Shown here: positions 1-64,000 of the stretch, piece after piece
How the letters are laid out: each line of letters starts with the position of its first letter
Numbering within the stretch: position 1 is the first letter of the stretch
NCBI GenBank assembly: GCA_004144175.1
Contig: SEFT01000005.1
Location: 1 to 64,000, forward strand
Length of the DNA stretch: 64,000 nt
Source: Sphingobacteriales bacterium
GTDB lineage: Bacteria > Bacteroidota > Bacteroidia > Chitinophagales > Chitinophagaceae
Direction of reading: 5' to 3'
The notes under the pieces: model-generated
Databases searched by the model: none
What the model was told of the DNA's origin: nothing
The model's input: only the letters and a program-made list of their open reading frames with translations
Position numbers and translations under genes: made by a program

Positions 1-252
1 AAAGATGGCAAAGGCGGTGTAAGGCTGTACCCGAACCCAAACAGAGGTAGCTTTACAGTAGCAGGCATCACTTCACCAGAGGTGCATGTAGAGATCATCA
101 ATGCAGTAGGCCAGGTGGTATACAGAGACCATGCAAGCCAACTAGCAGGTGAACTGACCATCAAAGCGCAACTAGCACAGGGCATCTACCTGATAAAACT
201 ACAAGAGAATAACAACCAGAAACAAACACTCAAGTTTACCATAACAGAGTAA
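1..252 (+). CDS. C-terminal fragment of a T9SS-exported protein (5' end outside window)
   Basis: The first 83 codons are open in frame 1 and end at a TAA at 250-252. The translation contains LYPNPNRGSFTV followed by VEIINAVGQVVY and GIYLIKLQ, the layout of a type A T9SS C-terminal sorting domain (Por_Secre_tail, about 80 residues). Such domains direct export through the outer membrane by the Por machinery and are then cleaved. Nothing of the mature protein is in the window, so its activity cannot be named. A strong hairpin follows the stop. Confidence 0.85.
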   Translation, partial: KDGKGGVRLYPNPNRGSFTVAGITSPEVHVEIINAVGQVVYRDHASQLAGELTIKAQLAQGIYLIKLQENNNQKQTLKFTITE

Positions 253-267
253 ACAGCGATATACACA

Positions 268-303
268 AAAGCTAACGGGTCCCGTTTGGGACCCGTTAGC
301 TTT
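268..303. terminator. Bidirectional Rho-independent terminator
   Basis: A perfect 13-bp stem (271-283 with 288-300) with loop GTTT is flanked by an A-run on the left and a T-run on the right. It lies between the convergent T9SS cargo gene and the ABC-F gene, so it can end transcripts from both sides. Confidence 0.85.
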
Positions 304-331
304 ATAAAGAGTGTTGAAAAAATATCGATAG

Positions 332-1963
332 TTAAGAAACAGCCTGTCCGTACATCTCAGCGCGCAATGTCTTCACTCTTCCATCATTCAAATAATCATC
401 AAAGTTCATCTCGCGATCTATGAGGCCGTTGGGTGTTATTTCCAGCACGCGGTCTGAAACGGTTTGTGCCAGCTCATGGTCACGCGTGGTAAACAGGATA
501 GTGCCTTTGAAATCCTTCATACCATTGTTGAGCGCTGTAATGCTTTCCAGATCCAGGTGGTTGGTAGGCTCATCAAACAGCAGTACGTTTCCTTTCAGCA
601 TCATCATACGGCTTATCATACAACGCATCTTTTCACCACCGCTCAATACCGTACATTTTTTCAGCGTTTCTTCGCCCGAGAACAGCATACGGCCCAAGAA
701 CCCGCGGATAAAAGTTTCATCTTTCTCTTCGGAGTACTGACGCAACCAGTCGATCAGGTTCAGGTCTTTGCCTTCAAAGTATTCGGTATTATCAGCAGGC
801 AGGTAGGTAGATGTAATCGTTACGCCCCATTTGTAGCTACCTTGGAAGTCTGTATCCTCACCGGCAAGTATCTTATAGAATGCTGTTGTAGCCAGGCCGT
901 TCTCTGAAAGTATAGCGATCTTTTGTCCACGTTTTACATCGAAGCTGATGTCTTTAAACATTACTTCGCCATTCTGCGTTTTGCCAAGACCTTTTACTTC
1001 CAATATCTGATCACCGGCATCGCGCACCTGGTTGTTGAACAGGATGGCAGGATACTTACGGTTTGACGGCTTCATGTCATCCAGCTTTATCTTATCAAGC
1101 GCTTTTTTACGGCTGGTTGCCTGCTTCGATTTAGAGGCGTTGGCCGAGAAACGGGCGATGAAGTCCTGAAGTTCTTTGATCTTATCCTCAGCCTTGCGGT
1201 TCTGATCAGAACGCTGCTTTAACAGGAGTTGGCTCGACTCATACCAGAAAGTATAGTTACCTGTAAAAATGGAAATCTTACCAAAGTCGATATCTGCAAC
1301 GTGGGTACAAACAGTATCGAGGAAGTGACGGTCGTGCGATACAACCAATACGATCTTGTCATAATCGGCCAGGAAGTTCTCCAGCCAGGTGATCGTCTCC
1401 AGATCCAGGTCGTTGGTAGGCTCATCCAGCAGCAGGATGTCAGGATTGCCAAACAGCGCTTGTGCCAATAAGACACGTACTTTTTGGTTACCATCCAGCT
1501 CTTTCAATTGTTTGCTATGCAGGTTTTCCTTGATGCCAAGGTTGCTCAGCAGGGTTGCCGCATCGCTTTCGGCATTCCAGCCATCCATTTCGCCAAACAG
1601 ACCTTCCAGTTCTCCGGCTTTAATGCCATCTTCTTCTGTAAAGTCTTCTTTAGCATAGATAGCATCCTTATCCTTCATTATCTGGTAAAGCTTGCCATTA
1701 CCCATGATCACCGTTTCCAGCACAGGGAATTCGTCAAACTCATAGTGGTTCTGCTTCAGCACGCTCATGCGCTGATCTTTGGATATCTCTACCCGACCGG
1801 TAGAAGGGTCTATCTCGCCGGAAAGTATTTTCATGAAAGTAGACTTACCCGCACCATTCGCACCTATGATACCGTAGCAGTTGCCTTCGGTAAACCTGAT
1901 ATTAACATCCTCAAACAATATGCGCTTGCCATAGCGAAGCGATAAATTAGAAACTGAGATCAT
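332..1963 (-). CDS. ABC-F family ATPase, YbiT-like, with degenerate second ATP site
   Basis: ABC-F proteins are soluble tandem ATPases that act on the ribosome (translation factors or antibiotic-protection proteins); no membrane segment is present. At 543 aa it has the YbiT length. Domain 1 has Walker A GANGAGKS (34-41), a weak signature (LDGNQK near 157-161, as in YbiT) and Walker B LLLDEPTNDLD. The inter-domain linker carries RFSANASKSKQATSR, typical of this subfamily. Domain 2 keeps LSGGEK and LLFDEPTNHLD, but its Walker A reads SENGLATT (353-360), losing the glycine and catalytic lysine, and its H-switch reads TTRDH instead of SHDR. A -7 element lies at 2032-2039. The family is certain; the exact ribosomal role is not. 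Confidence 0.93.
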   Translation of the reverse strand: MISVSNLSLRYGKRILFEDVNIRFTEGNCYGIIGANGAGKSTFMKILSGEIDPSTGRVEISKDQRMSVLKQNHYEFDEFPVLETVIMGNGKLYQIMKDKDAIYAKEDFTEEDGIKAGELEGLFGEMDGWNAESDAATLLSNLGIKENLHSKQLKELDGNQKVRVLLAQALFGNPDILLLDEPTNDLDLETITWLENFLADYDKIVLVVSHDRHFLDTVCTHVADIDFGKISIFTGNYTFWYESSQLLLKQRSDQNRKAEDKIKELQDFIARFSANASKSKQATSRKKALDKIKLDDMKPSNRKYPAILFNNQVRDAGDQILEVKGLGKTQNGEVMFKDISFDVKRGQKIAILSENGLATTAFYKILAGEDTDFQGSYKWGVTITSTYLPADNTEYFEGKDLNLIDWLRQYSEEKDETFIRGFLGRMLFSGEETLKKCTVLSGGEKMRCMISRMMMLKGNVLLFDEPTNHLDLESITALNNGMKDFKGTILFTTRDHELAQTVSDRVLEITPNGLIDREMNFDDYLNDGRVKTLRAEMYGQAVS

Positions 1964-2031
1964 CTTATTAGTAGAAATTCAACGTAAAAAAAACGCTCAA
2001 AATCATGACACAAGCCTTGTTTTTGAGGCTG

Positions 2032-2039
2032 CAAAGGTA
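2032..2039 (-). promoter_or_regulatory. Bacteroidota -7 promoter element for the ABC-F gene
   Basis: On the minus strand this reads TACCTTTG, an exact match to TAnnTTTG, about 70 bases upstream of the ABC-F start. No clear -33 TTTG is visible. Confidence 0.6.
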
Positions 2040-2095
2040 CAAAAATAACTTCGGATGAAGCGTATTAATATGGATTGTGTGTATGCGAGTATGGG

Positions 2096-2611
2096 CTAAA
2101 CTGTATAAACCACAGTAGTAAATTCAAATATGTGACTACCAGCGTATTGCAGTATTTTTTGCATTGTTGTATTGTGGATCTCCCTGAACTTTTCGTCTAG
2201 TATCTCAAATTCCTTGAACTCCTCGTATAATGCTGCAAATTCCTTTACGGTTGTTTGCTTGTCCAGCAGTTCACGATTGAGTACATATACTTTCAGCACA
2301 TCATCAATCAATTTGGCCATCTCCGGATCGCCTATGTTTTGCAGCCACTCAGGCATGGGCGGCAGCAAAGCAATGTAGCCATTTTGGATAAGCTGTATAA
2401 ACCCGCCCTGCATCACCTGCATCCACACATAGTCGAAAGAAAGTAGCAGTTGCTGCCCTTGCGACAGGTCATCCAAAAAATTGAAATCCTGCCGTCTGTA
2501 AAGCTCTTCGTGCAGCGGTTGCACCAGCAGGTCGTACAACGCAGCGTCGTTTTCGCGGGCTTTTTCAATGGCCTCCTGGTTTATATGCGGTAAAAATTTG
2601 CTGCTGCTCAT
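2096..2611 (-). CDS. DUF4375 (DMP19-like) protein
   Basis: A 171-aa acidic, soluble protein without a signal peptide. The core (LSFDYVWMQVMQGGFIQLIQNG, read in two halves around residues 56-78) resembles the DUF4375 signature in which a helix ending in GGF is followed by an aromatic or asparagine-rich turn. The founding family member, Neisseria DMP19, is a DNA-mimic protein that sequesters a repressor; whether this one does is unknown. It is divergent from the methyltransferase at 2644, and a -7-like TACCTTTA lies on the minus strand at 2637-2644, overlapping that gene's start. Family assignment is by eye. Confidence 0.6.
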   Translation of the reverse strand: MSSSKFLPHINQEAIEKARENDAALYDLLVQPLHEELYRRQDFNFLDDLSQGQQLLLSFDYVWMQVMQGGFIQLIQNGYIALLPPMPEWLQNIGDPEMAKLIDDVLKVYVLNRELLDKQTTVKEFAALYEEFKEFEILDEKFREIHNTTMQKILQYAGSHIFEFTTVVYTV

Positions 2612-2628
2612 CCTTGTACGATAATGGG

Positions 2629-2636
2629 TAGATTTG
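2629..2636 (+). promoter_or_regulatory. -7 element giving a near-leaderless methyltransferase transcript
   Basis: TAGATTTG matches TAnnTTTG exactly and ends 7 bases before the ATG at 2644. With transcription usually starting 5-8 bases after the element, the mRNA would have essentially no leader. Confidence 0.55.
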
Positions 2637-2643
2637 TAAAGGT

Positions 2644-3393
2644 ATGAAAGAAGTAAAAGACATTTTTTCTAAACAATCGGAAGGTTATGCCAGCTACAGG
2701 CCTGTGGCGCCCGATGCTTTACTTGAGTTTGTCTACAGCAAAGTAGCTCATTTTGGCACTGCCTGGGACTGCGGTACAGGTAATGGTCAGATAGCTGCGC
2801 GTTTAAGCGAAAGATTTGAACAAGTGTACGCTACTGACATCAGCGAGCAACAACTTGAAAAAGCCGCTAAAAGAGAAAATATCATTTACAAAAAAGAGCG
2901 TTCAGAGCATACGGGCTTTGACGATGACACATTCGACCTGATAACTGCTGCACAGGCAATACATTGGTTTGACTTCGATGCTTATTATGCCGAAGTAAGA
3001 CGCGTAGGGAAAAACGGAGCGGTCATTGCTGTCTGGACCTATTATACGCCACGCATATCAGAAGGAGTAGATAAAATAGTGGACAATTTCTACTTTAATA
3101 CCATTGGCAACTACTGGGACAAAGAGCGCCGTTACATCGATGAACGTTATCAAACCATTCCATTTCCCTTTGAAGAGTTTGAGGTGCCGGAGTTCCATAT
3201 ACACGCACAATGGACAGCTGAACAAATACTAGGCTATCTCAGCACATGGTCATCAGTACAGCATTACATGGCCAAACACGATGAAAATCCTGTACTGCAA
3301 ATAAAAGATGCTATAGAAAACGAATGGGAAAATGACACCTTAAAAGATGTCATTTTCCCAATGTATATGCGGATAGGTACTATTGAAAAGTAA
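2644..3393 (+). CDS. Class I SAM-dependent methyltransferase
   Basis: A 249-aa soluble protein. Motif I of the Rossmann methyltransferase fold is WDCGTGNGQIAARL (around 40-53), followed by an acidic strand end VYATDIS and motif post-II FDLITAAQAIHWFD, the pattern of Methyltransf_11 proteins. The AQAIHWF signature is common in small-molecule and lipid methyltransferases of the yeast CRG1/TMT1 type, where the substrate is often a trans-aconitate-like or lipid acid; the substrate here cannot be read. The last 70 bases contain a perfect 13-bp inverted repeat (3325-3360). Only 3 bases separate its stop from the convergent lipoprotein gene. Confidence 0.85.
   Translation: MKEVKDIFSKQSEGYASYRPVAPDALLEFVYSKVAHFGTAWDCGTGNGQIAARLSERFEQVYATDISEQQLEKAAKRENIIYKKERSEHTGFDDDTFDLITAAQAIHWFDFDAYYAEVRRVGKNGAVIAVWTYYTPRISEGVDKIVDNFYFNTIGNYWDKERRYIDERYQTIPFPFEEFEVPEFHIHAQWTAEQILGYLSTWSSVQHYMAKHDENPVLQIKDAIENEWENDTLKDVIFPMYMRIGTIEK
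3325..3360. repeat. Perfect 13-bp inverted repeat at the 3' end of the methyltransferase gene
   Basis: TGGGAAAATGACA (3325-3337) is mirrored exactly at 3348-3360 with a 10-base loop. It lies within the coding sequence, about 30 bases before the stop of a convergent gene pair. It could act as a transcript end or stability hairpin; no T-run follows. Confidence 0.6.
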
Positions 3394-3396
3394 TCC

Positions 3397-4056
3397 TTAA
3401 CCCTTCTTTTTTACATTACCCGACCCAGACACATCAACATCCGTTGTCGGATTACCCCAATAGCTCACGTTACCCGAGCCGCTGATCTTTACCGATAGGT
3501 GTTTGGTAACCGTCATATCAATATTACCCGAGCCTGATATCTCTGCGCGGCCATTTTCGCAGGTGGTCGATGCTGCTTTTATATCTCCTGAGCCATTCAC
3601 ATAGGCTTTCAGGGTGGTAAATTTGCTGTTGTTTACCGTTAATTCGCCCGAGCCGTTGATATGCCCTTCAAATGAGCTACCGTCAAATCCGCTGCCAATT
3701 GTCGTATTGCCGGAGCCATTTACATTGTAATACTCAATATTAGGGGTATGTACTTCGACGGTGACATTATTGTTGCGTACACTAATGTACTGGTCATCGA
3801 ATTCCAGTGTCAGTTTATTGCCATTCACTTTCGTCTCAAACGCAGGGACCAGGTTCTGATAACCCGTTACAATAACTTTATATGCAGAATCTTTAACAAC
3901 CGTAATGTTGGTACTGCCATTTGCTTCTACACGCGTAAAGTTGCTCAGGCTTCTGGTATCGCTTATTACAGAGCCTTCTCCCCTTAGCCTGCTTTTGCTG
4001 CAAGATGTAGCTGTTATTAATAGAGCGCCCGCCAGAAGTAGTGTTGCTGATTTCAT
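3397..4056 (-). CDS. DUF2807 (head GIN domain) lipoprotein
   Basis: 219 aa with an N-terminal lipoprotein signal: positive MK, a hydrophobic stretch, then lipobox ITATSC (Cys 19). The mature part is repetitive beta-strand sequence with recurring NGSG and SGSGN turns (for example HINGSGELTVNNS, SGSGNIDMTV, SGSGNVSYWG), which is the parallel beta-helix pattern of DUF2807, sometimes called putative auto-transporter adhesin. Such proteins are common in Bacteroidota, anchored in a membrane and of unknown function. The start ATG follows closely on an A/T-rich leader. Confidence 0.85.
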   Translation of the reverse strand: MKSATLLLAGALLITATSCSKSRLRGEGSVISDTRSLSNFTRVEANGSTNITVVKDSAYKVIVTGYQNLVPAFETKVNGNKLTLEFDDQYISVRNNNVTVEVHTPNIEYYNVNGSGNTTIGSGFDGSSFEGHINGSGELTVNNSKFTTLKAYVNGSGDIKAASTTCENGRAEISGSGNIDMTVTKHLSVKISGSGNVSYWGNPTTDVDVSGSGNVKKKG

Positions 4057-4226
4057 TTTATCTATGTTTTATTAGTTTTTAACTGCGTTGTAATAGTATA
4101 ACAACACAGAAAGAATATACCCCTACTCCACTTTCAAATTTTTTTTCAGCCCATTTCATTTAGCCCGGAGGTAACAACTTGCCTCCACGCATCGCTACTT
4201 GCTTTAAGTTTTGTAATTTTCGCCCC

Positions 4227-5258
4227 ATGGAAAAGAAAGAAAGGCTACCTGTATATTATAGCGAGTACCTGCAACTGGACAAAATCCTGGAAGCTCAATT
4301 CCCTGAAAGCGGAAAAGAAGGACTGAAAGCAGATGATGAAATGTTATTCATCATCATCCACCAAACCTACGAGCTTTGGTTCAAGCAGATATTGCATGAA
4401 CTGGACATCATTCGCGAAATATTCCGCCAGCCAAACATACCTAACAACTCTCCTGATATATATAACTCCGTACACCGTATAAAACGCGTGAGCCGCATAC
4501 TGGATGTAGCGGTCATGCAGATGAGCGTACTGGAGACAATGACGCCACTGGATTTCCTGGACTTCCGCGATCTGCTGAGGCCAGCTTCGGGATTTCAGAG
4601 CATCCAGTTCAAAATGATCGAAGCGGCTTTGGGCCTTGGCTACGATCAGCGTCATGGCAAGGCATATTACCTGTCGCAACTGAATGAGAAGGACATTGCG
4701 CGTGTGAAGAAGGCGGAGTCGGATGAATCGCTTATCGTACTCATCAACCGCTGGCTGGAGCGTATGCCTTTCTGTAAAGAGAAACGTTACTGGCAGGAAA
4801 ACGATGGTAGCGAGTACTGGAAACAATACCGTCAGGCTTATGCCAATAGCCTGTCAGAAACAGAGCAGGCAAACCTGAAATTATTCGATACGCTATTCAT
4901 GGGCGAAGGGGGCTATCCCGAAGGAAGACGCTTTAGTGCCGATGCCAATAAGAGCGCGTTGTTCATTATGGTGTACCGCGATTACCCACTGCTACATCTG
5001 CCGTACGAGTTGGTAAGCAGCCTGCTGGAGATCGACGAACTGCTATCTATGTGGCGCCACAGGCATATACATATGGTGCAGCGTACCATCGGTAAGCGTG
5101 TAGGTACGGGCGGCAGCACAGGTGCAGAATACCTGCGCGGTGCAGCTGATAGCCATTATATCTTTAAAGAACTCGCTGAGCTGACATCGTTCCTGATGCC
5201 TAGGAATGCAGTACCAAAGCTGCCGGAGCAGTTGGTAAAAGACCTGGGATATAATTAA
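4227..5258 (+). CDS. kynA: Tryptophan 2,3-dioxygenase
   Basis: Heme enzyme that opens the indole ring of L-tryptophan with O2 to give N-formylkynurenine, the first step of the kynurenine route. Family landmarks are present: DEMLFIIIHQTYELWFKQ near the N terminus, FRDLLRPASGFQS, the heme-ligand region RHRHIHMVQR, and GTGGSTGAEYLR near the C terminus. The frame is open from 4179, but I choose the ATG at 4227 (343 aa), because homologs begin just before YSEYLQLDKIL and a -7-like TAATTTTCG lies at 4214-4222, inside the longer reading. No other kynurenine-pathway gene is adjacent. A hairpin terminator follows. Confidence 0.95.
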   Translation: MEKKERLPVYYSEYLQLDKILEAQFPESGKEGLKADDEMLFIIIHQTYELWFKQILHELDIIREIFRQPNIPNNSPDIYNSVHRIKRVSRILDVAVMQMSVLETMTPLDFLDFRDLLRPASGFQSIQFKMIEAALGLGYDQRHGKAYYLSQLNEKDIARVKKAESDESLIVLINRWLERMPFCKEKRYWQENDGSEYWKQYRQAYANSLSETEQANLKLFDTLFMGEGGYPEGRRFSADANKSALFIMVYRDYPLLHLPYELVSSLLEIDELLSMWRHRHIHMVQRTIGKRVGTGGSTGAEYLRGAADSHYIFKELAELTSFLMPRNAVPKLPEQLVKDLGYN

Positions 5259-5277
5259 TGATATATACCTGAAATAG

Positions 5278-5304
5278 ATAAGGGTCGCATATTGCGACCC
5301 TTAT
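5278..5304. terminator. Bidirectional terminator between kynA and namZ
   Basis: A perfect 12-bp stem (5278-5289 with 5293-5304) with a 3-base loop sits between convergent genes. The flanking T-runs are short. Confidence 0.7.
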
Positions 5305-5325
5305 TCGTATTATAAGATATCAAGT

Positions 5326-6540
5326 TTATTCAAAGTCTGCGTACAGCAGGTATTTCTTCCTGATCTTCTTAAATGCCTGCAAGTCCTTCTCCCATGTAGC
5401 ATATATCGCATTTTCATCCATCCCTTGGGTTATCTGTTTTTTAAGTTCCCTGGTACCTGCAAGTTTGTCGAAGAATGGTGTAAAGAATCCGTCTTTATTA
5501 CCCCACCACTCGTACGCTCTTATGAGCCATACCAAGCGCACCCGGTCTCTCAACATTCTTTTCGCCTCATCGCCACCCATTGCTACCGCCTGACCGTAAC
5601 AAGCCTTATAGGCATACGGAGGATCTACCTTTGCGCCCCACACAGGCACGGGTGTAAAGTTATAGAGTGTCCTACCTTTAAAGTCGGGATGCCCCCAGTG
5701 CTGGAAAGGCGCTGTAGTACCACGGCCTACACTTACTGGTGTACCTTCAAAAAGGCATACGGTTGGGTAGCAATATATGGCCGCCATCGACCTTAGGTTA
5801 GGGGAAGGATCGTACAGCACTCGGTAAGGTGTTTTGTGGTTATAGCTTTGGCAAGGAATCACGGTCATTTTGAGCTTGTCTGTATTGGCTATCCATTTCT
5901 CTCCCACCAGCATTTTTGCATACTCACCTACAGTCATACCATATACTATAGGTACAGGCTGCATACCTACAAACGAACGCAATGAAGTATCAAGTACCGG
6001 GCCATCTACATAGTGGCCGTTAGGGTTGGGCCTGTCAAGTATTATAAGCTCTTTGTCATTTTCGATACACGCATCCATCAAATATTCCAGCGTAGATATA
6101 TAGGTGTAGAAGCGAACGCCTACATCCTGTAGGTCGTAGATAACGACATCCACATTCTTAAGGTCTTTCTTCTGTGGCTTCTTATTATTTCCGTAAAGCG
6201 ATATGATCTCGATACCTGTTTCCTTATCTTTTTCATTAGCCACAGCCTCCCCTGCTTCGGCCTTGCCACGGAAGCCATGCTCGGGTACAAATACCTTGGT
6301 GATTTTTACTTTTTGCGTCAGTAATGTATCTAACAATACCTCGCCAAAAATCCTGGATGCCTGATTGATGACAAGTGCTACTTTTTTACCTTTTAGCAAA
6401 GGGAGATACTGGTCTGTGCGGTCGGCACCTGTGATAACTGTATAGTCGTATCCGTCGTTAGAAATGGTTTGTGCAGTAGCTGTAAAACCGTTGATAGAAA
6501 ATATTAAGAGCAATAAACTATATAACAGTCGTGGCCTCAT
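5326..6540 (-). CDS. namZ: DUF1343 exo-beta-N-acetylmuramidase (NamZ, GH171 type)
   Basis: 404 aa with a Sec signal peptide ending near TATAQ (residue 24). The mature part matches DUF1343: GKKVALVINQASR, KVFVPEHGFRGKAEAGE, YDLQDVGVRFYTYISTL, LDRPNPNG and SVGRGTTAPFQ. Members of this family (NamZ of Bacillus and Tannerella) release terminal MurNAc from peptidoglycan fragments; the conserved glutamate in PEHGFRG is a likely catalytic residue. The protein would act in the periplasm in cell-wall turnover or recycling. It shares a 92-bp divergent promoter region with the FKBP gene, in which two similar 10-bp palindromes sit 20 bp apart. Confidence 0.9.
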   Translation of the reverse strand: MRPRLLYSLLLLIFSINGFTATAQTISNDGYDYTVITGADRTDQYLPLLKGKKVALVINQASRIFGEVLLDTLLTQKVKITKVFVPEHGFRGKAEAGEAVANEKDKETGIEIISLYGNNKKPQKKDLKNVDVVIYDLQDVGVRFYTYISTLEYLMDACIENDKELIILDRPNPNGHYVDGPVLDTSLRSFVGMQPVPIVYGMTVGEYAKMLVGEKWIANTDKLKMTVIPCQSYNHKTPYRVLYDPSPNLRSMAAIYCYPTVCLFEGTPVSVGRGTTAPFQHWGHPDFKGRTLYNFTPVPVWGAKVDPPYAYKACYGQAVAMGGDEAKRMLRDRVRLVWLIRAYEWWGNKDGFFTPFFDKLAGTRELKKQITQGMDENAIYATWEKDLQAFKKIRKKYLLYADFE

Positions 6541-6558
6541 TCTTATTCAAAATTTTTA

Positions 6559-6598
6559 TAAAGATAAAGTTGACTTACTACAATAAAAGTTAACTTGC
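6559..6598. promoter_or_regulatory. Divergent namZ/FKBP control region with two phased palindromes
   Basis: AAGTTGACTT (6567-6576) and AAGTTAACTT (6587-6596) are centred exactly 20 bp apart. The first abuts a minus-strand -7-like TATCTTTA (6559-6566) for namZ; the second overlaps a plus-strand TAACTTGC (6591-6598) for the FKBP gene. This looks like a dimeric repressor or activator site covering both promoters. Confidence 0.5.
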
Positions 6599-6632
6599 AC
6601 GATAATAACTCTTTTTTATTAAATAGCTAAGC

Positions 6633-7061
6633 ATGCAACAAGTTAAGAATGGCGACACCGTGCGCGTTAACTACCACGGTAAACTTACAGATGGCTCAAC
6701 ATTTGACAGCTCGGAGGGTCGTGAGCCACTGGAGTTCACAGTGGGTAATGGTCAGGTCATTAAAGGCTTTGACGATGCACTGGTTGACATGAAGGTTGGT
6801 GACAAAAAAACAGTACATATACCGGTAGACCAGGCATACGGACAACGCAGTGATGAAATGATGATGGAATACCCTAAAACTGAATTCCCTGCCGATATGA
6901 ACCCTACCCCGGGTATGGAGCTGCACATGAGCGATAACATGGGTAATGTGTTCCCTGTTGTTATTGCTGAAGTTCAGGACGAAGTGGTGATACTAGATGC
7001 AAACCATCCGCTGGCGGGTGAAGACCTGATCTTCGACATCGAACTGGTATCTATCCAATAA
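6633..7061 (+). CDS. FKBP-type peptidyl-prolyl isomerase, SlyD-like
   Basis: 142 aa, cytosolic (no signal). It speeds cis-trans isomerisation of X-Pro bonds and acts as a folding chaperone. It starts with the FKBP strand GDTVRVNYHGKLTDGSTFDSS, then FTVGNGQVIKGFDDALVDM and HIPVDQAYG, followed by an inserted IF (insert-in-flap) domain and the closing strand DLIFDIELVSIQ, the SlyD order. It lacks the His/Cys-rich metal-binding tail of E. coli SlyD. The gene is monocistronic, with a hairpin terminator straight after. Confidence 0.92.
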   Translation: MQQVKNGDTVRVNYHGKLTDGSTFDSSEGREPLEFTVGNGQVIKGFDDALVDMKVGDKKTVHIPVDQAYGQRSDEMMMEYPKTEFPADMNPTPGMELHMSDNMGNVFPVVIAEVQDEVVILDANHPLAGEDLIFDIELVSIQ

Positions 7062-7084
7062 TAAGATAAACAACTACGTTATAG

Positions 7085-7113
7085 ATGCCGGGCCAATCGC
7101 CCGGCATTTTTTT
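7085..7113 (+). terminator. Rho-independent terminator after the FKBP gene
   Basis: A perfect 9-bp GC-rich stem (7085-7093 with 7099-7107), a 5-base loop and a run of seven T at 7107-7113. Confidence 0.9.
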
Positions 7114-7138
7114 AACAACTACGATAAGGCTGAATCAT

Positions 7139-7146
7139 TACATTTG
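7139..7146 (+). promoter_or_regulatory. -7 element for exbB
   Basis: TACATTTG matches TAnnTTTG exactly, 28 bases before the ATG at 7175. It supports that start over the longer frame, which begins inside the preceding terminator. Confidence 0.6.
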
Positions 7147-7174
7147 CCGTATTGCCAATACTGAATTCCATTAC

Positions 7175-7873
7175 ATGACGTTACTTTATATACTGTTGTT
7201 GCAGGCTGATAGCATGGTAAATACTGCTGCCGCTGCCGCTACCCCTGCCGCAAAACAGGAAATATCACTACTCTATTTACTACAGGAAGGTGGCCTGCTG
7301 ATGATACCGCTGCTGCTTTGTTCTATACTACTGGTATATGTATTTGTGGAGCGACTGCTGGCTATTCGCAAGGCATCAAAAACTGACGATAGGTTTATGT
7401 CGCAGATAAGGGACCATGTTTCTGGGGGCAACCTGACAGCGGCACGCTCGCTGGCTAAAAACACCAATGGCCCAGTTGCACGAATGGTAGAGAAAGGACT
7501 GAACCGTATAGGCAAGCCGATCGATCATATCGAAAAGTCGATGGAAGCTACCGGTAAGCTGGAAGTTTACCAGATGGAAAAGAACATTTCCATACTGTCA
7601 ACCATATCGGGTATTGCTCCTATGTTTGGCTTCCTCGGTACTATCGCCGGTATGATCATCCTGTTCTTCAACATACAGCACCAGGGTTTTTCGCTGGAGA
7701 ATATTGCAGGCGGTATCTATACTAAAATGACCACATCGGCAGTCGGTTTGATCATTGGCTTGCTCGCTTATATAGCCTACAACTATCTGAACGCGCAGAT
7801 AAACAAGAACGTGAACCGCATGGAAGCCGCTTCGGTGGAGTTTTTAGACATATTGCAGGAGCCTGCCAGATAA
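7175..7873 (+). CDS. exbB: MotA/TolQ/ExbB proton channel family protein
   Basis: 232 aa from the chosen ATG at 7175; the frame is open from 7085, but that start lies within the terminator stem. Three membrane segments are visible: GGLLMIPLLLCSILLVYVFV (about 37-56 from this start), the conserved ISGIAPMFGFLGTIAGMIILF, and SAVGLIIGLLAYIAYNYL. With ExbD it forms an inner-membrane proton channel that energises TonB-dependent outer-membrane receptors or the Tol system. exbD follows after 11 bases, making an operon. Whether it serves TonB or Tol cannot be told; no tonB or tolB is adjacent. Confidence 0.9.
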   Translation: MTLLYILLLQADSMVNTAAAAATPAAKQEISLLYLLQEGGLLMIPLLLCSILLVYVFVERLLAIRKASKTDDRFMSQIRDHVSGGNLTAARSLAKNTNGPVARMVEKGLNRIGKPIDHIEKSMEATGKLEVYQMEKNISILSTISGIAPMFGFLGTIAGMIILFFNIQHQGFSLENIAGGIYTKMTTSAVGLIIGLLAYIAYNYLNAQINKNVNRMEAASVEFLDILQEPAR

Positions 7874-7884
7874 AAGCCTGAACG

Positions 7885-8289
7885 ATGAACCTGAGGAAAC
7901 GTCTGAGAGATACACAAGAAACGCACACATCGGCGCTGAATGATATCCTATTCATTCTGCTGCTGTTCTTCCTTATTATATCTACACTGGCAAATCCTAA
8001 TGTAGTAAAGCTGACCATACCTAAGGCACAAAGCGATACTAAAGCGAAACAGACCGTAGTGGTATCTATCGATAGCCTGCAACAGTTTTATGTAGGTACT
8101 GCTCCTGTAATGGTCGATTCACTACAGCCTGCCATTTCCACCATCATTGCTGCATCGCAGGATGCAGAGCCTACCGTGGTGATAAATGCAGATAAAAAAG
8201 CCGAAGCCGAAAGCATTGTAGCTGTGATGCGTGCTGCACGCGAACTGAACATCCGCACCGTACTGGCTGTAGATAATAACGCACGCTAA
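7885..8289 (+). CDS. exbD: ExbD/TolR family biopolymer transport protein
   Basis: 134 aa with one N-terminal membrane helix, ALNDILFILLLFFLIIS (about 17-33), that contains the conserved proton-carrying aspartate in LNDI. The rest is a periplasmic domain ending in VVINADKKAEAESIVAVM, the usual ExbD ending (the D-K-A-x motif). It pairs with the ExbB channel encoded 11 bases upstream. recG starts 33 bases later from its own promoter. Confidence 0.92.
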   Translation: MNLRKRLRDTQETHTSALNDILFILLLFFLIISTLANPNVVKLTIPKAQSDTKAKQTVVVSIDSLQQFYVGTAPVMVDSLQPAISTIIAASQDAEPTVVINADKKAEAESIVAVMRAARELNIRTVLAVDNNAR

Positions 8290-8301
8290 GCCGCTACGTG
8301 T

Positions 8302-8309
8302 TATTTTTG
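8302..8309 (+). promoter_or_regulatory. -7 element for recG
   Basis: TATTTTTG matches TAnnTTTG exactly and ends 13 bases before the TTG start at 8323, giving a very short leader. Confidence 0.55.
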
Positions 8310-8322
8310 CGTCCTAACTTGA

Positions 8323-10431
8323 TTGGCTATCAGCAATACCGGCTCCATATTAGATGCACCTGTAGAGTACCTGAAAGGCGTTGGTCCTCAACGTGGTGAA
8401 TTGCTGCGCAAGGAACTGGAGATAAGCACTTTTGAAGATCTGCTGTACCATTATCCCTACCGCTATTTCGACCGCACACAGGTTACGAAGATCAGGGACA
8501 TAAGACCTGAAAACGAATGGGTACAGCTGGCCGGTACACTCATCAATATATATGAAGAAGGCGAGGGGCGTAAACACCGCCTCGTGGCTACTTTGTATGA
8601 TGATACGGGCAAGCTAGAACTCATCTGGTTCCAGGGCGCTAAATGGATGAAGAAATCGCTGCAAGACCAGGGTAAATATATTGTCTTCGGCCGCATCAGT
8701 TTCTTTAATGGTGTTCCTAACATCGCCCACCCCGAGATAGAACCTATAAACTCCGAAACATCGGTTGCAGGTATGCAGCCGGTATACCCCACCACCGAAA
8801 AACTAAAGGCAAGAGGCATCAGCAATCGATCCTTTGCCAAAATAACCCAAAGCCTTTTCGAAAAGGTGAAACCCGGCGACTTACCGGAAGTGCTGCCTTC
8901 TGATATCCTGTCCGAATACAGGCTATGCAGCCGTTATCAGGCTATCCGCTGGATACACTTCCCCGATAGCAATGAGCATATGGAGGCCGCACGGTACCGG
9001 TTGAAGTGGGAGGAACTATTTGCATCTCAGCTGATGATTGCCCGCATACGGATGCAAAATACCATACAGCAAGGCTGGAAGTTTGAGAAGGTTGGTGAGT
9101 ATTTCAACGAGTTCTATAATAAATACCTGCCGTTCGAGCTAACCGGAGCGCAGAAACGTGTGTTGAAAGAAATACGCCATGATGTAGCTACAGGCAAACA
9201 AATGAATCGCTTGGTGCAGGGAGATGTAGGTAGCGGTAAGACCATCGTAGCCCTGATGGCGATGCTGCTGGCTATGGACAATGGCTTCCAGGCCTGTATG
9301 ATGGCACCTACGGAGATACTGGCGCAACAGCACTACCAGGGAGTAAAGGGTTTTCTCGAAAAAATGGGGATACCCGTAGCATTGCTCACGGGTAACGTAA
9401 AAGGCAAGGATAGGAAAAACATCCTGACGGGACTGGCCGATGGCAGCATCCCTATAGCAATAGGTACCCATGCGCTGATAGAAGAAAAAGTAAAATTTAG
9501 CAACCTTGGCCTTGCCGTTATCGACGAGCAGCACCGCTTTGGCGTGAGTCAAAGGGCCAGCCTTTGGGCTAAGAATGAACGGCCCCCACACGTGCTCGTA
9601 ATGACCGCCACACCTATACCACGCACACTGGCCATGACGCTGTATGGCGACCTGGATGTATCGGTAATAGATGAGCTGCCACCCGGCAGGCAGGAGATCA
9701 AAACAATACACCGCAATGAAATGCGCCGCGCCAATGTGATGGATTCCATACGTAAGGAGGTGGACAAAGGCCGCCAGGCCTATATCGTTTACCCGCTCAT
9801 CGAAGAGTCGGAAAAGGCGGATTATGAGAGCCTGATGGCCGGTTACGAGCAGGTAAAGGTCTTCTTTCCTGAAGACAAGTATAAAATAGCCATGGTACAC
9901 GGCAAGCAGGAACAGGAGCTGAAGCAGCGCAATATGGAGCGCTTCGTGAAAGGTGAGGCTAATATCATGGTCGCCACTACGGTTATTGAGGTTGGTGTAA
10001 ATGTGCCCAATGCTACGGTAATGCTTATTGAAAGCGCTGAGCGTTTCGGCCTTTCGCAGTTGCACCAGCTGCGCGGGCGCGTAGGACGTGGCGGCGAACA
10101 ATCCTACTGTGTCTTACTCACGGGTAATAAGCTTTCCAAAGAAAGCCTCCAGCGGATGCAGATCATGACATCTACTACCAATGGCTTCATCATTGCCGAG
10201 CAAGACTTAGCGATGCGTGGCCCCGGCGACCTCTACGGTACGCGCCAGAGCGGTACGCTAAAATTTAAGCTTGCTGATATAGTACAGGACGCAGGCATCC
10301 TCGAGCAAACCCGCCATGCTGCACAAAGGCTGATTGAAAAAGACCCTGGCTTGACTGCGCCCCAGCATCAAGGCATCCGCAATATTCTATTGCAGCAGTC
10401 TCAGCAGTCTAAATGGAGCAAGATCAGCTAA
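8323..10431 (+). CDS. recG: ATP-dependent DNA helicase RecG
   Basis: 702 aa, the usual RecG length. RecG remodels stalled replication forks and branched recombination intermediates. The N-terminal wedge (OB) domain begins LDAPVEYLKGVGPQR; helicase motif I is QGDVGSGKTIVAL (near residue 300), motif II DEQHRFG, motif III MTATPIPRTLA, and motif VI QLRGRVGRGGEQSYC. The C-terminal TRG-type region MRGPGDLYGTRQSG is present. The start is a TTG: no ATG is available before the conserved N terminus, and the -7 element at 8302-8309 fits a short leader. Confidence 0.97.
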   Translation: MAISNTGSILDAPVEYLKGVGPQRGELLRKELEISTFEDLLYHYPYRYFDRTQVTKIRDIRPENEWVQLAGTLINIYEEGEGRKHRLVATLYDDTGKLELIWFQGAKWMKKSLQDQGKYIVFGRISFFNGVPNIAHPEIEPINSETSVAGMQPVYPTTEKLKARGISNRSFAKITQSLFEKVKPGDLPEVLPSDILSEYRLCSRYQAIRWIHFPDSNEHMEAARYRLKWEELFASQLMIARIRMQNTIQQGWKFEKVGEYFNEFYNKYLPFELTGAQKRVLKEIRHDVATGKQMNRLVQGDVGSGKTIVALMAMLLAMDNGFQACMMAPTEILAQQHYQGVKGFLEKMGIPVALLTGNVKGKDRKNILTGLADGSIPIAIGTHALIEEKVKFSNLGLAVIDEQHRFGVSQRASLWAKNERPPHVLVMTATPIPRTLAMTLYGDLDVSVIDELPPGRQEIKTIHRNEMRRANVMDSIRKEVDKGRQAYIVYPLIEESEKADYESLMAGYEQVKVFFPEDKYKIAMVHGKQEQELKQRNMERFVKGEANIMVATTVIEVGVNVPNATVMLIESAERFGLSQLHQLRGRVGRGGEQSYCVLLTGNKLSKESLQRMQIMTSTTNGFIIAEQDLAMRGPGDLYGTRQSGTLKFKLADIVQDAGILEQTRHAAQRLIEKDPGLTAPQHQGIRNILLQQSQQSKWSKIS

Positions 10432-10506
10432 TAATTATTCCGCTTTAAGTTCCTAATCATCTATTTCGATGTTCATATCAGAACATTTTAGGTTTTTTTC
10501 AGGTTT

Positions 10507-10542
10507 AAACGAACGTTTAAATTAAACGTTTGTTTAGTTTTG
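10507..10542 (+). promoter_or_regulatory. tetR operator palindrome overlapping the -7 element
   Basis: A 29-bp imperfect palindrome (10507-10535, centre 10521; arms AAACGAACGTTTAA and TTAAACGTTTGTTT, one arm mismatch) runs straight into an exact -7 element TAGTTTTG (10535-10542), 22 bases before the tetR ATG. A repressor bound here would block RNA polymerase, so autorepression of the efflux operon is expected. Confidence 0.7.
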
Positions 10543-10564
10543 CACCCGCAAGTAAAAAAATCTT

Positions 10565-11194
10565 ATGGAATACAGTGATAAACAGCTCCAGATTCTGGAC
10601 GTAGCTGAAAGGCTGTTTGCCGAGCATGGGTTTGACGGCGCATCCGTAAGGGATATAGCTAAGGATGCAGATGTGAACGTGGCGATGATCTCGTACTATT
10701 TCGGTTCTAAAGAAAAGCTGCTCGAGGCTTTGTTCATACGCCGGGTATCGGAGATTAGGCTACAGATCGAGAATACTGTCCAGAATAATGCGCTGTCACC
10801 TATGGATAAAATTTACCAGTTAGTAGATACCTACATAGAGCGCATGGTGAACCGCCAGCACTTTCATAAGCTGGTAGTGCGTGAGCAAATGCTGCGGAAA
10901 GAAAGCCCTGTGTGCATGCAGATCATTGAAACAAAAAAGAAGAACCAGGAGCTGATCCGTTCGATAATAAAAGACGGGCAAAATCAGGGCGCATTCAAAA
11001 ACGACGTAGACGTTCCGCTCATGATGACAACCATGATAGGTACTGCGAATCAACTCATTACCACACAACACATCTATAGAGAATTGAACAACCTTCAGGA
11101 TATGCCTGAAGAAATTTTTCAGGAGAATCTCAAGAAAAAACTAAGTCAACATCTAAAAACAATATTCAAAGCAATACTGACTTATGAAGCATAG
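10565..11194 (+). CDS. TetR/AcrR family transcriptional regulator
   Basis: 209 aa. The N-terminal helix-turn-helix is classic: ILDVAERLFAEHGFDGASVRDIAKDADVNVAMISYYFGSKEKLLEALF (residues about 9-57, read in parts). The C-terminal ligand domain is divergent, as is usual. It is the first gene of a four-gene efflux operon and overlaps the next gene by 11 bases, so it very likely represses that operon and responds to a pump substrate. A palindromic operator overlaps its promoter. Confidence 0.93.
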   Translation: MEYSDKQLQILDVAERLFAEHGFDGASVRDIAKDADVNVAMISYYFGSKEKLLEALFIRRVSEIRLQIENTVQNNALSPMDKIYQLVDTYIERMVNRQHFHKLVVREQMLRKESPVCMQIIETKKKNQELIRSIIKDGQNQGAFKNDVDVPLMMTTMIGTANQLITTQHIYRELNNLQDMPEEIFQENLKKKLSQHLKTIFKAILTYEA

Positions 11195-12545
11195 AGTATA
11201 CAGTGTTATTACCGCCGCCATCATGCTTTTCGCAAGCATTACGGCCAATGCACAAAGTACCAGGAATATCAGCCTGGACGAGGCAATTAAACTGGGCCTC
11301 GACAATAGCAAACAGCTAAAGCTAAGCCAGGCACGCATCAACGAGGCTACTGCGGTACTGCGCGAATCGAAGGAACGGCGCCTGCCCGACCTAAAAATTA
11401 CGGGCTCGTATATGCGTCTGAATCAGCCTACGGTCGACCTGAAAATCAAGACGGGTGGCCAGCAAAGCGGCGGAAGTGAACAAACAGGTGGCACGACTGC
11501 TTCTTCACCTACGGTTGACCAGGCTATGTACGGCATGGCAAATCTTTCTCTGCCTATATTCAGCGGATTCCGTATACAGAGTGGTATAGAATCGGCCAGG
11601 TATCTGGAGCAAGCCAGCAAACTGGACGCGGAAACAGACCGCGAAGAGGTAATTGAAAATACAATCGCCGCTTACAGCAATCTGTATAAAGCCCGTGCAG
11701 CCCTCGACATCGTAAAAGAGAACCTTCGCCAATCGCAACAGCGTGTGGCCGACTTCAGCAACCTTGAAAAGAATGGAATCCTAGCGCGTAACGACCTGTT
11801 GAAAGCTCAACTCCAGCAATCGAATATAGAACTGGCGTTGCTTGACGCCGAGAACAACTGGAAGATCACGTACATAAATATGAACCTGCTGCTTGGCCTA
11901 CCTGAAAATACGGAGCTTGTACCCGACAGCAATGCATTTGTCAGCAGCACGGATGCAGGCACATTCGAGCAGTGGGAATCGACAGCATTAGAAAGCCGTA
12001 AAGATGCCGCAGCACTAGCGCTTAGAAGAAAAGCTGCAAGCATTGGCGTAAAAGCTGCCAAAGGTGAGTACTACCCTTCCCTTGCTTTGACCGGTGGATA
12101 TATAGGTATACATGTGCCGAATGTATTGACCGTCACTAATGCAATAAACGCAGGTGTGGGTGTGAGCTATAGTCCATCTTCACTATGGAAGACAGGATCG
12201 AAAGTAGCGCAGGCTAAGGCAAGATTGCAACAAACTGAAATAGGCCAGGAGCTGCTGAATGACGGTATACGCCTGCAAATAGCACAAGCCTACCAAAACT
12301 ACCTGCTGAATCGCAAAAAGATAGACGTGTATGCCAAAGCGGTGGAGCAATCGGAAGAGAACTATAGGATCGTAAAGAACAAATACGACAACGCGCTGGC
12401 TACTACTACTGACCTGCTGGATGCAGACGTAGCGCAGCTACAGGCTCAACTAAACTTTGCTTTTGCTAAGGCGGATGCTACCGTAGCATACAACAAGCTG
12501 CAACAAGTAGCAGGAGTACTGGGAAATAACTATTCAAACAAATAA
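11184..12545 (+). CDS. TolC family outer-membrane efflux protein
   Basis: 453 aa with a signal peptide (MKHRVYSVITAAIMLFASITANAQ). The mature protein is rich in heptad helices in two halves, as in TolC/OEP channels: ISLDEAIKLGLDNSKQLKLSQ at the N terminus and YNKLQQVAGVL at the end, which is the C-terminal OEP motif. It is the outer-membrane duct of the tripartite pump encoded by the following two genes. Its start overlaps the end of tetR, implying translational coupling. Confidence 0.93.
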   Translation: MKHRVYSVITAAIMLFASITANAQSTRNISLDEAIKLGLDNSKQLKLSQARINEATAVLRESKERRLPDLKITGSYMRLNQPTVDLKIKTGGQQSGGSEQTGGTTASSPTVDQAMYGMANLSLPIFSGFRIQSGIESARYLEQASKLDAETDREEVIENTIAAYSNLYKARAALDIVKENLRQSQQRVADFSNLEKNGILARNDLLKAQLQQSNIELALLDAENNWKITYINMNLLLGLPENTELVPDSNAFVSSTDAGTFEQWESTALESRKDAAALALRRKAASIGVKAAKGEYYPSLALTGGYIGIHVPNVLTVTNAINAGVGVSYSPSSLWKTGSKVAQAKARLQQTEIGQELLNDGIRLQIAQAYQNYLLNRKKIDVYAKAVEQSEENYRIVKNKYDNALATTTDLLDADVAQLQAQLNFAFAKADATVAYNKLQQVAGVLGNNYSNK

Positions 12546-12580
12546 TCATTAACCAAGACATTAATAATAACAATAACGAT

Positions 12581-13708
12581 ATGGAAACGAAAGTAAACGA
12601 AACCAAATCAACTATACACATCACTAAAGAAACAGAGGCGCCAAAGAAAAGCAACCGCTTTGTAATAGTTCTTGGCTTGTTGGTGCTGGCGGGTGGTGCA
12701 TTTGGCATCACTAAATACCTGCATGCGCAGAGCCACGAAGAAACAGACGATGCACAGATTGAAGCTAATATAAGTCCGGTGATACCAAGGGTGGCAGGAT
12801 ATGTAAACGAAGTACGGATTAAAGACAACCAGAAAGTAAAGAAAGGCGACACCCTGGTAATCCTGGATGACCGCGACCTGCGCATTAAGCTGCAACAAGC
12901 CGAAGCTACACTGGCAGCAGCAGAAAGCGGACTGAATGTAGCCCAGGCTAGTACTACTGCTGCAAAGGCAGGTATTGCAACGTCTGAAGCCAACGTCTCA
13001 ACTGTAGATGCGCAGATAGAGGCGGCGAAGGTGAACGTATGGCGTGCTACACAGGACTATAACCGCTATGCCAACCTGATAAAAGACCATTCTATTACCC
13101 AACAGCAATACGAACAGGCATTAGCCGCAAAACAGACATCAGAACGCCAGTTGCAGATACTGCAGGAGCAGAAACGAGCGGCTACCCGCCAGACAAGTGC
13201 CGTTGCTTCGCAAAGCAATGCCACATCGCAGCAGATAAGTGTTGCCAATGCAACCATACAGCAGCGCAGGGCCGAGGTAGAAGCTGCCAAGCTGAACCTT
13301 TCTTATACGGTAGTTACTGCTCCGGAAGACGGCGTTATATCAAAAGTACCCGTGCAGCCCGGCCAGTTTGTACAGGCAGGCCAGTCTATGTTTAGCCTGG
13401 TATCAGAGAACGCTATATGGGTAGTAGCCAACTTTAAAGAAACGCAGCTTAACAAAATGAAGCTGGGACAAAAAGTAGAAGTACATGTGGATGCTTACGG
13501 TGACCATAACCTCAACGCAAAGCTTAGCTCATTTGCACCAGCTACGGGCGCACGCTTCGCACTACTGCCTCCCGATAACGCATCCGGCAACTTCGTAAAG
13601 GTGGTACAACGTGTACCTGTTAAGATCGAATTCACGAATCCTACCGACCCGCTCATTAAACAGCTTCGTGCAGGTATGAACGTGAATGTAGATGTACATC
13701 TTAACTAA
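12581..13708 (+). CDS. emrA: HlyD/EmrA family membrane-fusion protein
   Basis: 375 aa with one N-terminal membrane anchor (FVIVLGLLVLAGGAFGITKYL, about 28-48). It then has a biotinyl-lipoyl half (SPVIPRVAGYVNEVRIKDNQKVKKGDTLV), a long alanine/glutamine-rich alpha-hairpin and the second lipoyl half (VVTAPEDGVISKVPVQPGQFVQAGQ). It bridges the inner-membrane pump EmrB to the TolC-like channel. The gene lies 35 bases after the tolC-like gene and 11 bases before emrB. Confidence 0.93.
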   Translation: METKVNETKSTIHITKETEAPKKSNRFVIVLGLLVLAGGAFGITKYLHAQSHEETDDAQIEANISPVIPRVAGYVNEVRIKDNQKVKKGDTLVILDDRDLRIKLQQAEATLAAAESGLNVAQASTTAAKAGIATSEANVSTVDAQIEAAKVNVWRATQDYNRYANLIKDHSITQQQYEQALAAKQTSERQLQILQEQKRAATRQTSAVASQSNATSQQISVANATIQQRRAEVEAAKLNLSYTVVTAPEDGVISKVPVQPGQFVQAGQSMFSLVSENAIWVVANFKETQLNKMKLGQKVEVHVDAYGDHNLNAKLSSFAPATGARFALLPPDNASGNFVKVVQRVPVKIEFTNPTDPLIKQLRAGMNVNVDVHLN

Positions 13709-13719
13709 GATATAAACTT

Positions 13720-15300
13720 ATGACTGATCAAAATTCATTGGTAGAATACGGCTACCGCAGGGTGATCATTACGATCACAGCTATCTTCTGCGCCCTGCTC
13801 GAGATCGTAGATACCACCATCGTAAACGTTGCCCTGAATGAGATGAGGGGTAATCTCGGCGCTACGCTAAACGAAGTAGCCTGGGTTATCACGGCCTATG
13901 CCATCGCCAACGTCATCATTGTACCGATGACCAGCTGGCTATCGCAGCAGTTTGGCAGGCGCAACTATTTTGCAGCTTCCATTATCATATTTACCGTATC
14001 GTCTTTCCTTTGCGGTAACGCTACCAATATTTGGGAGCTTGTACTATTCCGCTTTATACAAGGCTTGGGTGGCGGCGCATTGTTGGTTACTTCTCAAACC
14101 ATCATTACCGAGAGCTATCCGCCGGAAAAGCGTGGTATGGCACAGGCAATATATGGTTTGGGAGTCATCATAGGTCCTACGCTTGGCCCACCACTAGGCG
14201 GGTATATAGTGGACAATTTCTCCTGGCCTTATATCTTCTACATCAACATCCCTATCGGGGTTATTGCTACCTTGCTTACGCTTCAGTATGTAAAAAGCCC
14301 TAAGTATGGCGAGAAGAAAGCAGCGAGCGAGGTTGACTGGTGGGGAATAGGCCTGTTAGCCGTGGCTGTAGGCTCTTTGCAGTACATACTGGAAAAGGGA
14401 CAAGAAGACGATTGGTTCAACAGCTCAACGATCATTATGCTTACGGTCGCAGCTATACTTGGTTTCTATTTCTTTATCTGGAGAGAGCTGACGTATAAGA
14501 ATCCAATTGTTGACCTGAAGGTGCTAAAGAACGGTAACCTGCGGGTAGGTACAATTCTATCCTTCATACTAGGATTCGGTTTGTATGGATCTACCTTTAT
14601 TATACCGCTGTACACGCAATCCACACTCGGGTGGACTGCGCAGCAATCAGGAATGCTCATGATACCCGCAGCGCTTACTACGGCATTTATGATGCCCATC
14701 ATCGGTAACTTGATACAGAAAGGTGTATCGCAGAAATACCTGGTTGCGGGAGGAATGCTTGTGTTCTTCGGATTTAGTTTCTGGGGTTATAAAGTACTAA
14801 CGCCCAATACACCCGGTGACGCCTTTTTCTGGCCGCTGATATTAAGAGGTATCGGGATGGGATTGTTGTTCATACCTATCACTACCATGTCGCTCTCTAC
14901 ACTCAAAGGCCAGGAAATTGGTCAGGGAGCAGCTTTTACGGGTATGTTGCGTCAGCTTGGTGGGTCATTCGGTATTGCGATGATCACCACCTTTATGTCG
15001 CGCCGTACGATTAGTCACCGTAGCGACCTGGTATCGAACCTATCAGTAAACGACCCGGATGTGCAGCAGCGTGTAATGGGTATGCAGCAAAACTTTATTG
15101 CCAAAGGCATGTCACCAGATGTGGCGCTGAATAGCAGCTACAAACTGATGGACTACTCTGTAATGAAACAGGCTGCAGTACTCTCGTATATGGACGTATT
15201 CCTTTATATCGGTATCATGTTCCTTGTTTGTATTCCCTTCATACTGATGGTAAGGGAGAACAAACAAAAGAAGGTAGACCTGTCTGAAGCCATGCACTAA
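13720..15300 (+). CDS. emrB: DHA2 family MFS multidrug transporter, EmrB/QacA type
   Basis: 526 aa, strongly hydrophobic, consistent with 14 membrane helices. Motif D1/A-region residues LEIVDTTIVNVAL in helix 1, WVITAYAIANVIIVPMTSWL, RFIQGLGGGALL and GLGVIIGPTLGPPLGGYIVD (motif C) are typical of DHA2 proton-coupled drug exporters. With the two genes upstream it forms an EmrAB-TolC type pump moving hydrophobic toxins out of the cell. It is the last gene of the tetR operon. Confidence 0.94.
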   Translation: MTDQNSLVEYGYRRVIITITAIFCALLEIVDTTIVNVALNEMRGNLGATLNEVAWVITAYAIANVIIVPMTSWLSQQFGRRNYFAASIIIFTVSSFLCGNATNIWELVLFRFIQGLGGGALLVTSQTIITESYPPEKRGMAQAIYGLGVIIGPTLGPPLGGYIVDNFSWPYIFYINIPIGVIATLLTLQYVKSPKYGEKKAASEVDWWGIGLLAVAVGSLQYILEKGQEDDWFNSSTIIMLTVAAILGFYFFIWRELTYKNPIVDLKVLKNGNLRVGTILSFILGFGLYGSTFIIPLYTQSTLGWTAQQSGMLMIPAALTTAFMMPIIGNLIQKGVSQKYLVAGGMLVFFGFSFWGYKVLTPNTPGDAFFWPLILRGIGMGLLFIPITTMSLSTLKGQEIGQGAAFTGMLRQLGGSFGIAMITTFMSRRTISHRSDLVSNLSVNDPDVQQRVMGMQQNFIAKGMSPDVALNSSYKLMDYSVMKQAAVLSYMDVFLYIGIMFLVCIPFILMVRENKQKKVDLSEAMH

Positions 15301-15321
15301 ACCGGCAATCGCCTCTGTATA

Positions 15322-15405
15322 TAAAAAATAAAGCCTCTGCTTGAGCGGAGGCTTTATGCTGTGGTAAAAACAGTTGCCTGTCCACTACAGTCTCTAGGTT
15401 TGGCA
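15322..15405 (-). ncRNA. Candidate small RNA, about 84 nt, minus strand
   Basis: The minus strand has an exact -7 element TATCTTTG at 15419-15412. About 55 bases of non-coding sequence then contain internal pairing (ACAG/CTGT), followed by a 10-bp hairpin (15328-15357) and a T6AT tail (15328-15321), in the orientation of a minus-strand terminator. No convincing ORF lies between. It does not show the SRP RNA tetraloop motif and is too short for 6S or tmRNA. Ends are inferred from promoter and terminator; no homology is known to me. Confidence 0.45.
15328..15357. terminator. Terminator hairpin shared by emrB and the candidate small RNA
   Basis: The stem pairs AAAGCCTC..GC with GC..GAGGCTTT (one G-T pair), with loop TTGA. 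The T-tract is better on the minus strand, though the hairpin also lies 27 bases after the emrB stop. Confidence 0.75.
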
Positions 15406-15411
15406 CCGGCA

Positions 15412-15419
15412 CAAAGATA
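15412..15419 (-). promoter_or_regulatory. -7 element pointing left, candidate small RNA promoter
   Basis: TATCTTTG on the minus strand, an exact consensus match. The only possible transcript before the emrB terminator is the short one described at 15322-15405. Confidence 0.5.
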
Positions 15420-15489
15420 CAGTATACTCCGCTCATAATCAGTGTCGTTTACATTTTGTGAATACTTTCAAATAATCGGTTCAAAGCCT

Positions 15490-15497
15490 TATCTTTG
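15490..15497 (+). promoter_or_regulatory. -7 element for the nusB operon
   Basis: TATCTTTG, exact consensus, with a -33-like TTTC at 15466-15469 (20-bp spacer). It lies 28 bases before the nusB ATG. Confidence 0.65.
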
Positions 15498-15524
15498 CGC
15501 CGCTAAACAGGTTCTTTATAATAT

Positions 15525-16463
15525 ATGATAAGTCGCAGAAACATCCGGGTAAAGGTGATGCAAACGCTTTATACGCTTGCCACGATGGAGCCCGGTGAAC
15601 AGGAAGTGAACAAGAAGATCGGATCAAACATTCTGAATGATAAGTTAGCACGCTCCCTCGACCTTTTTACCATATCGATACTATACACAATAAAAGTTGC
15701 CCAATACGCTGAAGCAGACGCGCTCAGGAAGACATCTAAATATCTTCCTACAGCCGATGACCTGAATGTAAGCACTAAGATAGCGGGCAATGATTTCATT
15801 TGGCAGATACGGGACAACCAGACTTTTGAAGAGAAGATCAAAGATTCGAAACTGGAGCATTACCTGGATGAGGAATGGGTAAAAAAGATATACCTGAACC
15901 TGGTGAAAACACCGGAGTACCAGGAATACATATCTGAAAACCAGCGCGAGCCAAAGAAGGAGAAAGCGATCATCCACTTTATCTGGCAAAAGCAGATATT
16001 AGAAAATGAGCCTTTGCAGGAATACTTCTCTGAAGAGCTACCTGGCTGGGAAGACGACCGTGAAATGACTGTGATGCTGATGGACAACTTCTTCAAAAGC
16101 AGCAGCAAGATCAACTTCCTTAACCTAATATCGACTGAAAAACGCGAATATGCGCATGATCTGTTGCATACCGTGATGGATAAGGAAGAATATGCAATGG
16201 AGTTGATACAGCCTAAACTCATCAACTGGGATGCAGAACGTGTAGCTTCGATAGACCTGCTGCTGCTTCGCATGGGTGTTTGCGAACTACTCTACTTCCC
16301 TACCATACCGACCAAGGTTACAATCAACGAATATATAGAGCTGGCAAAATTGTACAGCACACCGCAAAGCGGACAATTCGTGAATGGTGTACTGGATAAT
16401 ATACTGAAGGACCTGGAGAAGGAAAGCAAGATCCGCAAACAGGACAGAACACGTAAATCATAA
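15525..16463 (+). CDS. nusB: Transcription antitermination factor NusB (long Bacteroidota form)
   Basis: 312 aa, about twice the E. coli protein, because Bacteroidota NusB carries an N-terminal extension. The NusB core is in the C-terminal half: WDAERVASIDLLLLRMGVCELL, TKVTINEYIELAKLYSTPQ and GQFVNGVLDNI, and the N terminus begins RRNIRVKVMQTLY. NusB binds boxA RNA with NusE to let polymerase read through rRNA operons. It starts a four-gene operon (nusB, DUF1573, yajC, coaE). Confidence 0.95.
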   Translation: MISRRNIRVKVMQTLYTLATMEPGEQEVNKKIGSNILNDKLARSLDLFTISILYTIKVAQYAEADALRKTSKYLPTADDLNVSTKIAGNDFIWQIRDNQTFEEKIKDSKLEHYLDEEWVKKIYLNLVKTPEYQEYISENQREPKKEKAIIHFIWQKQILENEPLQEYFSEELPGWEDDREMTVMLMDNFFKSSSKINFLNLISTEKREYAHDLLHTVMDKEEYAMELIQPKLINWDAERVASIDLLLLRMGVCELLYFPTIPTKVTINEYIELAKLYSTPQSGQFVNGVLDNILKDLEKESKIRKQDRTRKS

Positions 16464-16474
16464 GTTGTAGTAGC

Positions 16475-16951
16475 ATGAAGAAGATCATTTTTGCTATGTC
16501 GATGTTATCACTAGCTGCATGCGGTAGTAACGAAACTGCAAGCGTAAGCGCAGAAGATAGTACTCTGCTATCGACCGACCTTGTATCAAATCCCGTAAGC
16601 GCTACGGGCGACAATACGGCCGCGCTGAGCGAAATGGCCACTATGGATTTTAAAGATTCGGTACACAACTTTGGCAACCTGAAAGAAGGCGAGGTTGGCA
16701 CTTATGATTTTGAATTTGCCAACAATGGCAAGAAGCCGCTAATCATTGCATCGGCTAGCGGTTCATGCGGATGCACCGTGCCTGAATACCCACACGAGCC
16801 AATTGCGCCGGGCAAAAACGGTGTGATCAAAGTAAAATTTGATACGCAGGGTAAGATAGGACACCAGGAAAAGTCTGTAACCATCAATACTAACTCCGGC
16901 AGAGGCATGCACATGCTGTACATCAAAGCCGAAGTAGAAGAAAAAAACTAA
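16475..16951 (+). CDS. DUF1573 domain lipoprotein
   Basis: 158 aa. The N terminus is a lipoprotein signal with lipobox LAAC (Cys 16). The C-terminal 100 residues form a DUF1573 Ig-like domain: DFKDSVHNFGNLKEGEV, YDFEFANNGKKPLII and SGSCGCTVPEYP, with the conserved CGC. The domain is widespread in Bacteroidota envelope proteins and has no known activity. It lies 11 bases after nusB. Confidence 0.88.
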   Translation: MKKIIFAMSMLSLAACGSNETASVSAEDSTLLSTDLVSNPVSATGDNTAALSEMATMDFKDSVHNFGNLKEGEVGTYDFEFANNGKKPLIIASASGSCGCTVPEYPHEPIAPGKNGVIKVKFDTQGKIGHQEKSVTINTNSGRGMHMLYIKAEVEEKN

Positions 16952-17000
16952 TAAGGTAAGTAATTAAGTATTTTTGAATCCAATTAATAATTAAACTAGA

Positions 17001-17363
17001 ATGTCAGTAAATCTGTTATCGATCTTTTTGCAGGGCGGACCTGCAGGTGGTGGAATGATCCAATTGTTCATCATGGTAGGTATGTTCGTAGTAATGTACT
17101 TCTTCATGATACGCCCGCAAGCTAAGAAAGCAAAAGAGCAAAAGAAATTTGGCGAGACTATATCTGTTGGAGAACGTATCGTAACTACGGCAGGCATACA
17201 CGCAACCATCAACAGGGTGAATGAAGATGGCACCATACAGATAGAAGTAAGCCGCGGCAATTTCATGACTGTAGAGCGCTCAGCTGTATCTATGGAAATG
17301 ACACAGGCGTATCGCAAGAAGACAGAAGGTGCACAAACAGTTGCTGCAACTACAACAAAATAA
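17001..17363 (+). CDS. yajC: Preprotein translocase subunit YajC
   Basis: 120 aa: one N-terminal membrane helix (MIQLFIMVGMFVVMYFFMIRP) directly followed by the basic QAKKAKEQKKF segment and VGERIVTTAGIHATINRV, the YajC signature. YajC joins SecDF in the holo-translocon of the inner membrane. The gene follows DUF1573 by 49 bases and precedes coaE by 12. Confidence 0.95.
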   Translation: MSVNLLSIFLQGGPAGGGMIQLFIMVGMFVVMYFFMIRPQAKKAKEQKKFGETISVGERIVTTAGIHATINRVNEDGTIQIEVSRGNFMTVERSAVSMEMTQAYRKKTEGAQTVAATTTK

Positions 17364-17375
17364 AATACAAACCCC

Positions 17376-17972
17376 ATGCTTAAAGTAGGTATTACAGGCG
17401 GCATTGGTTCAGGAAAGTCTACGGTATGCCAAGTGTTCGAAACACTTGGCATACCTGTTTTTTATGCCGACCGGGCAGCTAAATACCTGATGGAAAATGA
17501 TGCGGTACTGGTCGATGGCATCAAGCTGTTGTTTGGCGTAGACACCTATAAAGCAGGAAAGATAGATCGCGAAAAGGTGGCGTCTATCGTATTTGCAAAG
17601 CCGGACATGCTGGAGAAACTGAATGCCCTGATACATCCTGCTACCGTACGCTATGGCCAGCAATGGATGCTGAAGCAAACCAGCCCTTATGTGATAAAAG
17701 AAGCAGCCATCTTCTTTGAAAGCGGCACTTATAAAGATATGGATGTGATGGTTGGTGTATCGGCACCGCAAACATTACGTATATGGCGTACGATAGGCCG
17801 TGATGGCATAACCCAGGAAAAAGTACTGGAACGGATAGCCAACCAGATGGACGAAGAAGAAAAAATGAAGCGATGCGACTATGTGGTAATCAATGATGAT
17901 GAAACAGCACTATTACCACAGATACTTCAATTGCACAAAGAGCTTCTACAAAAAGCGAACAGCGTAAAATAA
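17376..17972 (+). CDS. coaE: Dephospho-CoA kinase
   Basis: 198 aa, full length. It phosphorylates the 3'-OH of dephospho-CoA with ATP, the last step of CoA synthesis. The P-loop is GITGGIGSGKSTVC (5-18), followed by GIPVFYADRAAK and LNALIHPATV. Near the end, RIANQMDEEEKMKRCDYVVIND is the conserved CoaE tail. Within the first 80 bases of the gene, overlapping the P-loop exit, is a perfect 15-bp inverted repeat (17423-17455). Confidence 0.96.
   Translation: MLKVGITGGIGSGKSTVCQVFETLGIPVFYADRAAKYLMENDAVLVDGIKLLFGVDTYKAGKIDREKVASIVFAKPDMLEKLNALIHPATVRYGQQWMLKQTSPYVIKEAAIFFESGTYKDMDVMVGVSAPQTLRIWRTIGRDGITQEKVLERIANQMDEEEKMKRCDYVVINDDETALLPQILQLHKELLQKANSVK
17423..17455. repeat. Perfect 15-bp inverted repeat inside coaE
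   Basis: GGTATGCCAAGTGTT (17423-17437) is mirrored exactly at 17441-17455 with a 3-base loop CGA. It lies in codons 16-27 of coaE. A perfect stem this long in a coding sequence is unlikely by chance. Confidence 0.8.
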
Positions 17973-18009
17973 ACAAGATAGCTGCCTGTCGTTTTTATAC
18001 TTTGTATGC

Positions 18010-18630
18010 ATGGGACTTGTTTTTGTTATCCTTATTCACTTGATTGGAATATTTGCTTTAAGCTGTATTATAGCCTTTGTTGCCGCTATTGCAACATATT
18101 TGCTATCCGGTAAAGAGAAGAGACGAAGAAAAATTTTCTTTTCAATTATTAGTCCTTTTATCGGACTGTATACATTTTATTTTGCCGCCGGAATTGGATC
18201 GATTATTGTTTCCTATGTCAAAGATGTAGATATAGGCACTGGTGATTTATGGTATGTGCCATTAACAGATAAATGTCAGTTAACGTTTATTGATGTCGAT
18301 GAGCAAGCTTTCATCGAATACAATAATGTAACAGTAATTTCCAACGTATCTCATTTGCAACAGTCAGGAAGCAAAATTTATGTTGAAACCTACGAGCGTG
18401 AATATTTCTTATTTAACGCTCAAAAAAACAAGCTACAAGAATTTTTAAACGAAAATGAATTTAGAAATGCTCTGTTAACTGATCAGGTAACTTTGAAAGA
18501 AGCACCCGTATTCTACTCCGATCGCAGAAGTGAAGTGGCTGGTTTCGCTTTGATTATTGCTGGTGTAGTGTCACTCGCAACTAGCCTATTTGTACTACAC
18601 ACTATCAAAAAAGTTGTGTTGAAAATATGA
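18010..18630 (+). CDS. Hypothetical membrane protein, family not recognised
   Basis: 206 aa. The hydrophobic N terminus (residues 2-33) is followed by a basic stretch GKEKRRRK and a second hydrophobic segment (43-69). Residues about 71-172 are soluble and mixed alpha/beta, then a final membrane helix (175-198) precedes a basic tail. Both soluble ends and the middle lack known motifs. The gene is clearly more A/T-rich than its neighbours and sits alone after the coaE operon, so recent acquisition is possible. A short promoter-like TATACTTTG lies just upstream (17997-18005). It is expected to be an inner-membrane protein. Confidence 0.65.
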   Translation: MGLVFVILIHLIGIFALSCIIAFVAAIATYLLSGKEKRRRKIFFSIISPFIGLYTFYFAAGIGSIIVSYVKDVDIGTGDLWYVPLTDKCQLTFIDVDEQAFIEYNNVTVISNVSHLQQSGSKIYVETYEREYFLFNAQKNKLQEFLNENEFRNALLTDQVTLKEAPVFYSDRRSEVAGFALIIAGVVSLATSLFVLHTIKKVVLKI

Positions 18631-18707
18631 ATCTAGACAGTGCGTATGCTAATACAAGCAACGTTATAGCACAAAGAGCTCCTGTAAAAAGCAAACAGCA
18701 TAAAGTA

Positions 18708-18738
18708 AAAGAGGATAGCCTGATGAGCTATCCTCTTT
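18708..18738. terminator. Bidirectional terminator
   Basis: A perfect 12-bp stem (AAAGAGGATAGC with its mirror, 18708-18719 and 18727-18738) with a 7-base loop, between the orphan membrane-protein gene and the convergent dehydrogenase gene. Confidence 0.8.
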
Positions 18739-18748
18739 CATTATGTTC

Positions 18749-20383
18749 TTAATCAGCCTGGTGGAACGGATATCTGTAGTCCGTAACAGGTACCAATGTT
18801 TCTTTAATAGTACGGGCGCTCAACCAGCGATACAGGTTCAGTGCAGAACCGGCCTTATCGTTGGTACCCGACGCACGCGCACCGCCAAATGGCTGCTGGC
18901 CAACTACAGCGCCGGTAGGCTTATCGTTGATGTAGAAGTTACCTGCTGCATCAACCAGCTTGCGGGTCATCAGCTCAAGTGCGTACCTGTCTTGTGCAAA
19001 GATGGCACCGGTAAGTGCATAACCCGAAGTCCAGTTAACAGTGTCCAGTATGCCTTCCCAGTTTTCCGCATCGTATACGTGTATCGTCAGTACAGGGCCA
19101 AAGAGCTCTTCGCAAAGCGTTACATAATTCGTGTCGGTGGTTTCGATGATCGTTGGCTCGATGAACCAGCCTTTCGACTTGTCGTACTTACCGCCGCAGA
19201 TGATCTTAGCCTTGCCATTGCTGTCTTTTACGCCATCTATATATTTAGCCAGTTTGTCGAAAGATTTTTCGTCGATAACGGCATTTACAAAGTTGGTAAA
19301 ATCGTCAACAGGGCCCATTTTCATGGTCTTCACTTCAGCAACCAGTTTCTCCCTAATCTCATCGGCAAGATTAGATGGTATATAAGCACGGCTGGCAGCA
19401 GAGCATTTTTGGCCTTGATACTCAAAAGCGCCACGGGCAAGGTTTGCTACAACAGAGTCTGCATTGGCACTTGGATGTACCATTACGAAGTCTTTACCGC
19501 CTGTCTCACCTACTATGCGCGGGTAAGTTTTGTATTTATGTATGTTCTCGCCTATTGTCTTCCACATGTTCTGGAATACGCCTGTAGACCCTGTGAAGTG
19601 AACACCTGTAAAGTCAGGATGCTCAAAGCATATTCTACCAACTGTAGGTCCATCGGTATATACCAGGTTGATAACACCATCGGGCAAGCCTGCTTCTTTC
19701 AATATCTCCATAAATACGCTGGCGCTGTATATCTGCGTATTGGCAGGTTTCCAAACTACTACGTTACCGCACATAGCTGGTGCTGTAGGCAGGTTGCCAC
19801 CGATAGCAGTGAAGTTGAATGGAGTAACAGCCATTATAAAACCTTCCAGCGGACGATATTCCATACGGTTGTGGAAGCCGGGCGCCGACAAAGGTTGTTG
19901 CTTATATATTTCGGTAAGGAAGTAGACGTTGAAACGCAGGAAGTCGATCAGTTCGCAGGCGCTATCGATCTCGGCCTGGTAAGCGTTCTTGCTCTGGCCC
20001 AGCATGGTAGCCGCATTCATTTTGTAGCGGTATTTGGTAGCCAGCAGTTCAGCCGCTTTCAGGAATATGCCCGCGCGGTGCTCCCATGGCATTTCAGACC
20101 ATGCGGTACGTGCCGCCAATGCTGCCGATACAGCTTGTTTTACATGACTTTCGTCGCCTGCGTGGAAATGGCCCAGCGTATGAGCTGTTTCGTGCGGCGG
20201 GTGTATGCTTTGCGTTTTGCCGGTGCGTACTTCTTGTCCGTTAATATACATAGGTATATCGCGTGTCTGGCCTTTCAGGTCGGCGACAGCCTTTTGCAGG
20301 GCTTTGCGCTCGGCGCTTCCGGGTGCATAGTTCAGTACCGGTTCATTCTTAGGTTCCGCAAAGTGGAAATAAGCATTATGCAT
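18749..20383 (-). CDS. pruA: Delta-1-pyrroline-5-carboxylate dehydrogenase
   Basis: 544 aa, the length of the stand-alone P5C dehydrogenase (ALDH4 type). It oxidises glutamate gamma-semialdehyde to glutamate with NAD+, finishing proline and arginine breakdown. Visible landmarks are ITPFNFTAIGGNLPTAPAM (cofactor pocket), FTGSTGVFQNMW, GETGGKDFVMVHPSA (the general-base glutamate region) and FEYQGQKCSAASRAYIP with the catalytic cysteine. No proline dehydrogenase lies next to it. An exact -7 element on the minus strand at 20416-20423 supports monocistronic expression. Confidence 0.95.
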   Translation of the reverse strand: MHNAYFHFAEPKNEPVLNYAPGSAERKALQKAVADLKGQTRDIPMYINGQEVRTGKTQSIHPPHETAHTLGHFHAGDESHVKQAVSAALAARTAWSEMPWEHRAGIFLKAAELLATKYRYKMNAATMLGQSKNAYQAEIDSACELIDFLRFNVYFLTEIYKQQPLSAPGFHNRMEYRPLEGFIMAVTPFNFTAIGGNLPTAPAMCGNVVVWKPANTQIYSASVFMEILKEAGLPDGVINLVYTDGPTVGRICFEHPDFTGVHFTGSTGVFQNMWKTIGENIHKYKTYPRIVGETGGKDFVMVHPSANADSVVANLARGAFEYQGQKCSAASRAYIPSNLADEIREKLVAEVKTMKMGPVDDFTNFVNAVIDEKSFDKLAKYIDGVKDSNGKAKIICGGKYDKSKGWFIEPTIIETTDTNYVTLCEELFGPVLTIHVYDAENWEGILDTVNWTSGYALTGAIFAQDRYALELMTRKLVDAAGNFYINDKPTGAVVGQQPFGGARASGTNDKAGSALNLYRWLSARTIKETLVPVTDYRYPFHQAD

Positions 20384-20415
20384 ATGGTAGAATATGATTT
20401 TGAAAAATAATGGTG

Positions 20416-20423
20416 CAAAGGTA
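20416..20423 (-). promoter_or_regulatory. -7 element for pruA
   Basis: On the minus strand this reads TACCTTTG, an exact TAnnTTTG match, 33 bases upstream of the start. Confidence 0.6.
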
Positions 20424-20508
20424 GAACTAATGTGTTAAGCCCCAAAGCCCGTACCGTTATCATATATAAAAAACGAGGACGCAGTATAAGCCAGACCTAT
20501 ATAGGTGG

Positions 20509-22776
20509 TTATAGGCGGTTAACTACTACAGGGATGCTTCTTCTATTCTTCCCGGAGAGGACAACGCAATAGTAAACACCGGATGATAAATAGCCGACAT
20601 CAAGATTGGCAGACAATACAGATGGCAGCGAAATAGTATCCTGTGCTACTTTCTGGCCCATGGAATTGAATAATATGACATCGACATGGCTGGATGTATT
20701 GAATGACTTGCCCCAGGCTATAGTAACTCGCCTATTGGCGGGATTAGGAAATACTATGACATCATCCGTTATCGGCGTTTCACCTATTTCCTCCTCCATT
20801 TGGCTTAGCTTAAAAAGCTTCAACCCACCGGCTACGTTGCCGGATATGATCTCATAATTACCATCACCATCCAGATCAGCCACAGCGGGCGAAGACATCG
20901 ATGGTATCTTAATGCCTTTATATTCCTCGTCCAACCGCGTGTACGTCCCCGACACATTTCCATCCTGAAAACCATCATATCGGTACAATGCCCCCGACTG
21001 ACTACCCAGTAGCAGATACTCTTTGCCCGAATCATCCAACTTACCGATAAAGGGCACGCTATATCCATAAGCACTGAATGGCGGAGCACTACGCGCACCA
21101 CCCAAAGTATCTGTCTTATATTCCAAAGCAAGCTGCCCTGCGACTGTACTTACATTTTTATAGTACACTAGTGTGCCAAATCGGTTACCAATGATCAGAT
21201 CATTCTGTCCATCCTTGTCTATATCATAAATGAATGGTGCTGCAAAGCCACCAACATTTATTTCTGCTCCTGTGTTGTCTTTTAGGTTACCGGCCTCTAG
21301 CCTCCAGTCGGGTATATCGTTAGCAGATGCAGCATAGTTGCGGTACAGCAATATGGTACCATCCAGCTTCCCTATCAGCAGATCGTCCTTTCCATCGCGA
21401 CTTAAGTCGCCAATGGTGGGTATAGCACCTGTAATACTAAGGCTACTAATATTCAGAAAGTCTTTTGTGCGGAGCGTAAAGGATACATCTGCTTCTGTAG
21501 AGGTATTCTCGCAATAAGACAGCCTACTGCGGAAGGTGCCATTGGTTTGATGATACCCTTGAGAGCCTATAAATAAGTCTGGCTTACCGTCCCTATTATA
21601 GTCATAGAGCATAGGATAAGAACCCGTACCCGCGTCTATCATCTGGTCAATAAGAAAAGTGTCGGATTGGTAAGTATATGACGGCGCTGAAGCCGTGCCT
21701 GTATTCTTATAATAAGTAATGCAACGGTAGTTCTCTGTGCCCGAGCCATGCGGCGAAAACAGCAAGTCTTTGTCTCCATCGCCATCAACATCCAGCCAAA
21801 AAGCAGCAGGCCATAACATATTCGATAACTGCACACCGCCAGCATCCCAAAGCGTGTCCTGCGTTATCATGGTATCGATGCTATAACCATGTTCACGCTT
21901 GCCGTTGGTCAATAGCTGTATGTCGGGAAAGGCATTATTGCCATTAAAGAAATCAAAGTCGCTGTCACTATCGTAGTCGAGCAGGCAAAGCGTATTGCCC
22001 GTGTGGGTCGTTTTATTACCCGACAATTCACATCCTTTGCAGCTGGAAGTTCCAAAGTTACTGCATCCTGTGCCGAGGCTTTGCGTCCGCTCATAACCTT
22101 GATATACTTTGCCCCAGCAGTTGTCAGACAGGCATATCTTAATGCTATCTGCAGGCAGGCCATGCTCTACCCTGCAATTTTTGTAGAAACTGACGTAGCC
22201 CCCACCTATCGAATAAGAAAAAAAATCAAGATCGCCATCACCATCTACATCTTCTACAGATGGAATGTCATTAGGTTCGCAGTAAACGTTAATGGTACCA
22301 CCGTTTGGAGTAGTATAATACAAGTCCTTGTAAAAACTGAATCGCAAACGGTTGTCAGCGCCGTAGTATCCTTTGTACACACTGAACCCTGTACGTCCAC
22401 GATGTATCAGGTCAGTAACATTGTCTTTGTTGTAATCGACCAGTTTCAGATATTCATTTACCACCGGGAAGTATTGCTCGTACAGCGAAGCATAGGTATA
22501 GATTGCATTAGCGGCAGTACCGGTATTGATGAAGGTGCGGACACCAACGCTCTGTTCAAATATCACCAGGTCGTTTTTCCCGTCCCGGTTCAGGTCGGCC
22601 AGTGCAAATTGTGGTGTGTTGACACCTCCGCACCATGCCATGGTTTGCGGCTTATCGTTTGCGTATACCTTAACGCTGTTATCGGCCCGGTACTTCCATT
22701 CCTGCGCATACAACGGAATAGTTGATGCTAAAAACAAAACAAAAAGTGTAAGCCCAAAACAATATCTGCGAACCAT
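20509..22776 (-). CDS. FG-GAP/VCBS repeat protein with T9SS sorting domain (paralog 1)
   Basis: I choose the ATG at 22776 (755 aa) because it starts a normal signal peptide (MVRRYCFGLTLFVLFLASTIPLYAQ); the frame is open to 22806. The mature protein has about eight beta-propeller blades, each with a calcium-binding DxDxDG loop, for example DLNRDGKNDLVIFE, DVDGDGDLDFFSY, DVDGDGDKDLLFSP, YNRDGKPDLFIGS and DIDKDGQNDLIIGN. It ends with a sorting domain, VFPNPANRRVTIAWG. A Cys-rich region between blades (DNCWGKVYQG, CSNFGTSSCKGCE) is specific to this paralog group. It is exported to the cell surface or medium, and its ligand is unknown. A 12-bp palindrome (20495-20506) lies just past the stop. Confidence 0.88.
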   Translation of the reverse strand: MVRRYCFGLTLFVLFLASTIPLYAQEWKYRADNSVKVYANDKPQTMAWCGGVNTPQFALADLNRDGKNDLVIFEQSVGVRTFINTGTAANAIYTYASLYEQYFPVVNEYLKLVDYNKDNVTDLIHRGRTGFSVYKGYYGADNRLRFSFYKDLYYTTPNGGTINVYCEPNDIPSVEDVDGDGDLDFFSYSIGGGYVSFYKNCRVEHGLPADSIKICLSDNCWGKVYQGYERTQSLGTGCSNFGTSSCKGCELSGNKTTHTGNTLCLLDYDSDSDFDFFNGNNAFPDIQLLTNGKREHGYSIDTMITQDTLWDAGGVQLSNMLWPAAFWLDVDGDGDKDLLFSPHGSGTENYRCITYYKNTGTASAPSYTYQSDTFLIDQMIDAGTGSYPMLYDYNRDGKPDLFIGSQGYHQTNGTFRSRLSYCENTSTEADVSFTLRTKDFLNISSLSITGAIPTIGDLSRDGKDDLLIGKLDGTILLYRNYAASANDIPDWRLEAGNLKDNTGAEINVGGFAAPFIYDIDKDGQNDLIIGNRFGTLVYYKNVSTVAGQLALEYKTDTLGGARSAPPFSAYGYSVPFIGKLDDSGKEYLLLGSQSGALYRYDGFQDGNVSGTYTRLDEEYKGIKIPSMSSPAVADLDGDGNYEIISGNVAGGLKLFKLSQMEEEIGETPITDDVIVFPNPANRRVTIAWGKSFNTSSHVDVILFNSMGQKVAQDTISLPSVLSANLDVGYLSSGVYYCVVLSGKNRRSIPVVVNRL

Positions 22777-22838
22777 AACAACCACTATAAAGATACAGGA
22801 AAACAATGCCCGGCTGTTCAGCCGATTGTCATAGCTGG

Positions 22839-25091
22839 TTATTCTTTAACAAACCTGGCGTTTGATGTAACGCAGTTATCCGTTGCCGTTATCAGATATA
22901 TACCATGCGGCAAAGACGAGATATTGACTTTGCAAAGGCTGCCCGACATAGCACAAGAGACATGTACCTGCTGCCCCATATTGTTGTAAACCTTTATCGA
23001 TGTTTCAGCGGTAGTATTGCCAATAAAGAGTTCATCTGTTGCGGGATTAGGAAATACCTGGAGACGGCGAGGCGCTAACTGTTTATTGTCAATCCCGGAC
23101 TTGAACAACTGTGAGTACATGTACAATCCCCCCAACACATTACCAATGATCATTTCATATTTATTATCGCCATCCAAATCCGCTACTGTGGGAGCCGTAT
23201 ATTCACCTTTTACTTTTATGTCGGAGTACATCGTATCCAGCCGTGTATAAGCACCTGTAACATTACCGTTCTGGAAACCATCGTAACGATACAGCGCCCC
23301 TGACTGGCTACCCAGCAGCAAATATTCTTTACCTGTATCATCCAGCTTGCCTATAAACGGCACACTATAGCCGTAAGAGCTGATAGGGGGTGCGGTCTTT
23401 ACCCCGCCCAAGGTATCCGTTTTAAACTCTAATGCCAGTTGCCCGGCAACTGTACTTACATTCTTATAGTATATCAGTGTACCTGCACGATTGCCGATAA
23501 TAAGGTCGTTCTGACCGTCTTTATCTATATCGTAAATGAACGGCGCTGCAAAGCCACCTACATTTATATCTGCACCTGTATTGTCTTTCAGGTTGCCGGG
23601 CTCTAATCTCCAGTCCGGCACATCTGTTGTCGACGCAGCATAGTTGCGATACAGCAGTATGGTGCCATTTAGTTTACCTATCAGCAGGTCGTCCTTGCCA
23701 TCACGATCTATATCTCCTGTAGCGGGTATGGTACCCATAATGCCCAGGCTACTAATATTTAGAAAGTCTTTGGTGCGGAGGGTAAATGAAAAATCAGCTC
23801 CTGTCGAAGTGTTCTCATAATAAGACAGCCTGCTACGGAATGTGCCATTGGGCTGGTAATACCCTTCGGAACCTACGAACATATCCTGCTTACCATCTTT
23901 GTTATAGTCATATAACATAGGATAAGAGCCAGTTCCTGCATCTATCATCTGGTCGACCAGGAAACTATCAGATTGATACGAGTAATTAGGAGCTGAGCTG
24001 TTGCTTGTGTTTTTATAATATGCAATACATCTGTAGTTCTCCGTACCCGGCGCATGTGGCGAAAACAACAGGTCTTTGTCTCCGTCACCGTCAATGTCAA
24101 GCGCCGAAGCCATTGGATAATTTGGCATGTAAACATGTTTGCCTGTGCTGGCCCAAATAGTATCCTGAGCTATCATGCTATCTATACTTGCGCCATGCTC
24201 TGTCTTTCCATTCTTCAAAAACTGGACGTCCGAAAAACTGCCGTTTCCACCCATATAGTCTATGTCACTATCTCCATCGTAGTCGAACAGGCAAATGGCA
24301 TTAGCGCCATGTGTGGTCTTATTAGCAGATTCAGGTTTGAGGCCTGAATTGTCACAGGTGTAGTCCAGCATATGTGTACGCGATACATCCTGAAACACCC
24401 GGCCCCAGCAACGGTCGGCCAGCTTTAGCTTAAAAGTTGCAGCAGGCAGCTTTTCCTCTTCCTGCATATTCCGGTACATATAAAGGTATGCGCCCCATAG
24501 GTAGTACGTAACTATATCCAAATCGCCATCACCATCCAGATCAGCAATTCCGGGGACGTCGGTGGTATTTACATCTATTACTAATAGCGTAGCGTTATTT
24601 CCGACCGTATACTTTAGCTCTTCAGCGGGGAAGAAATGAAGGATGTTCTTACTATCATAGTACCCCCTGCAAACGCTCATACCGCCCGCACCATAGTGGA
24701 ACAGGTCTTGCGCCCCGTCACGGTCGTAGTCTGCAATCAGCATGTAATACCTGGGTACAGGAAAATACTGCTCGAATGAAGGATCGTAATAATAGGCGGC
24801 ATTTCCGGCACTGCCAACGTTAAGAAACGTTCGTACGCCTGCACCCTGCTCAAATATCACCAGATCATTTTTACCGTCCCTATTAAAGTCGGCCAGGCCA
24901 AACTGCGGATTGTTTGCTCCACCTGCCCAAGGCATGCTCTGCTCTGCGCCTCCCGCATTCACCTTATACCTGGAGAATGTAGCCGCATCCTGCCTGAAAA
25001 TATTATCCTTTGATTGTGCATGGGTTATCTGTGCTCCGACGCAGGAGACGAAGAGCAAGACAGTAAACAGCTTTTTCAGCGACATGCACAT
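22839..25091 (-). CDS. FG-GAP/VCBS repeat protein with T9SS sorting domain (paralog 2)
   Basis: 750 aa. The signal peptide is MSLKKLFTVLLFVSCVGAQ, so translation may begin at the third codon. Blades carry the same Ca-binding loops (DFNRDGKNDLVIFE, DLDGDGDLDIVTY, DYDGDSDIDYMGG, DIDGDGDKDLLFSP, DIDRDGKDDLLIGK, DIDKDGQNDLIIGN). The C terminus is VFPNPATDELFIGN followed by GIYLITATDN. The middle to late part (about residues 343-640) is nearly identical to paralog 1, while both ends are much more divergent. It lies 62 bases upstream of the chosen paralog 1 start, on the same strand. Confidence 0.88.
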   Translation of the reverse strand: MCMSLKKLFTVLLFVSCVGAQITHAQSKDNIFRQDAATFSRYKVNAGGAEQSMPWAGGANNPQFGLADFNRDGKNDLVIFEQGAGVRTFLNVGSAGNAAYYYDPSFEQYFPVPRYYMLIADYDRDGAQDLFHYGAGGMSVCRGYYDSKNILHFFPAEELKYTVGNNATLLVIDVNTTDVPGIADLDGDGDLDIVTYYLWGAYLYMYRNMQEEEKLPAATFKLKLADRCWGRVFQDVSRTHMLDYTCDNSGLKPESANKTTHGANAICLFDYDGDSDIDYMGGNGSFSDVQFLKNGKTEHGASIDSMIAQDTIWASTGKHVYMPNYPMASALDIDGDGDKDLLFSPHAPGTENYRCIAYYKNTSNSSAPNYSYQSDSFLVDQMIDAGTGSYPMLYDYNKDGKQDMFVGSEGYYQPNGTFRSRLSYYENTSTGADFSFTLRTKDFLNISSLGIMGTIPATGDIDRDGKDDLLIGKLNGTILLYRNYAASTTDVPDWRLEPGNLKDNTGADINVGGFAAPFIYDIDKDGQNDLIIGNRAGTLIYYKNVSTVAGQLALEFKTDTLGGVKTAPPISSYGYSVPFIGKLDDTGKEYLLLGSQSGALYRYDGFQNGNVTGAYTRLDTMYSDIKVKGEYTAPTVADLDGDNKYEMIIGNVLGGLYMYSQLFKSGIDNKQLAPRRLQVFPNPATDELFIGNTTAETSIKVYNNMGQQVHVSCAMSGSLCKVNISSLPHGIYLITATDNCVTSNARFVKE

Positions 25092-25116
25092 TTCAAATTA
25101 TAAGACCTTCAATTTA

Positions 25117-25944
25117 TTACCCTCGGTTGGCCTCGTACTTAGCCAAAGGCGAATTGGGTTCTTTCAAAAAGTGATTATAGACTAATTTATCAGCCAATCC
25201 GGCAAAAAGCTTATTCATCCATACGGTAAGCTTACCTTGCCCGGTCATCACAACGCTTCTCTTACCATTCTGTACCGCATTCAGTATGATGCCTGCACAG
25301 ATTTCGGCACTCATCAGTTTACCTTCATCCAGTGGTGTTTCACCTTGTGCCGTTCCGTTTGCGCTACGCGCCACGTTCCTGATATTGGACGATGTAAAAC
25401 CCGGCGACACCCACATTACATTCGTACCTGTATGCAACAACTCTGTACGCAATGCCTCAAGAAAACCCTGCACGGCAAACTTCGATGCAGAATAGCCGGT
25501 GCGCGCTGGTAGCCCTCTATAACCTGCTATCGACGATACGCCTACGATGACACCTTTGTTACTCCTGATAGATGGCAATGCGTACTTAGTGCAATACACT
25601 GTTCCCCAAAAGTTGATATCCATCAGTTCCTTAATAACCGATAGATCAGCATCTTCAAATAACGCGCGCATCGTAATGCCTGCGTTATTCAATAACACAT
25701 CTACTCTACCCCATTTACCGATGATCGACTCTATAAATTGCTCGCAATCGTGCTCGCGGCCAACATCGGCCGCCGCAAATAGAATATTTTCATTGTGCTG
25801 CGGGAAAGCTGCCTTTAGTTTCTCCAGGTTACGGGCACAAACCGCAACTTTTGCTCCACGGTTTAGTGACTCTATCGCCAAGGCATGACCTATGCCCGAC
25901 GATGCTCCTGTAATAGCTACTACTTTATCTTTTAGCGAATACAT
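25117..25944 (-). CDS. Short-chain dehydrogenase/reductase
   Basis: 275 aa classical SDR using NAD(P)H. The cofactor loop is TGASSGIGHALA, followed by LLNNAGI, the catalytic Ser in VSSIAGYRG and the YSASK active-site pair (GYSASKFAVQGF), then VSPGFTSSNI. The arginine after the cofactor strand (VCARN) suggests NADPH. The substrate cannot be read. It lies 25 bases upstream of paralog 2 on the same strand and may be cotranscribed with it, though functional linkage is doubtful. A -7-like TATCTTTA on the minus strand lies at 25954-25961. Confidence 0.92.
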   Translation of the reverse strand: MYSLKDKVVAITGASSGIGHALAIESLNRGAKVAVCARNLEKLKAAFPQHNENILFAAADVGREHDCEQFIESIIGKWGRVDVLLNNAGITMRALFEDADLSVIKELMDINFWGTVYCTKYALPSIRSNKGVIVGVSSIAGYRGLPARTGYSASKFAVQGFLEALRTELLHTGTNVMWVSPGFTSSNIRNVARSANGTAQGETPLDEGKLMSAEICAGIILNAVQNGKRSVVMTGQGKLTVWMNKLFAGLADKLVYNHFLKEPNSPLAKYEANRG

Positions 25945-26266
25945 ATAACAGTGTAAAGATACTGTTTATACTGCCCGAACAATATCTGTAATACTCACTC
26001 ATTGTCAACGAGCGGTAATTTTCGGCCTTAGCGGGCACTACGGCATAATCTTTTTAAACTTATCGGTATAATGTGAATAAAATGAACGCACTGTAATGAT
26101 ATTATTCTATAAGTTAGTGCACAGAGAGACAAACTATCAGTTCACCCCCATTCCTCAACTCCGAGCCTATGGCAGCATGAGCACTTCACAATTGACCATT
26201 ACTTAACACTATTCAAATCATCTGGATCGTATATTTAGATGAGGTAACAACTAAATATCTTGCACA
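25945..26266. other. Divergent intergenic region between the SDR gene and phoH
   Basis: These 322 bases hold the -7-like TATCTTTA for the SDR gene (25954-25961, minus strand) and, at the other end, TATCTTGC (26256-26263) for phoH. The 250 bases between show no ORF, repeat or convincing hairpin. Confidence 0.5.
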
Positions 26267-27301
26267 TTGACAGAAGCAATCATTAACCTGGAGACAGTAA
26301 ATCCGATCGAATTCTTTGGTGTCAACAACAGCAAATTCGATATACTGAAACGAAAATTTCCATTGCTTAAAATTCTTTCCCGCGGCAGCCAGATAAAACT
26401 TTCAGGGCAGCCGGATATCGTATCAAATGCACAAGGCCGCATTAGTCAGGTCATCAAATACCTGGAGCGGAACGGACATTTGTCAGAAGCCTATTTTTCA
26501 GAGATACTCGGCGATGACGAGAACGGTGGCGGAGAAGCCAGCCAGGCAAAAGACGATGCAAACAGCAACGAAATTCTGGTCTTTGGCCCTAATGGTAAGG
26601 TAATACGTGCCAAAACGCAGAATCAGAAGATGATGGCATCCGTGTCTGAGAAGAACGATATCATCTTTGCAGTAGGCCCTGCCGGCACCGGTAAGACCTA
26701 TACGGCAGTAGCCTTGGCCGTACGTGCGCTTAAAAATAAAGCAGTCCGCAAGATCATCCTTACGCGCCCGGCAGTAGAGGCGGGCGAAAGCCTGGGTTTC
26801 CTTCCCGGCGACCTGAAGGAGAAGATCGACCCATACCTGCGTCCGCTATACGATGCATTGGATGATATGATACCATCGGACAAGCTGAATTATTATATGG
26901 CTAACCGCATTATTGAGATAGCCCCGCTGGCTTATATGCGTGGCCGTACGCTCGATAATTCATTCATAATATTGGACGAGGCACAAAACGCTACCGATCT
27001 GCAGCTCAAAATGTTCCTGACGCGTATAGGTTCGTCTGCGAAGGCTATTATAACAGGTGACTTAACGCAGGTCGACCTGCCAAAAAATCAAAAATCAGGG
27101 CTTGCTAAGGCGACCCGGATACTGCGTAATATTGAAGGTATTGCGCATATTGCACTTGATGAATCGGATGTTGTACGTCACAGGCTCGTGAAGCATATCA
27201 TTCGTGCTTATGACAAAGAGCAGGAAATTGAAGAAGCGCGCTCTGAAGAAAATAGAGAGCAATACAGAAAATTAGGTAATAAAGAAACAAAGGAGTCGTA
27301 A
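26267..27301 (+). CDS. phoH: PhoH family ATPase
   Basis: 344 aa. PhoH proteins are RNA-associated P-loop NTPases of the helicase-like type, often linked to RNA processing and phosphate or stress responses. The N-terminal KH-like segment covers roughly residues 1-75. Walker A is AVGPAGTGKTYTAVA (near 137), followed by LTRPAVEAGESLGFLPGD, YMRGRTLDNSFIILDEAQN (Walker B) and TGDLTQVDLP. The start is a TTG only 4 bases after a -7-like TATCTTGC, which predicts a leaderless mRNA. The stop codon lies in the loop of the terminator. Confidence 0.94.
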   Translation: MTEAIINLETVNPIEFFGVNNSKFDILKRKFPLLKILSRGSQIKLSGQPDIVSNAQGRISQVIKYLERNGHLSEAYFSEILGDDENGGGEASQAKDDANSNEILVFGPNGKVIRAKTQNQKMMASVSEKNDIIFAVGPAGTGKTYTAVALAVRALKNKAVRKIILTRPAVEAGESLGFLPGDLKEKIDPYLRPLYDALDDMIPSDKLNYYMANRIIEIAPLAYMRGRTLDNSFIILDEAQNATDLQLKMFLTRIGSSAKAIITGDLTQVDLPKNQKSGLAKATRILRNIEGIAHIALDESDVVRHRLVKHIIRAYDKEQEIEEARSEENREQYRKLGNKETKES

Positions 27302-27313
27302 GACTCCTTTGTT
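27286..27313. terminator. Terminator overlapping the phoH stop codon
   Basis: A perfect 12-bp stem (27286-27297 with 27302-27313). The 4-base loop GTAA contains the phoH TAA stop, and T-rich sequence follows. It can also serve the convergent small ORF. Confidence 0.8.
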
Positions 27314-27346
27314 TTGTAATTCATCTATCTCGAAATCTGGTAGCTA

Positions 27347-27628
27347 CTACTTGCCGGAAAATATCTTGAGTAGCTTATCTATTGAAAACGTGTCTGAAAC
27401 TGCATCACCGTCCTGCGCATCATACATATCCAATACCGACATCATCTGCTGCAACTGCGTATCTGTTTCTAAGGCTATCTCCCTGGTCATTTTCTTTTGC
27501 AGAAAAGCAGAGAATCCGGGATAGTTTTCGCCTAATGAGCCAATAAGATAACCTAGGATGATCTTGTTTTCGGCCCGGCACTTAGCAATTGCATACACTA
27601 ATACATTCATTTGAGGATCAAGATTCAT
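27347..27628 (-). CDS. Small hypothetical protein, 93 aa
   Basis: A compact, soluble, mostly helical, slightly acidic protein with no signal or membrane segment; no family recognised. It starts MNLDPQMNVLVYAIAK and is rich in helix-forming residues throughout. It fills the space between phoH and the FG-GAP pair, uses a separate ATG, and ends near the shared terminator. Those facts, and codon use like its neighbours, make it more likely real than not, but there is no homology argument. Confidence 0.5.
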   Translation of the reverse strand: MNLDPQMNVLVYAIAKCRAENKIILGYLIGSLGENYPGFSAFLQKKMTREIALETDTQLQQMMSVLDMYDAQDGDAVSDTFSIDKLLKIFSGK

Positions 27629-27925
27629 CTATAGGCAGTTTTCATATCATCAATTATATACACCTCAGCACGGAAAAAACCCTGCCATTACACTAAGGCA
27701 ATTTTACGCTAGTCATGTACCGTGTTTATAAGAAAGGCTCCTTAAAAAGGAGCCTTCGCGTTGTCATGGTGTCAGGTGCTTATATCTCTTAATACCATCG
27801 CAAAGTTCGGCAACCATTTTTTCTCGTACAACCGTTAAAAAACGGTATTCAGCTATTTCCAACGTTAAAATCTTCTGATATGTCTTATCTTTAATAGACT
27901 ATAAACTGTCAAAAACAATAGAATC
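27629..27925. other. Intergenic region upstream of FG-GAP paralog 3
   Basis: 297 bases without a gene. It holds a perfect 10-bp hairpin with AAA loop (27734-27756), a smaller CCGTT/AACGG hairpin (27833-27846) and a -7-like TATCTTTA (27886-27893) 32 bases before the ATG at 27926. Confidence 0.5.
27734..27756. terminator. Orphan terminator-like hairpin
   Basis: AAGGCTCCTT (27734-27743) pairs perfectly with 27747-27756 around AAA. The only T-rich tail is on the minus-strand side (TTTCTTATAA). No transcript that would end here is evident. Confidence 0.4.
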
Positions 27926-30178
27926 ATGCGTTCGATATATATGCTGGCCTGTACATTGTTGCTGTCATCGTCAACAAATGGCCAAGTAGACAGGCTTTAT
28001 CACATCAATCCCGGAAAAGTAAAAGTTTTTAATGCCAACGGTACGGAGCGGGAACTAGCTTGGGCGGGAGGTCTTAATAACCCTCAATTCGGAATGGCTG
28101 ATCTCAATAACGACGGCATAGGAGACTTGTTGGTGTATGAGCCGGGAGGAAATATCAGAACATTTATTAAAACAGGAAATGCCGGTACCGTCAAATACCG
28201 GTATGAACCTAAATACGAAAAGAACCTACCTAATATTGTCCAATATTTTAAGATAGTTGACTACAATGGCGACAAGGTAGCTGACCTGATTACGGGCACG
28301 AATCCGATGCGCAGGTACAAGGGGTCGTATAATGCCGCGAAGGAATTAGTGTTTAGCCAGTTCGACGAGATCACTTATACGTTTCGGGGAAAGCGTGAAA
28401 ACATGTCGATAATAAACACTTCGTACATGCCCGAGATAGCCGATTTAGACAATGATGGGAATCCTGATATTTTGACTTTTGACTATCTGCTTTCTCCAAC
28501 TGTATCGGTATTCCATTTTAAAAACATGCGTACGAGCACGATGCCGGCCGATACTGTTTACTACAAATGGGTGGATAAATGCTGGGCTAAATTTGAGCAG
28601 CAGGATGCCCGTAAAACCCATACCCTCGGTATTGAATGCAACGCAGAAAACTCTTTACTCAAACCAGACGGAGGGTCGGCCAATAAGGCTACCGGTGGCG
28701 GTCACGGCATCATCGTCTTCGATGCCGATGGAGACGGCGATATGGATATGCTATCGGGCAATACTACAAGACCAGAGGTGCAACTGTTGAAGAATGGTCG
28801 CGTTGAGTTTGGATACCCAAGAGACACCATGATACTGCAGGATAGCACCTGGCCCAGTAACGGAAAACCGGTAATGCTAGACCATTTCCCAATGGGTTAC
28901 TGGCTGGATATCGATGCAGACGGAGATAAAGATATTTTGTTTTCTCCCTTCGCTGCCAGTACCGAAAATTACAGGTGTGTACACTATTACCGCAATTCCG
29001 GGTCGGATGCTTCACCAAACTTTGTCTTCGCCACAGACACCTTGTTTATGGACGACTTGATAGACCTTGGTGAGAATGCATACCCCGCGCTGTACGATTA
29101 TAACCGCGACGGCAAGCCCGACCTGTTTGTGGGTAGCAAAGGCTACTATAAGTCAGGGAACGGTTTAAGACAAGGTAAGTTGCACTACTATAGCAATACC
29201 AGCACCCCTGGTAGTCCTTCTTTAAAATCCGAGACCTATGATTTTAATAATCTATCCGCTCTCGGCTTATCCGGCGCTGCACCGGCTTTTGGTGATTTAA
29301 ATGCAGATACAAAGGATGATATGATCATTGGTAAGAATGATGGCACCCTTATCTTCTTCCAAAATGCATCTGCCAGCAATAGTGATGTACCCAACTGGAC
29401 GTTGAAACCGGGCAATATACAGGCAGATGGAAAAGACATTAAAGTGGGTAGCGGCGCGATGCCATTGATATATGACATGGATGGCGACGGATCAAAAGAC
29501 CTAATTATTGGCAACACGTTTGCGGAGATAGAATTTTATAAAAACCTCGGCGCGGATGCAACAGGTTACCCAAAGCTTACATTGATTACGGATAAACTAG
29601 GAGACGTACATGTAGCAGGTCCGTTGCAGGTGAACGGCAATAGTTGCCCTTTCGTAGGAAAAGTAGATAATACAAATAACGAATATTTACTTGTAGGAAA
29701 TGATAATGGCGTAATCTATAAATATTCATTTATCAGGAGCAATTTGAGTACACCTTTTCAGTTGATCGATACGTTTTATTCTCAAATAAAAGGGTTTGGA
29801 ACTGCAGCGCCTGTTGTAGGCGATCTGGACGGAAATGGCAAGTATGAGATGTTTTTAGGAACAAAATACGGAGGTATACTGCTATACGAGCAGCTCTTTG
29901 ATGTAAAAGTAGACCCTGTTGACGCCGTTAGAAATAAAATAACAATTTACCCTAACCCGGCACAACAAGAAATCATATTGTCAATAGACGGCAAAGCGCT
30001 GCAAGCTGATGCAATTATAAGAGTATATGACGGTACCGGGCGCATGGTGCAGCCACAACAAAACAAACTGGATGACCGGCATATAAAACTTGATATTTCT
30101 GCTCTGCCGGCCGGACTGTATATATGTTCGCTGGTGAATGGGAGTGTATCGAGCACAGGCAGTTTTATTAAAAAATAG
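27926..30178 (+). CDS. FG-GAP/VCBS repeat protein with T9SS sorting domain (paralog 3)
   Basis: 750 aa with a signal peptide ending near SSSTNGQ (20). Same architecture as paralogs 1 and 2: an opening WAGGLNNPQFGMADLNND, then Ca-binding blades DLDNDGNPDILTF, DADGDGDMDMLSG, DIDADGDKDILFSP, YNRDGKPDLFVGS, DMDGDGSKDLIIGN and DLDGNGKYEMFLGT. The group-specific DKCWAKFEQQ and KATGGGHGIIVFD segments lie between blades. The sorting domain is IYPNPAQQEIILSI. It is the first of a tandem pair on the plus strand, oriented opposite to paralogs 1 and 2. Surface or secreted; ligand unknown. Confidence 0.88.
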   Translation: MRSIYMLACTLLLSSSTNGQVDRLYHINPGKVKVFNANGTERELAWAGGLNNPQFGMADLNNDGIGDLLVYEPGGNIRTFIKTGNAGTVKYRYEPKYEKNLPNIVQYFKIVDYNGDKVADLITGTNPMRRYKGSYNAAKELVFSQFDEITYTFRGKRENMSIINTSYMPEIADLDNDGNPDILTFDYLLSPTVSVFHFKNMRTSTMPADTVYYKWVDKCWAKFEQQDARKTHTLGIECNAENSLLKPDGGSANKATGGGHGIIVFDADGDGDMDMLSGNTTRPEVQLLKNGRVEFGYPRDTMILQDSTWPSNGKPVMLDHFPMGYWLDIDADGDKDILFSPFAASTENYRCVHYYRNSGSDASPNFVFATDTLFMDDLIDLGENAYPALYDYNRDGKPDLFVGSKGYYKSGNGLRQGKLHYYSNTSTPGSPSLKSETYDFNNLSALGLSGAAPAFGDLNADTKDDMIIGKNDGTLIFFQNASASNSDVPNWTLKPGNIQADGKDIKVGSGAMPLIYDMDGDGSKDLIIGNTFAEIEFYKNLGADATGYPKLTLITDKLGDVHVAGPLQVNGNSCPFVGKVDNTNNEYLLVGNDNGVIYKYSFIRSNLSTPFQLIDTFYSQIKGFGTAAPVVGDLDGNGKYEMFLGTKYGGILLYEQLFDVKVDPVDAVRNKITIYPNPAQQEIILSIDGKALQADAIIRVYDGTGRMVQPQQNKLDDRHIKLDISALPAGLYICSLVNGSVSSTGSFIKK

Positions 30179-30202
30179 CATTACCGTATTTCAAATAATT
30201 TT

Positions 30203-32452
30203 ATGAAGGGTCTATCAGTATTACTATTCATTGGTGTAATCCATTCTGGCAATTTGTCATTCGCGCAAGTAGCGAACGAACGCATTTACCATCAGAATCC
30301 TGACAAGATCAAAGTTTTCGGCAGTGCAGGCGAACAAACTATGGCTTGGTGCGGCGGTGTTAACACACCTCAGTTTGCTATGGCCGACCTAAACAAGGAT
30401 GGTAAGAATGACCTCGTGATATTTGAATCCGGTGGATACCCAAGGACCTTTTTATTTACCGGCACCCCGGGAAATCCGAAATATAAATATGCTCCGCAGT
30501 ATGTGAGCAAATTTCCGGAGGTGGTCAATTATATTAAGTTGGTAGACTATGACCGTGATGGCATCCCCGACTTATTTCACTACGGCCCACAATCCGCTGG
30601 CGGTGCCGCTGTATGTAAGGGTTATTATAATAACGGGCAGTTATGCTATGATCAATGTAAGGACATACGCTACGCAGTGCCCCATTCGGGCATGGTAAAT
30701 ATCGCCATTGGTACTGGCTTCATGCCTGCATATGTAGATGTAGATGGCGACACCGATATCGACATTGTGGTTTATTCCTTCCTCGGTAGCTTTATTAAAC
30801 TATATAAGAATTTCCAGGAAGAAGATAAATTGCCCAAAGATGCATTCAGGTTCGATAAAGTAGACGAATGCTGGGGAAAGGTACAACAGGTGGAAAATCT
30901 CCGTACACACGTATTAGGGTTCAATTGCGGCACATCATCGCCAAAGCCTGATGGTAATTCGCAAAATAAAACTACGGGTGGAGCGCACGGCATTTGCCTG
31001 CTGGATGGCGATGGTGATGGCGACTACGATTTACTGGATGCCAATAGCCTTGGAAATGAATTGCAATATCTGGAGAACGGCAGGAACGTCACTGGTCGTG
31101 ATTCGATGATATCGCAGGACACGATGTGGCAATCTGGCAAAAAAGTGGCATCGATTAGTACATATCCGGTAGCATATTGGCTCGATATCGATAACGACGG
31201 AGACAATGACATTCTTTTAGCACCTTTTAGTAACAAGTCCGAAAACTACCGGAATATCCATTATTACAGGAATGACGGATCGAATAAGTCGCCTTCATTC
31301 AGCTTTAAGACCGATATGCTTTTTCAAGATGAAATGATAGACCTTGGGGAAAATGCGATTCCATCATTGTTTGACTACAATAAGGATGGGAAGCCAGACC
31401 TGTTTGTTGGCTCAGCTGGTTATTATCAGCCGGGTGGCAACAGAGCAAGGATATCGCATTACAAAAACACCACTATACCCGGTCAAAATGGATTTGCAGC
31501 GGAAACGGCTGACTTTCTGGGGCTGAGCAGCCTGAATCTATCTTATGCTGCACCTGCTTTTGGCGACCTTAACGGAGATGGGATAGATGATATGGTAGTA
31601 GGGAAACGCGATGGCAGACTATTGTTCTTCAGGAACGATGCACCCAATAATAACTCAGTACCTAACTTTTCCCTTACTATAGGTAATCTGATGGCCGGTA
31701 GCACCGAGGTAAATGTGGGCGCATACGCGACACCATTTATTTACGACCTGGACGGTGATGGAAACAAAGACGTAATCCTCGGTTCTGATAATGGCAAACT
31801 AGCTTATTTTAGGAATACGGGGATGGCAGTGAGCGGTAAGCCTGCATTGCATTTTGTTACAGACAGCCTGGGTGGTGTAAATGTAAACGGGATCTATAGC
31901 AGCGGGTACAGTGTCCCATTTATTGGTAAGATTGACAATTCAGGTAAAGAGTACTTGCTGGTTGGTACTGGGAAGGGCAGCATCTACCGCTACTCGTTTA
32001 ATAAAGGAAACTTGAATGCTCCATTCACGCTTATTGAAACGGATTATTCAAATACAAAGGTATCTCCAAGTAATGGATTCGCAGCACCTGTAGTATTCGA
32101 TGTGGACGGTGACGGAAGATATGAAATGATTGTGGGCACGCATTATGGTGGCTTAATGCTGTATGAACAAATGTTCTCCACTGGTATTCGGGAGTTAGCA
32201 AAAGCAAACAAGCTTCAGCTCTACCCTAATCCCGCCAGGAATGAGGTGATCGTTGAGTTGCCAGCTGGCTTGGCGAACGGTGGCGATGACCTTAAGATAT
32301 TCAACAATCTGGGTCAGGCAATGTCTGTTAATTCCCAATTGCTGAGTAATAACCGATTAAAACTAGATATTGCTCTATTGCCACCTGGGTTATATATGTG
32401 CGTGATAACGGATGGCGCGAAACCACATACCGCTAGTTTTGTTAAACAGTAA
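30203..32452 (+). CDS. FG-GAP/VCBS repeat protein with T9SS sorting domain (paralog 4)
   Basis: 749 aa with a signal peptide ending near SFAQ (22). Blade loops include DLNKDGKNDLVIFE, DYDRDGIPDLFHY, DVDGDTDIDIVVY, DGDGDGDYDLLDA, DIDNDGDNDILLAP, YNKDGKPDLFVGS and DLDGDGNKDVILGS. The conserved DECWGKVQQ and KTTGGAHGICLLD segments are present, and LYPNPARNEVIVEL starts the sorting domain. It lies 24 bases after paralog 3 with no terminator between, so the pair is probably one transcript. A bidirectional terminator follows. Confidence 0.88.
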   Translation: MKGLSVLLFIGVIHSGNLSFAQVANERIYHQNPDKIKVFGSAGEQTMAWCGGVNTPQFAMADLNKDGKNDLVIFESGGYPRTFLFTGTPGNPKYKYAPQYVSKFPEVVNYIKLVDYDRDGIPDLFHYGPQSAGGAAVCKGYYNNGQLCYDQCKDIRYAVPHSGMVNIAIGTGFMPAYVDVDGDTDIDIVVYSFLGSFIKLYKNFQEEDKLPKDAFRFDKVDECWGKVQQVENLRTHVLGFNCGTSSPKPDGNSQNKTTGGAHGICLLDGDGDGDYDLLDANSLGNELQYLENGRNVTGRDSMISQDTMWQSGKKVASISTYPVAYWLDIDNDGDNDILLAPFSNKSENYRNIHYYRNDGSNKSPSFSFKTDMLFQDEMIDLGENAIPSLFDYNKDGKPDLFVGSAGYYQPGGNRARISHYKNTTIPGQNGFAAETADFLGLSSLNLSYAAPAFGDLNGDGIDDMVVGKRDGRLLFFRNDAPNNNSVPNFSLTIGNLMAGSTEVNVGAYATPFIYDLDGDGNKDVILGSDNGKLAYFRNTGMAVSGKPALHFVTDSLGGVNVNGIYSSGYSVPFIGKIDNSGKEYLLVGTGKGSIYRYSFNKGNLNAPFTLIETDYSNTKVSPSNGFAAPVVFDVDGDGRYEMIVGTHYGGLMLYEQMFSTGIRELAKANKLQLYPNPARNEVIVELPAGLANGGDDLKIFNNLGQAMSVNSQLLSNNRLKLDIALLPPGLYMCVITDGAKPHTASFVKQ

Positions 32453-32461
32453 CAAACATAA

Positions 32462-32492
32462 AAAATGGCCTCTAATCATAAGAGGCCATTTT
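32462..32492. terminator. Bidirectional terminator
   Basis: A perfect 12-bp stem (AAAATGGCCTCT, 32462-32473, with 32481-32492) and a 7-base loop, between convergent paralog 4 and the kinase gene. The stem's own A and T ends give U-tracts in both directions. Confidence 0.85.
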
Positions 32493-32511
32493 CCTTATAC
32501 ATTTATCCAGG

Positions 32512-33834
32512 TTATGCACCAGGCACTGCCAGTTCCAAATCACTAACGGCCTTTCTTACAGGCAACGTTATTGTGAAATTGCTGCCTTCGTTTATCTTAC
32601 TCGTAACTGATATACTACCACCATGCTTCTCCACTATTTTCTTACATATAGATAAGCCAATACCAGTACCCTCATAGGTATCGAAGCTATGCAGGCGCTT
32701 GAAAACGGTAAATATCTGATCGGCATACTTCTGATCGAAGCCAATACCATTATCCTTTACATGTATCTGGTAATATTCTTCATCTGCAGATGCTTCCGGC
32801 AAGTTTAATACAGCTTCACCTCTTACCCTTTCAGCATAAATATCTACTTCAGGGCAGCAGTTTTCACGGCTGAATTTTAGGGAGTTGATGATAAGATTCT
32901 GGAATAGCTGTCGGAACTGGCTGGCAGCTCCATAAACAGTCGGCAGGTCTCCTATACGGAACACGGCCTTTTTTTGCTCTATTTGAATTTCCAGATCGGA
33001 CAATACGCCTTCTATTACGAGCTTCAGGTTAGTATCCTGCACTGCATCCTCAGCGGCCGTAGTAGTACGCGAGAAGGTAAGCAGGTTCTTGATAAGCAGC
33101 TGCATACGGCCTGATGCCTTCAGCATACGGTCGAGGAAGTCGTTACCATCATCGCCCAGCACCTCTTTATAGCGCGCCGACAAGCGGTCGCCAAAGATAA
33201 TGATCTTACGAAGCGGCTCTTGCAAATCATGCGAGGCCACATAGGCAAAACGTTCCAGTTCTTCATTGGTAAGCTTCAGCTGATTGATCTTCTCCATCAG
33301 CTGATTGTTCAGTTTTATTACCTGCTCCTCCGAGTTTCGGCGTTCCTGTATTTCGTTTTCCAGGTTTTTGTTGGCGGCTATCAGCTTTTGCTCCTGCGCA
33401 AGCAGCTGATGATTCTTATTATATAACTCAACAAATACAGCAACCTTTACCCTCAATAGTTCCGGATTGATAGGCTTGTAGATATAGTCTACACCACCCA
33501 TCTGGTAACCCTTGAACATATTTTCATCACCATGGTCGTTAGCGGTAACGAATATGATAGGTATATGCCTGAGCTTGTCGCGCTCATATATCATGGTGGC
33601 AGTTTCAAACCCGTTAAGGTCTGGCATCTGCACATCCATCAGTATCAGCGTAAAGTCCCACTCCTTCAATAATATCTTAAGCGCTGCCCTACCCGAAGTC
33701 GCCTTGCGTATCGTATATCCATCCGGTTCTAAAATAGTTTCGATCGAGAAGAGGTTATCTTCCCGATCGTCCACTACAAGTAATTTGATCTCAGGCTTTT
33801 GTACTACCAGATCTTCTTCAGTCAAAAAATCCAT
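32512..33834 (-). CDS. Response regulator-histidine kinase hybrid (REC-HisKA-HATPase)
   Basis: 440 aa, no membrane segment. The N-terminal receiver (about 15-135) has the acidic pocket VDDRED, phosphoacceptor D67 in LILMDVQMPD and the conserved lysine in YIYKP. A coiled coil (about 140-195) follows. The kinase has its H-box histidine H202 in VASHDLQEPLRK and an ATPase domain with DNGIGF and GTGIGLSICKKIVEKHGG. This is the phytochrome (Cph1)-type kinase module. It lies 10 bases downstream of the 2235-aa kinase, so it is probably cotranscribed and may receive phosphate from that kinase through D67. Confidence 0.92.
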   Translation of the reverse strand: MDFLTEEDLVVQKPEIKLLVVDDREDNLFSIETILEPDGYTIRKATSGRAALKILLKEWDFTLILMDVQMPDLNGFETATMIYERDKLRHIPIIFVTANDHGDENMFKGYQMGGVDYIYKPINPELLRVKVAVFVELYNKNHQLLAQEQKLIAANKNLENEIQERRNSEEQVIKLNNQLMEKINQLKLTNEELERFAYVASHDLQEPLRKIIIFGDRLSARYKEVLGDDGNDFLDRMLKASGRMQLLIKNLLTFSRTTTAAEDAVQDTNLKLVIEGVLSDLEIQIEQKKAVFRIGDLPTVYGAASQFRQLFQNLIINSLKFSRENCCPEVDIYAERVRGEAVLNLPEASADEEYYQIHVKDNGIGFDQKYADQIFTVFKRLHSFDTYEGTGIGLSICKKIVEKHGGSISVTSKINEGSNFTITLPVRKAVSDLELAVPGA

Positions 33835-33844
33835 TTAAACAGCT

Positions 33845-36800
33845 CTATTTATACAGCCATACGCGCATCAGCGATAGTAGCTGGTCAATTTTTACCGGTT
33901 TCGTAATATAGTCAGACGCCCCGGCTTCAATACACTTTTCTCTGTCGCCTTTCATTGCTTTTGCAGTCACGGCAATAATAGGCAAGTTACTGTTTTTATG
34001 CTCTCTTCTTATCTTCTGTGTAGTTTCGTAACCATCCATTTCCGGCATCATGATGTCCATGAGTACCATGTCAATATTATTGTTTTCATTCAATATATTG
34101 ATCGCTTCCTGTCCGCTTTCTGCCGTTATGGTGTTTATATTATACTTCTCAAAAGCAGTAGTAAGCGCGAACAAGTTACGAACATCGTCATCGACTATCA
34201 ATATATTTTTTCCGGCCAGTACATCTTCTCTTAGCTTCAGGCTCTCGATCATCCTGCGTTTTTCAGGCAGCAGGTCTTTATGATTGAGGTGCAGGTGCAT
34301 CACCGTTTCTTCCAGCAGTAGTTCTAGTGAATTAACGCTTTTCAGCATCACCCTATTCGCATATTGCTTCAGCTGTGTTTTTTCTTTAGGGCTAAAGTCC
34401 TTGGCTGAATAAATAAGGATCGGCATCATCGGCTGCTTCTTGGCTGCACTTAGCTGCATCACATACTCCATACCAGTAACGTCAGGCAGCATATAGTCAA
34501 CAATTACGCAGTCGAAGTCGCTATCGGTTAGCTGTTTCAGTCCATCTTCGCCGGTGGTGGCTATTGTAATGTCAACCAATCCTTCATTATCAAGCACTTT
34601 AGCAATTTGCGAAGAATCCAGCTCATTGTCTTCTATTATAAGCAGCTTCTTAGTTCCGCGCTGATTGTAGGCTGCAATGTCGTTGAACAATATCTGCAGC
34701 GCCTCGTTCTTCAGCGGCTTCAGATGGAAGCTTCTTGCACCGCGCTTCATAGCCAGCAGCCTATTCTCCTCGCCCGATATCAGGTGTACCGGTATATGAC
34801 GGAAGTTCATATCGTTCTTAAAGAGATCAAGTATCTTCCAACCGCTCGCATCGGGCAGTTTTACATCCAGTGTTACAGCTATTGGGCTATATTTATTCAC
34901 CAGTTCAAATACTTCACCAAAGCTGGTTGCGATAATCACCTTCAGGTCCATTTCATGGGCCTTTTCTATCATTATCTTACCAAAGCGTATATCGTCCTCT
35001 ACAACAAGTACCACTTTATCGCTTGGCGTGATATTGTTTCGGTCGTCGCCTTTCTCGTTAATTATCTCGTTGAGTCCTTCCAAGTCGCGCTCTATTTTAA
35101 CGGTAGGCACTGACTGTATGGCAAGTTTCTCGTCGTTTTGAGCCAGCTCGTACTCGCTGATGGCAAGTGTGCTTTGCTTTTCCTTCTTCACCAGGTTCGG
35201 GTTGTAGTCGATAGGCAGGAAGAGCGTAAATGTACTACCCTCGCCCACAAAGCTATCCAGCTCAATAGAACCACCAAGCAGGTCGGCTAGACCGCGGCTG
35301 ATAGACAGACCAAGACCGGTACCACCATACTTACGGCTGGTAGAACCCTCGGCCTGCTGGAATGCTTCGAAGATGATGTTTTGCTTGTCTTTTGATATAC
35401 CAATACCGGAGTCTTTGATCTCGAAGGCAACCACATGTTTTGCTTCGTCGAGGCTCTTAAGCCCCATTTTCCAGTTGCCTTTTTCGGCCTTGTATATCTT
35501 GAACTTAACCTCACCTTTCTCTGTGAATTTGAAGGCATTAGATAGCAGATTCTTAAGTATCTGGTTAAGTCGCTGAATATCGGTTTCCAGCATATCCGGC
35601 AGGTTCTTATCGATGTCGATGCTGAACCTGAGGTTCTTGCTATCGGATACGTGTTTGAAGGTTGTTTCCACAAACGATACGATTTCGTAGAACCGAACGT
35701 TGATAAAGTCGGCAGATATATAGCCCGACTCGATCTTCGAAAGGTCGAGGATATCGTTGATCAGCTGGATAAGGTCATCACCGCAGCTGTGGATGGTCTT
35801 CGCATAGCGTATCTGCTTCTCGGTAAGGTTACCTTCGTTGTTCTCGAAGAGCTGCTGCGCCAGGATAAGTAGCGAGTTAAGCGGCGTACGCAACTCGTGC
35901 GACATGTTGGCAAGGAACTCCGATTTGTACTTGGAAGTAAGGGTAAGCTGCTCCGCTTTTTCTTCGAGCGATTTCCTGGCTTCCTCCACCTCTTTGTTCT
36001 TGGCTTCCACCTCTTCTTTCTGTTTTACCAGCAGGTGGGCTTTGTCTTGCAGTTCTTCGTTCGTTCTTCTCAGCTCTTCGGCCAGCGACTGTGATTGCTC
36101 CAGCAGCTGCTCTGTCCTCGAGTTGGTCTCGATCGTGTTCAGTACGATACCGATACTTTCTGTAAGCTGGCTTAAGAAGTCAAGGTGCGTTTCGCTGAAT
36201 ACATCGAACGATGCCAGCTCGATAACGGCCTTGATATCCTTTTCAAACAGTACAGGCAGTACGATCAGGTTGAGTGGCGTAGCCTGGCCCAATCCTGATT
36301 TTATCTTTATATAATTCTTAGGAACATTGCTTAATAGAATTCTTTCTTTGGTCAATGCCACTTGGCCTACCAAACCTTCACCCAGCGATATTTCTTTATT
36401 TACATTGATCTCCTGGCTATGCGCATAACCGGCAAAGAACTGGAGTTTCCTGTTCTCATCGTTTTCATCCTGCTCCAGAATGTAGAACATACCGTGCTGT
36501 GCGTTTACCACCTGTGCCAGCTCCGACAGGATACGGCGCGTTACCGTATTCAGGTCTTTCTGGCCTTGAAGCATCTGCGTGAACTTGGCAAGGTTGGATT
36601 TCAGCCAGTCTTGCTCCTGGTTACGTAGCGTTGTTTCTTTCAGGTTGGCGATCATCTGGTTGATCGTATCTTTCAGCTCTTCCACCTCACCTTTCGCCTC
36701 CACACGGATCATTCGGGTAAGGTCACCTTTCGTTACCGCCGACGCTACCTCAGAGATGGCACGTACCTGAGTCGTCAGGTTTTCCGCCAGCTGGTTCACG

Positions 36801-39800
36801 TTTTCGGTCAGTGTCTTCCAGATACCCGATGCACCCGGCACGTTTGCCTGTCCACCAAGTCGACCTTCCACACCCACCTCACGAGCGACGGTAGTTACCT
36901 GGTCGGCAAATACCGCCAGCGTATCGATCATCTCATTGATCGTATCGGTCAGCTGGGCTACCTCGCCACGAGAGCTGATCGAAAGTTTTTGTTTCAGGTT
37001 ACCGGTTGCCACCGAAGTTACAACCTTGGCTATACCACGCACCTGGTTCGTCAGGTTCGAGGCCATCATGTTTACCGAGTCGGTAAGGTCTTTCCAGGTA
37101 CCGGCCACACCTTTTACCTCGGCCTGTCCGCCCAGCTTACCTTCCGTACCCACCTCACGCGCCACACGCGTTACCTCGAAGGCGAAGGAGTTCAGCTGAT
37201 CCACCATGGTATTGATCGTGTTCTTCAAGTCGAAGATCTCGCCTTTTACGTCGATGGTTACTTTCTTCGAAAGGTCACCACTCGCCACCGCTTTCGTTAC
37301 TTCGGCGATATTACGTACTTGCGATGTCAGGTTACCGGTCATCTGGTTTACCGAGTCGGTAAGATCTTTCCAAATTCCACCCACACCCGGTACGAAGGCC
37401 TGGCCACCGAGTTTACCATCGGTACCCACCTCACGCGCCACACGCGTTACCTCAGAGGCAAAGGCGCGGAGCTGATCCACCATCGTGTTCAGCGTTTCCT
37501 TCAGTTGCAGGATCTCACCGCGCACATCCACCGTAATCTTACGCGACATGTCACCATTCGCCACCGCGATGGCCACATCAGCAATGTTACGTACCTGTGC
37601 CGTCAGGTTACCCGCCATCTGGTTTACCGAATCGGTCAAATCCTTCCATGTACCAGCCACACCAGGCACGTTCGCCTGTCCACCCAGTTTACCATCGGTA
37701 CCCACCTCACGCGCCACACGCGTTACCTCGGATGCGAAGCCGCGGAGCTGTTCCACCATCGTATTGATCGTGTTTTTCAGCTCCAGTATCTCACCTTTTA
37801 CATCCACCTCGATCTTGCGCGACAAGTCACCGTTTGCCACCGCCGTGGTTACCTCGGCAATGTTACGTACCTGCGCCGTAAGGTTCGAGGCCATTTTATT
37901 TACAGAATCTGTTAAGTCTTTCCATGTACCGGCAACACCTGGTACGTCTGCCTGACCACCCAGCTTACCTTCCGAACCCACCTCACGGGCCACACGCGTT
38001 ACCTCCGAACCGAAAGAGTTCAGCTGATCCACCATCGTGTTAATCGTGTTTTTCAGCTCGAGGATCTCACCTTTTACATCCACCGTAATTTTACGGGAAA
38101 GGTCACCCTTCGCCACCGCCGTTGTTACCTCAGCAATGTTACGCACCTGTGCCGTCAGGTTAGAGGCCATTTGGTTTACCGAATCGGTCAAATCCTTCCA
38201 TGTACCACCAACACCTTGCACCTTGGCCTGACCACCCAGCTTACCTTCTGTACCCACCTCAAGGGCCACACGGGTCACCTCGGATGCGAAAGAGTTCAGC
38301 TGATCCACCATCGTATTGATGGTCTTTTTAAGCTCGAGGATCTCACCTTCTACGTTTACCGTAATCTTCTTAGAAAGGTCACCACTCGCCACCGCCGTAG
38401 TTACCTCGGCAATGTTACGCACCTGTGCTGTCAGGTTCGAGGCCATCTGGTTAACCGAGTCGGTAAGGTCTTTCCATACACCACCTACACCTTTTACCTT
38501 GGCCTGGCCACCCAGCTTACCTTCTGTACCTACCTCGAGGGCCACACGAGTCACCTCTGATGCGAAGGAGTTCAGCTGATCCACCATCGTGTTGATCGTA
38601 TTTTTCAGCTCCAGGATCTCGCCCTGCACATCCACCGTAATCTTTTTAGAAAGGTCACCGTTTGCCACCGCCGTTGTTACCTCGGCGATATTACGCACCT
38701 GTGCGGTCAGGTTACTACCCATCTGATTCACAGAATCGGTAAGGTCTTTCCATACACCACCGGCACCTTTTACTATAGCTTGTCCACCCAGTTTACCTTC
38801 CGAACCCACTTCACGGGCAACACGCGTTACCTCTGAGGCGAAGGAGTTCAGCTGGTCCACCATCGTGTTGATCGTATTTTTCAGCTCCAGGATCTCACCC
38901 TGTACGTCCACCGTAATTTTCTTGGAAAGGTCACCACTCGCCACCGCCGTTGTTACCTCGGCGATGTTACGCACCTGTGCCGTCAGGTTACTACCCATCT
39001 GGTTTACCGAGTCGGTAAGGTCTTTCCATACACCACCGACACCTTCCACCGTTGCCTGGCCACCCAGCTTACCTTCCGAACCCACCTCACGCGCCATACG
39101 TGTTACCTCGGATGCGAAGGAGTTCAGCTGATCCACCATCGTATTGATCGTATTTTTCAGCTCCAGGATCTCACCCTGTACATCCACTGTAATTTTCTTA
39201 GACAGGTCGCCCTTTGCCACCGCCGTTGTTACCTCGGCAATGTTACGCACCTGTGCCGTCAGGTTACTACCCATCTGATTCACAGAATCGGTAAGGTCCT
39301 TCCATACACCGGCTACGCCTTTTACCTTGGCCTGACCACCCAGCTTACCTTCCGAACCCACCTCACGCGCCACACGGGTTACCTCGGCAGAGAAGGAGTT
39401 CAGCTGATCCACCATCGTATTCATCGTATTTTTCAGCTCCAGGATCTCACCTTTTACGTCCACCGTGATCTTACGTGAAAGGTCACCCTTTGCCACCGCC
39501 GTAGTTACCTCGGCAATGTTACGCACCTGCGCCGTAAGGTTCGAGGCCATCTGGTTCACCGAGTCGGTAAGGTCTTTCCAGGTACCGGCTACACCTTTTA
39601 CCTGTGCCTGGCCGCCCAGCTTACCTTCCGTACCTACCTCCAGGGCCACACGCGTTACCTCGGATGAAAAGGAGTTCAGCTGATCCACCATCGTATTGAT
39701 CGTATTTTTCAGCTCCAGGATCTCACCTTTTACATCCACGGTAATCTTACGGGAAAGGTCACCCTTCGCCACCGCCGTAGTTACCTCGGCAATGTTACGC

Positions 39801-40552
39801 ACCTGCGCCGTCAGGTTAGAGGCCATCTGGTTTACCGAATCGGTTAGGTCTTTCCACACACCAGCTACACCTTTTACCTTGGCTTGTCCACCCAGCTTAC
39901 CTTCCGTACCCACCTCCAGGGCCACACGGGTTACCTCCATCGAGAAGAGGTTAAGCTGTTTTACCATGTCGTTAACCTCGCGCGCAATACGGGAAAACTC
40001 CCCTTGCAGCACGTGGTCGCCTATTTGCATCGGCATCTGTTGCGACAAATTGCCTTTCGCCACCGAGCTAATTACCCCGGCTATCTCAATAGTCGGGTGT
40101 ACAAGGTCGGATATAAGTGTATTCAGCGATTCTACACCATCATTCCATTGCCCGCGGGCATATGGTATTTCTATACGGTGTGTTAGCTTACCTTGTTTAC
40201 CAATTACATTACTCGCCTTGGTGAATTCCTGCGTCATTTTGCCGTTCAGCAAAATGATATCGTTCACCATGTCGCATATCTTACCGCTGATACCTACCTG
40301 ATCGATGGGCATACGCACATCGAAATTTCCGTTACGGACTTCTGTAAGAACGCTTAGAAGCTCTTTATATAGATCGTCCGACGGTCTGGTATCATATATA
40401 TGTCCGTTTGTAGCCGCGGATCCACCATTTTGTGTGGATTTAGCCTTTCCCCGTTTTGGGGATTTAGCTTCTGTCGCAGGCGTCACATCGTTTACGTCAG
40501 TTGTTTCTGAAATCATTTCGGGCTCTATTGTAACATCGTTGGTATTATCCAT
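33845..40552 (-). CDS. Poly-HAMP hybrid histidine kinase with GAF and three receiver domains
   Basis: 2235 aa, cytoplasmic (no signal or membrane helix). Order: disordered N terminus (1-60), N-terminal HAMP-like region (60-205), twelve tandem 92-residue repeats (206-1309), GAF (about 1325-1475), coiled coil (1480-1540), HisKA with H1552 in [10 protein letters not shown], HATPase (1660-1780; [16 protein letters not shown]), then REC1 (D1896), REC2 (D2019) and REC3 (D2166 in [11 protein letters not shown]). Each repeat equals two HAMP units of about 46 residues, as in fungal Nik1-type osmosensing kinases. Poly-HAMP chains relay conformational signals. The input signal is unknown; GAF may bind a small ligand. 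REC-HK follows after 10 bases. Confidence 0.93.
36626..39937. repeat. Twelve tandem 276-bp repeats encoding poly-HAMP units
   Basis: The unit is 92 codons, beginning EVTRVAxEVG and passing through [29 protein letters not shown] and [17 protein letters not shown]. The first ten copies are strikingly alike at both protein and DNA level; the last two, next to the GAF domain, have drifted. Copies alternate subtly (VALEVGTEG or VAREVGSEG) in blocks, suggesting duplication of multi-unit segments. Confidence 0.95.
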
Positions 40553-40597
40553 ATAGTATAGCGGTTATGCTTACGCAGCTTGTCTTATAACACAAAA

Positions 40598-40627
40598 TAC
40601 AATATCTGCAACAGTACAGATATTGTA
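40598..40627. promoter_or_regulatory. Inverted repeat upstream of the poly-HAMP kinase gene
   Basis: TACAATATCTG (40598-40608) is mirrored exactly at 40617-40627, with an 8-base spacer, about 45-75 bases upstream of the kinase start. Candidate regulator site or hairpin; no regulator is known. Confidence 0.45.
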
Positions 40628-40837
40628 AATATTGTATATTTTTTGAATCCTATAATTTATGTGTAACCTTAAGTTTGGTCTTACTCAATTTACTACGGAT
40701 AAAAGAATCATTCCAGAAACCTGATATAGAAATAATACATGTATCTAAAACCAACTGAAAGCAAGTAACTTAACGATACGCATAACCAATTCGGCTAATA
40801 CACAACTGGACACTTATATGAAGAGCATGAAACAGAT

Positions 40838-40865
40838 AAGGGCTGCAATTTGAATTGCAGCCCTT
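40838..40865. terminator. Hairpin terminator after the outer-membrane protein gene
   Basis: A perfect 13-bp stem (40838-40850 with 40853-40865). The 2-base gap means the top pairs must open. It lies 22 bases past the minus-strand stop at 40888; the T-tract is weak. Confidence 0.6.
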
Positions 40866-40887
40866 GGTTCGACAAAAAAATTGCAGC

Positions 40888-43638
40888 TCACCTGCGTTTG
40901 AAATCGACGTTTAACATATTAGCATCTTTGCCTGCTTTGCTTAGACGGTATTTGAAAGACAACATAAAGTATTGGCCAATGACATTGGAACGTACCTCGC
41001 TCAGGTAGTTCAACTCGCTCACGCGCTGGATGCTCTTATTTTTATCAAGCAGGTCGAAACCTTCGAGTGATAATACACCGCGGTTAAATTTCATGAAGTA
41101 GTAAGATACTTGTGATTTAAGCAAGGGTACAACGATCGCTTCTTTAAAGCTCCTGGCGTTGTATTGTGTAACGTCGGCAGTTATGCTAAAGTACCAATGG
41201 TCGTTCGGGCGATAACTCATTTCGGTGAATCCAGTAAGGCTGAAGAAAACGTTGTTCAGGTTCTTATCGATTGAATATCGTGCATCGGACAGGCTTCCGC
41301 TTACACCCGCTTCCACATCAAATTTGTCTTTCTTACGATTTCCTACTCCCAGCTTCAGTTCATGTGTCCATGTGGTAGTATTATTAGGTACACTGTTTAC
41401 TAAGTTGATCCCTTTGTTGAAGATTTCATCTGCACTCATATTTAAGGTAATGCCCAGCTTGCGAATAGGCTTATCGAAAGATATACCTGCATTTGCGCGA
41501 TAGTCGTCCGATACATTCACAAGGCTACGCGCCTCGCTTAGGTTAGGGTAAATGAAGCGCGAAGTATTGATCTTGTCTTTAGTATAGGTTCCACTCAGGT
41601 TTGTAAAAAGTGATGTAAAAGAGAACTGGTCGAACCAGAGCCATCCCATTCTGGCAGTATGCACATATTCGGGTTTCAGGTTGATGTTCCCATACGACTG
41701 GCTGAGCGGGCTGGTAATATTTGGCACCGGCAGTAGCTGGCGGGCAGCGGGGGCGTTTACACTGCTGTTGTATGAGAAGTTGAGCCGTTTGCCCATACTA
41801 TACTCATGCTCCCACTCCAGCGACGGCAACAGGTAACCGAAAGAACGGGCTTGATATGGTGCAGCATTCATTAGCTCCGGCTGTAAGAAGCCTCTTTCGT
41901 AGGCTAGAGAAATGCCGTACTTCACCTTCTGCTGTGCTCTTCTTAAGCTTATCTCCGGCTTTATATAATTATAAGAACGCTGAAAGTCGGGGCTTATAGA
42001 ATCTACATAGGCTGCTTCATTATTCTGCGGCCCTTGCCTTCGCTGTAAATGCTCATTGTCAAAACCCGCTGATACTTCCGGTTCCAGGTAAAATCCCTTT
42101 TTAAGGTTGTACATAGCCGACAGTGAACCTGTATAGTTCATATCTTCTTGTGTAATGTTCTGAAACTGGTTATCTATAACCGACTGACCTCCCAGGAAAG
42201 TAGTCAGGTTTTGCCATTCGGTTTTAGAGATATCTTTGGTATAAGCAACCGTTCCCGATGCTTTCAGTACCGACAGGTTGCCATCGAGGCGCTTGAGGTA
42301 TGAGCCGCGTCCGTTTGCGCTGACACCATTACCACGGCTTGCATTACGGCTATCCAGTTGGTTCAGCACCACATCGCGCACCAGCGATTTTGATATGCCT
42401 TGCGTTGTCTCCCTGCTTTCGGTCAATCCGCCCGATGCATATAGTGTAAGCTGTTGTGTAGAGTCAAGGTCATCGCGCCAGTTCATGGTAAAACGGTGTG
42501 CGTAGTTCCGCTCCTTTTCCTTTTCATCGCTGTTGCGTGTAAAATCTCCGGTATTGGTGAAGTTCTGTACATACGATTGTTGGTCCAGCTTCTTATCCGA
42601 CCCATTGCCAAGATAGCTGAGCGCTACCATTCTGTTCTTACCATATTCATAAGAATAATTGACCCCTGCAGCTCCCGAAATGGTCTGCCCGTTCACCGGC
42701 TGACCAAAATCGACAGGTGCATTGGCAAAACTTCTACCTATATTATCTGCCCCACCCGATAGCAGGTTGCGGATACCGCCGTTGAAATTGATGTAATCCT
42801 GCACCGAAAAACCTGCCTCATTGACATTGTTCAGAAGACCTAACGCAGCAAACTGTGTCTTCTTCGTAAACTTGTAGAGCTTTGCATTCAGCTTATAACG
42901 TTCGTCGGTACCCGCCCCTGCCTGCAGGTCGCCGAAGTAACCGGTCTTTTTTCCATCCTTCAGCATGAGGTTAATCGTGCGCTCTCTGGAACCATCATCG
43001 ATGCCCGTAAATTCAGCCGCATCAGATTTTTTATTGAAAACCTGTACCTTTTTAATTGCATCAGCAGGCAGGTTCTTAGTCGCTACTTTGGGGTCGTCGC
43101 TAAAGAACTCTTTACCATCCACAAGCACCTTGGTTACGCCCTCGCCCTGCGCTTTGATATTACCCGCACGGTCAACATCGATGCCCGGTAGTTTTTTCAG
43201 AAGCTCTTCGGTGCTGGCATCGGGCCGCGTTTTGAACGCGCCTGCGTTATACTCTATCGTATCCTTTTTTATCATCAGCGGCACCTTCTCAGTAGTTATT
43301 TCTACCTCAGCCAACTCTTTTGATATGCTGCGCAGCACGATGCGCCCTACATTACCATCCGCACCCGGTATATCCAGTTTGCGATAGTAAGTTTTGAAAC
43401 CCATGAATGCGGCCTGCATCACATACTTGCCCGCTGCGACGTCTTTTATTTCAAAATTCCCTTCTGAGTTCACGATTCCAAAAAACTCGAGTGTCGAATC
43501 TTCGGGCTTCAGTAACGAAACAGTTGTGTAAGGTATTGGGTCGCCGGTAGTATCAGACACACTGCCCTTGACGATGTGCTGTGCGCTGAGGCAAAGCGGA
43601 AGCAGAAACAGACATAGAAGAAATGAGGCCTTTTTCAT
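40888..43638 (-). CDS. Outer-membrane beta-barrel protein with CarboxypepD_reg domain (TonB-receptor-like)
   Basis: 916 aa. Signal peptide to LCLSAQ (20), then a CarboxypepD_reg-like domain (HIVKGSVSDTTGDPIPYTTVSLL, read in part), a plug-like region (DTIEYNAGAFKTRPDASTEELL then KKLPGIDVDRAGNIKAQG and VDGKEFFSDDPK) and a long beta-strand-rich barrel of the OMP_b-brl_3 type. This family sits in the outer membrane and resembles TonB-dependent receptors; a substrate cannot be read. The GLPGLI gene lies 21 bases upstream on the same strand, a pairing common in Bacteroidota. A divergent two-component system may control both. Confidence 0.9.
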   Translation of the reverse strand: MKKASFLLCLFLLPLCLSAQHIVKGSVSDTTGDPIPYTTVSLLKPEDSTLEFFGIVNSEGNFEIKDVAAGKYVMQAAFMGFKTYYRKLDIPGADGNVGRIVLRSISKELAEVEITTEKVPLMIKKDTIEYNAGAFKTRPDASTEELLKKLPGIDVDRAGNIKAQGEGVTKVLVDGKEFFSDDPKVATKNLPADAIKKVQVFNKKSDAAEFTGIDDGSRERTINLMLKDGKKTGYFGDLQAGAGTDERYKLNAKLYKFTKKTQFAALGLLNNVNEAGFSVQDYINFNGGIRNLLSGGADNIGRSFANAPVDFGQPVNGQTISGAAGVNYSYEYGKNRMVALSYLGNGSDKKLDQQSYVQNFTNTGDFTRNSDEKEKERNYAHRFTMNWRDDLDSTQQLTLYASGGLTESRETTQGISKSLVRDVVLNQLDSRNASRGNGVSANGRGSYLKRLDGNLSVLKASGTVAYTKDISKTEWQNLTTFLGGQSVIDNQFQNITQEDMNYTGSLSAMYNLKKGFYLEPEVSAGFDNEHLQRRQGPQNNEAAYVDSISPDFQRSYNYIKPEISLRRAQQKVKYGISLAYERGFLQPELMNAAPYQARSFGYLLPSLEWEHEYSMGKRLNFSYNSSVNAPAARQLLPVPNITSPLSQSYGNINLKPEYVHTARMGWLWFDQFSFTSLFTNLSGTYTKDKINTSRFIYPNLSEARSLVNVSDDYRANAGISFDKPIRKLGITLNMSADEIFNKGINLVNSVPNNTTTWTHELKLGVGNRKKDKFDVEAGVSGSLSDARYSIDKNLNNVFFSLTGFTEMSYRPNDHWYFSITADVTQYNARSFKEAIVVPLLKSQVSYYFMKFNRGVLSLEGFDLLDKNKSIQRVSELNYLSEVRSNVIGQYFMLSFKYRLSKAGKDANMLNVDFKRR

Positions 43639-43659
43639 ATTATTTGGTGTTGCTGTTTT

Positions 43660-44418
43660 TTAGTGACGTTCATTAACCCTGATGATAACATTGCCATTTC
43701 CGCCGCCGCCAAATTGAGCCTCCATTTCTTTTGTCTTTTCTTTCATCATCGCCTCAAACTGCTCATTGGTCATCTTCTTACCTTCAGTAGGTTTTACAAA
43801 TAGCTTTTTATCGACTGCACCCGGCGTAACTGCTACAGCTTCTATTATGTACATTTTATCAATAGTCGCTTCCAGTATCAAACCCGGTAGTCCGCTCAGT
43901 TCACCGGGACCTGTAGCTACGGGTATAGCGGGGGTGAACCATGCTACTATTTGCTGGCTATCCTTCTGCATAATGGCTTGCTGGCAGGGATAACCCAGTA
44001 TCTGCTTTTGCTTACCGGTCATCTTCCAGCTCTGCTTACTTTTTGCGTCTGACGTGACTAGGAACTTGCGCGACATAAAATCTCTCTGGGTGGTAGATGT
44101 GTTATTCTTCAGGTCGCGGTAGTATTTTTCTTCAGGTACATTTGCCGATATCATGGCTGCTATGCCGTTGCCTTCAGTTTTCACTTTGTCTTCGGTAGCC
44201 TTCTTGTCTACCACATACAGTGAAGCCTCTGGGCTGAAGTACATTATTTTTTTGAAGCTGTGCTCTTTGGGCAGCATTTCGGCAAACTGCGCCATCTCCC
44301 CTTCGAGGGCTATGTCGAGCTTTATTGTTTCTTTATACGATACCGTTCCTGACGTTACTTGTGCCTTGGCTGCAAATGCAGAACATAATACAATGGTTGC
44401 AATGATTAACTTTTTCAT
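43660..44418 (-). CDS. GLPGLI family protein
   Basis: 252 aa, signal peptide to AFAAKAQ (20). Named after its hallmark, seen here as LSGLPGLILEA, preceded by GYPCQQAIMQ and AWFTPAIPVATGPG. The role of the family is unknown; it is exported, and its genes often accompany outer-membrane barrel proteins of the type encoded 21 bases downstream, so a joint envelope function is likely. The upstream region holds three GGTTAA boxes shared with the divergent kinase gene. Confidence 0.92.
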   Translation of the reverse strand: MKKLIIATIVLCSAFAAKAQVTSGTVSYKETIKLDIALEGEMAQFAEMLPKEHSFKKIMYFSPEASLYVVDKKATEDKVKTEGNGIAAMISANVPEEKYYRDLKNNTSTTQRDFMSRKFLVTSDAKSKQSWKMTGKQKQILGYPCQQAIMQKDSQQIVAWFTPAIPVATGPGELSGLPGLILEATIDKMYIIEAVAVTPGAVDKKLFVKPTEGKKMTNEQFEAMMKEKTKEMEAQFGGGGNGNVIIRVNERH

Positions 44419-44441
44419 ATAGCTTAGAATTTGATTGTAAA

Positions 44442-44503
44442 ACTACCGTGCAGCTTTACGGTAGTGGGTTAATGCATAGATAATTAAGGTTAAATAAGGT
44501 TAA
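44442..44503. promoter_or_regulatory. Helically phased GGTTAA boxes between GLPGLI and the two-component system
   Basis: GGTTAA occurs at 44467-44472, 44488-44493 and 44498-44503, spaced 21 and 10 bp, so all three face the same side of the helix. Just left of them is an 8-bp inverted repeat (ACTACCGT, 44442-44449, with 44458-44465). Direct repeats one turn apart are how OmpR/PhoB-type regulators bind; the cognate regulator is probably the one encoded at 46087. Confidence 0.5.
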
Positions 44504-44561
44504 TAGGAATGAACACTACACATACGTGGATTTACTTTGTACTACGAAATGTGATTAGCAT

Positions 44562-46085
44562 ATGAAATTGAAAACCAGATACCGGCTGATATGGATACGG
44601 GCAATGATGGTAGTAAGCCAGGTGCTGCTGATCGTACTCATATGCAGTTGGCTATTTTCTCAATACGATGATGAGAAGGCTACTTTACAAAAAGACCTGA
44701 ACGCTGCATTGTCTGCGACCAAGCAAAAAGTAGCCGACTCGCTCATCATGCAAAAGTTTGTAAAGCCACTGGTGAGCGGTCTCCAAAACACCTCATCTAA
44801 GAATATTAATATAAAGTACTCCTCCGCGCCTGCTTTAAATGTCCCGCATAGCGAGTTTGTGCTGGTAGCAGACGACAGCAATAATGTAGAGATCAATAAA
44901 GAAACCGGCGATGTAAAAATAAGAGGCCTAAGAGCAACTAATTCTAAGAATAAACCACAAACCAAGGTTGTAAGACATAAAAAGGTAGTATCGACGGACC
45001 TCGACGAGCAGGCAAGGGAAAAGCTGGCCATGCCGCTTGTATCGGCGGTAATGCAGGAGCTTGTGAACGAAGGCTTTTTACCTGACGAGTCAGAACATCC
45101 CTTCAGTAAAATGGACACTACGCGCTTTCACTACCTCTTTGCAAAGCGTATGGAGGATAACGGCTGGAACTTTAATACTACCTGGCTTAAAACCAGGAAG
45201 CAGTTTGCCGGCAGCGACAAGCACATGCTGTTGCAGACAGATTTTTATGGCAAGTTGTTCTTTGTACAGGTTAGCGGCTACGAATCTTACCTGGTTAAGA
45301 TGATAACCCCGCAGATATTATTTACACTGATACTACTATCGCTTACCGCCATGGCCTTCCTCGTTACCTATCGCACACTAAGAGAGCAGATGCGCCTTAG
45401 CAGCGTCAAGAACGAGTTTATCAGCAATATGTCACACGAGTTGAAAACACCTATATCTACCGTGAAGGTGGCGCTGGAAGCGCTTACCAACTTCAATATG
45501 ATGGAGAATCCGGTGATAACACGCGAGTACCTGCAAATGGCATCGCATGAAATGAACAGGCTGGATATGCTGGTGAACCAAACGCTGAATGCGGCCCTGC
45601 TGGAGGAAGGCAAACTGGTGGTGCGCAAAGAAAAAGAAGACCTGCAACAGATACTGTCAGATACCGTACGAGTATTGCAGATAAGAATACAGCAATACCA
45701 GGCAAGCGTACAAGTAAATGCAGAAGGCAATAACTTTTTAACTGAAGCCGACAGACTGCACATACAGGGCGTGCTGGTAAATCTGATAGACAACGGCTTG
45801 AAATACTCAGGCAATAATCCCGAGATAACCATTGACATCCGGGAAAAAGAGCGACAAATTGAAATATCAGTCTCCGATAATGGTCCCGGAATACCGGAGG
45901 AATATCTGAATAAGGTATATGACAAATTCTTCCGGGTACCCACGGATAACCGGCATAATGTAAAAGGGTATGGACTTGGTCTGAGCTACGCTTACCAGAT
46001 AATGCAGCAGCACAACGGACAAATAACCGCACATAACAGGAAAGAAGGTGGCTGCACATTTACCTTAACTTTCCCAAAGGCATAA
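44562..46085 (+). CDS. Membrane-bound sensor histidine kinase
   Basis: 507 aa. Two membrane helices (about 11-29 and 249-267) bracket a periplasmic sensor domain of about 220 residues without recognised motifs. The cytoplasmic kinase has H-box FISNMSHELKTPISTVK, N-box LVNLIDNGLKYS, G1 SDNGPGIPEEY and G2 GYGLGLSYAYQI. It would autophosphorylate on the H-box histidine and pass phosphate to the regulator whose gene begins 1 base after its stop. A promoter-like TTACTTTG lies at 44532-44539. Confidence 0.93.
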   Translation: MKLKTRYRLIWIRAMMVVSQVLLIVLICSWLFSQYDDEKATLQKDLNAALSATKQKVADSLIMQKFVKPLVSGLQNTSSKNINIKYSSAPALNVPHSEFVLVADDSNNVEINKETGDVKIRGLRATNSKNKPQTKVVRHKKVVSTDLDEQAREKLAMPLVSAVMQELVNEGFLPDESEHPFSKMDTTRFHYLFAKRMEDNGWNFNTTWLKTRKQFAGSDKHMLLQTDFYGKLFFVQVSGYESYLVKMITPQILFTLILLSLTAMAFLVTYRTLREQMRLSSVKNEFISNMSHELKTPISTVKVALEALTNFNMMENPVITREYLQMASHEMNRLDMLVNQTLNAALLEEGKLVVRKEKEDLQQILSDTVRVLQIRIQQYQASVQVNAEGNNFLTEADRLHIQGVLVNLIDNGLKYSGNNPEITIDIREKERQIEISVSDNGPGIPEEYLNKVYDKFFRVPTDNRHNVKGYGLGLSYAYQIMQQHNGQITAHNRKEGGCTFTLTFPKA

Positions 46086-46086
46086 T

Positions 46087-46791
46087 ATGAAAACAAGAAT
46101 ACTGTATATAGAGGACGAGCCGTTCCTGGCAAGGATAGTGAAAGAGACACTGGAACTGAAAGGCTACGAAGTGCATCACAAAACAGATGGCACCAGGATA
46201 ACAGAGCTGGTGGGCGACTTCAGGCCCGACATATGCATCCTCGATGTAATGCTGCCGAATACCGATGGCTTTTCGCTGGGCAATATGATACGGAATACGC
46301 ACCCGCGCCTGCCTATTATCTTTCTTACAGCGAAGACCCAGACTGAAGACGTAATAAAAGGCTTTGCATCAGGTGGTACCGATTATTTAAAAAAGCCATT
46401 CAGTATGGAAGAACTGATGGTTCGTATCGAAAATCAGCTCCGTATGGCGGGTGCTGAAAAGAACAATACCGATAATGTACCGGAAGAAATAGTAATGGGT
46501 AAGGTCAGGTTTTATCCCCGCAAGTATGAGCTGCTTGCCGCAGATAAAGTCATCAAGCTATCTAACCGCGAGTCACAAATCCTTAGCATTTTCTGCAACA
46601 ACCGTAACAACACCATAGACCGCCGCATGTTGTTACAAACGGTATGGGGCGATGACTCTTTCTTCAACTCCCGCAATCTGGATGTGTACATCCGGAAGCT
46701 GCGCGAATATCTGTCTGCCGAGCCAAATATTGAGATCATTACACTAAAAGGTAAAGGCTACCATTTTGTTGTAAGTGCCTCTGTTATATAA
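46087..46791 (+). CDS. OmpR/PhoB family response regulator
   Basis: 234 aa. The receiver domain (1-120) has the acidic pair in YIEDEPF, phosphoacceptor Asp in CILDVMLPNTDG, and the lysine in DYLKKPF. The C-terminal winged helix (about 140-232) has LSNRESQILSIFCNN, VWGDDSFFNSRNLDVYIRKLR and ITLKGKGYHFV, the OmpR type. Its start lies 1 base after the kinase stop, so the two are cotranslated. It likely binds the GGTTAA boxes upstream of the operon and controls the divergent GLPGLI/outer-membrane genes. Confidence 0.95.
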   Translation: MKTRILYIEDEPFLARIVKETLELKGYEVHHKTDGTRITELVGDFRPDICILDVMLPNTDGFSLGNMIRNTHPRLPIIFLTAKTQTEDVIKGFASGGTDYLKKPFSMEELMVRIENQLRMAGAEKNNTDNVPEEIVMGKVRFYPRKYELLAADKVIKLSNRESQILSIFCNNRNNTIDRRMLLQTVWGDDSFFNSRNLDVYIRKLREYLSAEPNIEIITLKGKGYHFVVSASVI

Positions 46792-46941
46792 TGCTAAAGT
46801 GATGTCATGTAAGTTAAAAGCACGAATCTTATCTTAACAAAGACGGGCATTGCACCGCATCCCGGACGACACGCCATTACTTAATACCCTGGAAACCAAC
46901 ACACAAAGAAGTCATGTATTAATTATCATTCTTTTAAGGTA

Positions 46942-46968
46942 TAAACAATACTTTATTGTTTAGATTTG
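46942..46968 (+). promoter_or_regulatory. Operator-like palindrome abutting the -7 element of the phytochrome operon
   Basis: TAAACAATA (46942-46950) is mirrored exactly at 46954-46962 around CTT, a 21-bp inverted repeat. It merges with the exact -7 element TAGATTTG (46961-46968), 67 bases before the heme oxygenase ATG. A bound regulator would sit over the -33/-7 spacer. Confidence 0.6.
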
Positions 46969-47018
46969 TTATCCTCGCAGGCCATTGCAGGTGGGCTGTA
47001 CAAAGCCCTGAGAAGTAC

Positions 47019-47031
47019 ATTACAATGTAAT
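47019..47031 (+). promoter_or_regulatory. Short inverted repeat just before the heme oxygenase start
   Basis: ATTACA-A-TGTAAT lies 4 bases before the ATG at 47036, in the untranslated leader. It could be a second operator or a small mRNA hairpin. Confidence 0.3.
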
Positions 47032-47035
47032 TTTT

Positions 47036-47614
47036 ATGATACTGCAACGTTTGAGATCAGAGACGAAAGAAGCGCATCAGGCTCTTGAAAAGCTGATTAT
47101 CCCCAGGATAAAAAACATAAGAAGCAACGAAGATTACATCTCGTTGCTCAATCTGTTTTATGGCTATTTCAAGCCGGTAGAAGGCTTGCTTTATCAACAC
47201 CTCAGCGACAAAGAAGTCCCTGCATTTTCGGAAAGACGGAAGTCAGGCAGCATAGTTAATGACATCCAGTCCGCAGGTGGTGAGTCTACCGACGTTGTAT
47301 GTACCAATTTACCATCTATCAGCAATAGTAACGAAGCGATGGGTGCCATGTACGTAATGGAGGGATCTACCCTCGGTGGTAAGATCATCAGCAAAATGAT
47401 ACAACAGGCACTGTCTTTACCAACAGACGAGTCGGTATCGTTCTTCAAAGGCTATGGCGAATCTTCTGATGAAATGTGGGCCTCCTTTACCCATGCATTG
47501 GATCATCATACTACCGATCCTCAGCAGCAGGACCAGATAGCAGAAGCAGCCAACAATACCTTTGTAAAGTTTAAAAACTGGGTTGAGCATAACACCGTAG
47601 CCCGACAGAATTGA
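47036..47614 (+). CDS. bphO: Biliverdin-producing heme oxygenase
   Basis: 192 aa. It cleaves heme to biliverdin, CO and iron. The proximal heme ligand is H14 in ETKEAHQALE, and the distal-helix glycines appear as YVMEGSTLGGKIISKM. The length fits bacterial phytochrome-associated oxygenases. It is followed after 9 bases by the phytochrome gene, which needs biliverdin as chromophore, so BphO is the natural name. Electron donor unknown. Confidence 0.93.
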   Translation: MILQRLRSETKEAHQALEKLIIPRIKNIRSNEDYISLLNLFYGYFKPVEGLLYQHLSDKEVPAFSERRKSGSIVNDIQSAGGESTDVVCTNLPSISNSNEAMGAMYVMEGSTLGGKIISKMIQQALSLPTDESVSFFKGYGESSDEMWASFTHALDHHTTDPQQQDQIAEAANNTFVKFKNWVEHNTVARQN

Positions 47615-47623
47615 TTTACCTCC

Positions 47624-49162
47624 ATGCAGAAAAAAAACTACGACTCCGATTTTTGTGGCTCAGTACCGTTGAACTTCATAAATCAAATACAGCCTTATGG
47701 CTTCCTGGTGATCCTGAAACGCAGCGATCTTTCCATTATACAGGTTAGCCAGAATATTGCCGGCTTATTGAATGAAGAACCTGATCAATTGATCAATAAA
47801 TCATTTAATCAATTTGTTGAAGAACAAGAAACCAAAGTGTTTCATACCAGGTTTGAAAACAAGGTCGACAAACTGCCTGTACCGCTTACAATAAATGCTA
47901 ACGGACAACGTAAAAAATATTTGGCTATTACCCATGCTAAAGAAGAATACTTTATACTGGAAATAGAAGAAGTACAATCAAAAGATGATAAGGATAATTC
48001 CTTTATCAGTGTATACCAAGACATTAAACAGGCAGCATATGCTATCGAAAGTGCTGATACGGTAGAAGATGCGTACGACATCACGCTACGCGAATTAAAG
48101 CGCATATCAGGCTTTGATAAGATCATGATCTACCAGTTCGACAAAGACTGGAATGGTATTGTGGTTGGTGAGATTCAGGAAGAAGGGATGGAATCTTACA
48201 TGGGGCTTCGTTTTCCTGCATCCGATATACCTAAACAAGCCAGGCAATTATATCTTAAGAATCCATACCGGCAGATACCTGATTGCAATTACACGCCTGT
48301 AAAGCTCTATCCTATCATTAACCCGTTGACACAGACTTTCATTGATCTTTCGGATTGCAATATACGAGGGGTACCTGCGGTACATACTGAGTATTTGCGC
48401 AACATGAAGATTAGCGCATCTATGTCCACGCGTATCATCAAGGACGAAAAACTTTGGGGACTTATTTCTTGTCACCACCGCGATCCTAAGTTCCTGAGCT
48501 ATGAACTATGCTCTGTGTTCGAGTTGCTTTCGGGTATTCTTTCTGCCAAGTTTTCGTCTATTCAAAACAAGGAAGAATATGATTACTCCAGCAGGCTGCA
48601 GGAGATCCACGCTAAACTTGTGGAGCAGATATATAGGCAAGGGAATGTGGTAGAGGCAATTTCAAATGGTGATTCTACCATCCTCGATCTGCTAAACATA
48701 GAGGGTGCAGCAATCAGCTATAAGAAAAACCTGGAAACCGTTGGTAAAACTCCGGATAAAAATAGCCTAAAAGACTTGATTATCTGGCTGCAAACCAATA
48801 ATATAGATAAAACATTCCACACAACTGAGCTGTCAGATGTGTATGAGGATGGCTTAAAATTTACCGATATAGCCAGTGGCATGATTGTATTGCCAATACA
48901 TGCTGAGAAAGGCGAATACATACTAGGCTTTAGACCAGAAGTAGTCGAAAAAGTAAACTGGGGAGGTAATCCCGATGAAGCGATAAATTTTGAGAAGGAT
49001 GGTAAGAACTATCATCCCCGAAATTCGTTTAAGTTATGGCAGCAGACTGTAAAGAATACCAGCCTGCCATGGCAAAAACATGAGTTGACCGTTGCAGAGA
49101 ATTTCAGGAATGTGTTGGTTGAATATGCATTGAAGAAATACAATCCTGACGTTGCAAAATAA
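47624..49162 (+). CDS. bphP: Bacteriophytochrome photosensory module (PAS-GAF-PHY) without output domain
   Basis: 512 aa, all of it sensor. The N-terminal PAS has the biliverdin-attachment cysteine C11 ahead of INQIQPYGFL. The GAF domain has FPASDIPKQARQLY (D201), PAVHTEYLRNM (H254) and GLISCHHRDP. The PHY domain has the tongue VNWGGNPDEA and HPRNSFKLWQQ (PRxSF, 465-469). After the PHY domain only about 30 residues remain, so the kinase or other effector usually fused here is missing. The next gene, 12 bases on, encodes a Cph1-type kinase and is the likely partner. Red/far-red switching is expected. Confidence 0.93.
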   Translation: MQKKNYDSDFCGSVPLNFINQIQPYGFLVILKRSDLSIIQVSQNIAGLLNEEPDQLINKSFNQFVEEQETKVFHTRFENKVDKLPVPLTINANGQRKKYLAITHAKEEYFILEIEEVQSKDDKDNSFISVYQDIKQAAYAIESADTVEDAYDITLRELKRISGFDKIMIYQFDKDWNGIVVGEIQEEGMESYMGLRFPASDIPKQARQLYLKNPYRQIPDCNYTPVKLYPIINPLTQTFIDLSDCNIRGVPAVHTEYLRNMKISASMSTRIIKDEKLWGLISCHHRDPKFLSYELCSVFELLSGILSAKFSSIQNKEEYDYSSRLQEIHAKLVEQIYRQGNVVEAISNGDSTILDLLNIEGAAISYKKNLETVGKTPDKNSLKDLIIWLQTNNIDKTFHTTELSDVYEDGLKFTDIASGMIVLPIHAEKGEYILGFRPEVVEKVNWGGNPDEAINFEKDGKNYHPRNSFKLWQQTVKNTSLPWQKHELTVAENFRNVLVEYALKKYNPDVAK

Positions 49163-49174
49163 ATATTAATACAA

Positions 49175-52100
49175 GTGAGTAATAGCGCTGGCACAGAAGA
49201 AACTGCGGGACAATCAACAACTAAAATGCTCAAAGACAAGAAAAATGAGCATTTTATTATAGCCATTGGTGCGTCTGCGGGTGGCCTGGAGGTGATACAC
49301 GACTTCTTCGACAACATGACGGAGTCGGATAATCTATCTTTTGTTATTATACAGCACCTTTCGCCCGATTACAAGAGTTTGTTGGTAGAACTGGTATCCA
49401 AGCATACCGATATGCAGGTATTTGAGGCCACCGACGGTATCAAAGTCGACCGCAGGTGTATCTATGTCATTCCGCCAAGGAAGACCATGAAAATATCTGA
49501 TGGCCACCTCCGGCTAACGGATAAGGAAACTACAGACAAAGGCCCGAACACCGCCATCGATATTTTCCTTCACTCGCTGGCTCAGGATAAAAAGGAAAAA
49601 GCAATAGCCGTTATTTTGTCCGGTACCGGTACCGACGGAACGAGGGGTATCGAGACAATCAAAGATTGCGGTGGGCTGGTAATAGTACAAGATCCGGATT
49701 CTGCCAGGTTCGACGGTATGCCTAGGAGCGCCATTGCATCGGGGCTAGTCGATATGATCTTAACGCCGGAGCAGATACCCGGTGAAATAATAAACTACAT
49801 ACACGACGATATACCTTCCGGAATATTCAAAGACAATAAGGTTGATGAAGAAATACTGGAAGAGATCTTTAAGCTGATATTCAAGAAAACAGGCTGCGAT
49901 TTTCATCATTATAAGCTGCCTACCCTTCTGCGCCGCATTACAAAGCGCATGTTGCACCTGAACCTTAAAAAGATAGAGGAATATATAAGTGTACTACAGA
50001 ACGACCAGGAAGAATGTAAAATACTGGGCAATGACTTTCTGATAAACGTTACCAGATTTTTTAGGGACAAAGATGCCTTTGAAGCGCTGGAAAGAGAGGT
50101 CTTTCCGGGCATAGTAAGTAGCAAGACCGAAGATGATGTAATCAAGATATGGATCTCAGCTTGCAGCACGGGCGAGGAAGCTTACTCCGTAGCCATGCTG
50201 CTGGATAGATATCTGAAGAAAGTAGATAAATTGATACCGGTGAAAATATTTGCCACCGATATCGATTCAGGGGCTATAGAAACAGCTGCCCGTGGGCAGT
50301 ACCCGGTAAGTATTGAAAATGACATTGCGCCGGATATTCTTGATGCATATTTTATCAAGGGCTCAGGCAGGTACCATATTATTCCGGAGATACGGAAACA
50401 GATCGTATTTGCGCGGCACAATATCATAAAAGATCCGCCCTTCATAAAGAATGACCTGGCCACTTGCCGGAACATGCTTATTTACATGACGCCTGCGCTG
50501 CAAAAGCGGGTGCTCAATGTGCTGCATTTTTCGCTAGCAAAGGGCGGCTACTTGTTCCTAGGCTCTAGCGAAACAATTGCCGGTGTAAAGGAGAGCATGA
50601 CCGAAGTAGATCGTAAGTGGAAGATCTACCGGAAGAGCGAACATACGTCTTCACGTATGTTCAATTACGAACGGTCGCAGGATTATCAGCCGCTTTCCCG
50701 GACTATGAAGCCTGATATTGATGGTGCTAATACTTCCAAACAGTTGACGAAAGGACTTGTCGACGATTTCAAAGACATTCTTTCTGAAGACAGTGGATTT
50801 GCCGCATTGTACATTGACAAAAATTACGAAGTAAAAGAAGTAGCCGGCGACTTTCGTAAGTATCTTTCTTTACCCGACAGGTTTATGAATATGAACCTGC
50901 TAAAAATGGTGTCGGCTAGCTTAGGGGCAGTACTGAATTCATCTCTACGTAAAGCCTGGAAAGACAATAAAAAGGTAATAGCCAATAATGTTGTATTGAA
51001 TGACGGCGGAACAACCCGTTCATTAAATATCATTGTGAAACCGGGGAATAGCGTTTCCTATACAACGATCGTAATTGGAGAAACGGGAAATGCACCCACT
51101 GTAAAAGCCGAGATCGATCTGAGCTCGATAGATGGTGAACAGCATCAATACATTTCGGACCTAAAAGCAGAGTTGTCCGAAACAAAACATCACCTGCAAA
51201 CGGTGATCGAAGAACTGGAGACAACAAACGAGGAATTACAGTCCAGCAATGAAGAGTTGCTCTCCTCTAATGAAGAACTGCAAAGCTCGAACGAAGAGCT
51301 GCAGTCGCTGAATGAAGAGCTACACACGCTGAATACGGAGCACCAGCTCAAAATCAGCGAATTAATAGAGCTGAACGATGATCTCGATAACTATTTCCGC
51401 AGCACGGATATCGGTCAGATTTTCCTCGATTCGAGACTACATATACGCAAGTTCAATCCGGCTGCTGTTAAACTCATCAACCTTATTGAGACAGATATAG
51501 GCCGGCCCTTCGCGCATATATCCAGTAATATAAGGTACGACAACATTCAAAATGAGATACAGAATGTAGTAAAGAACAAAGCCGTAATAGAAAAAGAGGT
51601 AATACTGTATAATGGCAAGACAAGCCTGATGAGAATATATCCCTACATCAGGCAGGATAAGCATATAGACGGTGTAGTACTTACTTTTGTGGATATAAGT
51701 GCAGTAAAAGACCTCAACAACATCATTAATGGTGTGTTTAATGCCAGCCAGAATGCGATTATGGCACTAAAGGCAGTGAGGAACAACGATGGGCAGGTTA
51801 TAGACTTTAAGTGGATTGCAGTAAATGATAGCACCGAGAAGATATATAATCGCAAGATAGACGAGATCATCGGGCGAAAACTGAAAGAACTATACCCTGA
51901 TGTAGTTGATAAAGGATTGTATGGCAAGTACCTGGAAGTGCTGCACACAGGCAAGCCACTCCATATGGAGTATCCATACAAATGTGAAGAACGCGAGGGC
52001 TGGTGGGATGTTACTGCCGTAAAGATGATTGATGGGCTGGCCGTAACTTTTACAGATATAACAGAGAAAAAAGAAGCAGAAGAAAGGATCAGGGCCAACT

Positions 52101-53728
52101 ACCTGGAGCTGATAAATACCAAGGAGAAGCTGAAGAAGCTGAACGAAGAGCTGGAAGATTCGGTGGCAGAGCGAACGCATAGGCTTGCATCGAGCGAAGA
52201 GCGCTTCAGGCTTGTAACCAAGGCGACGAACGATGCCATATGGGATTGGGACCTCGTGAATAATACCATTTGGTGGGGCGAAAGCTTCTTCAATATGTTT
52301 GGCTACGATAAAGAAGAAATCACCAATGTAAATTACTGGCTCGAGAAAGTACATCCAGAAGATCAGGCACGCGTTAAGCAAAGTATCTACAAAGAGATCA
52401 ATAATAACGAAAAGCAGTGGTCGTCCGAATATCAATTCAGGAAAGCAGATGGTAGCTATGCCCTGCTGCTCGACCGCGGCTACATTTTGCACAACGAGAA
52501 CGATATACCGTATCGTATGCTCGGTTCTATGATGGACATTACAAGCCTGCGTGCAGCGCAAGCCGAGGTTATATCTAATATAGAGCAACGTGAGTTTCTG
52601 GCAGAGTCTATGCCGCTGATCGTATGGACAGCCGAGGCGCATGGAAGTGTAACATTCCTAAACCAGAGCTTCACCGCATATACAGGCATACCCGTCGACA
52701 AGGCGCTACAATTTGGCTGGCTCAAATGTGTGGCTGATGACAGCATCGAAGAATTAAAAGAAGCGCTGAAAAACGCCATCAAATCAAAGAATGATTTCTC
52801 CCTCGAACTGAAATTGAAACGGCAAGACGGAAACTATAGATGGTTCTTGTTAAGAGCTCGCGCCAAAAAAGATGCAGATGGTAAGATTCTGATGTGGGTC
52901 GGTACCAATACCGATATACATGAGCAAAAACTTACCAATGAGATACTGGAGCAGCGTGTGCGGGAAAGAACACTTGAGCTGCAGCATACGAATGAGGAAC
53001 TGGAAAATAGTAACCATGACCTTCAACAATTTGCATCAGTAGCATCGCATGACCTTAAAGAACCGCTTAGGAAGATTCACATGTTTAGCACCATCCTTCG
53101 CGATAAGCACCTGGCTGAGCTGGATGGTTCCGCAACCTACCTCGAGCGTATCATCAGCTCATCGGCAAGGATGACCAAGCTTATAAACGATCTGTTGAGC
53201 TTTTCAAGGCTGTCCGCAGTTAATCTGTTCGAGCCGGTAAACCTCAACAGCGTAATAAACGAAATACTGGCCGATCTGGAGCTATTCATTGAGGAGAAGG
53301 AGGCATCGGTAAATATCGTGCAGAAGATACCGATCATCGAGGCAATACCCGGTCAGATGCGCCAGCTGTTTCAAAACATCATTAGCAACGCACTCAAATT
53401 TACAAGGCCTGGATTAAAGCCTGAGGTGAACATTACGTCAGCACTTATCGCTAAAAAATCGTTTGAAAGTGTAGAGTCGGCAGATGGAAAATTCTGCCGT
53501 ATCAGCATCAGCGATAATGGAATAGGATTTGACGAGCAATATCTAAACAAGATATTTACCATATTCCAGCGTCTGCACACGAAGCAGGAGTACGAGGGTA
53601 CTGGCATCGGCCTGGCTATATGCAAAAAGATCGTCGAGAAACATAGTGGATTATTGACTGCCAGTAGTAAAGAGGATGAAGGGGCTACCTTTACCTTTAT
53701 ACTGCCCTTGAAGCAGATAAAAGATTAA
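49175..53728 (+). CDS. CheB-CheR-PAS-histidine kinase fusion protein
   Basis: 1517 aa from a GTG start (an in-frame ATG at 49226 is an alternative). Order: CheB methylesterase (27-205; S34 in GASAGG, H61 in QHL, D154 in GTGTDG), CheR methyltransferase (about 225-490; ISACSTGEEAYS, FATDID, CRNMLIYM), a helical coiled coil of NEELQSS repeats (657-745), four PAS domains (about 735-850, 855-965, 1005-1125, 1140-1250), HisKA with H1292 in SHDLKEPLRK, and HATPase (DNGIGF, GTGIGLAICKKIV). Such cytoplasmic CheBR kinases lack a receiver. It closes the phytochrome operon and ends in a terminator. Confidence 0.93.
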   Translation: MSNSAGTEETAGQSTTKMLKDKKNEHFIIAIGASAGGLEVIHDFFDNMTESDNLSFVIIQHLSPDYKSLLVELVSKHTDMQVFEATDGIKVDRRCIYVIPPRKTMKISDGHLRLTDKETTDKGPNTAIDIFLHSLAQDKKEKAIAVILSGTGTDGTRGIETIKDCGGLVIVQDPDSARFDGMPRSAIASGLVDMILTPEQIPGEIINYIHDDIPSGIFKDNKVDEEILEEIFKLIFKKTGCDFHHYKLPTLLRRITKRMLHLNLKKIEEYISVLQNDQEECKILGNDFLINVTRFFRDKDAFEALEREVFPGIVSSKTEDDVIKIWISACSTGEEAYSVAMLLDRYLKKVDKLIPVKIFATDIDSGAIETAARGQYPVSIENDIAPDILDAYFIKGSGRYHIIPEIRKQIVFARHNIIKDPPFIKNDLATCRNMLIYMTPALQKRVLNVLHFSLAKGGYLFLGSSETIAGVKESMTEVDRKWKIYRKSEHTSSRMFNYERSQDYQPLSRTMKPDIDGANTSKQLTKGLVDDFKDILSEDSGFAALYIDKNYEVKEVAGDFRKYLSLPDRFMNMNLLKMVSASLGAVLNSSLRKAWKDNKKVIANNVVLNDGGTTRSLNIIVKPGNSVSYTTIVIGETGNAPTVKAEIDLSSIDGEQHQYISDLKAELSETKHHLQTVIEELETTNEELQSSNEELLSSNEELQSSNEELQSLNEELHTLNTEHQLKISELIELNDDLDNYFRSTDIGQIFLDSRLHIRKFNPAAVKLINLIETDIGRPFAHISSNIRYDNIQNEIQNVVKNKAVIEKEVILYNGKTSLMRIYPYIRQDKHIDGVVLTFVDISAVKDLNNIINGVFNASQNAIMALKAVRNNDGQVIDFKWIAVNDSTEKIYNRKIDEIIGRKLKELYPDVVDKGLYGKYLEVLHTGKPLHMEYPYKCEEREGWWDVTAVKMIDGLAVTFTDITEKKEAEERIRANYLELINTKEKLKKLNEELEDSVAERTHRLASSEERFRLVTKATNDAIWDWDLVNNTIWWGESFFNMFGYDKEEITNVNYWLEKVHPEDQARVKQSIYKEINNNEKQWSSEYQFRKADGSYALLLDRGYILHNENDIPYRMLGSMMDITSLRAAQAEVISNIEQREFLAESMPLIVWTAEAHGSVTFLNQSFTAYTGIPVDKALQFGWLKCVADDSIEELKEALKNAIKSKNDFSLELKLKRQDGNYRWFLLRARAKKDADGKILMWVGTNTDIHEQKLTNEILEQRVRERTLELQHTNEELENSNHDLQQFASVASHDLKEPLRKIHMFSTILRDKHLAELDGSATYLERIISSSARMTKLINDLLSFSRLSAVNLFEPVNLNSVINEILADLELFIEEKEASVNIVQKIPIIEAIPGQMRQLFQNIISNALKFTRPGLKPEVNITSALIAKKSFESVESADGKFCRISISDNGIGFDEQYLNKIFTIFQRLHTKQEYEGTGIGLAICKKIVEKHSGLLTASSKEDEGATFTFILPLKQIKD

Positions 53729-53780
53729 AAAATTGCTTATCGCCTGCATGCTATGCTCGCATAAGCAATTTTTATTTTTA
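53728..53780 (+). terminator. Terminator after the CheB-CheR kinase gene
   Basis: A perfect 13-bp stem (53728-53740 with 53761-53773) surrounds a 20-base loop that can form a small inner GCAT/ATGC stem; a T-rich tail follows. The stem starts at the last base of the stop codon. Confidence 0.8.
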
Positions 53781-53786
53781 AATTAC

Positions 53787-53805
53787 ATGTACGTACATAT
53801 ATTTG
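53787..53805 (+). promoter_or_regulatory. marR operator and -7 element
   Basis: ATGTACGTACAT (53787-53798) is a perfect 12-bp palindrome that runs into the exact -7 element TATATTTG (53798-53805). The ATG is at 53810, only 4 bases after the element, so the mRNA is expected to be leaderless. The palindrome is a natural MarR-type autorepression site. Confidence 0.65.
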
Positions 53806-53809
53806 CATT

Positions 53810-54265
53810 ATGAAACTGGAACAGGTAATAAAAACAGAGCGATTTGAAGATGCCCGTCACAAGGCTACTATCAACCTGCTCTATACTGCCTACTGGTACA
53901 AAACGCACATTAGCGCCGAGCTCAAAAAGCACAACCTTACAGCAGAGCAGTATAATGTGCTGCGTATACTTAAAGGTAAGCATCCCGAGCAGATGTGTGT
54001 GAAAGATATTGCAGGGAGGATGATAGAGAAGAACTCGAATGTGCCGCGCATCATCGACCGGTTGCTTGAAAAGCAGCTGGTGGAAAGAAACATATCGAGC
54101 GCAGACCGAAGGGAGACACTCATAGCACTTACTACAAAAGGTGCTACATCGCTTGCAACAGCATCGGCAGCACTAAAAAAGATGACAGAGGACATAGTGG
54201 AATTAAGCGAAGAAGATGCCGCATCTTTTAACGATATGCTCGAAAAGTTTAGAAAAATCGATTAA
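53810..54265 (+). CDS. MarR family transcriptional regulator
   Basis: 151 aa winged-helix dimer. Recognisable parts are ELKKHNLTAEQYNVLRILKG, VKDIAGRMIEKNSNVPRIIDRLLEKQLVERNISSADRRETLIALTTKG (the DNA-reading helix, wing and DRR motif, residues about 63-110) and a C-terminal dimer helix. It likely represses itself and the yceI gene 26 bases downstream through the palindrome at 53787-53798. The ligand is unknown; MarR proteins of this type often sense aromatic or oxidising compounds. Confidence 0.93.
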   Translation: MKLEQVIKTERFEDARHKATINLLYTAYWYKTHISAELKKHNLTAEQYNVLRILKGKHPEQMCVKDIAGRMIEKNSNVPRIIDRLLEKQLVERNISSADRRETLIALTTKGATSLATASAALKKMTEDIVELSEEDAASFNDMLEKFRKID

Positions 54266-54291
54266 CCAACTTAACCAAAAACGTAAATACT

Positions 54292-54822
54292 ATGGCAACA
54301 ACAAAATGGAATTTAGATGCATCGCACTCAGAGATCACCTTCAAAGTGCGCCACATGATGATAACCAGTGTTACAGGTAGCTTCCATACATTTAATGCAA
54401 ATGTAGAGACCGAAGAAGAGAACTTTGAAACGGCTAAGATCGGGTTCACTGCCGATATCGACTCGATCTCTACCAAGAACGAGCAGCGCGACCAGCACCT
54501 GAAGTCTGAAGACTTCTTCGACGCTGGTAACCATCCGCAGCTGGTTTTTGAAAGCACAAAGCTGGAGAAAAAATTGGATGAAGACTACAAACTGCATGGT
54601 AACCTGACGATACGCGGCGTAAGCAAACCGGTAGTACTGGACGTAGAATATGGCGGTACCATTAAAGACCCCTGGGGCATGACCCGCGCCGGTTTTACCG
54701 TCGATGGTAAGATTAACAGGAAAGAATTTGGCCTGCACTGGAGCGCCGCTACCGAAACCGGCGGACTTGTAGTGAGCGACGAAGTAAAACTTCATGCTAC
54801 TATCGAGCTTACAAAAGCATAG
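54292..54822 (+). CDS. YceI family lipid-binding protein
   Basis: 176 aa, lipocalin-like beta barrel that binds isoprenoid lipids. Family landmarks: WNLDASHSEITFKVRHMMI, FETAKIGFTADIDSIST, DQHLKSEDFFDAGNHPQLVF, GNLTIRGVSKPV and IKDPWGMTRAGFTVDGKINRKEFG. Unlike E. coli YceI it has no signal peptide, so it is probably cytoplasmic, a common form in Bacteroidota. It is in an operon with the MarR regulator, which suggests an inducible stress or quinone-precursor role. Confidence 0.93.
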   Translation: MATTKWNLDASHSEITFKVRHMMITSVTGSFHTFNANVETEEENFETAKIGFTADIDSISTKNEQRDQHLKSEDFFDAGNHPQLVFESTKLEKKLDEDYKLHGNLTIRGVSKPVVLDVEYGGTIKDPWGMTRAGFTVDGKINRKEFGLHWSAATETGGLVVSDEVKLHATIELTKA

Positions 54823-54845
54823 TTTTCAGTACGATATTTGTCGAC

Positions 54846-54875
54846 AATTAAGGCCATCTACGGATGGCCTTAATT
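54846..54875. terminator. Terminator after the marR-yceI operon
   Basis: A perfect 13-bp stem (54846-54858 with 54863-54875), loop TACG, A/T-rich base. Confidence 0.85.
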
Positions 54876-54972
54876 ATTAGCCGCTATTCCTCTAAATTAT
54901 TTGTTAAGCATGTTTTGATGGTATAAAAGTTTTTAGCCAACTATCGACACGGCTAAAAGCACGATATACTAT

Positions 54973-55449
54973 ATGAGTAACACACCGCAAGACATCACAC
55001 CACCGGTTGAATTTTCAGGCGAAGGACAATTACTATTATATACAAGATACGGCGACCCGCGCGACAGCGGATTTGAGAATAAGTGGATCACAAGTTGGCA
55101 CGTACAGAACCGTTTCCCGTGGTTCCCGCAGGAAAATATCATGGTACATAAGCACTTCAAAACAATACTGGAGCAAGCCTTTGCTGAACTGGAGTTAAAT
55201 GGCGTACACGCCGAGATCAAAGAGATAAACGAGACTTATTCGCTTCGTACAGTAAAAGGAAGCAGCGAAGTATTATCGGTACATAGCTGGGGTGCCGCTA
55301 TCGATATGAATGCTACCGACAATCCGCTGGGCAGTATGGGCAACTGGAGTCAGACGTTTATCGACGTAATGCAGCGCAATGAGATACACTGCGGGCAACT
55401 ATGGCTGCCACGCCAGGATGCCATGCATTTTTCGATGGTGAACGGCTAA
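54973..55449 (+). CDS. M15 family metallopeptidase (VanY/endolysin-like)
   Basis: 158 aa without signal peptide. Zinc ligands expected of the M15 fold are present: H104 and D111 in SVHSWGAAIDMN and H152 in DAMHFS; the Glu/Asp base lies between. M15 enzymes cut D-Ala-D-Ala or L-Ala-D-Glu bonds of peptidoglycan. The small size and lack of signal are like phage-type endopeptidases or cytosolic homologs, though no phage genes are near. The next gene follows after 37 bases. Confidence 0.8.
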   Translation: MSNTPQDITPPVEFSGEGQLLLYTRYGDPRDSGFENKWITSWHVQNRFPWFPQENIMVHKHFKTILEQAFAELELNGVHAEIKEINETYSLRTVKGSSEVLSVHSWGAAIDMNATDNPLGSMGNWSQTFIDVMQRNEIHCGQLWLPRQDAMHFSMVNG

Positions 55450-55486
55450 TTAGTTGTACCTTATTCTTCTAATACAAAACTCTGAG

Positions 55487-56305
55487 ATGTTTAAAGGAAG
55501 AACTGCGTTTATAACCGGTGCCAGTCGTGGCATTGGCAAAGCCATTGCTATGCGGCTGGCTAAAGAAGGAGCTAATATAGCTGTTGTTGCAAAATCGGTA
55601 GAGGAAGACCCGCGGCTGGGCGGCACCATACACAGCACAGCAAAAGAAATAAATGAAGCGGGAGGCAGAGCCCTGGCTATACGCTGCGACATACGCGACG
55701 AAGAGCAGATATTAGAAGCCATCCGCCAGTGCATTAGCATCTTTGGAGGTATCGATATACTGGTGAATAACGCGTCAGCCATAAATCTGAGTAATACGGA
55801 AGCGACCGAGGCAAAACGGTTCGACCTGATGCACGATATAAATGTGCGGGGCACCTTCCTGGTTACAAAGCACTGCATTCCTCATCTCAAGGAAGGTAAA
55901 AATCCACATATACTCACACTATCACCACCACTCAATTTGCAACCGAAATGGCTGGCGCCCTACCCTGCATATGCTATTACCAAATACAGTATGACTATGC
56001 TGACCATTGGCTGGGCGGAAGAGTTAAAAGAATACAAGATAGCTGCTAATGCACTGTGGCCCGCCACAACTATAGCCACTGCTGCGGTAAAGAACCTTTT
56101 GGGCGGCGATATGCTGATACAAGCCAGCCGCAAACCGGACATCATTGCCGATGCAGCGCATTACATATTGGCCCAGCCATCAGATAGCTATACAGGGCAG
56201 ACGCTCATAGACGAACAGGTACTGGCAGCGGCAGGTATAACAGACCTTGCACACTATGCGATCAACCCAGCCAATGAATTATTCAAAGACCTTTTTGTCG
56301 ACTAG
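55487..56305 (+). CDS. HSDL2-like short-chain dehydrogenase
   Basis: 272 aa from the ATG at 55487, which starts MFKGRTAFITGASRGIGKAIA as in homologs; the frame is open upstream to a TTG at 55454, which I reject. The SDR cofactor loop, LVNNASAIN, and the active-site YPAYAITKYSMTM are clear. The segment HILTLSPPLNLQP and the ending GQTLIDEQVLAAAG match the hydroxysteroid dehydrogenase-like 2 group, whose substrates are not established (perhaps fatty-acid-related). The gene follows the M15 gene on the same strand. Confidence 0.9.
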   Translation: MFKGRTAFITGASRGIGKAIAMRLAKEGANIAVVAKSVEEDPRLGGTIHSTAKEINEAGGRALAIRCDIRDEEQILEAIRQCISIFGGIDILVNNASAINLSNTEATEAKRFDLMHDINVRGTFLVTKHCIPHLKEGKNPHILTLSPPLNLQPKWLAPYPAYAITKYSMTMLTIGWAEELKEYKIAANALWPATTIATAAVKNLLGGDMLIQASRKPDIIADAAHYILAQPSDSYTGQTLIDEQVLAAAGITDLAHYAINPANELFKDLFVD

Positions 56306-56372
56306 GCGTTAATCAGCGTTAAAGCCTGAGTTAATTATGGTTAAAGGATTACATTAGTATAATACCTTCATC

Positions 56373-56380
56373 TATTTTTG
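56373..56380 (+). promoter_or_regulatory. -7 element for the ABC transporter operon
   Basis: TATTTTTG, exact TAnnTTTG match, 17 bases before the TTG start of the ABC ATPase gene. Confidence 0.55.
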
Positions 56381-56397
56381 ACTCAAATTCTAACGCT

Positions 56398-57297
56398 TTG
56401 CAATCTGTTCTATCAATAAGGGAAATCTCAAAATCTTACGGTCCTATACAGGCACTGAAGAACGTATCGTTTGAAGTGCCCGAAGGAAGTGTATTTGGTA
56501 TACTCGGCCCCAACGGTAGTGGCAAGACAACCATGCTGGGTATCGTTCTCGATGTGCTCAAAGCCAATTCGGGCAGCTACCAGTGGTTCGATAATATAGC
56601 ACCGGAAATCGCCCGCAGCAATATTGGCTCGCTGCTCGAGACGCCTAATTTCTATCACTATCTCTCTGCAATGGACAATCTTGAGGTTGCAGCTGCTATC
56701 AAACGCCGCGGCAAGGACGACCGGTTGCGAGTACTGGAAAAAGTGGGACTGATAGCGCGTAAGGACAGCAAATTCCAAACCTATTCGCTGGGTATGAAAC
56801 AGCGCCTGGCCATCGGTTCGGCACTACTGGGAACCCCTAAAGTGCTGGTACTCGACGAGCCGACCAATGGCCTAGACCCCGCAGGTATAGCGGAGATACG
56901 CGAGCTGATAAGGCAACTTAATGCCGAAGGCATCACCATCATCATGGCAAGTCACCTGCTCGATGAGGTGGAAAAAGTATGTACGCACGTAGCTATACTG
57001 AAACGAGGTGACCTACTGCTAAGCGGCCCGGTAGATGAAGTGCTGCGCAGCGAGGATACCATAGAAATAGGTGCCGAAAACAGGAATGCCCTGCAACAGA
57101 CTATTTCTTCGATGCCGGGGATTAAGAATGTACGCATTACCAGCGCCAATTATCTACAGCTGGCTTACGAGCCTCATATCAATACAGCGAAGATCAACCA
57201 GTACTGCATGGACAAAGGCATCGTGCTGAATCACCTGCAACTGAAGAAGAAGAGTCTCGAAACCAAATTTATGGAACTTACAAACGAAGCTAAATAA
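56398..57297 (+). CDS. ABC transporter ATP-binding protein
   Basis: 299 aa with one nucleotide-binding domain: Walker A GILGPNGSGKTTML (34-47), signature YSLGMKQRLAIGSALL, Walker B VLVLDEPTNGLDP and switch MASHLLDE, and a C-terminal regulatory stretch of about 80 residues. It is the CcmA/NatA-like exporter type. Translation probably starts at a TTG (56398), as there is no ATG before the conserved N terminus. Its stop overlaps the permease ATG by one base (TAATG), so the two are coupled. Confidence 0.93.
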   Translation: MQSVLSIREISKSYGPIQALKNVSFEVPEGSVFGILGPNGSGKTTMLGIVLDVLKANSGSYQWFDNIAPEIARSNIGSLLETPNFYHYLSAMDNLEVAAAIKRRGKDDRLRVLEKVGLIARKDSKFQTYSLGMKQRLAIGSALLGTPKVLVLDEPTNGLDPAGIAEIRELIRQLNAEGITIIMASHLLDEVEKVCTHVAILKRGDLLLSGPVDEVLRSEDTIEIGAENRNALQQTISSMPGIKNVRITSANYLQLAYEPHINTAKINQYCMDKGIVLNHLQLKKKSLETKFMELTNEAK

Positions 57298-58094
57298 TGA
57301 AAACGCTACTCGCCATCGAATGGCTCAAAATAAAACGCTACCGCACTTTCTGGATACTGATAGGCTTCTTCCTGGTATTGCTGCCCTTGTGGAACTACCA
57401 GATAGAGAATGGTATGATAAAGATGAGTGGCGGCGGCGCCAATGGCATCAACTTCCTGAGCCAGGCATACTCATTCCCCGAGGTTTGGGGTAATGTATCG
57501 TTTTGGGCCAGCATATTTGTATTGTTTCTCTCCATCCTGATCATTATTCTTACCACCAATGAATACAGCTTCCGCACGCATCGCCAAAACGTGATTGATG
57601 GATGGAGCCGCCTGCAATTTTTCCATGCAAAAGTGGCGATTGTGCTCATCGTAAGTTTCCTTACTACGCTATATGTATTCATAGTTGGCCTGCTCATGGG
57701 TATTGTCAATTCTGGCGATATCAATCAGGCTTTTACACAATTCTACAAGCTTGGCTACTTCTTTCTATTATCTGTTAACTACCTTGGGTTTGCACTACTC
57801 ATAAGCTTACTGATACGCAGAAGCGGCTTATCTATCGGGCTATTCCTGTTGTACAGTCTTATCATCGAAAATATATTAAGGGGGCTGCTCAATTGGGGTA
57901 ATGACCTGAACCTGGGCGACTTCCTGCCACTGCAAGCTAGCGACGAGTTATTGCCGCTGCCATTATTCCAGCTCTTCAGCTCTATGGCAGCGCCGCAAAC
58001 CGTGCCTGATACCTATTATATCATTGCCAGCATTGGTTGGTGTGCCCTATATTATTTTATTGGTCGCCGCATGTTACTGCGTAGCGATTGGTAA
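57297..58094 (+). CDS. ABC-2 type transporter permease
   Basis: 265 aa with about six membrane helices (near 17-35, 72-92, 112-132, 150-170, 176-196 and 236-254), the usual ABC2_membrane layout. It forms the exporter channel for the preceding ATPase. The start LLAIEWLKIKRYRTFWILIGFF is typical of Bacteroidota ABC-2 permeases. The substrate is unknown. surE follows after 9 bases. Confidence 0.88.
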   Translation: MKTLLAIEWLKIKRYRTFWILIGFFLVLLPLWNYQIENGMIKMSGGGANGINFLSQAYSFPEVWGNVSFWASIFVLFLSILIIILTTNEYSFRTHRQNVIDGWSRLQFFHAKVAIVLIVSFLTTLYVFIVGLLMGIVNSGDINQAFTQFYKLGYFFLLSVNYLGFALLISLLIRRSGLSIGLFLLYSLIIENILRGLLNWGNDLNLGDFLPLQASDELLPLPLFQLFSSMAAPQTVPDTYYIIASIGWCALYYFIGRRMLLRSDW

Positions 58095-58103
58095 ATTTGC
58101 TGC

Positions 58104-58886
58104 ATGTTCAGCGACGACAGGCCGGTAATACTGGTAACGAATGATGATGGCATAGCAGCACCAGGAATCAGGAATCTTATAGAAGCAGTAAAAGACCTGG
58201 GGCAGGTAATAGTGGTAGCACCCGATAGCCCTCAGTCTGGCATGGGACATGCCATCACTATTGGGCACCCAATACGTCTGTACAAGGCCGACATATACGG
58301 AGACATACCTGCCTGGCAATGCAGCGGCACACCCGTTGACTGCGTAAAGCTGGCTCGTGACAAAATATTGCACCGCAAGCCCGACATCTGTGTAAGCGGT
58401 ATCAATCACGGCTCTAACTGTTCTATCAATATCATCTATTCCGGCACCATGAGTGCTGCTATGGAGGCTGCAATAGAGGGCATACCATCTGTAGGGTTCT
58501 CGCACCTCGACTATAACTACGATGCCGACTTTACAGTATCGCGCATGGTGGCACATACCATTACCAAGCGTATGCTGCAAGAGCCTATGCCACAGCATAC
58601 ATTACTCAATGTTAACATACCTATCGTAACGCCTGATAATTTCAGAGGCATCAAGCTATGCCGACAGGCGTACGCGAAATGGGAAGAGCAATTCGACCAC
58701 CGTGTGGACCCGAGGGGCAAAGACTACTACTGGATGGTGGGTAAGTTTAAAAACATGGACAACGGCATGGATACCGACGTAAAGGCACTTGAAGATGGCT
58801 ACGCGTCAGTGGTGCCGGTAAAATTCGATTTGACTGATTTGAAAATGAAGGAGATGCTGGAAAAGGAATGGACGGATATTATTTAA
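58104..58886 (+). CDS. surE: 5'/3'-nucleotidase SurE
   Basis: 260 aa. It is a metal-dependent phosphatase that removes phosphate from nucleoside 5'- and 3'-monophosphates. The metal site is at VTNDDGIAAPGI (N13, D14, D15), with further family blocks VVVAPDSPQSGMGHAIT, SGTPVDCVKL, VSGINHGSN and YSGTMSAAMEA. The C-terminal TDVKALEDGYASVVPV is the conserved SurE ending. It is probably cotranscribed with the ABC transporter genes. Confidence 0.96.
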   Translation: MFSDDRPVILVTNDDGIAAPGIRNLIEAVKDLGQVIVVAPDSPQSGMGHAITIGHPIRLYKADIYGDIPAWQCSGTPVDCVKLARDKILHRKPDICVSGINHGSNCSINIIYSGTMSAAMEAAIEGIPSVGFSHLDYNYDADFTVSRMVAHTITKRMLQEPMPQHTLLNVNIPIVTPDNFRGIKLCRQAYAKWEEQFDHRVDPRGKDYYWMVGKFKNMDNGMDTDVKALEDGYASVVPVKFDLTDLKMKEMLEKEWTDII

Positions 58887-58897
58887 CCTTTCTAATG

Positions 58898-59992
58898 CTA
58901 TCGCGCAAAACTCACTGATATAAGTTTATAACCTTCATCAGTTCTAAGAAAATCGAAATGGTCTTGCCCTTTTTTATTGTTGATAACGATAGAAAGCACA
59001 GGATATTTCCAATATTTCGATTCACCGCAGTCATTATAGTATTTGCCGTAGGTTTTAGGGTCTGTATAGATGAATTTATTTAGTCCGCCTTCATATAACC
59101 ACCATCTGTCTTTTTTGTTTTTTATCGATAATAGCTTTTTGTTGATCCGCTCATAGTTGGATGCTACATATTGCTTCCCCGGTTTCTTGACCCAATCATC
59201 AGGTTCGTCAATTGTTACCTCAACAAACGTGGCATCAAGTAGACTGGCTAAACTCAGGTCGTTCAACAGACGATCCAGCCAATTCCTAAATTCAAGCTGG
59301 TGGTCGACAAATGACAAGTAAGTACCATCGGGCCGTCTGAAATATCGCCGCACAGTATCAATTCCGGGTTGCAGTGAAGCCTGTGCCGAATAAAAATCCA
59401 GAATTTCTGTGCCTGTAAAGCTGTCGATAAGTACATTGTCTGCTGTGTCGATGAGCATAGATCGCCCACTTTTCCAGTAGTAATGTTCTCTGCCCGGATC
59501 ATCGTACACTTTGTCGGCTCCTTTCAGGGCTATTATCATCCCATTACGCACATTGCTTAGCCAGTTATAAGTAGCCGATATTACAACATTCCCGTCTCGG
59601 TCGAACATACCGACCCTTTCAGACCTGTCATCCGCAAACCTGATAAATCCTTCGCTTTCACAATCCGGCGTATTATCGAAAAAGTACAAACTATCTCGTC
59701 CAACCACCCTTCCCGCCTTCGTCAGATAATAACTTTTCAGGCTGTCACCCTTGCGCTCGCCTACCGTTATTATGTGTCGAAACTTGCTGGCATGTGCAAA
59801 CATGGTGAATTTTGCAGGTATCCTGACATTGCCTACCGCATCTTTGAATCCTATTAAAGTAGTATCCGCATTATAATATGCAGTCCAGACGTCGCTCTCT
59901 TGGGCCAAAAGGGGGCGATTGCTAAACAACAATAGCACAAGTATGAAAAAGACTGCCTTCTGCTGCCAAGAGCAAAACATATCTGGTTTCAA
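58898..59992 (-). CDS. Secreted WG-repeat-like protein
   Basis: 364 aa with a signal peptide to RPLLAQ (31). Mature residues contain repeats of the kind GFKDAVGNVRIPAKFTMF, GMFDRDGNVVISATYNWLSNV and LIDTADNVLI, resembling degenerate WG (KWG) repeats, which form short beta-strand modules. The C-terminal half (from about residue 240) has no motif I know. Probably periplasmic or outer-membrane-associated. It is convergent with surE and isolated from any operon. A -7-like TATCTTGG lies on the minus strand at 60021-60028. Confidence 0.65.
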   Translation of the reverse strand: MKPDMFCSWQQKAVFFILVLLLFSNRPLLAQESDVWTAYYNADTTLIGFKDAVGNVRIPAKFTMFAHASKFRHIITVGERKGDSLKSYYLTKAGRVVGRDSLYFFDNTPDCESEGFIRFADDRSERVGMFDRDGNVVISATYNWLSNVRNGMIIALKGADKVYDDPGREHYYWKSGRSMLIDTADNVLIDSFTGTEILDFYSAQASLQPGIDTVRRYFRRPDGTYLSFVDHQLEFRNWLDRLLNDLSLASLLDATFVEVTIDEPDDWVKKPGKQYVASNYERINKKLLSIKNKKDRWWLYEGGLNKFIYTDPKTYGKYYNDCGESKYWKYPVLSIVINNKKGQDHFDFLRTDEGYKLISVSFAR

Positions 59993-60214
59993 GATAATTG
60001 GTGTTCGTTACTGTGTCCAAGATACTGCATAATAAAACGCATCAACGTTAAAACCATCCTAAGAGAAACTCATGTCTTGAACGACATGTAGTACTGGAAA
60101 ATCAGCACCTAACGTATCATTAATTGAAGAACGTGCTGGAAAAACAATGCTCCACCCTTATCTAAATTGACGTCGATGCACTAGTTTCGCACTGTTCTTA
60201 ACACCGACTCTGAT

Positions 60215-60967
60215 ATGAAAAAGACCCTTATCGTGGCATTTTTCGCCAGCCTGTTGTTCTCTGCTTGCAGCAAAAGTGACAATAATTCAAATGATCCTAA
60301 TAACAATGGCAACAACGTTAATCCCGTAGATACAGCCATGAACTACATCATTAATGGCTTGGGTGATGTGGTGATGGAAAGTACAGATACGTCTTACATG
60401 ACGCTGACTGTAAGTCTTGAAAAAGGTATACAACAAAAGGTAGCCTTAACTGTATCAGGTCTGCCAGAAAATGCACACGCAAATCTATCCACCCAGACCG
60501 GAATACCCACATTTACTAGCTTGCTCACATTAGAGGCAAAGAACGTAAAACCCGGTTCTTACCCTATAAAAGTGACAGGAACTTCGGCTACAGGTACTGA
60601 AAAGTCTTACGATCTTAACTTAAAGATCAATGAAAAGCCATTAGATCCTGCTTTTGCCTGCATTAAAGATTTGGAGGGCGATTATCAGGGATCCTACAAT
60701 GGTAAGACCTATGCAATAAACATAACCAGAAACACCGATCGGCAAACCATAATAATAAAGAACTTTCCGGAACCGGGAGTTGAGATAAAAGCATCTGTAA
60801 ATTGCAACGACAAAACTATTGGCGTTATCGCTTCGACGTACCAAAACTACAATTTCAATGGTACCGGGGGTGGGAGTTTTATTAACCCCAAAAATATTCC
60901 TCTTACATTTCTTTACTCAAAAGATGGCAAACAGCCGGAATATGTAGAGCTGACCTTAAAGAGATAG
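60215..60967 (+). CDS. Lipoprotein, family not recognised
   Basis: 250 aa. The N terminus MKKTLIVAFFASLLFSAC is a lipoprotein signal with lipobox LFSAC (Cys 18), followed by an Asn/Asp/Ser-rich linker (SDNNSNDPNNNGNN). Residues about 60-145 look like an Ig-like beta sandwich (LTVSLEKGIQQKVALTVSGLP, PGSYPIKVTGTS), and about 150-250 form a second beta domain (CIKDLEGDYQGSYNGKTYAI). Two conserved-looking cysteines (CIKDLEG, VNCNDKT) might pair. It is likely an envelope lipoprotein of unknown role. A terminator follows. Confidence 0.7.
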   Translation: MKKTLIVAFFASLLFSACSKSDNNSNDPNNNGNNVNPVDTAMNYIINGLGDVVMESTDTSYMTLTVSLEKGIQQKVALTVSGLPENAHANLSTQTGIPTFTSLLTLEAKNVKPGSYPIKVTGTSATGTEKSYDLNLKINEKPLDPAFACIKDLEGDYQGSYNGKTYAINITRNTDRQTIIIKNFPEPGVEIKASVNCNDKTIGVIASTYQNYNFNGTGGGSFINPKNIPLTFLYSKDGKQPEYVELTLKR

Positions 60968-60994
60968 ATAATTGGTAAACATGCGCAATTTCAG

Positions 60995-61030
60995 ACATAA
61001 TATCCGGCTATTACGCCGGATATTATGTTT
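60995..61030 (+). terminator. Rho-independent terminator before metG
   Basis: A perfect 14-bp stem (60995-61008 with 61015-61028), a 6-base loop, then a short T tail. It separates the lipoprotein gene from metG. Confidence 0.85.
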
Positions 61031-61084
61031 TATAAAACTCCCTATTCTGAATTATCTTGCAGGCTATTATAAGTATATTTCAGA

Positions 61085-63178
61085 ATGGATTTTAAACGAT
61101 ACCTGGTCACTGCTGCATTGCCTTATGCCAACGGACCAGTACACATAGGCCACCTGGCCGGTTGTTACCTGCCTTCCGATATTTATGTACGCTACCTGCG
61201 TGCGCAGAAAAGGGACGTAAAATTCATCTGCGGCAGCGACGAACACGGAGTACCTATTACCATCCGCGCGATGAAGGAAGGCATCACACCGCAGCAGGTG
61301 GTCGACAAGTATCATACGATCATTAAGGATAGCTTCGAGCAGATGGGTATCTCCTTCGATATCTATTCGCGCACGTCTAATAAGATCCACCACGAAACAT
61401 CGCAGGACTTCTTCACTAAGCTGTATAACGATGGCATTTTTGAAGAAAAGGAAAGCGAACAATACTACGATGAGGAGAAGGACGTATTCCTAGCCGACCG
61501 TTACATTGTGGGTACCTGCCCCGTGTGCAGCAATGACAATGCCTATGGCGACCAGTGCGAAAAATGCGGCTCTACCCTTTCTCCCGAGCAGCTCATCAAT
61601 CCACGTAGTGCGCTGAGCAATGCGAAGCCAGTAAAACGCAAAACAAAACACTGGTACTTCCCCTTAAATAAATTTGAAAGTTGGCTGAAGGAATGGGCGG
61701 TTGATGGCAAGAAAGACAGCTGGAAACCGAATGTATACGGCCAGTGCAAAAGCTGGATAGACAGCGGCCTGCAGCCCCGCGCCATGACCCGCGACAGTAG
61801 CTGGGGCGTACCCGTACCCTTGACTGACGCCAAAGGTAAAGTTCTGTACGTATGGTTTGATGCACCGATAGGCTATATCAGCGCTACTAAAGAGTTGACA
61901 GCACAATGGGCCGACTACTGGCAGCAGGAAGACACCAAGCTGGTACACTTTATTGGTAAGGACAATATCGTGTTCCACTGCATCATCTTCCCGGCTATGC
62001 TAAAGGCATACGGTAAGTTTGTATTGCCGGAGAACGTACCTGCCAACGAGTTTCTAAACATTGAAGGTGATAAAGTATCTACATCGCGCAACTGGGCGGT
62101 GTGGGTGCACGAGTACATAAATGACTTCCCGGAGCAACAGGATATACTGCGCTATGTGCTTTGCGCCAACGCCCCTGAAACTAAGGATAATGACTTTACC
62201 TGGAAAGACTTCCAGGACAGGAATAACAGCGAGCTGGTTGCCATCTTCGGCAACTTCGTGAATCGTGCCTTTGTGCTGATGCACAAGCTTTGCGGCGGTA
62301 AAGTGCCGAAGCTGCATGAGGATGTAATGGACGATGCCGACAGGGCGCTCATCAACGATATACAGAACGCTAAAACACTGGTTGAAGCCGACCTGGAAAA
62401 CTATAAGTTCAGGGATGCATTGTACGAAGTGATAGACCTGGCGCGTAAAGGCAATAAGTACATGCAGGATAAACAGCCCTGGATCGTTGCTAAGACGCTG
62501 GAACAAACACCGGACAATCAGAAGTTGATCGACAACTGCCTGCACCTTTGCCTGCAACTGACGGCAAATCTCTCTATCCTCATTAATCCATTCCTGCCAT
62601 TTACGGCTCGGAAGATGTGCCATATGATGAAGGTAGTAGACCGTATGCTGGACTGGGAAAATGCCGGCAAGATGAACCTGCTCAATGTTGGCTACCCGCT
62701 CCGTGCCCCCGAATTGCTCTTCCGCAAAATAGAAGACGATGAAGTAAAGGCACAGGTGGAAAAATTGCGCAATAACCTGACACAAGCAGCCAGCGCAAAT
62801 GCAGCCGCCGCACCACAAGCAGAAAAAGAACCCGCCCACAACCCCGTAAAACCAGAGATAACGATCGACGACTTTACGAAGATAGACCTGCGGGCAGGTA
62901 CCATCCTGAATGCCGAGAAGGTAGAGAAGGCAGACAAGCTGCTGAAGCTGGAAGTAGATATGGGCTTTGAGAAACGCACCATCGTATCAGGCATAGCCAT
63001 GCACTACAAACCGGAAGAAATCATAGGCAGGCAGGTGACAGTAGTGACCAACCTGGCGCCACGCAAAATGCGCGGTATAGAAAGCAGGGGTATGATACTG
63101 ATGGCCGAAAATGCCGATGGCAAACTCATATTTGTATCGCCTACCGAGCTGGCTAGCGCGGGAAGTGAAGTACGGTAG
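61085..63178 (+). CDS. metG: Methionine-tRNA ligase
   Basis: 697 aa. Class I synthetase that charges tRNA-Met. HIGH motif is NGPVHIGHL (H20-H23); the zinc knuckle uses C145, C148, C158 and C161 (CPVCSN..QCEKCGS). The KMSKS loop is the variant DKVSTSRNW, usual in this phylum. An anticodon-binding helical domain follows, then an Ala/Gln/Pro linker and a C-terminal Trbp111-type tRNA-binding domain ([20 protein letters not shown], about 598-697). A -7-like TATCTTGC is at 61053-61060. Confidence 0.97.
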
Positions 63179-63179
63179 T

Positions 63180-63187
63180 TATTTTTG
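63180..63187 (+). promoter_or_regulatory. -7 element for the MacA-like adaptor gene
   Basis: TATTTTTG, exact TAnnTTTG, begins 2 bases after the metG stop and 22 bases before the ATG at 63209. Confidence 0.6.
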
Positions 63188-63208
63188 CACGCACAACAGA
63201 ACTTCTAT

Positions 63209-64000
63209 ATGAAGAAAAAGACCCTTTGGTGGATTGTAGGAGGATGTGTAGCAGCATTGGTGGTACTATTAATAATAGTAAAGAACAACAAGAAAACGGG
63301 TACCAAAGTAGCTGTTGAAAAGACAGCCACGCATACTATTACCGAATCTGTAACCGCCAGCGGAAAGATATACCCTGAAACGGAGGTAAAGATAAGTCCC
63401 GAGGTAAGCGGCGAAATAATAGAGCTGCACATACAGGAAGGCGATAGCGTTAGCAAAGGCAATTTGCTGGTGCGTATCAATCCTGCGATATACAGCTCTA
63501 TGGTGACACAGGCGCAGGCCAGCGTGTCTGAAACGCGTGCGCGTGTATCCAATTCGCGTGAGATGGTGCAACAAAGCCGGGCACAATACGAGCAAGCGCT
63601 GCACAACTACGAACGTAACCAGAAATTGTATAAAGACAAGGTTATATCTGCTATGGAGTTTGAGCAGGCAGAAGCTTCTTATCTTTCATCCAAGGCATCT
63701 TACGAAGCATCTAAAGCCAATGTATCGGGTGGTCAATATGGTGTGCAGGGGGCTTCGGCAGGTTTATCTCAAGCCAGGGAAAACCTACGTAAGACCACTA
63801 TTTTTGCACCCCGCTCGGGCATCATTTCTCAACTGAATGTAAAGCTGGGTGAACGCGTGGTAGGTACGGCCCAAATGGCCGGTACCGAAATGCTGACCAT
63901 TGCTGACATGAGCCGTATAGAAGTGCGTGTAGATGTAAGTGAAACGGATATTGCTAAAGTGAAGATTGGCGACACGACAATCATCGAAGCTGATGCCTAC
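63209..64000 (+). CDS. Efflux transporter periplasmic adaptor (MacA-like), 3' end outside window
   Basis: The frame is open from the ATG at 63209 to the window end (264 codons). One N-terminal membrane anchor (TLWWIVGGCVAALVVLLIIV) is followed by HTITESVTASGKIYPETEVKISPEVSGEIIEL (read in parts), the first lipoyl half with EGDSVSKGNLL, a long coiled-coil hairpin (residues about 90-190), then the second lipoyl half IFAPRSGIISQLNVKLGERV and a beta-barrel start. This is the adaptor of a tripartite ABC (MacAB-TolC) or RND pump; a MacB-type gene would be expected to follow. Confidence 0.9.
   Translation, partial: MKKKTLWWIVGGCVAALVVLLIIVKNNKKTGTKVAVEKTATHTITESVTASGKIYPETEVKISPEVSGEIIELHIQEGDSVSKGNLLVRINPAIYSSMVTQAQASVSETRARVSNSREMVQQSRAQYEQALHNYERNQKLYKDKVISAMEFEQAEASYLSSKASYEASKANVSGGQYGVQGASAGLSQARENLRKTTIFAPRSGIISQLNVKLGERVVGTAQMAGTEMLTIADMSRIEVRVDVSETDIAKVKIGDTTIIEADAY

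Follow-up and report, generated by a model that had tools for sequence, protein, structure and literature searches.

The locus described here raises the question of how a bacteriophytochrome without an output domain could pass on a light signal, and whether the large kinase encoded directly behind it serves as its partner. It lies within a window (the whole stretch of DNA analysed) of 64,000 nucleotides from contig SEFT01000005.1 of a Sphingobacteriales bacterium. The first-pass annotation had inferred a two-protein photoreceptor in which the phytochrome controls a kinase that also carries methylation and demethylation domains. This reading is supported by the current study; physical contact between the proteins, photoconversion, and a light effect on the kinase or on methylation have not been shown.

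Gene organisation of the locus

The gene order, open reading frames, strands and short intergenic spacings claimed previously were all reproduced from ORF coordinates and Pfam matches, with 9 nt separating bphO from bphP and 12 nt separating bphP from the CheB-CheR kinase gene. The start given for the region (nt 46942) is not a gene start, the bphO start codon being located downstream of it at nt 47036. The three genes are:

nt 47036–47614, + strand: bphO, heme oxygenase, 192 aa (Pfam Heme_oxygenase, 4.8e-19)
nt 47624–49162, + strand: bphP, output-less bacteriophytochrome of PAS-GAF-PHY type, 512 aa (Pfam PAS_2, GAF, PHY)
nt 49175–53728, + strand: CheB-CheR-PAS-histidine kinase, 1517 aa, GTG start (ORF and Pfam)

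A genome-wide profile search returned bphO as the sole heme oxygenase match.

The output-less phytochrome

Bacteriophytochromes are recognised by an N-terminal Cys preceding the PAS domain, a DIP motif, a histidine in the chromophore pocket and a PRxSF tongue. The Pfam matches of BphP make up a complete PAS_2, GAF and PHY photosensory module, and the sensor features that had been claimed (C11, PASDIP at residues 198–203, H254, and the tongue with R466 in PRxSF) were each found at the places assigned to them. No variation was seen at C11, D201, H254, R466, S468 or F469 among 29 split phytochromes. The relevant positions are:

nt 47654–47656, + strand: Cys11 codon, presumed biliverdin attachment site, invariant in 29 split phytochromes
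nt 48215–48232, + strand: PASDIP motif, residues 198–203 (sequence position)
nt 48599–49138, + strand: PHY domain (Pfam), the C-terminus of BphP lying 7 residues beyond the match

The role of Cys11 is one that we take from established knowledge of bacteriophytochromes. The protein had been described as ending about 30 residues after the PHY domain; the actual tail is even shorter, as the Pfam match extends to residue 505 of 512. In the AlphaFold2 model (mean pLDDT 87.6) the last helix spans residues 485–506. BphP falls below the cut-off of the NCBI equivalog model for BphP, NF041576 (312 bits against 1040), which it matches over positions 6–511 of 622. The nearest solved sequence is 9jry (FiDCB), followed by Cph1 (2vea).

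Domains and active sites of the CheB-CheR kinase

The fusion of CheB, CheR, four PAS domains and a kinase proposed for the third gene was borne out by Pfam, which reports CheB, CheR_N, CheR, four PAS stretches, HisKA and HATPase_c. The features of this protein are as follows:

nt 49259–49789, + strand: CheB methylesterase domain without receiver; S34, H61, D154 (Pfam; Foldseek)
nt 49856–50623, + strand: CheR methyltransferase, N-terminal and SAM-binding domains (Pfam; Foldseek)
nt 50735–51082, + strand: possible extra PAS-like domain, kinase residues ~521–636 (AlphaFold2 secondary structure)
nt 51140–51400, + strand: single long helix, kinase residues 656–742 (AlphaFold2 model, 87 residues continuous)
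nt 51209–51319, + strand: Glu-Glu array, candidate methylation sites, E679 to E714/E715 (sequence pattern)
nt 51383–51697, + strand: PAS_10 domain (Pfam)
nt 51803–52072, + strand: PAS_4 domain (Pfam)
nt 52190–52561, + strand: PAS_3 domain, weak docking candidate (in every complete linked partner)
nt 52586–52924, + strand: last PAS domain (Pfam)
nt 53021–53215, + strand: HisKA, H-box SHDLKEPLRK, H1292 (Pfam, alignment)
nt 53354–53713, + strand: HATPase_c, ATP-binding kinase domain (Pfam, alignment)

The CheB match begins at residue 29 and Pfam found no Response_reg match in the protein, hence there is no N-terminal receiver. Foldseek comparisons of the modelled parts gave 5ftw for CheR (TMt 0.87), and 3sft (TMt 0.83) and 1chd (TMt 0.80) for CheB. 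At residues ~521–636, where Pfam has no match, the predicted pattern of strands and helices would be compatible with a fifth, PAS-like domain. The model of residues 13–860 has a mean pLDDT of only 75.0 and a pTM of 0.40, so the arrangement of its domains relative to each other is unreliable.

The residues expected to form the active sites are preserved throughout the proteins linked to short phytochromes (see below). All 47 linked proteins, one duplicate among them, have S34, H61 and D154 of CheB and G333, E335, Y337, D362, R407 and N433 of CheR; CheR E334 is replaced by Gln in 9 of the 47. The HisKA histidine and the N, G1 and G2 boxes of HATPase_c are present in the studied kinase and in all 46 linked proteins that include the region, as are residues H1292, N1405, D1447, G1449 and G1475 (one duplicate is included, and the 47th protein is cut). 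The H-box SHDLKEPLRK, with H1292 as phospho-acceptor, stands as previously described. The label of a Cph1-type kinase is only roughly right, as in the kinase tree this domain groups with CheB-CheR kinases and not with the 25 nearest ordinary fused phytochrome kinases.

Conservation of the gene pair

Non-conservation of the CheB-CheR kinase beside such phytochromes had been named in advance as grounds for refutation. The pair proved to be conserved. PHY domains were detected at 66 places in 60 of 394 genomes of the same GTDB family, and all 66 regions were inspected. The phytochromes of the family are bimodal in length, with 28 short (497–558 aa) and 38 long (728–901 aa) members, and a protein combining CheB, CheR and a kinase is encoded directly downstream of 26 of the short forms and none of the long. 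One short phytochrome (L039) instead lies beside a 795-aa PAS-kinase without CheB/CheR, and for another (L056) no kinase was found in the adjoining DNA. A search of 395 genomes across the phylum added a single short phytochrome outside the family (L128), again with a CheB-CheR kinase. Among the best 80 named loci there were 21 short phytochromes, 20 of them with a CheB-CheR neighbour, and 59 long ones, all without. The named positives belong to Flavipsychrobacter, Mucilaginibacter, Flavisolibacter, Pontibacter, Pedobacter, Chitinophaga and an unclassified Chitinophagaceae bacterium, while a short phytochrome of Granulicella (Acidobacteria; L244) has no CheB/CheR neighbour. Pontibacter populi (L177) is one of the species with the pair.

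When family, phylum and named loci are pooled, 46 of the 49 distinct short phytochromes have a CheB-CheR gene following on the same strand, and none of the 97 long ones does (38 from the family and 59 named). One named locus (L172, Flavisolibacter ginsengisoli DSM 18119) duplicates a family locus (L042), which places Flavisolibacter, of the Chitinophagaceae, in the family searched; it is excluded from these pooled counts (46) and retained in the active-site counts given above (47). The gap between phytochrome and CheB-CheR gene in linked pairs ranges from -161 to +67 nt. The 97 long-phytochrome loci contained no CheB or CheR at any position, though six of them (L076, L091, L096, L197, L225, L242) offer less than 1500 nt of downstream DNA. 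Beyond the 97, the six extra-familial regions fetched from the phylum search that encode fused phytochromes (L148–L153) also had no CheB-CheR. The Fisher p for short versus long adjacency, 8e-35, overstates the evidence, since the rows are related and not independent. Judged by these genomic comparisons, the pairing of the two genes is genuine, occurs widely in Bacteroidota, and is specific to phytochromes without an output domain.

Other parts of the operon are less constant. Of the 46 linked loci, 23 have a bphO gene on the same strand no more than 300 nt upstream, and in 17 an Rcp1-like single-domain regulator follows the kinase gene within 250 nt (with weak scores in L053, L176 and L218). 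No response regulator is encoded within 250 nt downstream of the kinase at the studied locus.

Co-inheritance and fused relatives

The 28 short phytochromes of the family, together with three fused phytochromes that fall inside the group, form one clade (support 100/100, branch length 1.37). In the tree of CheB-CheR parts, 27 linked proteins group together (100/98), and the only other sequence in their clade is L144, a CheB-CheR kinase encoded 227 nt from a bphO gene with no phytochrome in between. Pairwise distances of phytochrome and CheB-CheR are correlated (r = 0.839 over 46 pairs, equalled in 0 of 2000 permutations). For 26 loci compared with bphO as well, the correlation of phytochrome with bphO distances is likewise 0.839, and that of phytochrome with CheB-CheR is 0.889. 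Because bphO also correlates, these values speak more for an operon passed on as a unit than for contact between its products, and a shared species history alone would also yield a correlation between phytochrome and CheB-CheR distances.

The fused relatives within the split clade carry, according to Pfam, either PHY-PAS-HisKA (L072, L078) or PHY-HisKA (L070), so that the HisKA-HATPase unit is fused to the sensor. In the kinase tree, their kinases and that of L039 are placed among the partner kinases, within a set of 32 rows (99/91) which also contains three other CheB-CheR kinases. The tree with this set was restricted to 88 of 116 rows, leaving out long or odd rows, other kinases and the three exchanged kinases. 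A constraint joining the three fused kinases to the 25 ordinary fused kinases was rejected (p-AU 0.039). The grouping of the three with the partner kinases rather than with ordinary fused ones is thus weakly supported by the trees, as the p value is 0.039 and the group was named post hoc. An origin of the three from within the partner clade could not be established, as the nested and sister placements gave AU values of 0.467 and 0.552 and neither was rejected. Of the indirect evidence that a stand-alone phytochrome may feed kinases of this kind, the fused relatives are the strongest part.

Constant and variable parts of the partner kinase

Scored against the kinase domain of the studied protein, 27 of 46 linked proteins reach at least 250 bits and 18 reach only 43–90 bits, the remaining one being cut by a contig end. 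The low-scoring group consists of L032, L053 and L128, which lie in another clade of the kinase tree, plus 15 proteins of Mucilaginibacter, Pedobacter and Pontibacter. What stays constant in the partner protein is CheB-CheR, the long helix that bears the array, and PAS_3; the kinase domain varies.

Among the accessory domains, only PAS_3 occurs in every complete linked protein (45 of 45); it is also found in the neighbour kinase of L039, which has no CheB/CheR. In a threshold-based comparison, all positions conserved only in the linked group fell inside it (kinase residues 1006–1129), because four of the five nearest unlinked relatives have no PAS_3. The PAS_3 of the studied kinase scores 201.7 bits, the next in the genome 92.5, and PAS_3-type regions of other kinases 99–151 bits. 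A phytochrome was absent from all seven fetched regions encoding other kinases with such a domain. PAS_3 was therefore rejected as a phytochrome-specific docking domain, and since the same type occurs in kinases without an adjacent phytochrome, docking through it is a weak lead only.

A candidate methylation array

If CheB and CheR are active, what they modify is not obvious, as searches of the studied genome (97.62% complete) found no methyl-accepting chemotaxis protein (MCP) and no CheW. MCPs are also absent from 27 of the 28 other split-phytochrome genomes (the exception being G288), i.e. a chemoreceptor is absent from 28 of the 29 tested. Elsewhere in the genome, additional stand-alone cheR-cheB pairs lie next to other large kinases.

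A candidate substrate lies within the kinase itself. Between CheR and PAS_10 the model has one unbroken helix of 87 residues, which bears six Glu-Glu pairs spaced 7 residues apart, from E679 to E714/E715. Four of the pairs (E679, E686, E693, E700) fit the MCP methylation consensus if Ser, Thr or Ala is permitted at both last places. If a run is defined as at least two heptads of [EQ][EQ]xx[AST][AST], runs occur in 46 of 46 linked proteins and in 29 of 29 other CheB-CheR proteins (75 of 75 together). None of 101 fused phytochromes has one, and the only others were seen in 2 of 88 kinases outside the CheB-CheR set and in 1 of 842 remaining ORFs of at least 300 aa. The three exceptions are accounted for by an ORF containing CheR (L137, L173) or by a contig end just before the array (L229). 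The four members of the split group that have lost CheB/CheR (L039, L070, L072, L078) have no heptad run, and shuffling of the linked sequences gave a three-pair array in only 1 of 940 cases. Two points of method apply to these figures: the criterion was composed after the array had been noticed, and the 29 controls were picked by hand among the matches listed, not at random.

Runs of three or more heptads are found in all 46 linked proteins compared with 13 of the 29 other CheB-CheR proteins. The array as such is not specific to light sensing, since it is common to CheB-CheR kinases without a phytochrome. Its tie to CheB/CheR fits a substrate in cis, but common descent of linker and domains would also link them. 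We lean by a small measure towards CheB and CheR acting on the array within their own protein or dimer, methylation itself being inferred.

Alternative explanations and proposed mechanism

That the phytochrome and the CheB-CheR kinase are functional partners is considered very likely, with contact and light control inferred. An artefactual split of an ordinary fused phytochrome kinase, by assembly error or frameshift, can be dismissed for practical purposes: nothing was found to support it, and it is refuted by the recurrence of the same split, with the same kind of CheB-CheR protein, at 46 distinct loci. Mere co-expression is harder to set aside. The phytochrome might signal to other proteins while the kinase uses its PAS domains to detect a different stimulus, and some bacteriophytochromes do act on separate partners, an example being the one that works with PpsR2; L056 and L244, which stand without a CheB-CheR neighbour, would also agree with this. 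Against it are the contrast in adjacency (46/49 versus 0/97), the matching phylogenies and the existence of fused versions, and we regard it as improbable.

Whether the methylation enzymes serve this kinase is less certain. Phytochrome and kinase could be partners while CheB/CheR modify another protein in trans, or act merely as a scaffold. The array may be nothing more than a coiled-coil linker, and the stand-alone cheR-cheB pairs near other large kinases imply that methylation enzymes are more widely used without MCPs. Against this stand the active-site residues, invariant in 47 of 47 proteins, and an array that fits the MCP consensus and is missing in the four members that lost CheB/CheR; we judge this explanation unlikely, though by no means negligible. 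Light-controlled methylation of other cell proteins could also be the true output and the kinase secondary, as suggested by the constancy of CheB-CheR beside a kinase domain that in 18 linked proteins is unlike the studied one. The fused relatives and L039 have retained the kinase and lost CheB/CheR, so this appears very improbable.

Our preferred reading is a two-protein red/far-red photoreceptor kinase in which CheB/CheR methylate the kinase's own helix, to which we assign a probability of roughly 0.55 in the absence of any experiment. It starts from what can be read in the sequences themselves: the operon, its conservation and co-inheritance, the intact active-site residues, the absence of MCP and CheW from the genome as searched, and the tie between array and CheB/CheR. 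BphO would make biliverdin, which the stand-alone phytochrome is inferred to bind. By an inferred contact, the phytochrome would then influence, in trans, the region of the CheB-CheR kinase that holds its PAS and kinase domains, conferring an inferred light effect. The kinase may in turn phosphorylate a single-domain Rcp1-like regulator, adjacent in some relatives and here presumably encoded elsewhere, which is likewise an inference. CheR and CheB would methylate and demethylate the heptad-spaced Glu pairs of the long helix, an inferred reaction that may adjust or reset the response to the prevailing light, much as these enzymes do for chemoreceptors, in a cell that has none. A broader proposal is that this represents chemoreceptor-free adaptation, the fused CheR/CheB writing and erasing methyl groups on the kinase's own helix with the phytochrome feeding in light, and that the wider CheB-CheR-PAS-kinase family does likewise with other inputs. 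It is tentative, and we place it slightly short of even odds.

Relation to known systems

The system is best placed as a variation on phytochrome two-component signalling, in which the sensor is detached and the kinase comes with methylation enzymes of its own. With the BphP/Cph1 systems it shares the photosensory module, the Cys and tongue motifs, a bphO neighbour, a HisKA-type kinase and, in 17 of 46 cases, an adjacent Rcp1-like regulator; it differs in that sensor and kinase are separate proteins, and in the CheB, CheR and multiple PAS domains present in the kinase. CheB-CheR-PAS-histidine kinase fusions are themselves numerous in the family (CheR matches occur in 229 of 394 genomes) and have the same CheB-CheR-helix-PAS_10 start and a similar Glu-Glu array. 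The partner clade is distinguished from them by its tie to phytochromes and by PAS_3, absent from four of the five nearest unlinked relatives. Compared with MCP-CheA-CheW chemotaxis, the CheR/CheB folds, the active-site residues and the Glu-Glu pairs fitting the methylation consensus are held in common, whereas here MCP and CheW are lacking, CheB has no receiver, and the enzymes, the candidate substrate and the kinase reside in one chain. Ppr of Rhodocista centenaria is a fused phytochrome-containing photosensor kinase whose kinase domain binds CheW (PMC2993699), and it too connects a phytochrome photosensing kinase with chemotaxis components; the present system has no CheW, and its CheB and CheR share a chain with a kinase distinct from the sensor.

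A literature search of titles and abstract openings, with few subscription papers covered, returned no description of an output-less phytochrome beside a CheB-CheR kinase. We know of no established job for the methylation domains of CheB-CheR-PAS-kinases in these genomes. For one clade of them a phytochrome partner would represent a defined and controllable input, and light could therefore be used as a switch to test the role of methylation in vitro. If the proposed reading is true, one two-protein complex would combine sensing, signalling and memory, would constitute a natural two-part red-light kinase useful for optogenetics, and would to our knowledge be the first light sensor with built-in covalent adaptation. 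The studied genome also encodes a second phytochrome, fused to a kinase, on another contig.

Variation at phytochrome loci

At one locus fetched for comparison (L144, nt 2905–8219), bphO adjoins a CheB-CheR kinase that belongs to the phytochrome-linked clade, i.e. the tree clade of CheB-CheR proteins encoded beside short, output-less phytochromes. The 227 nt between bphO and the kinase, where the phytochrome would be expected, contain no phytochrome ORF, and the gene has apparently been lost from this locus.

Among the best 80 phytochrome loci with an organism name, the top-scoring phytochromes from outside the Bacteroidota (L186–L189 and L191) are fused proteins of cyanobacteria, for the most part Nostoc, with a regulator and a large kinase encoded downstream of each. 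The acidobacterium Granulicella sp. dw_53 (L244) carries an output-less phytochrome of 523 aa with a heme oxygenase; no CheB-CheR is found at that locus, and the kinase there is convergent.

Related genes in the same genome

Stand-alone cheR-cheB pairs occur elsewhere in this genome, which lacks MCPs, on contig 66 (L253, nt 6661–8072) and contig 68 (L254, nt 7330–8719). Large kinases adjoin both, and the Glu-Glu runs of these kinases are short (3 and 2 pairs).

Immediately 5' of bphO in the window (nt 44562–46791, + strand), a histidine kinase is encoded together with a regulator of the OmpR type, the top NCBIfam match of the latter being RprY, with a score below the RprY cut-off. In comparison loci L054 and L168 the upstream region encodes, on the opposite strand, a kinase of 489 aa together with a short regulator.

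Other genes in the window are:

20509–25091, - strand, two of four FG-GAP repeat proteins
27926–32452, + strand, the other two FG-GAP repeat proteins
32512–33834, - strand, receiver-HisKA-HATPase protein (440 aa), adjoining the following hybrid kinase
33845–40552, - strand, hybrid kinase (2235 aa) with 12 HAMP stretches, GAF, HisKA, HATPase_c and three receiver domains

All four FG-GAP repeat proteins are 749–765 aa in length and carry Por_Secre_tail sorting domains.
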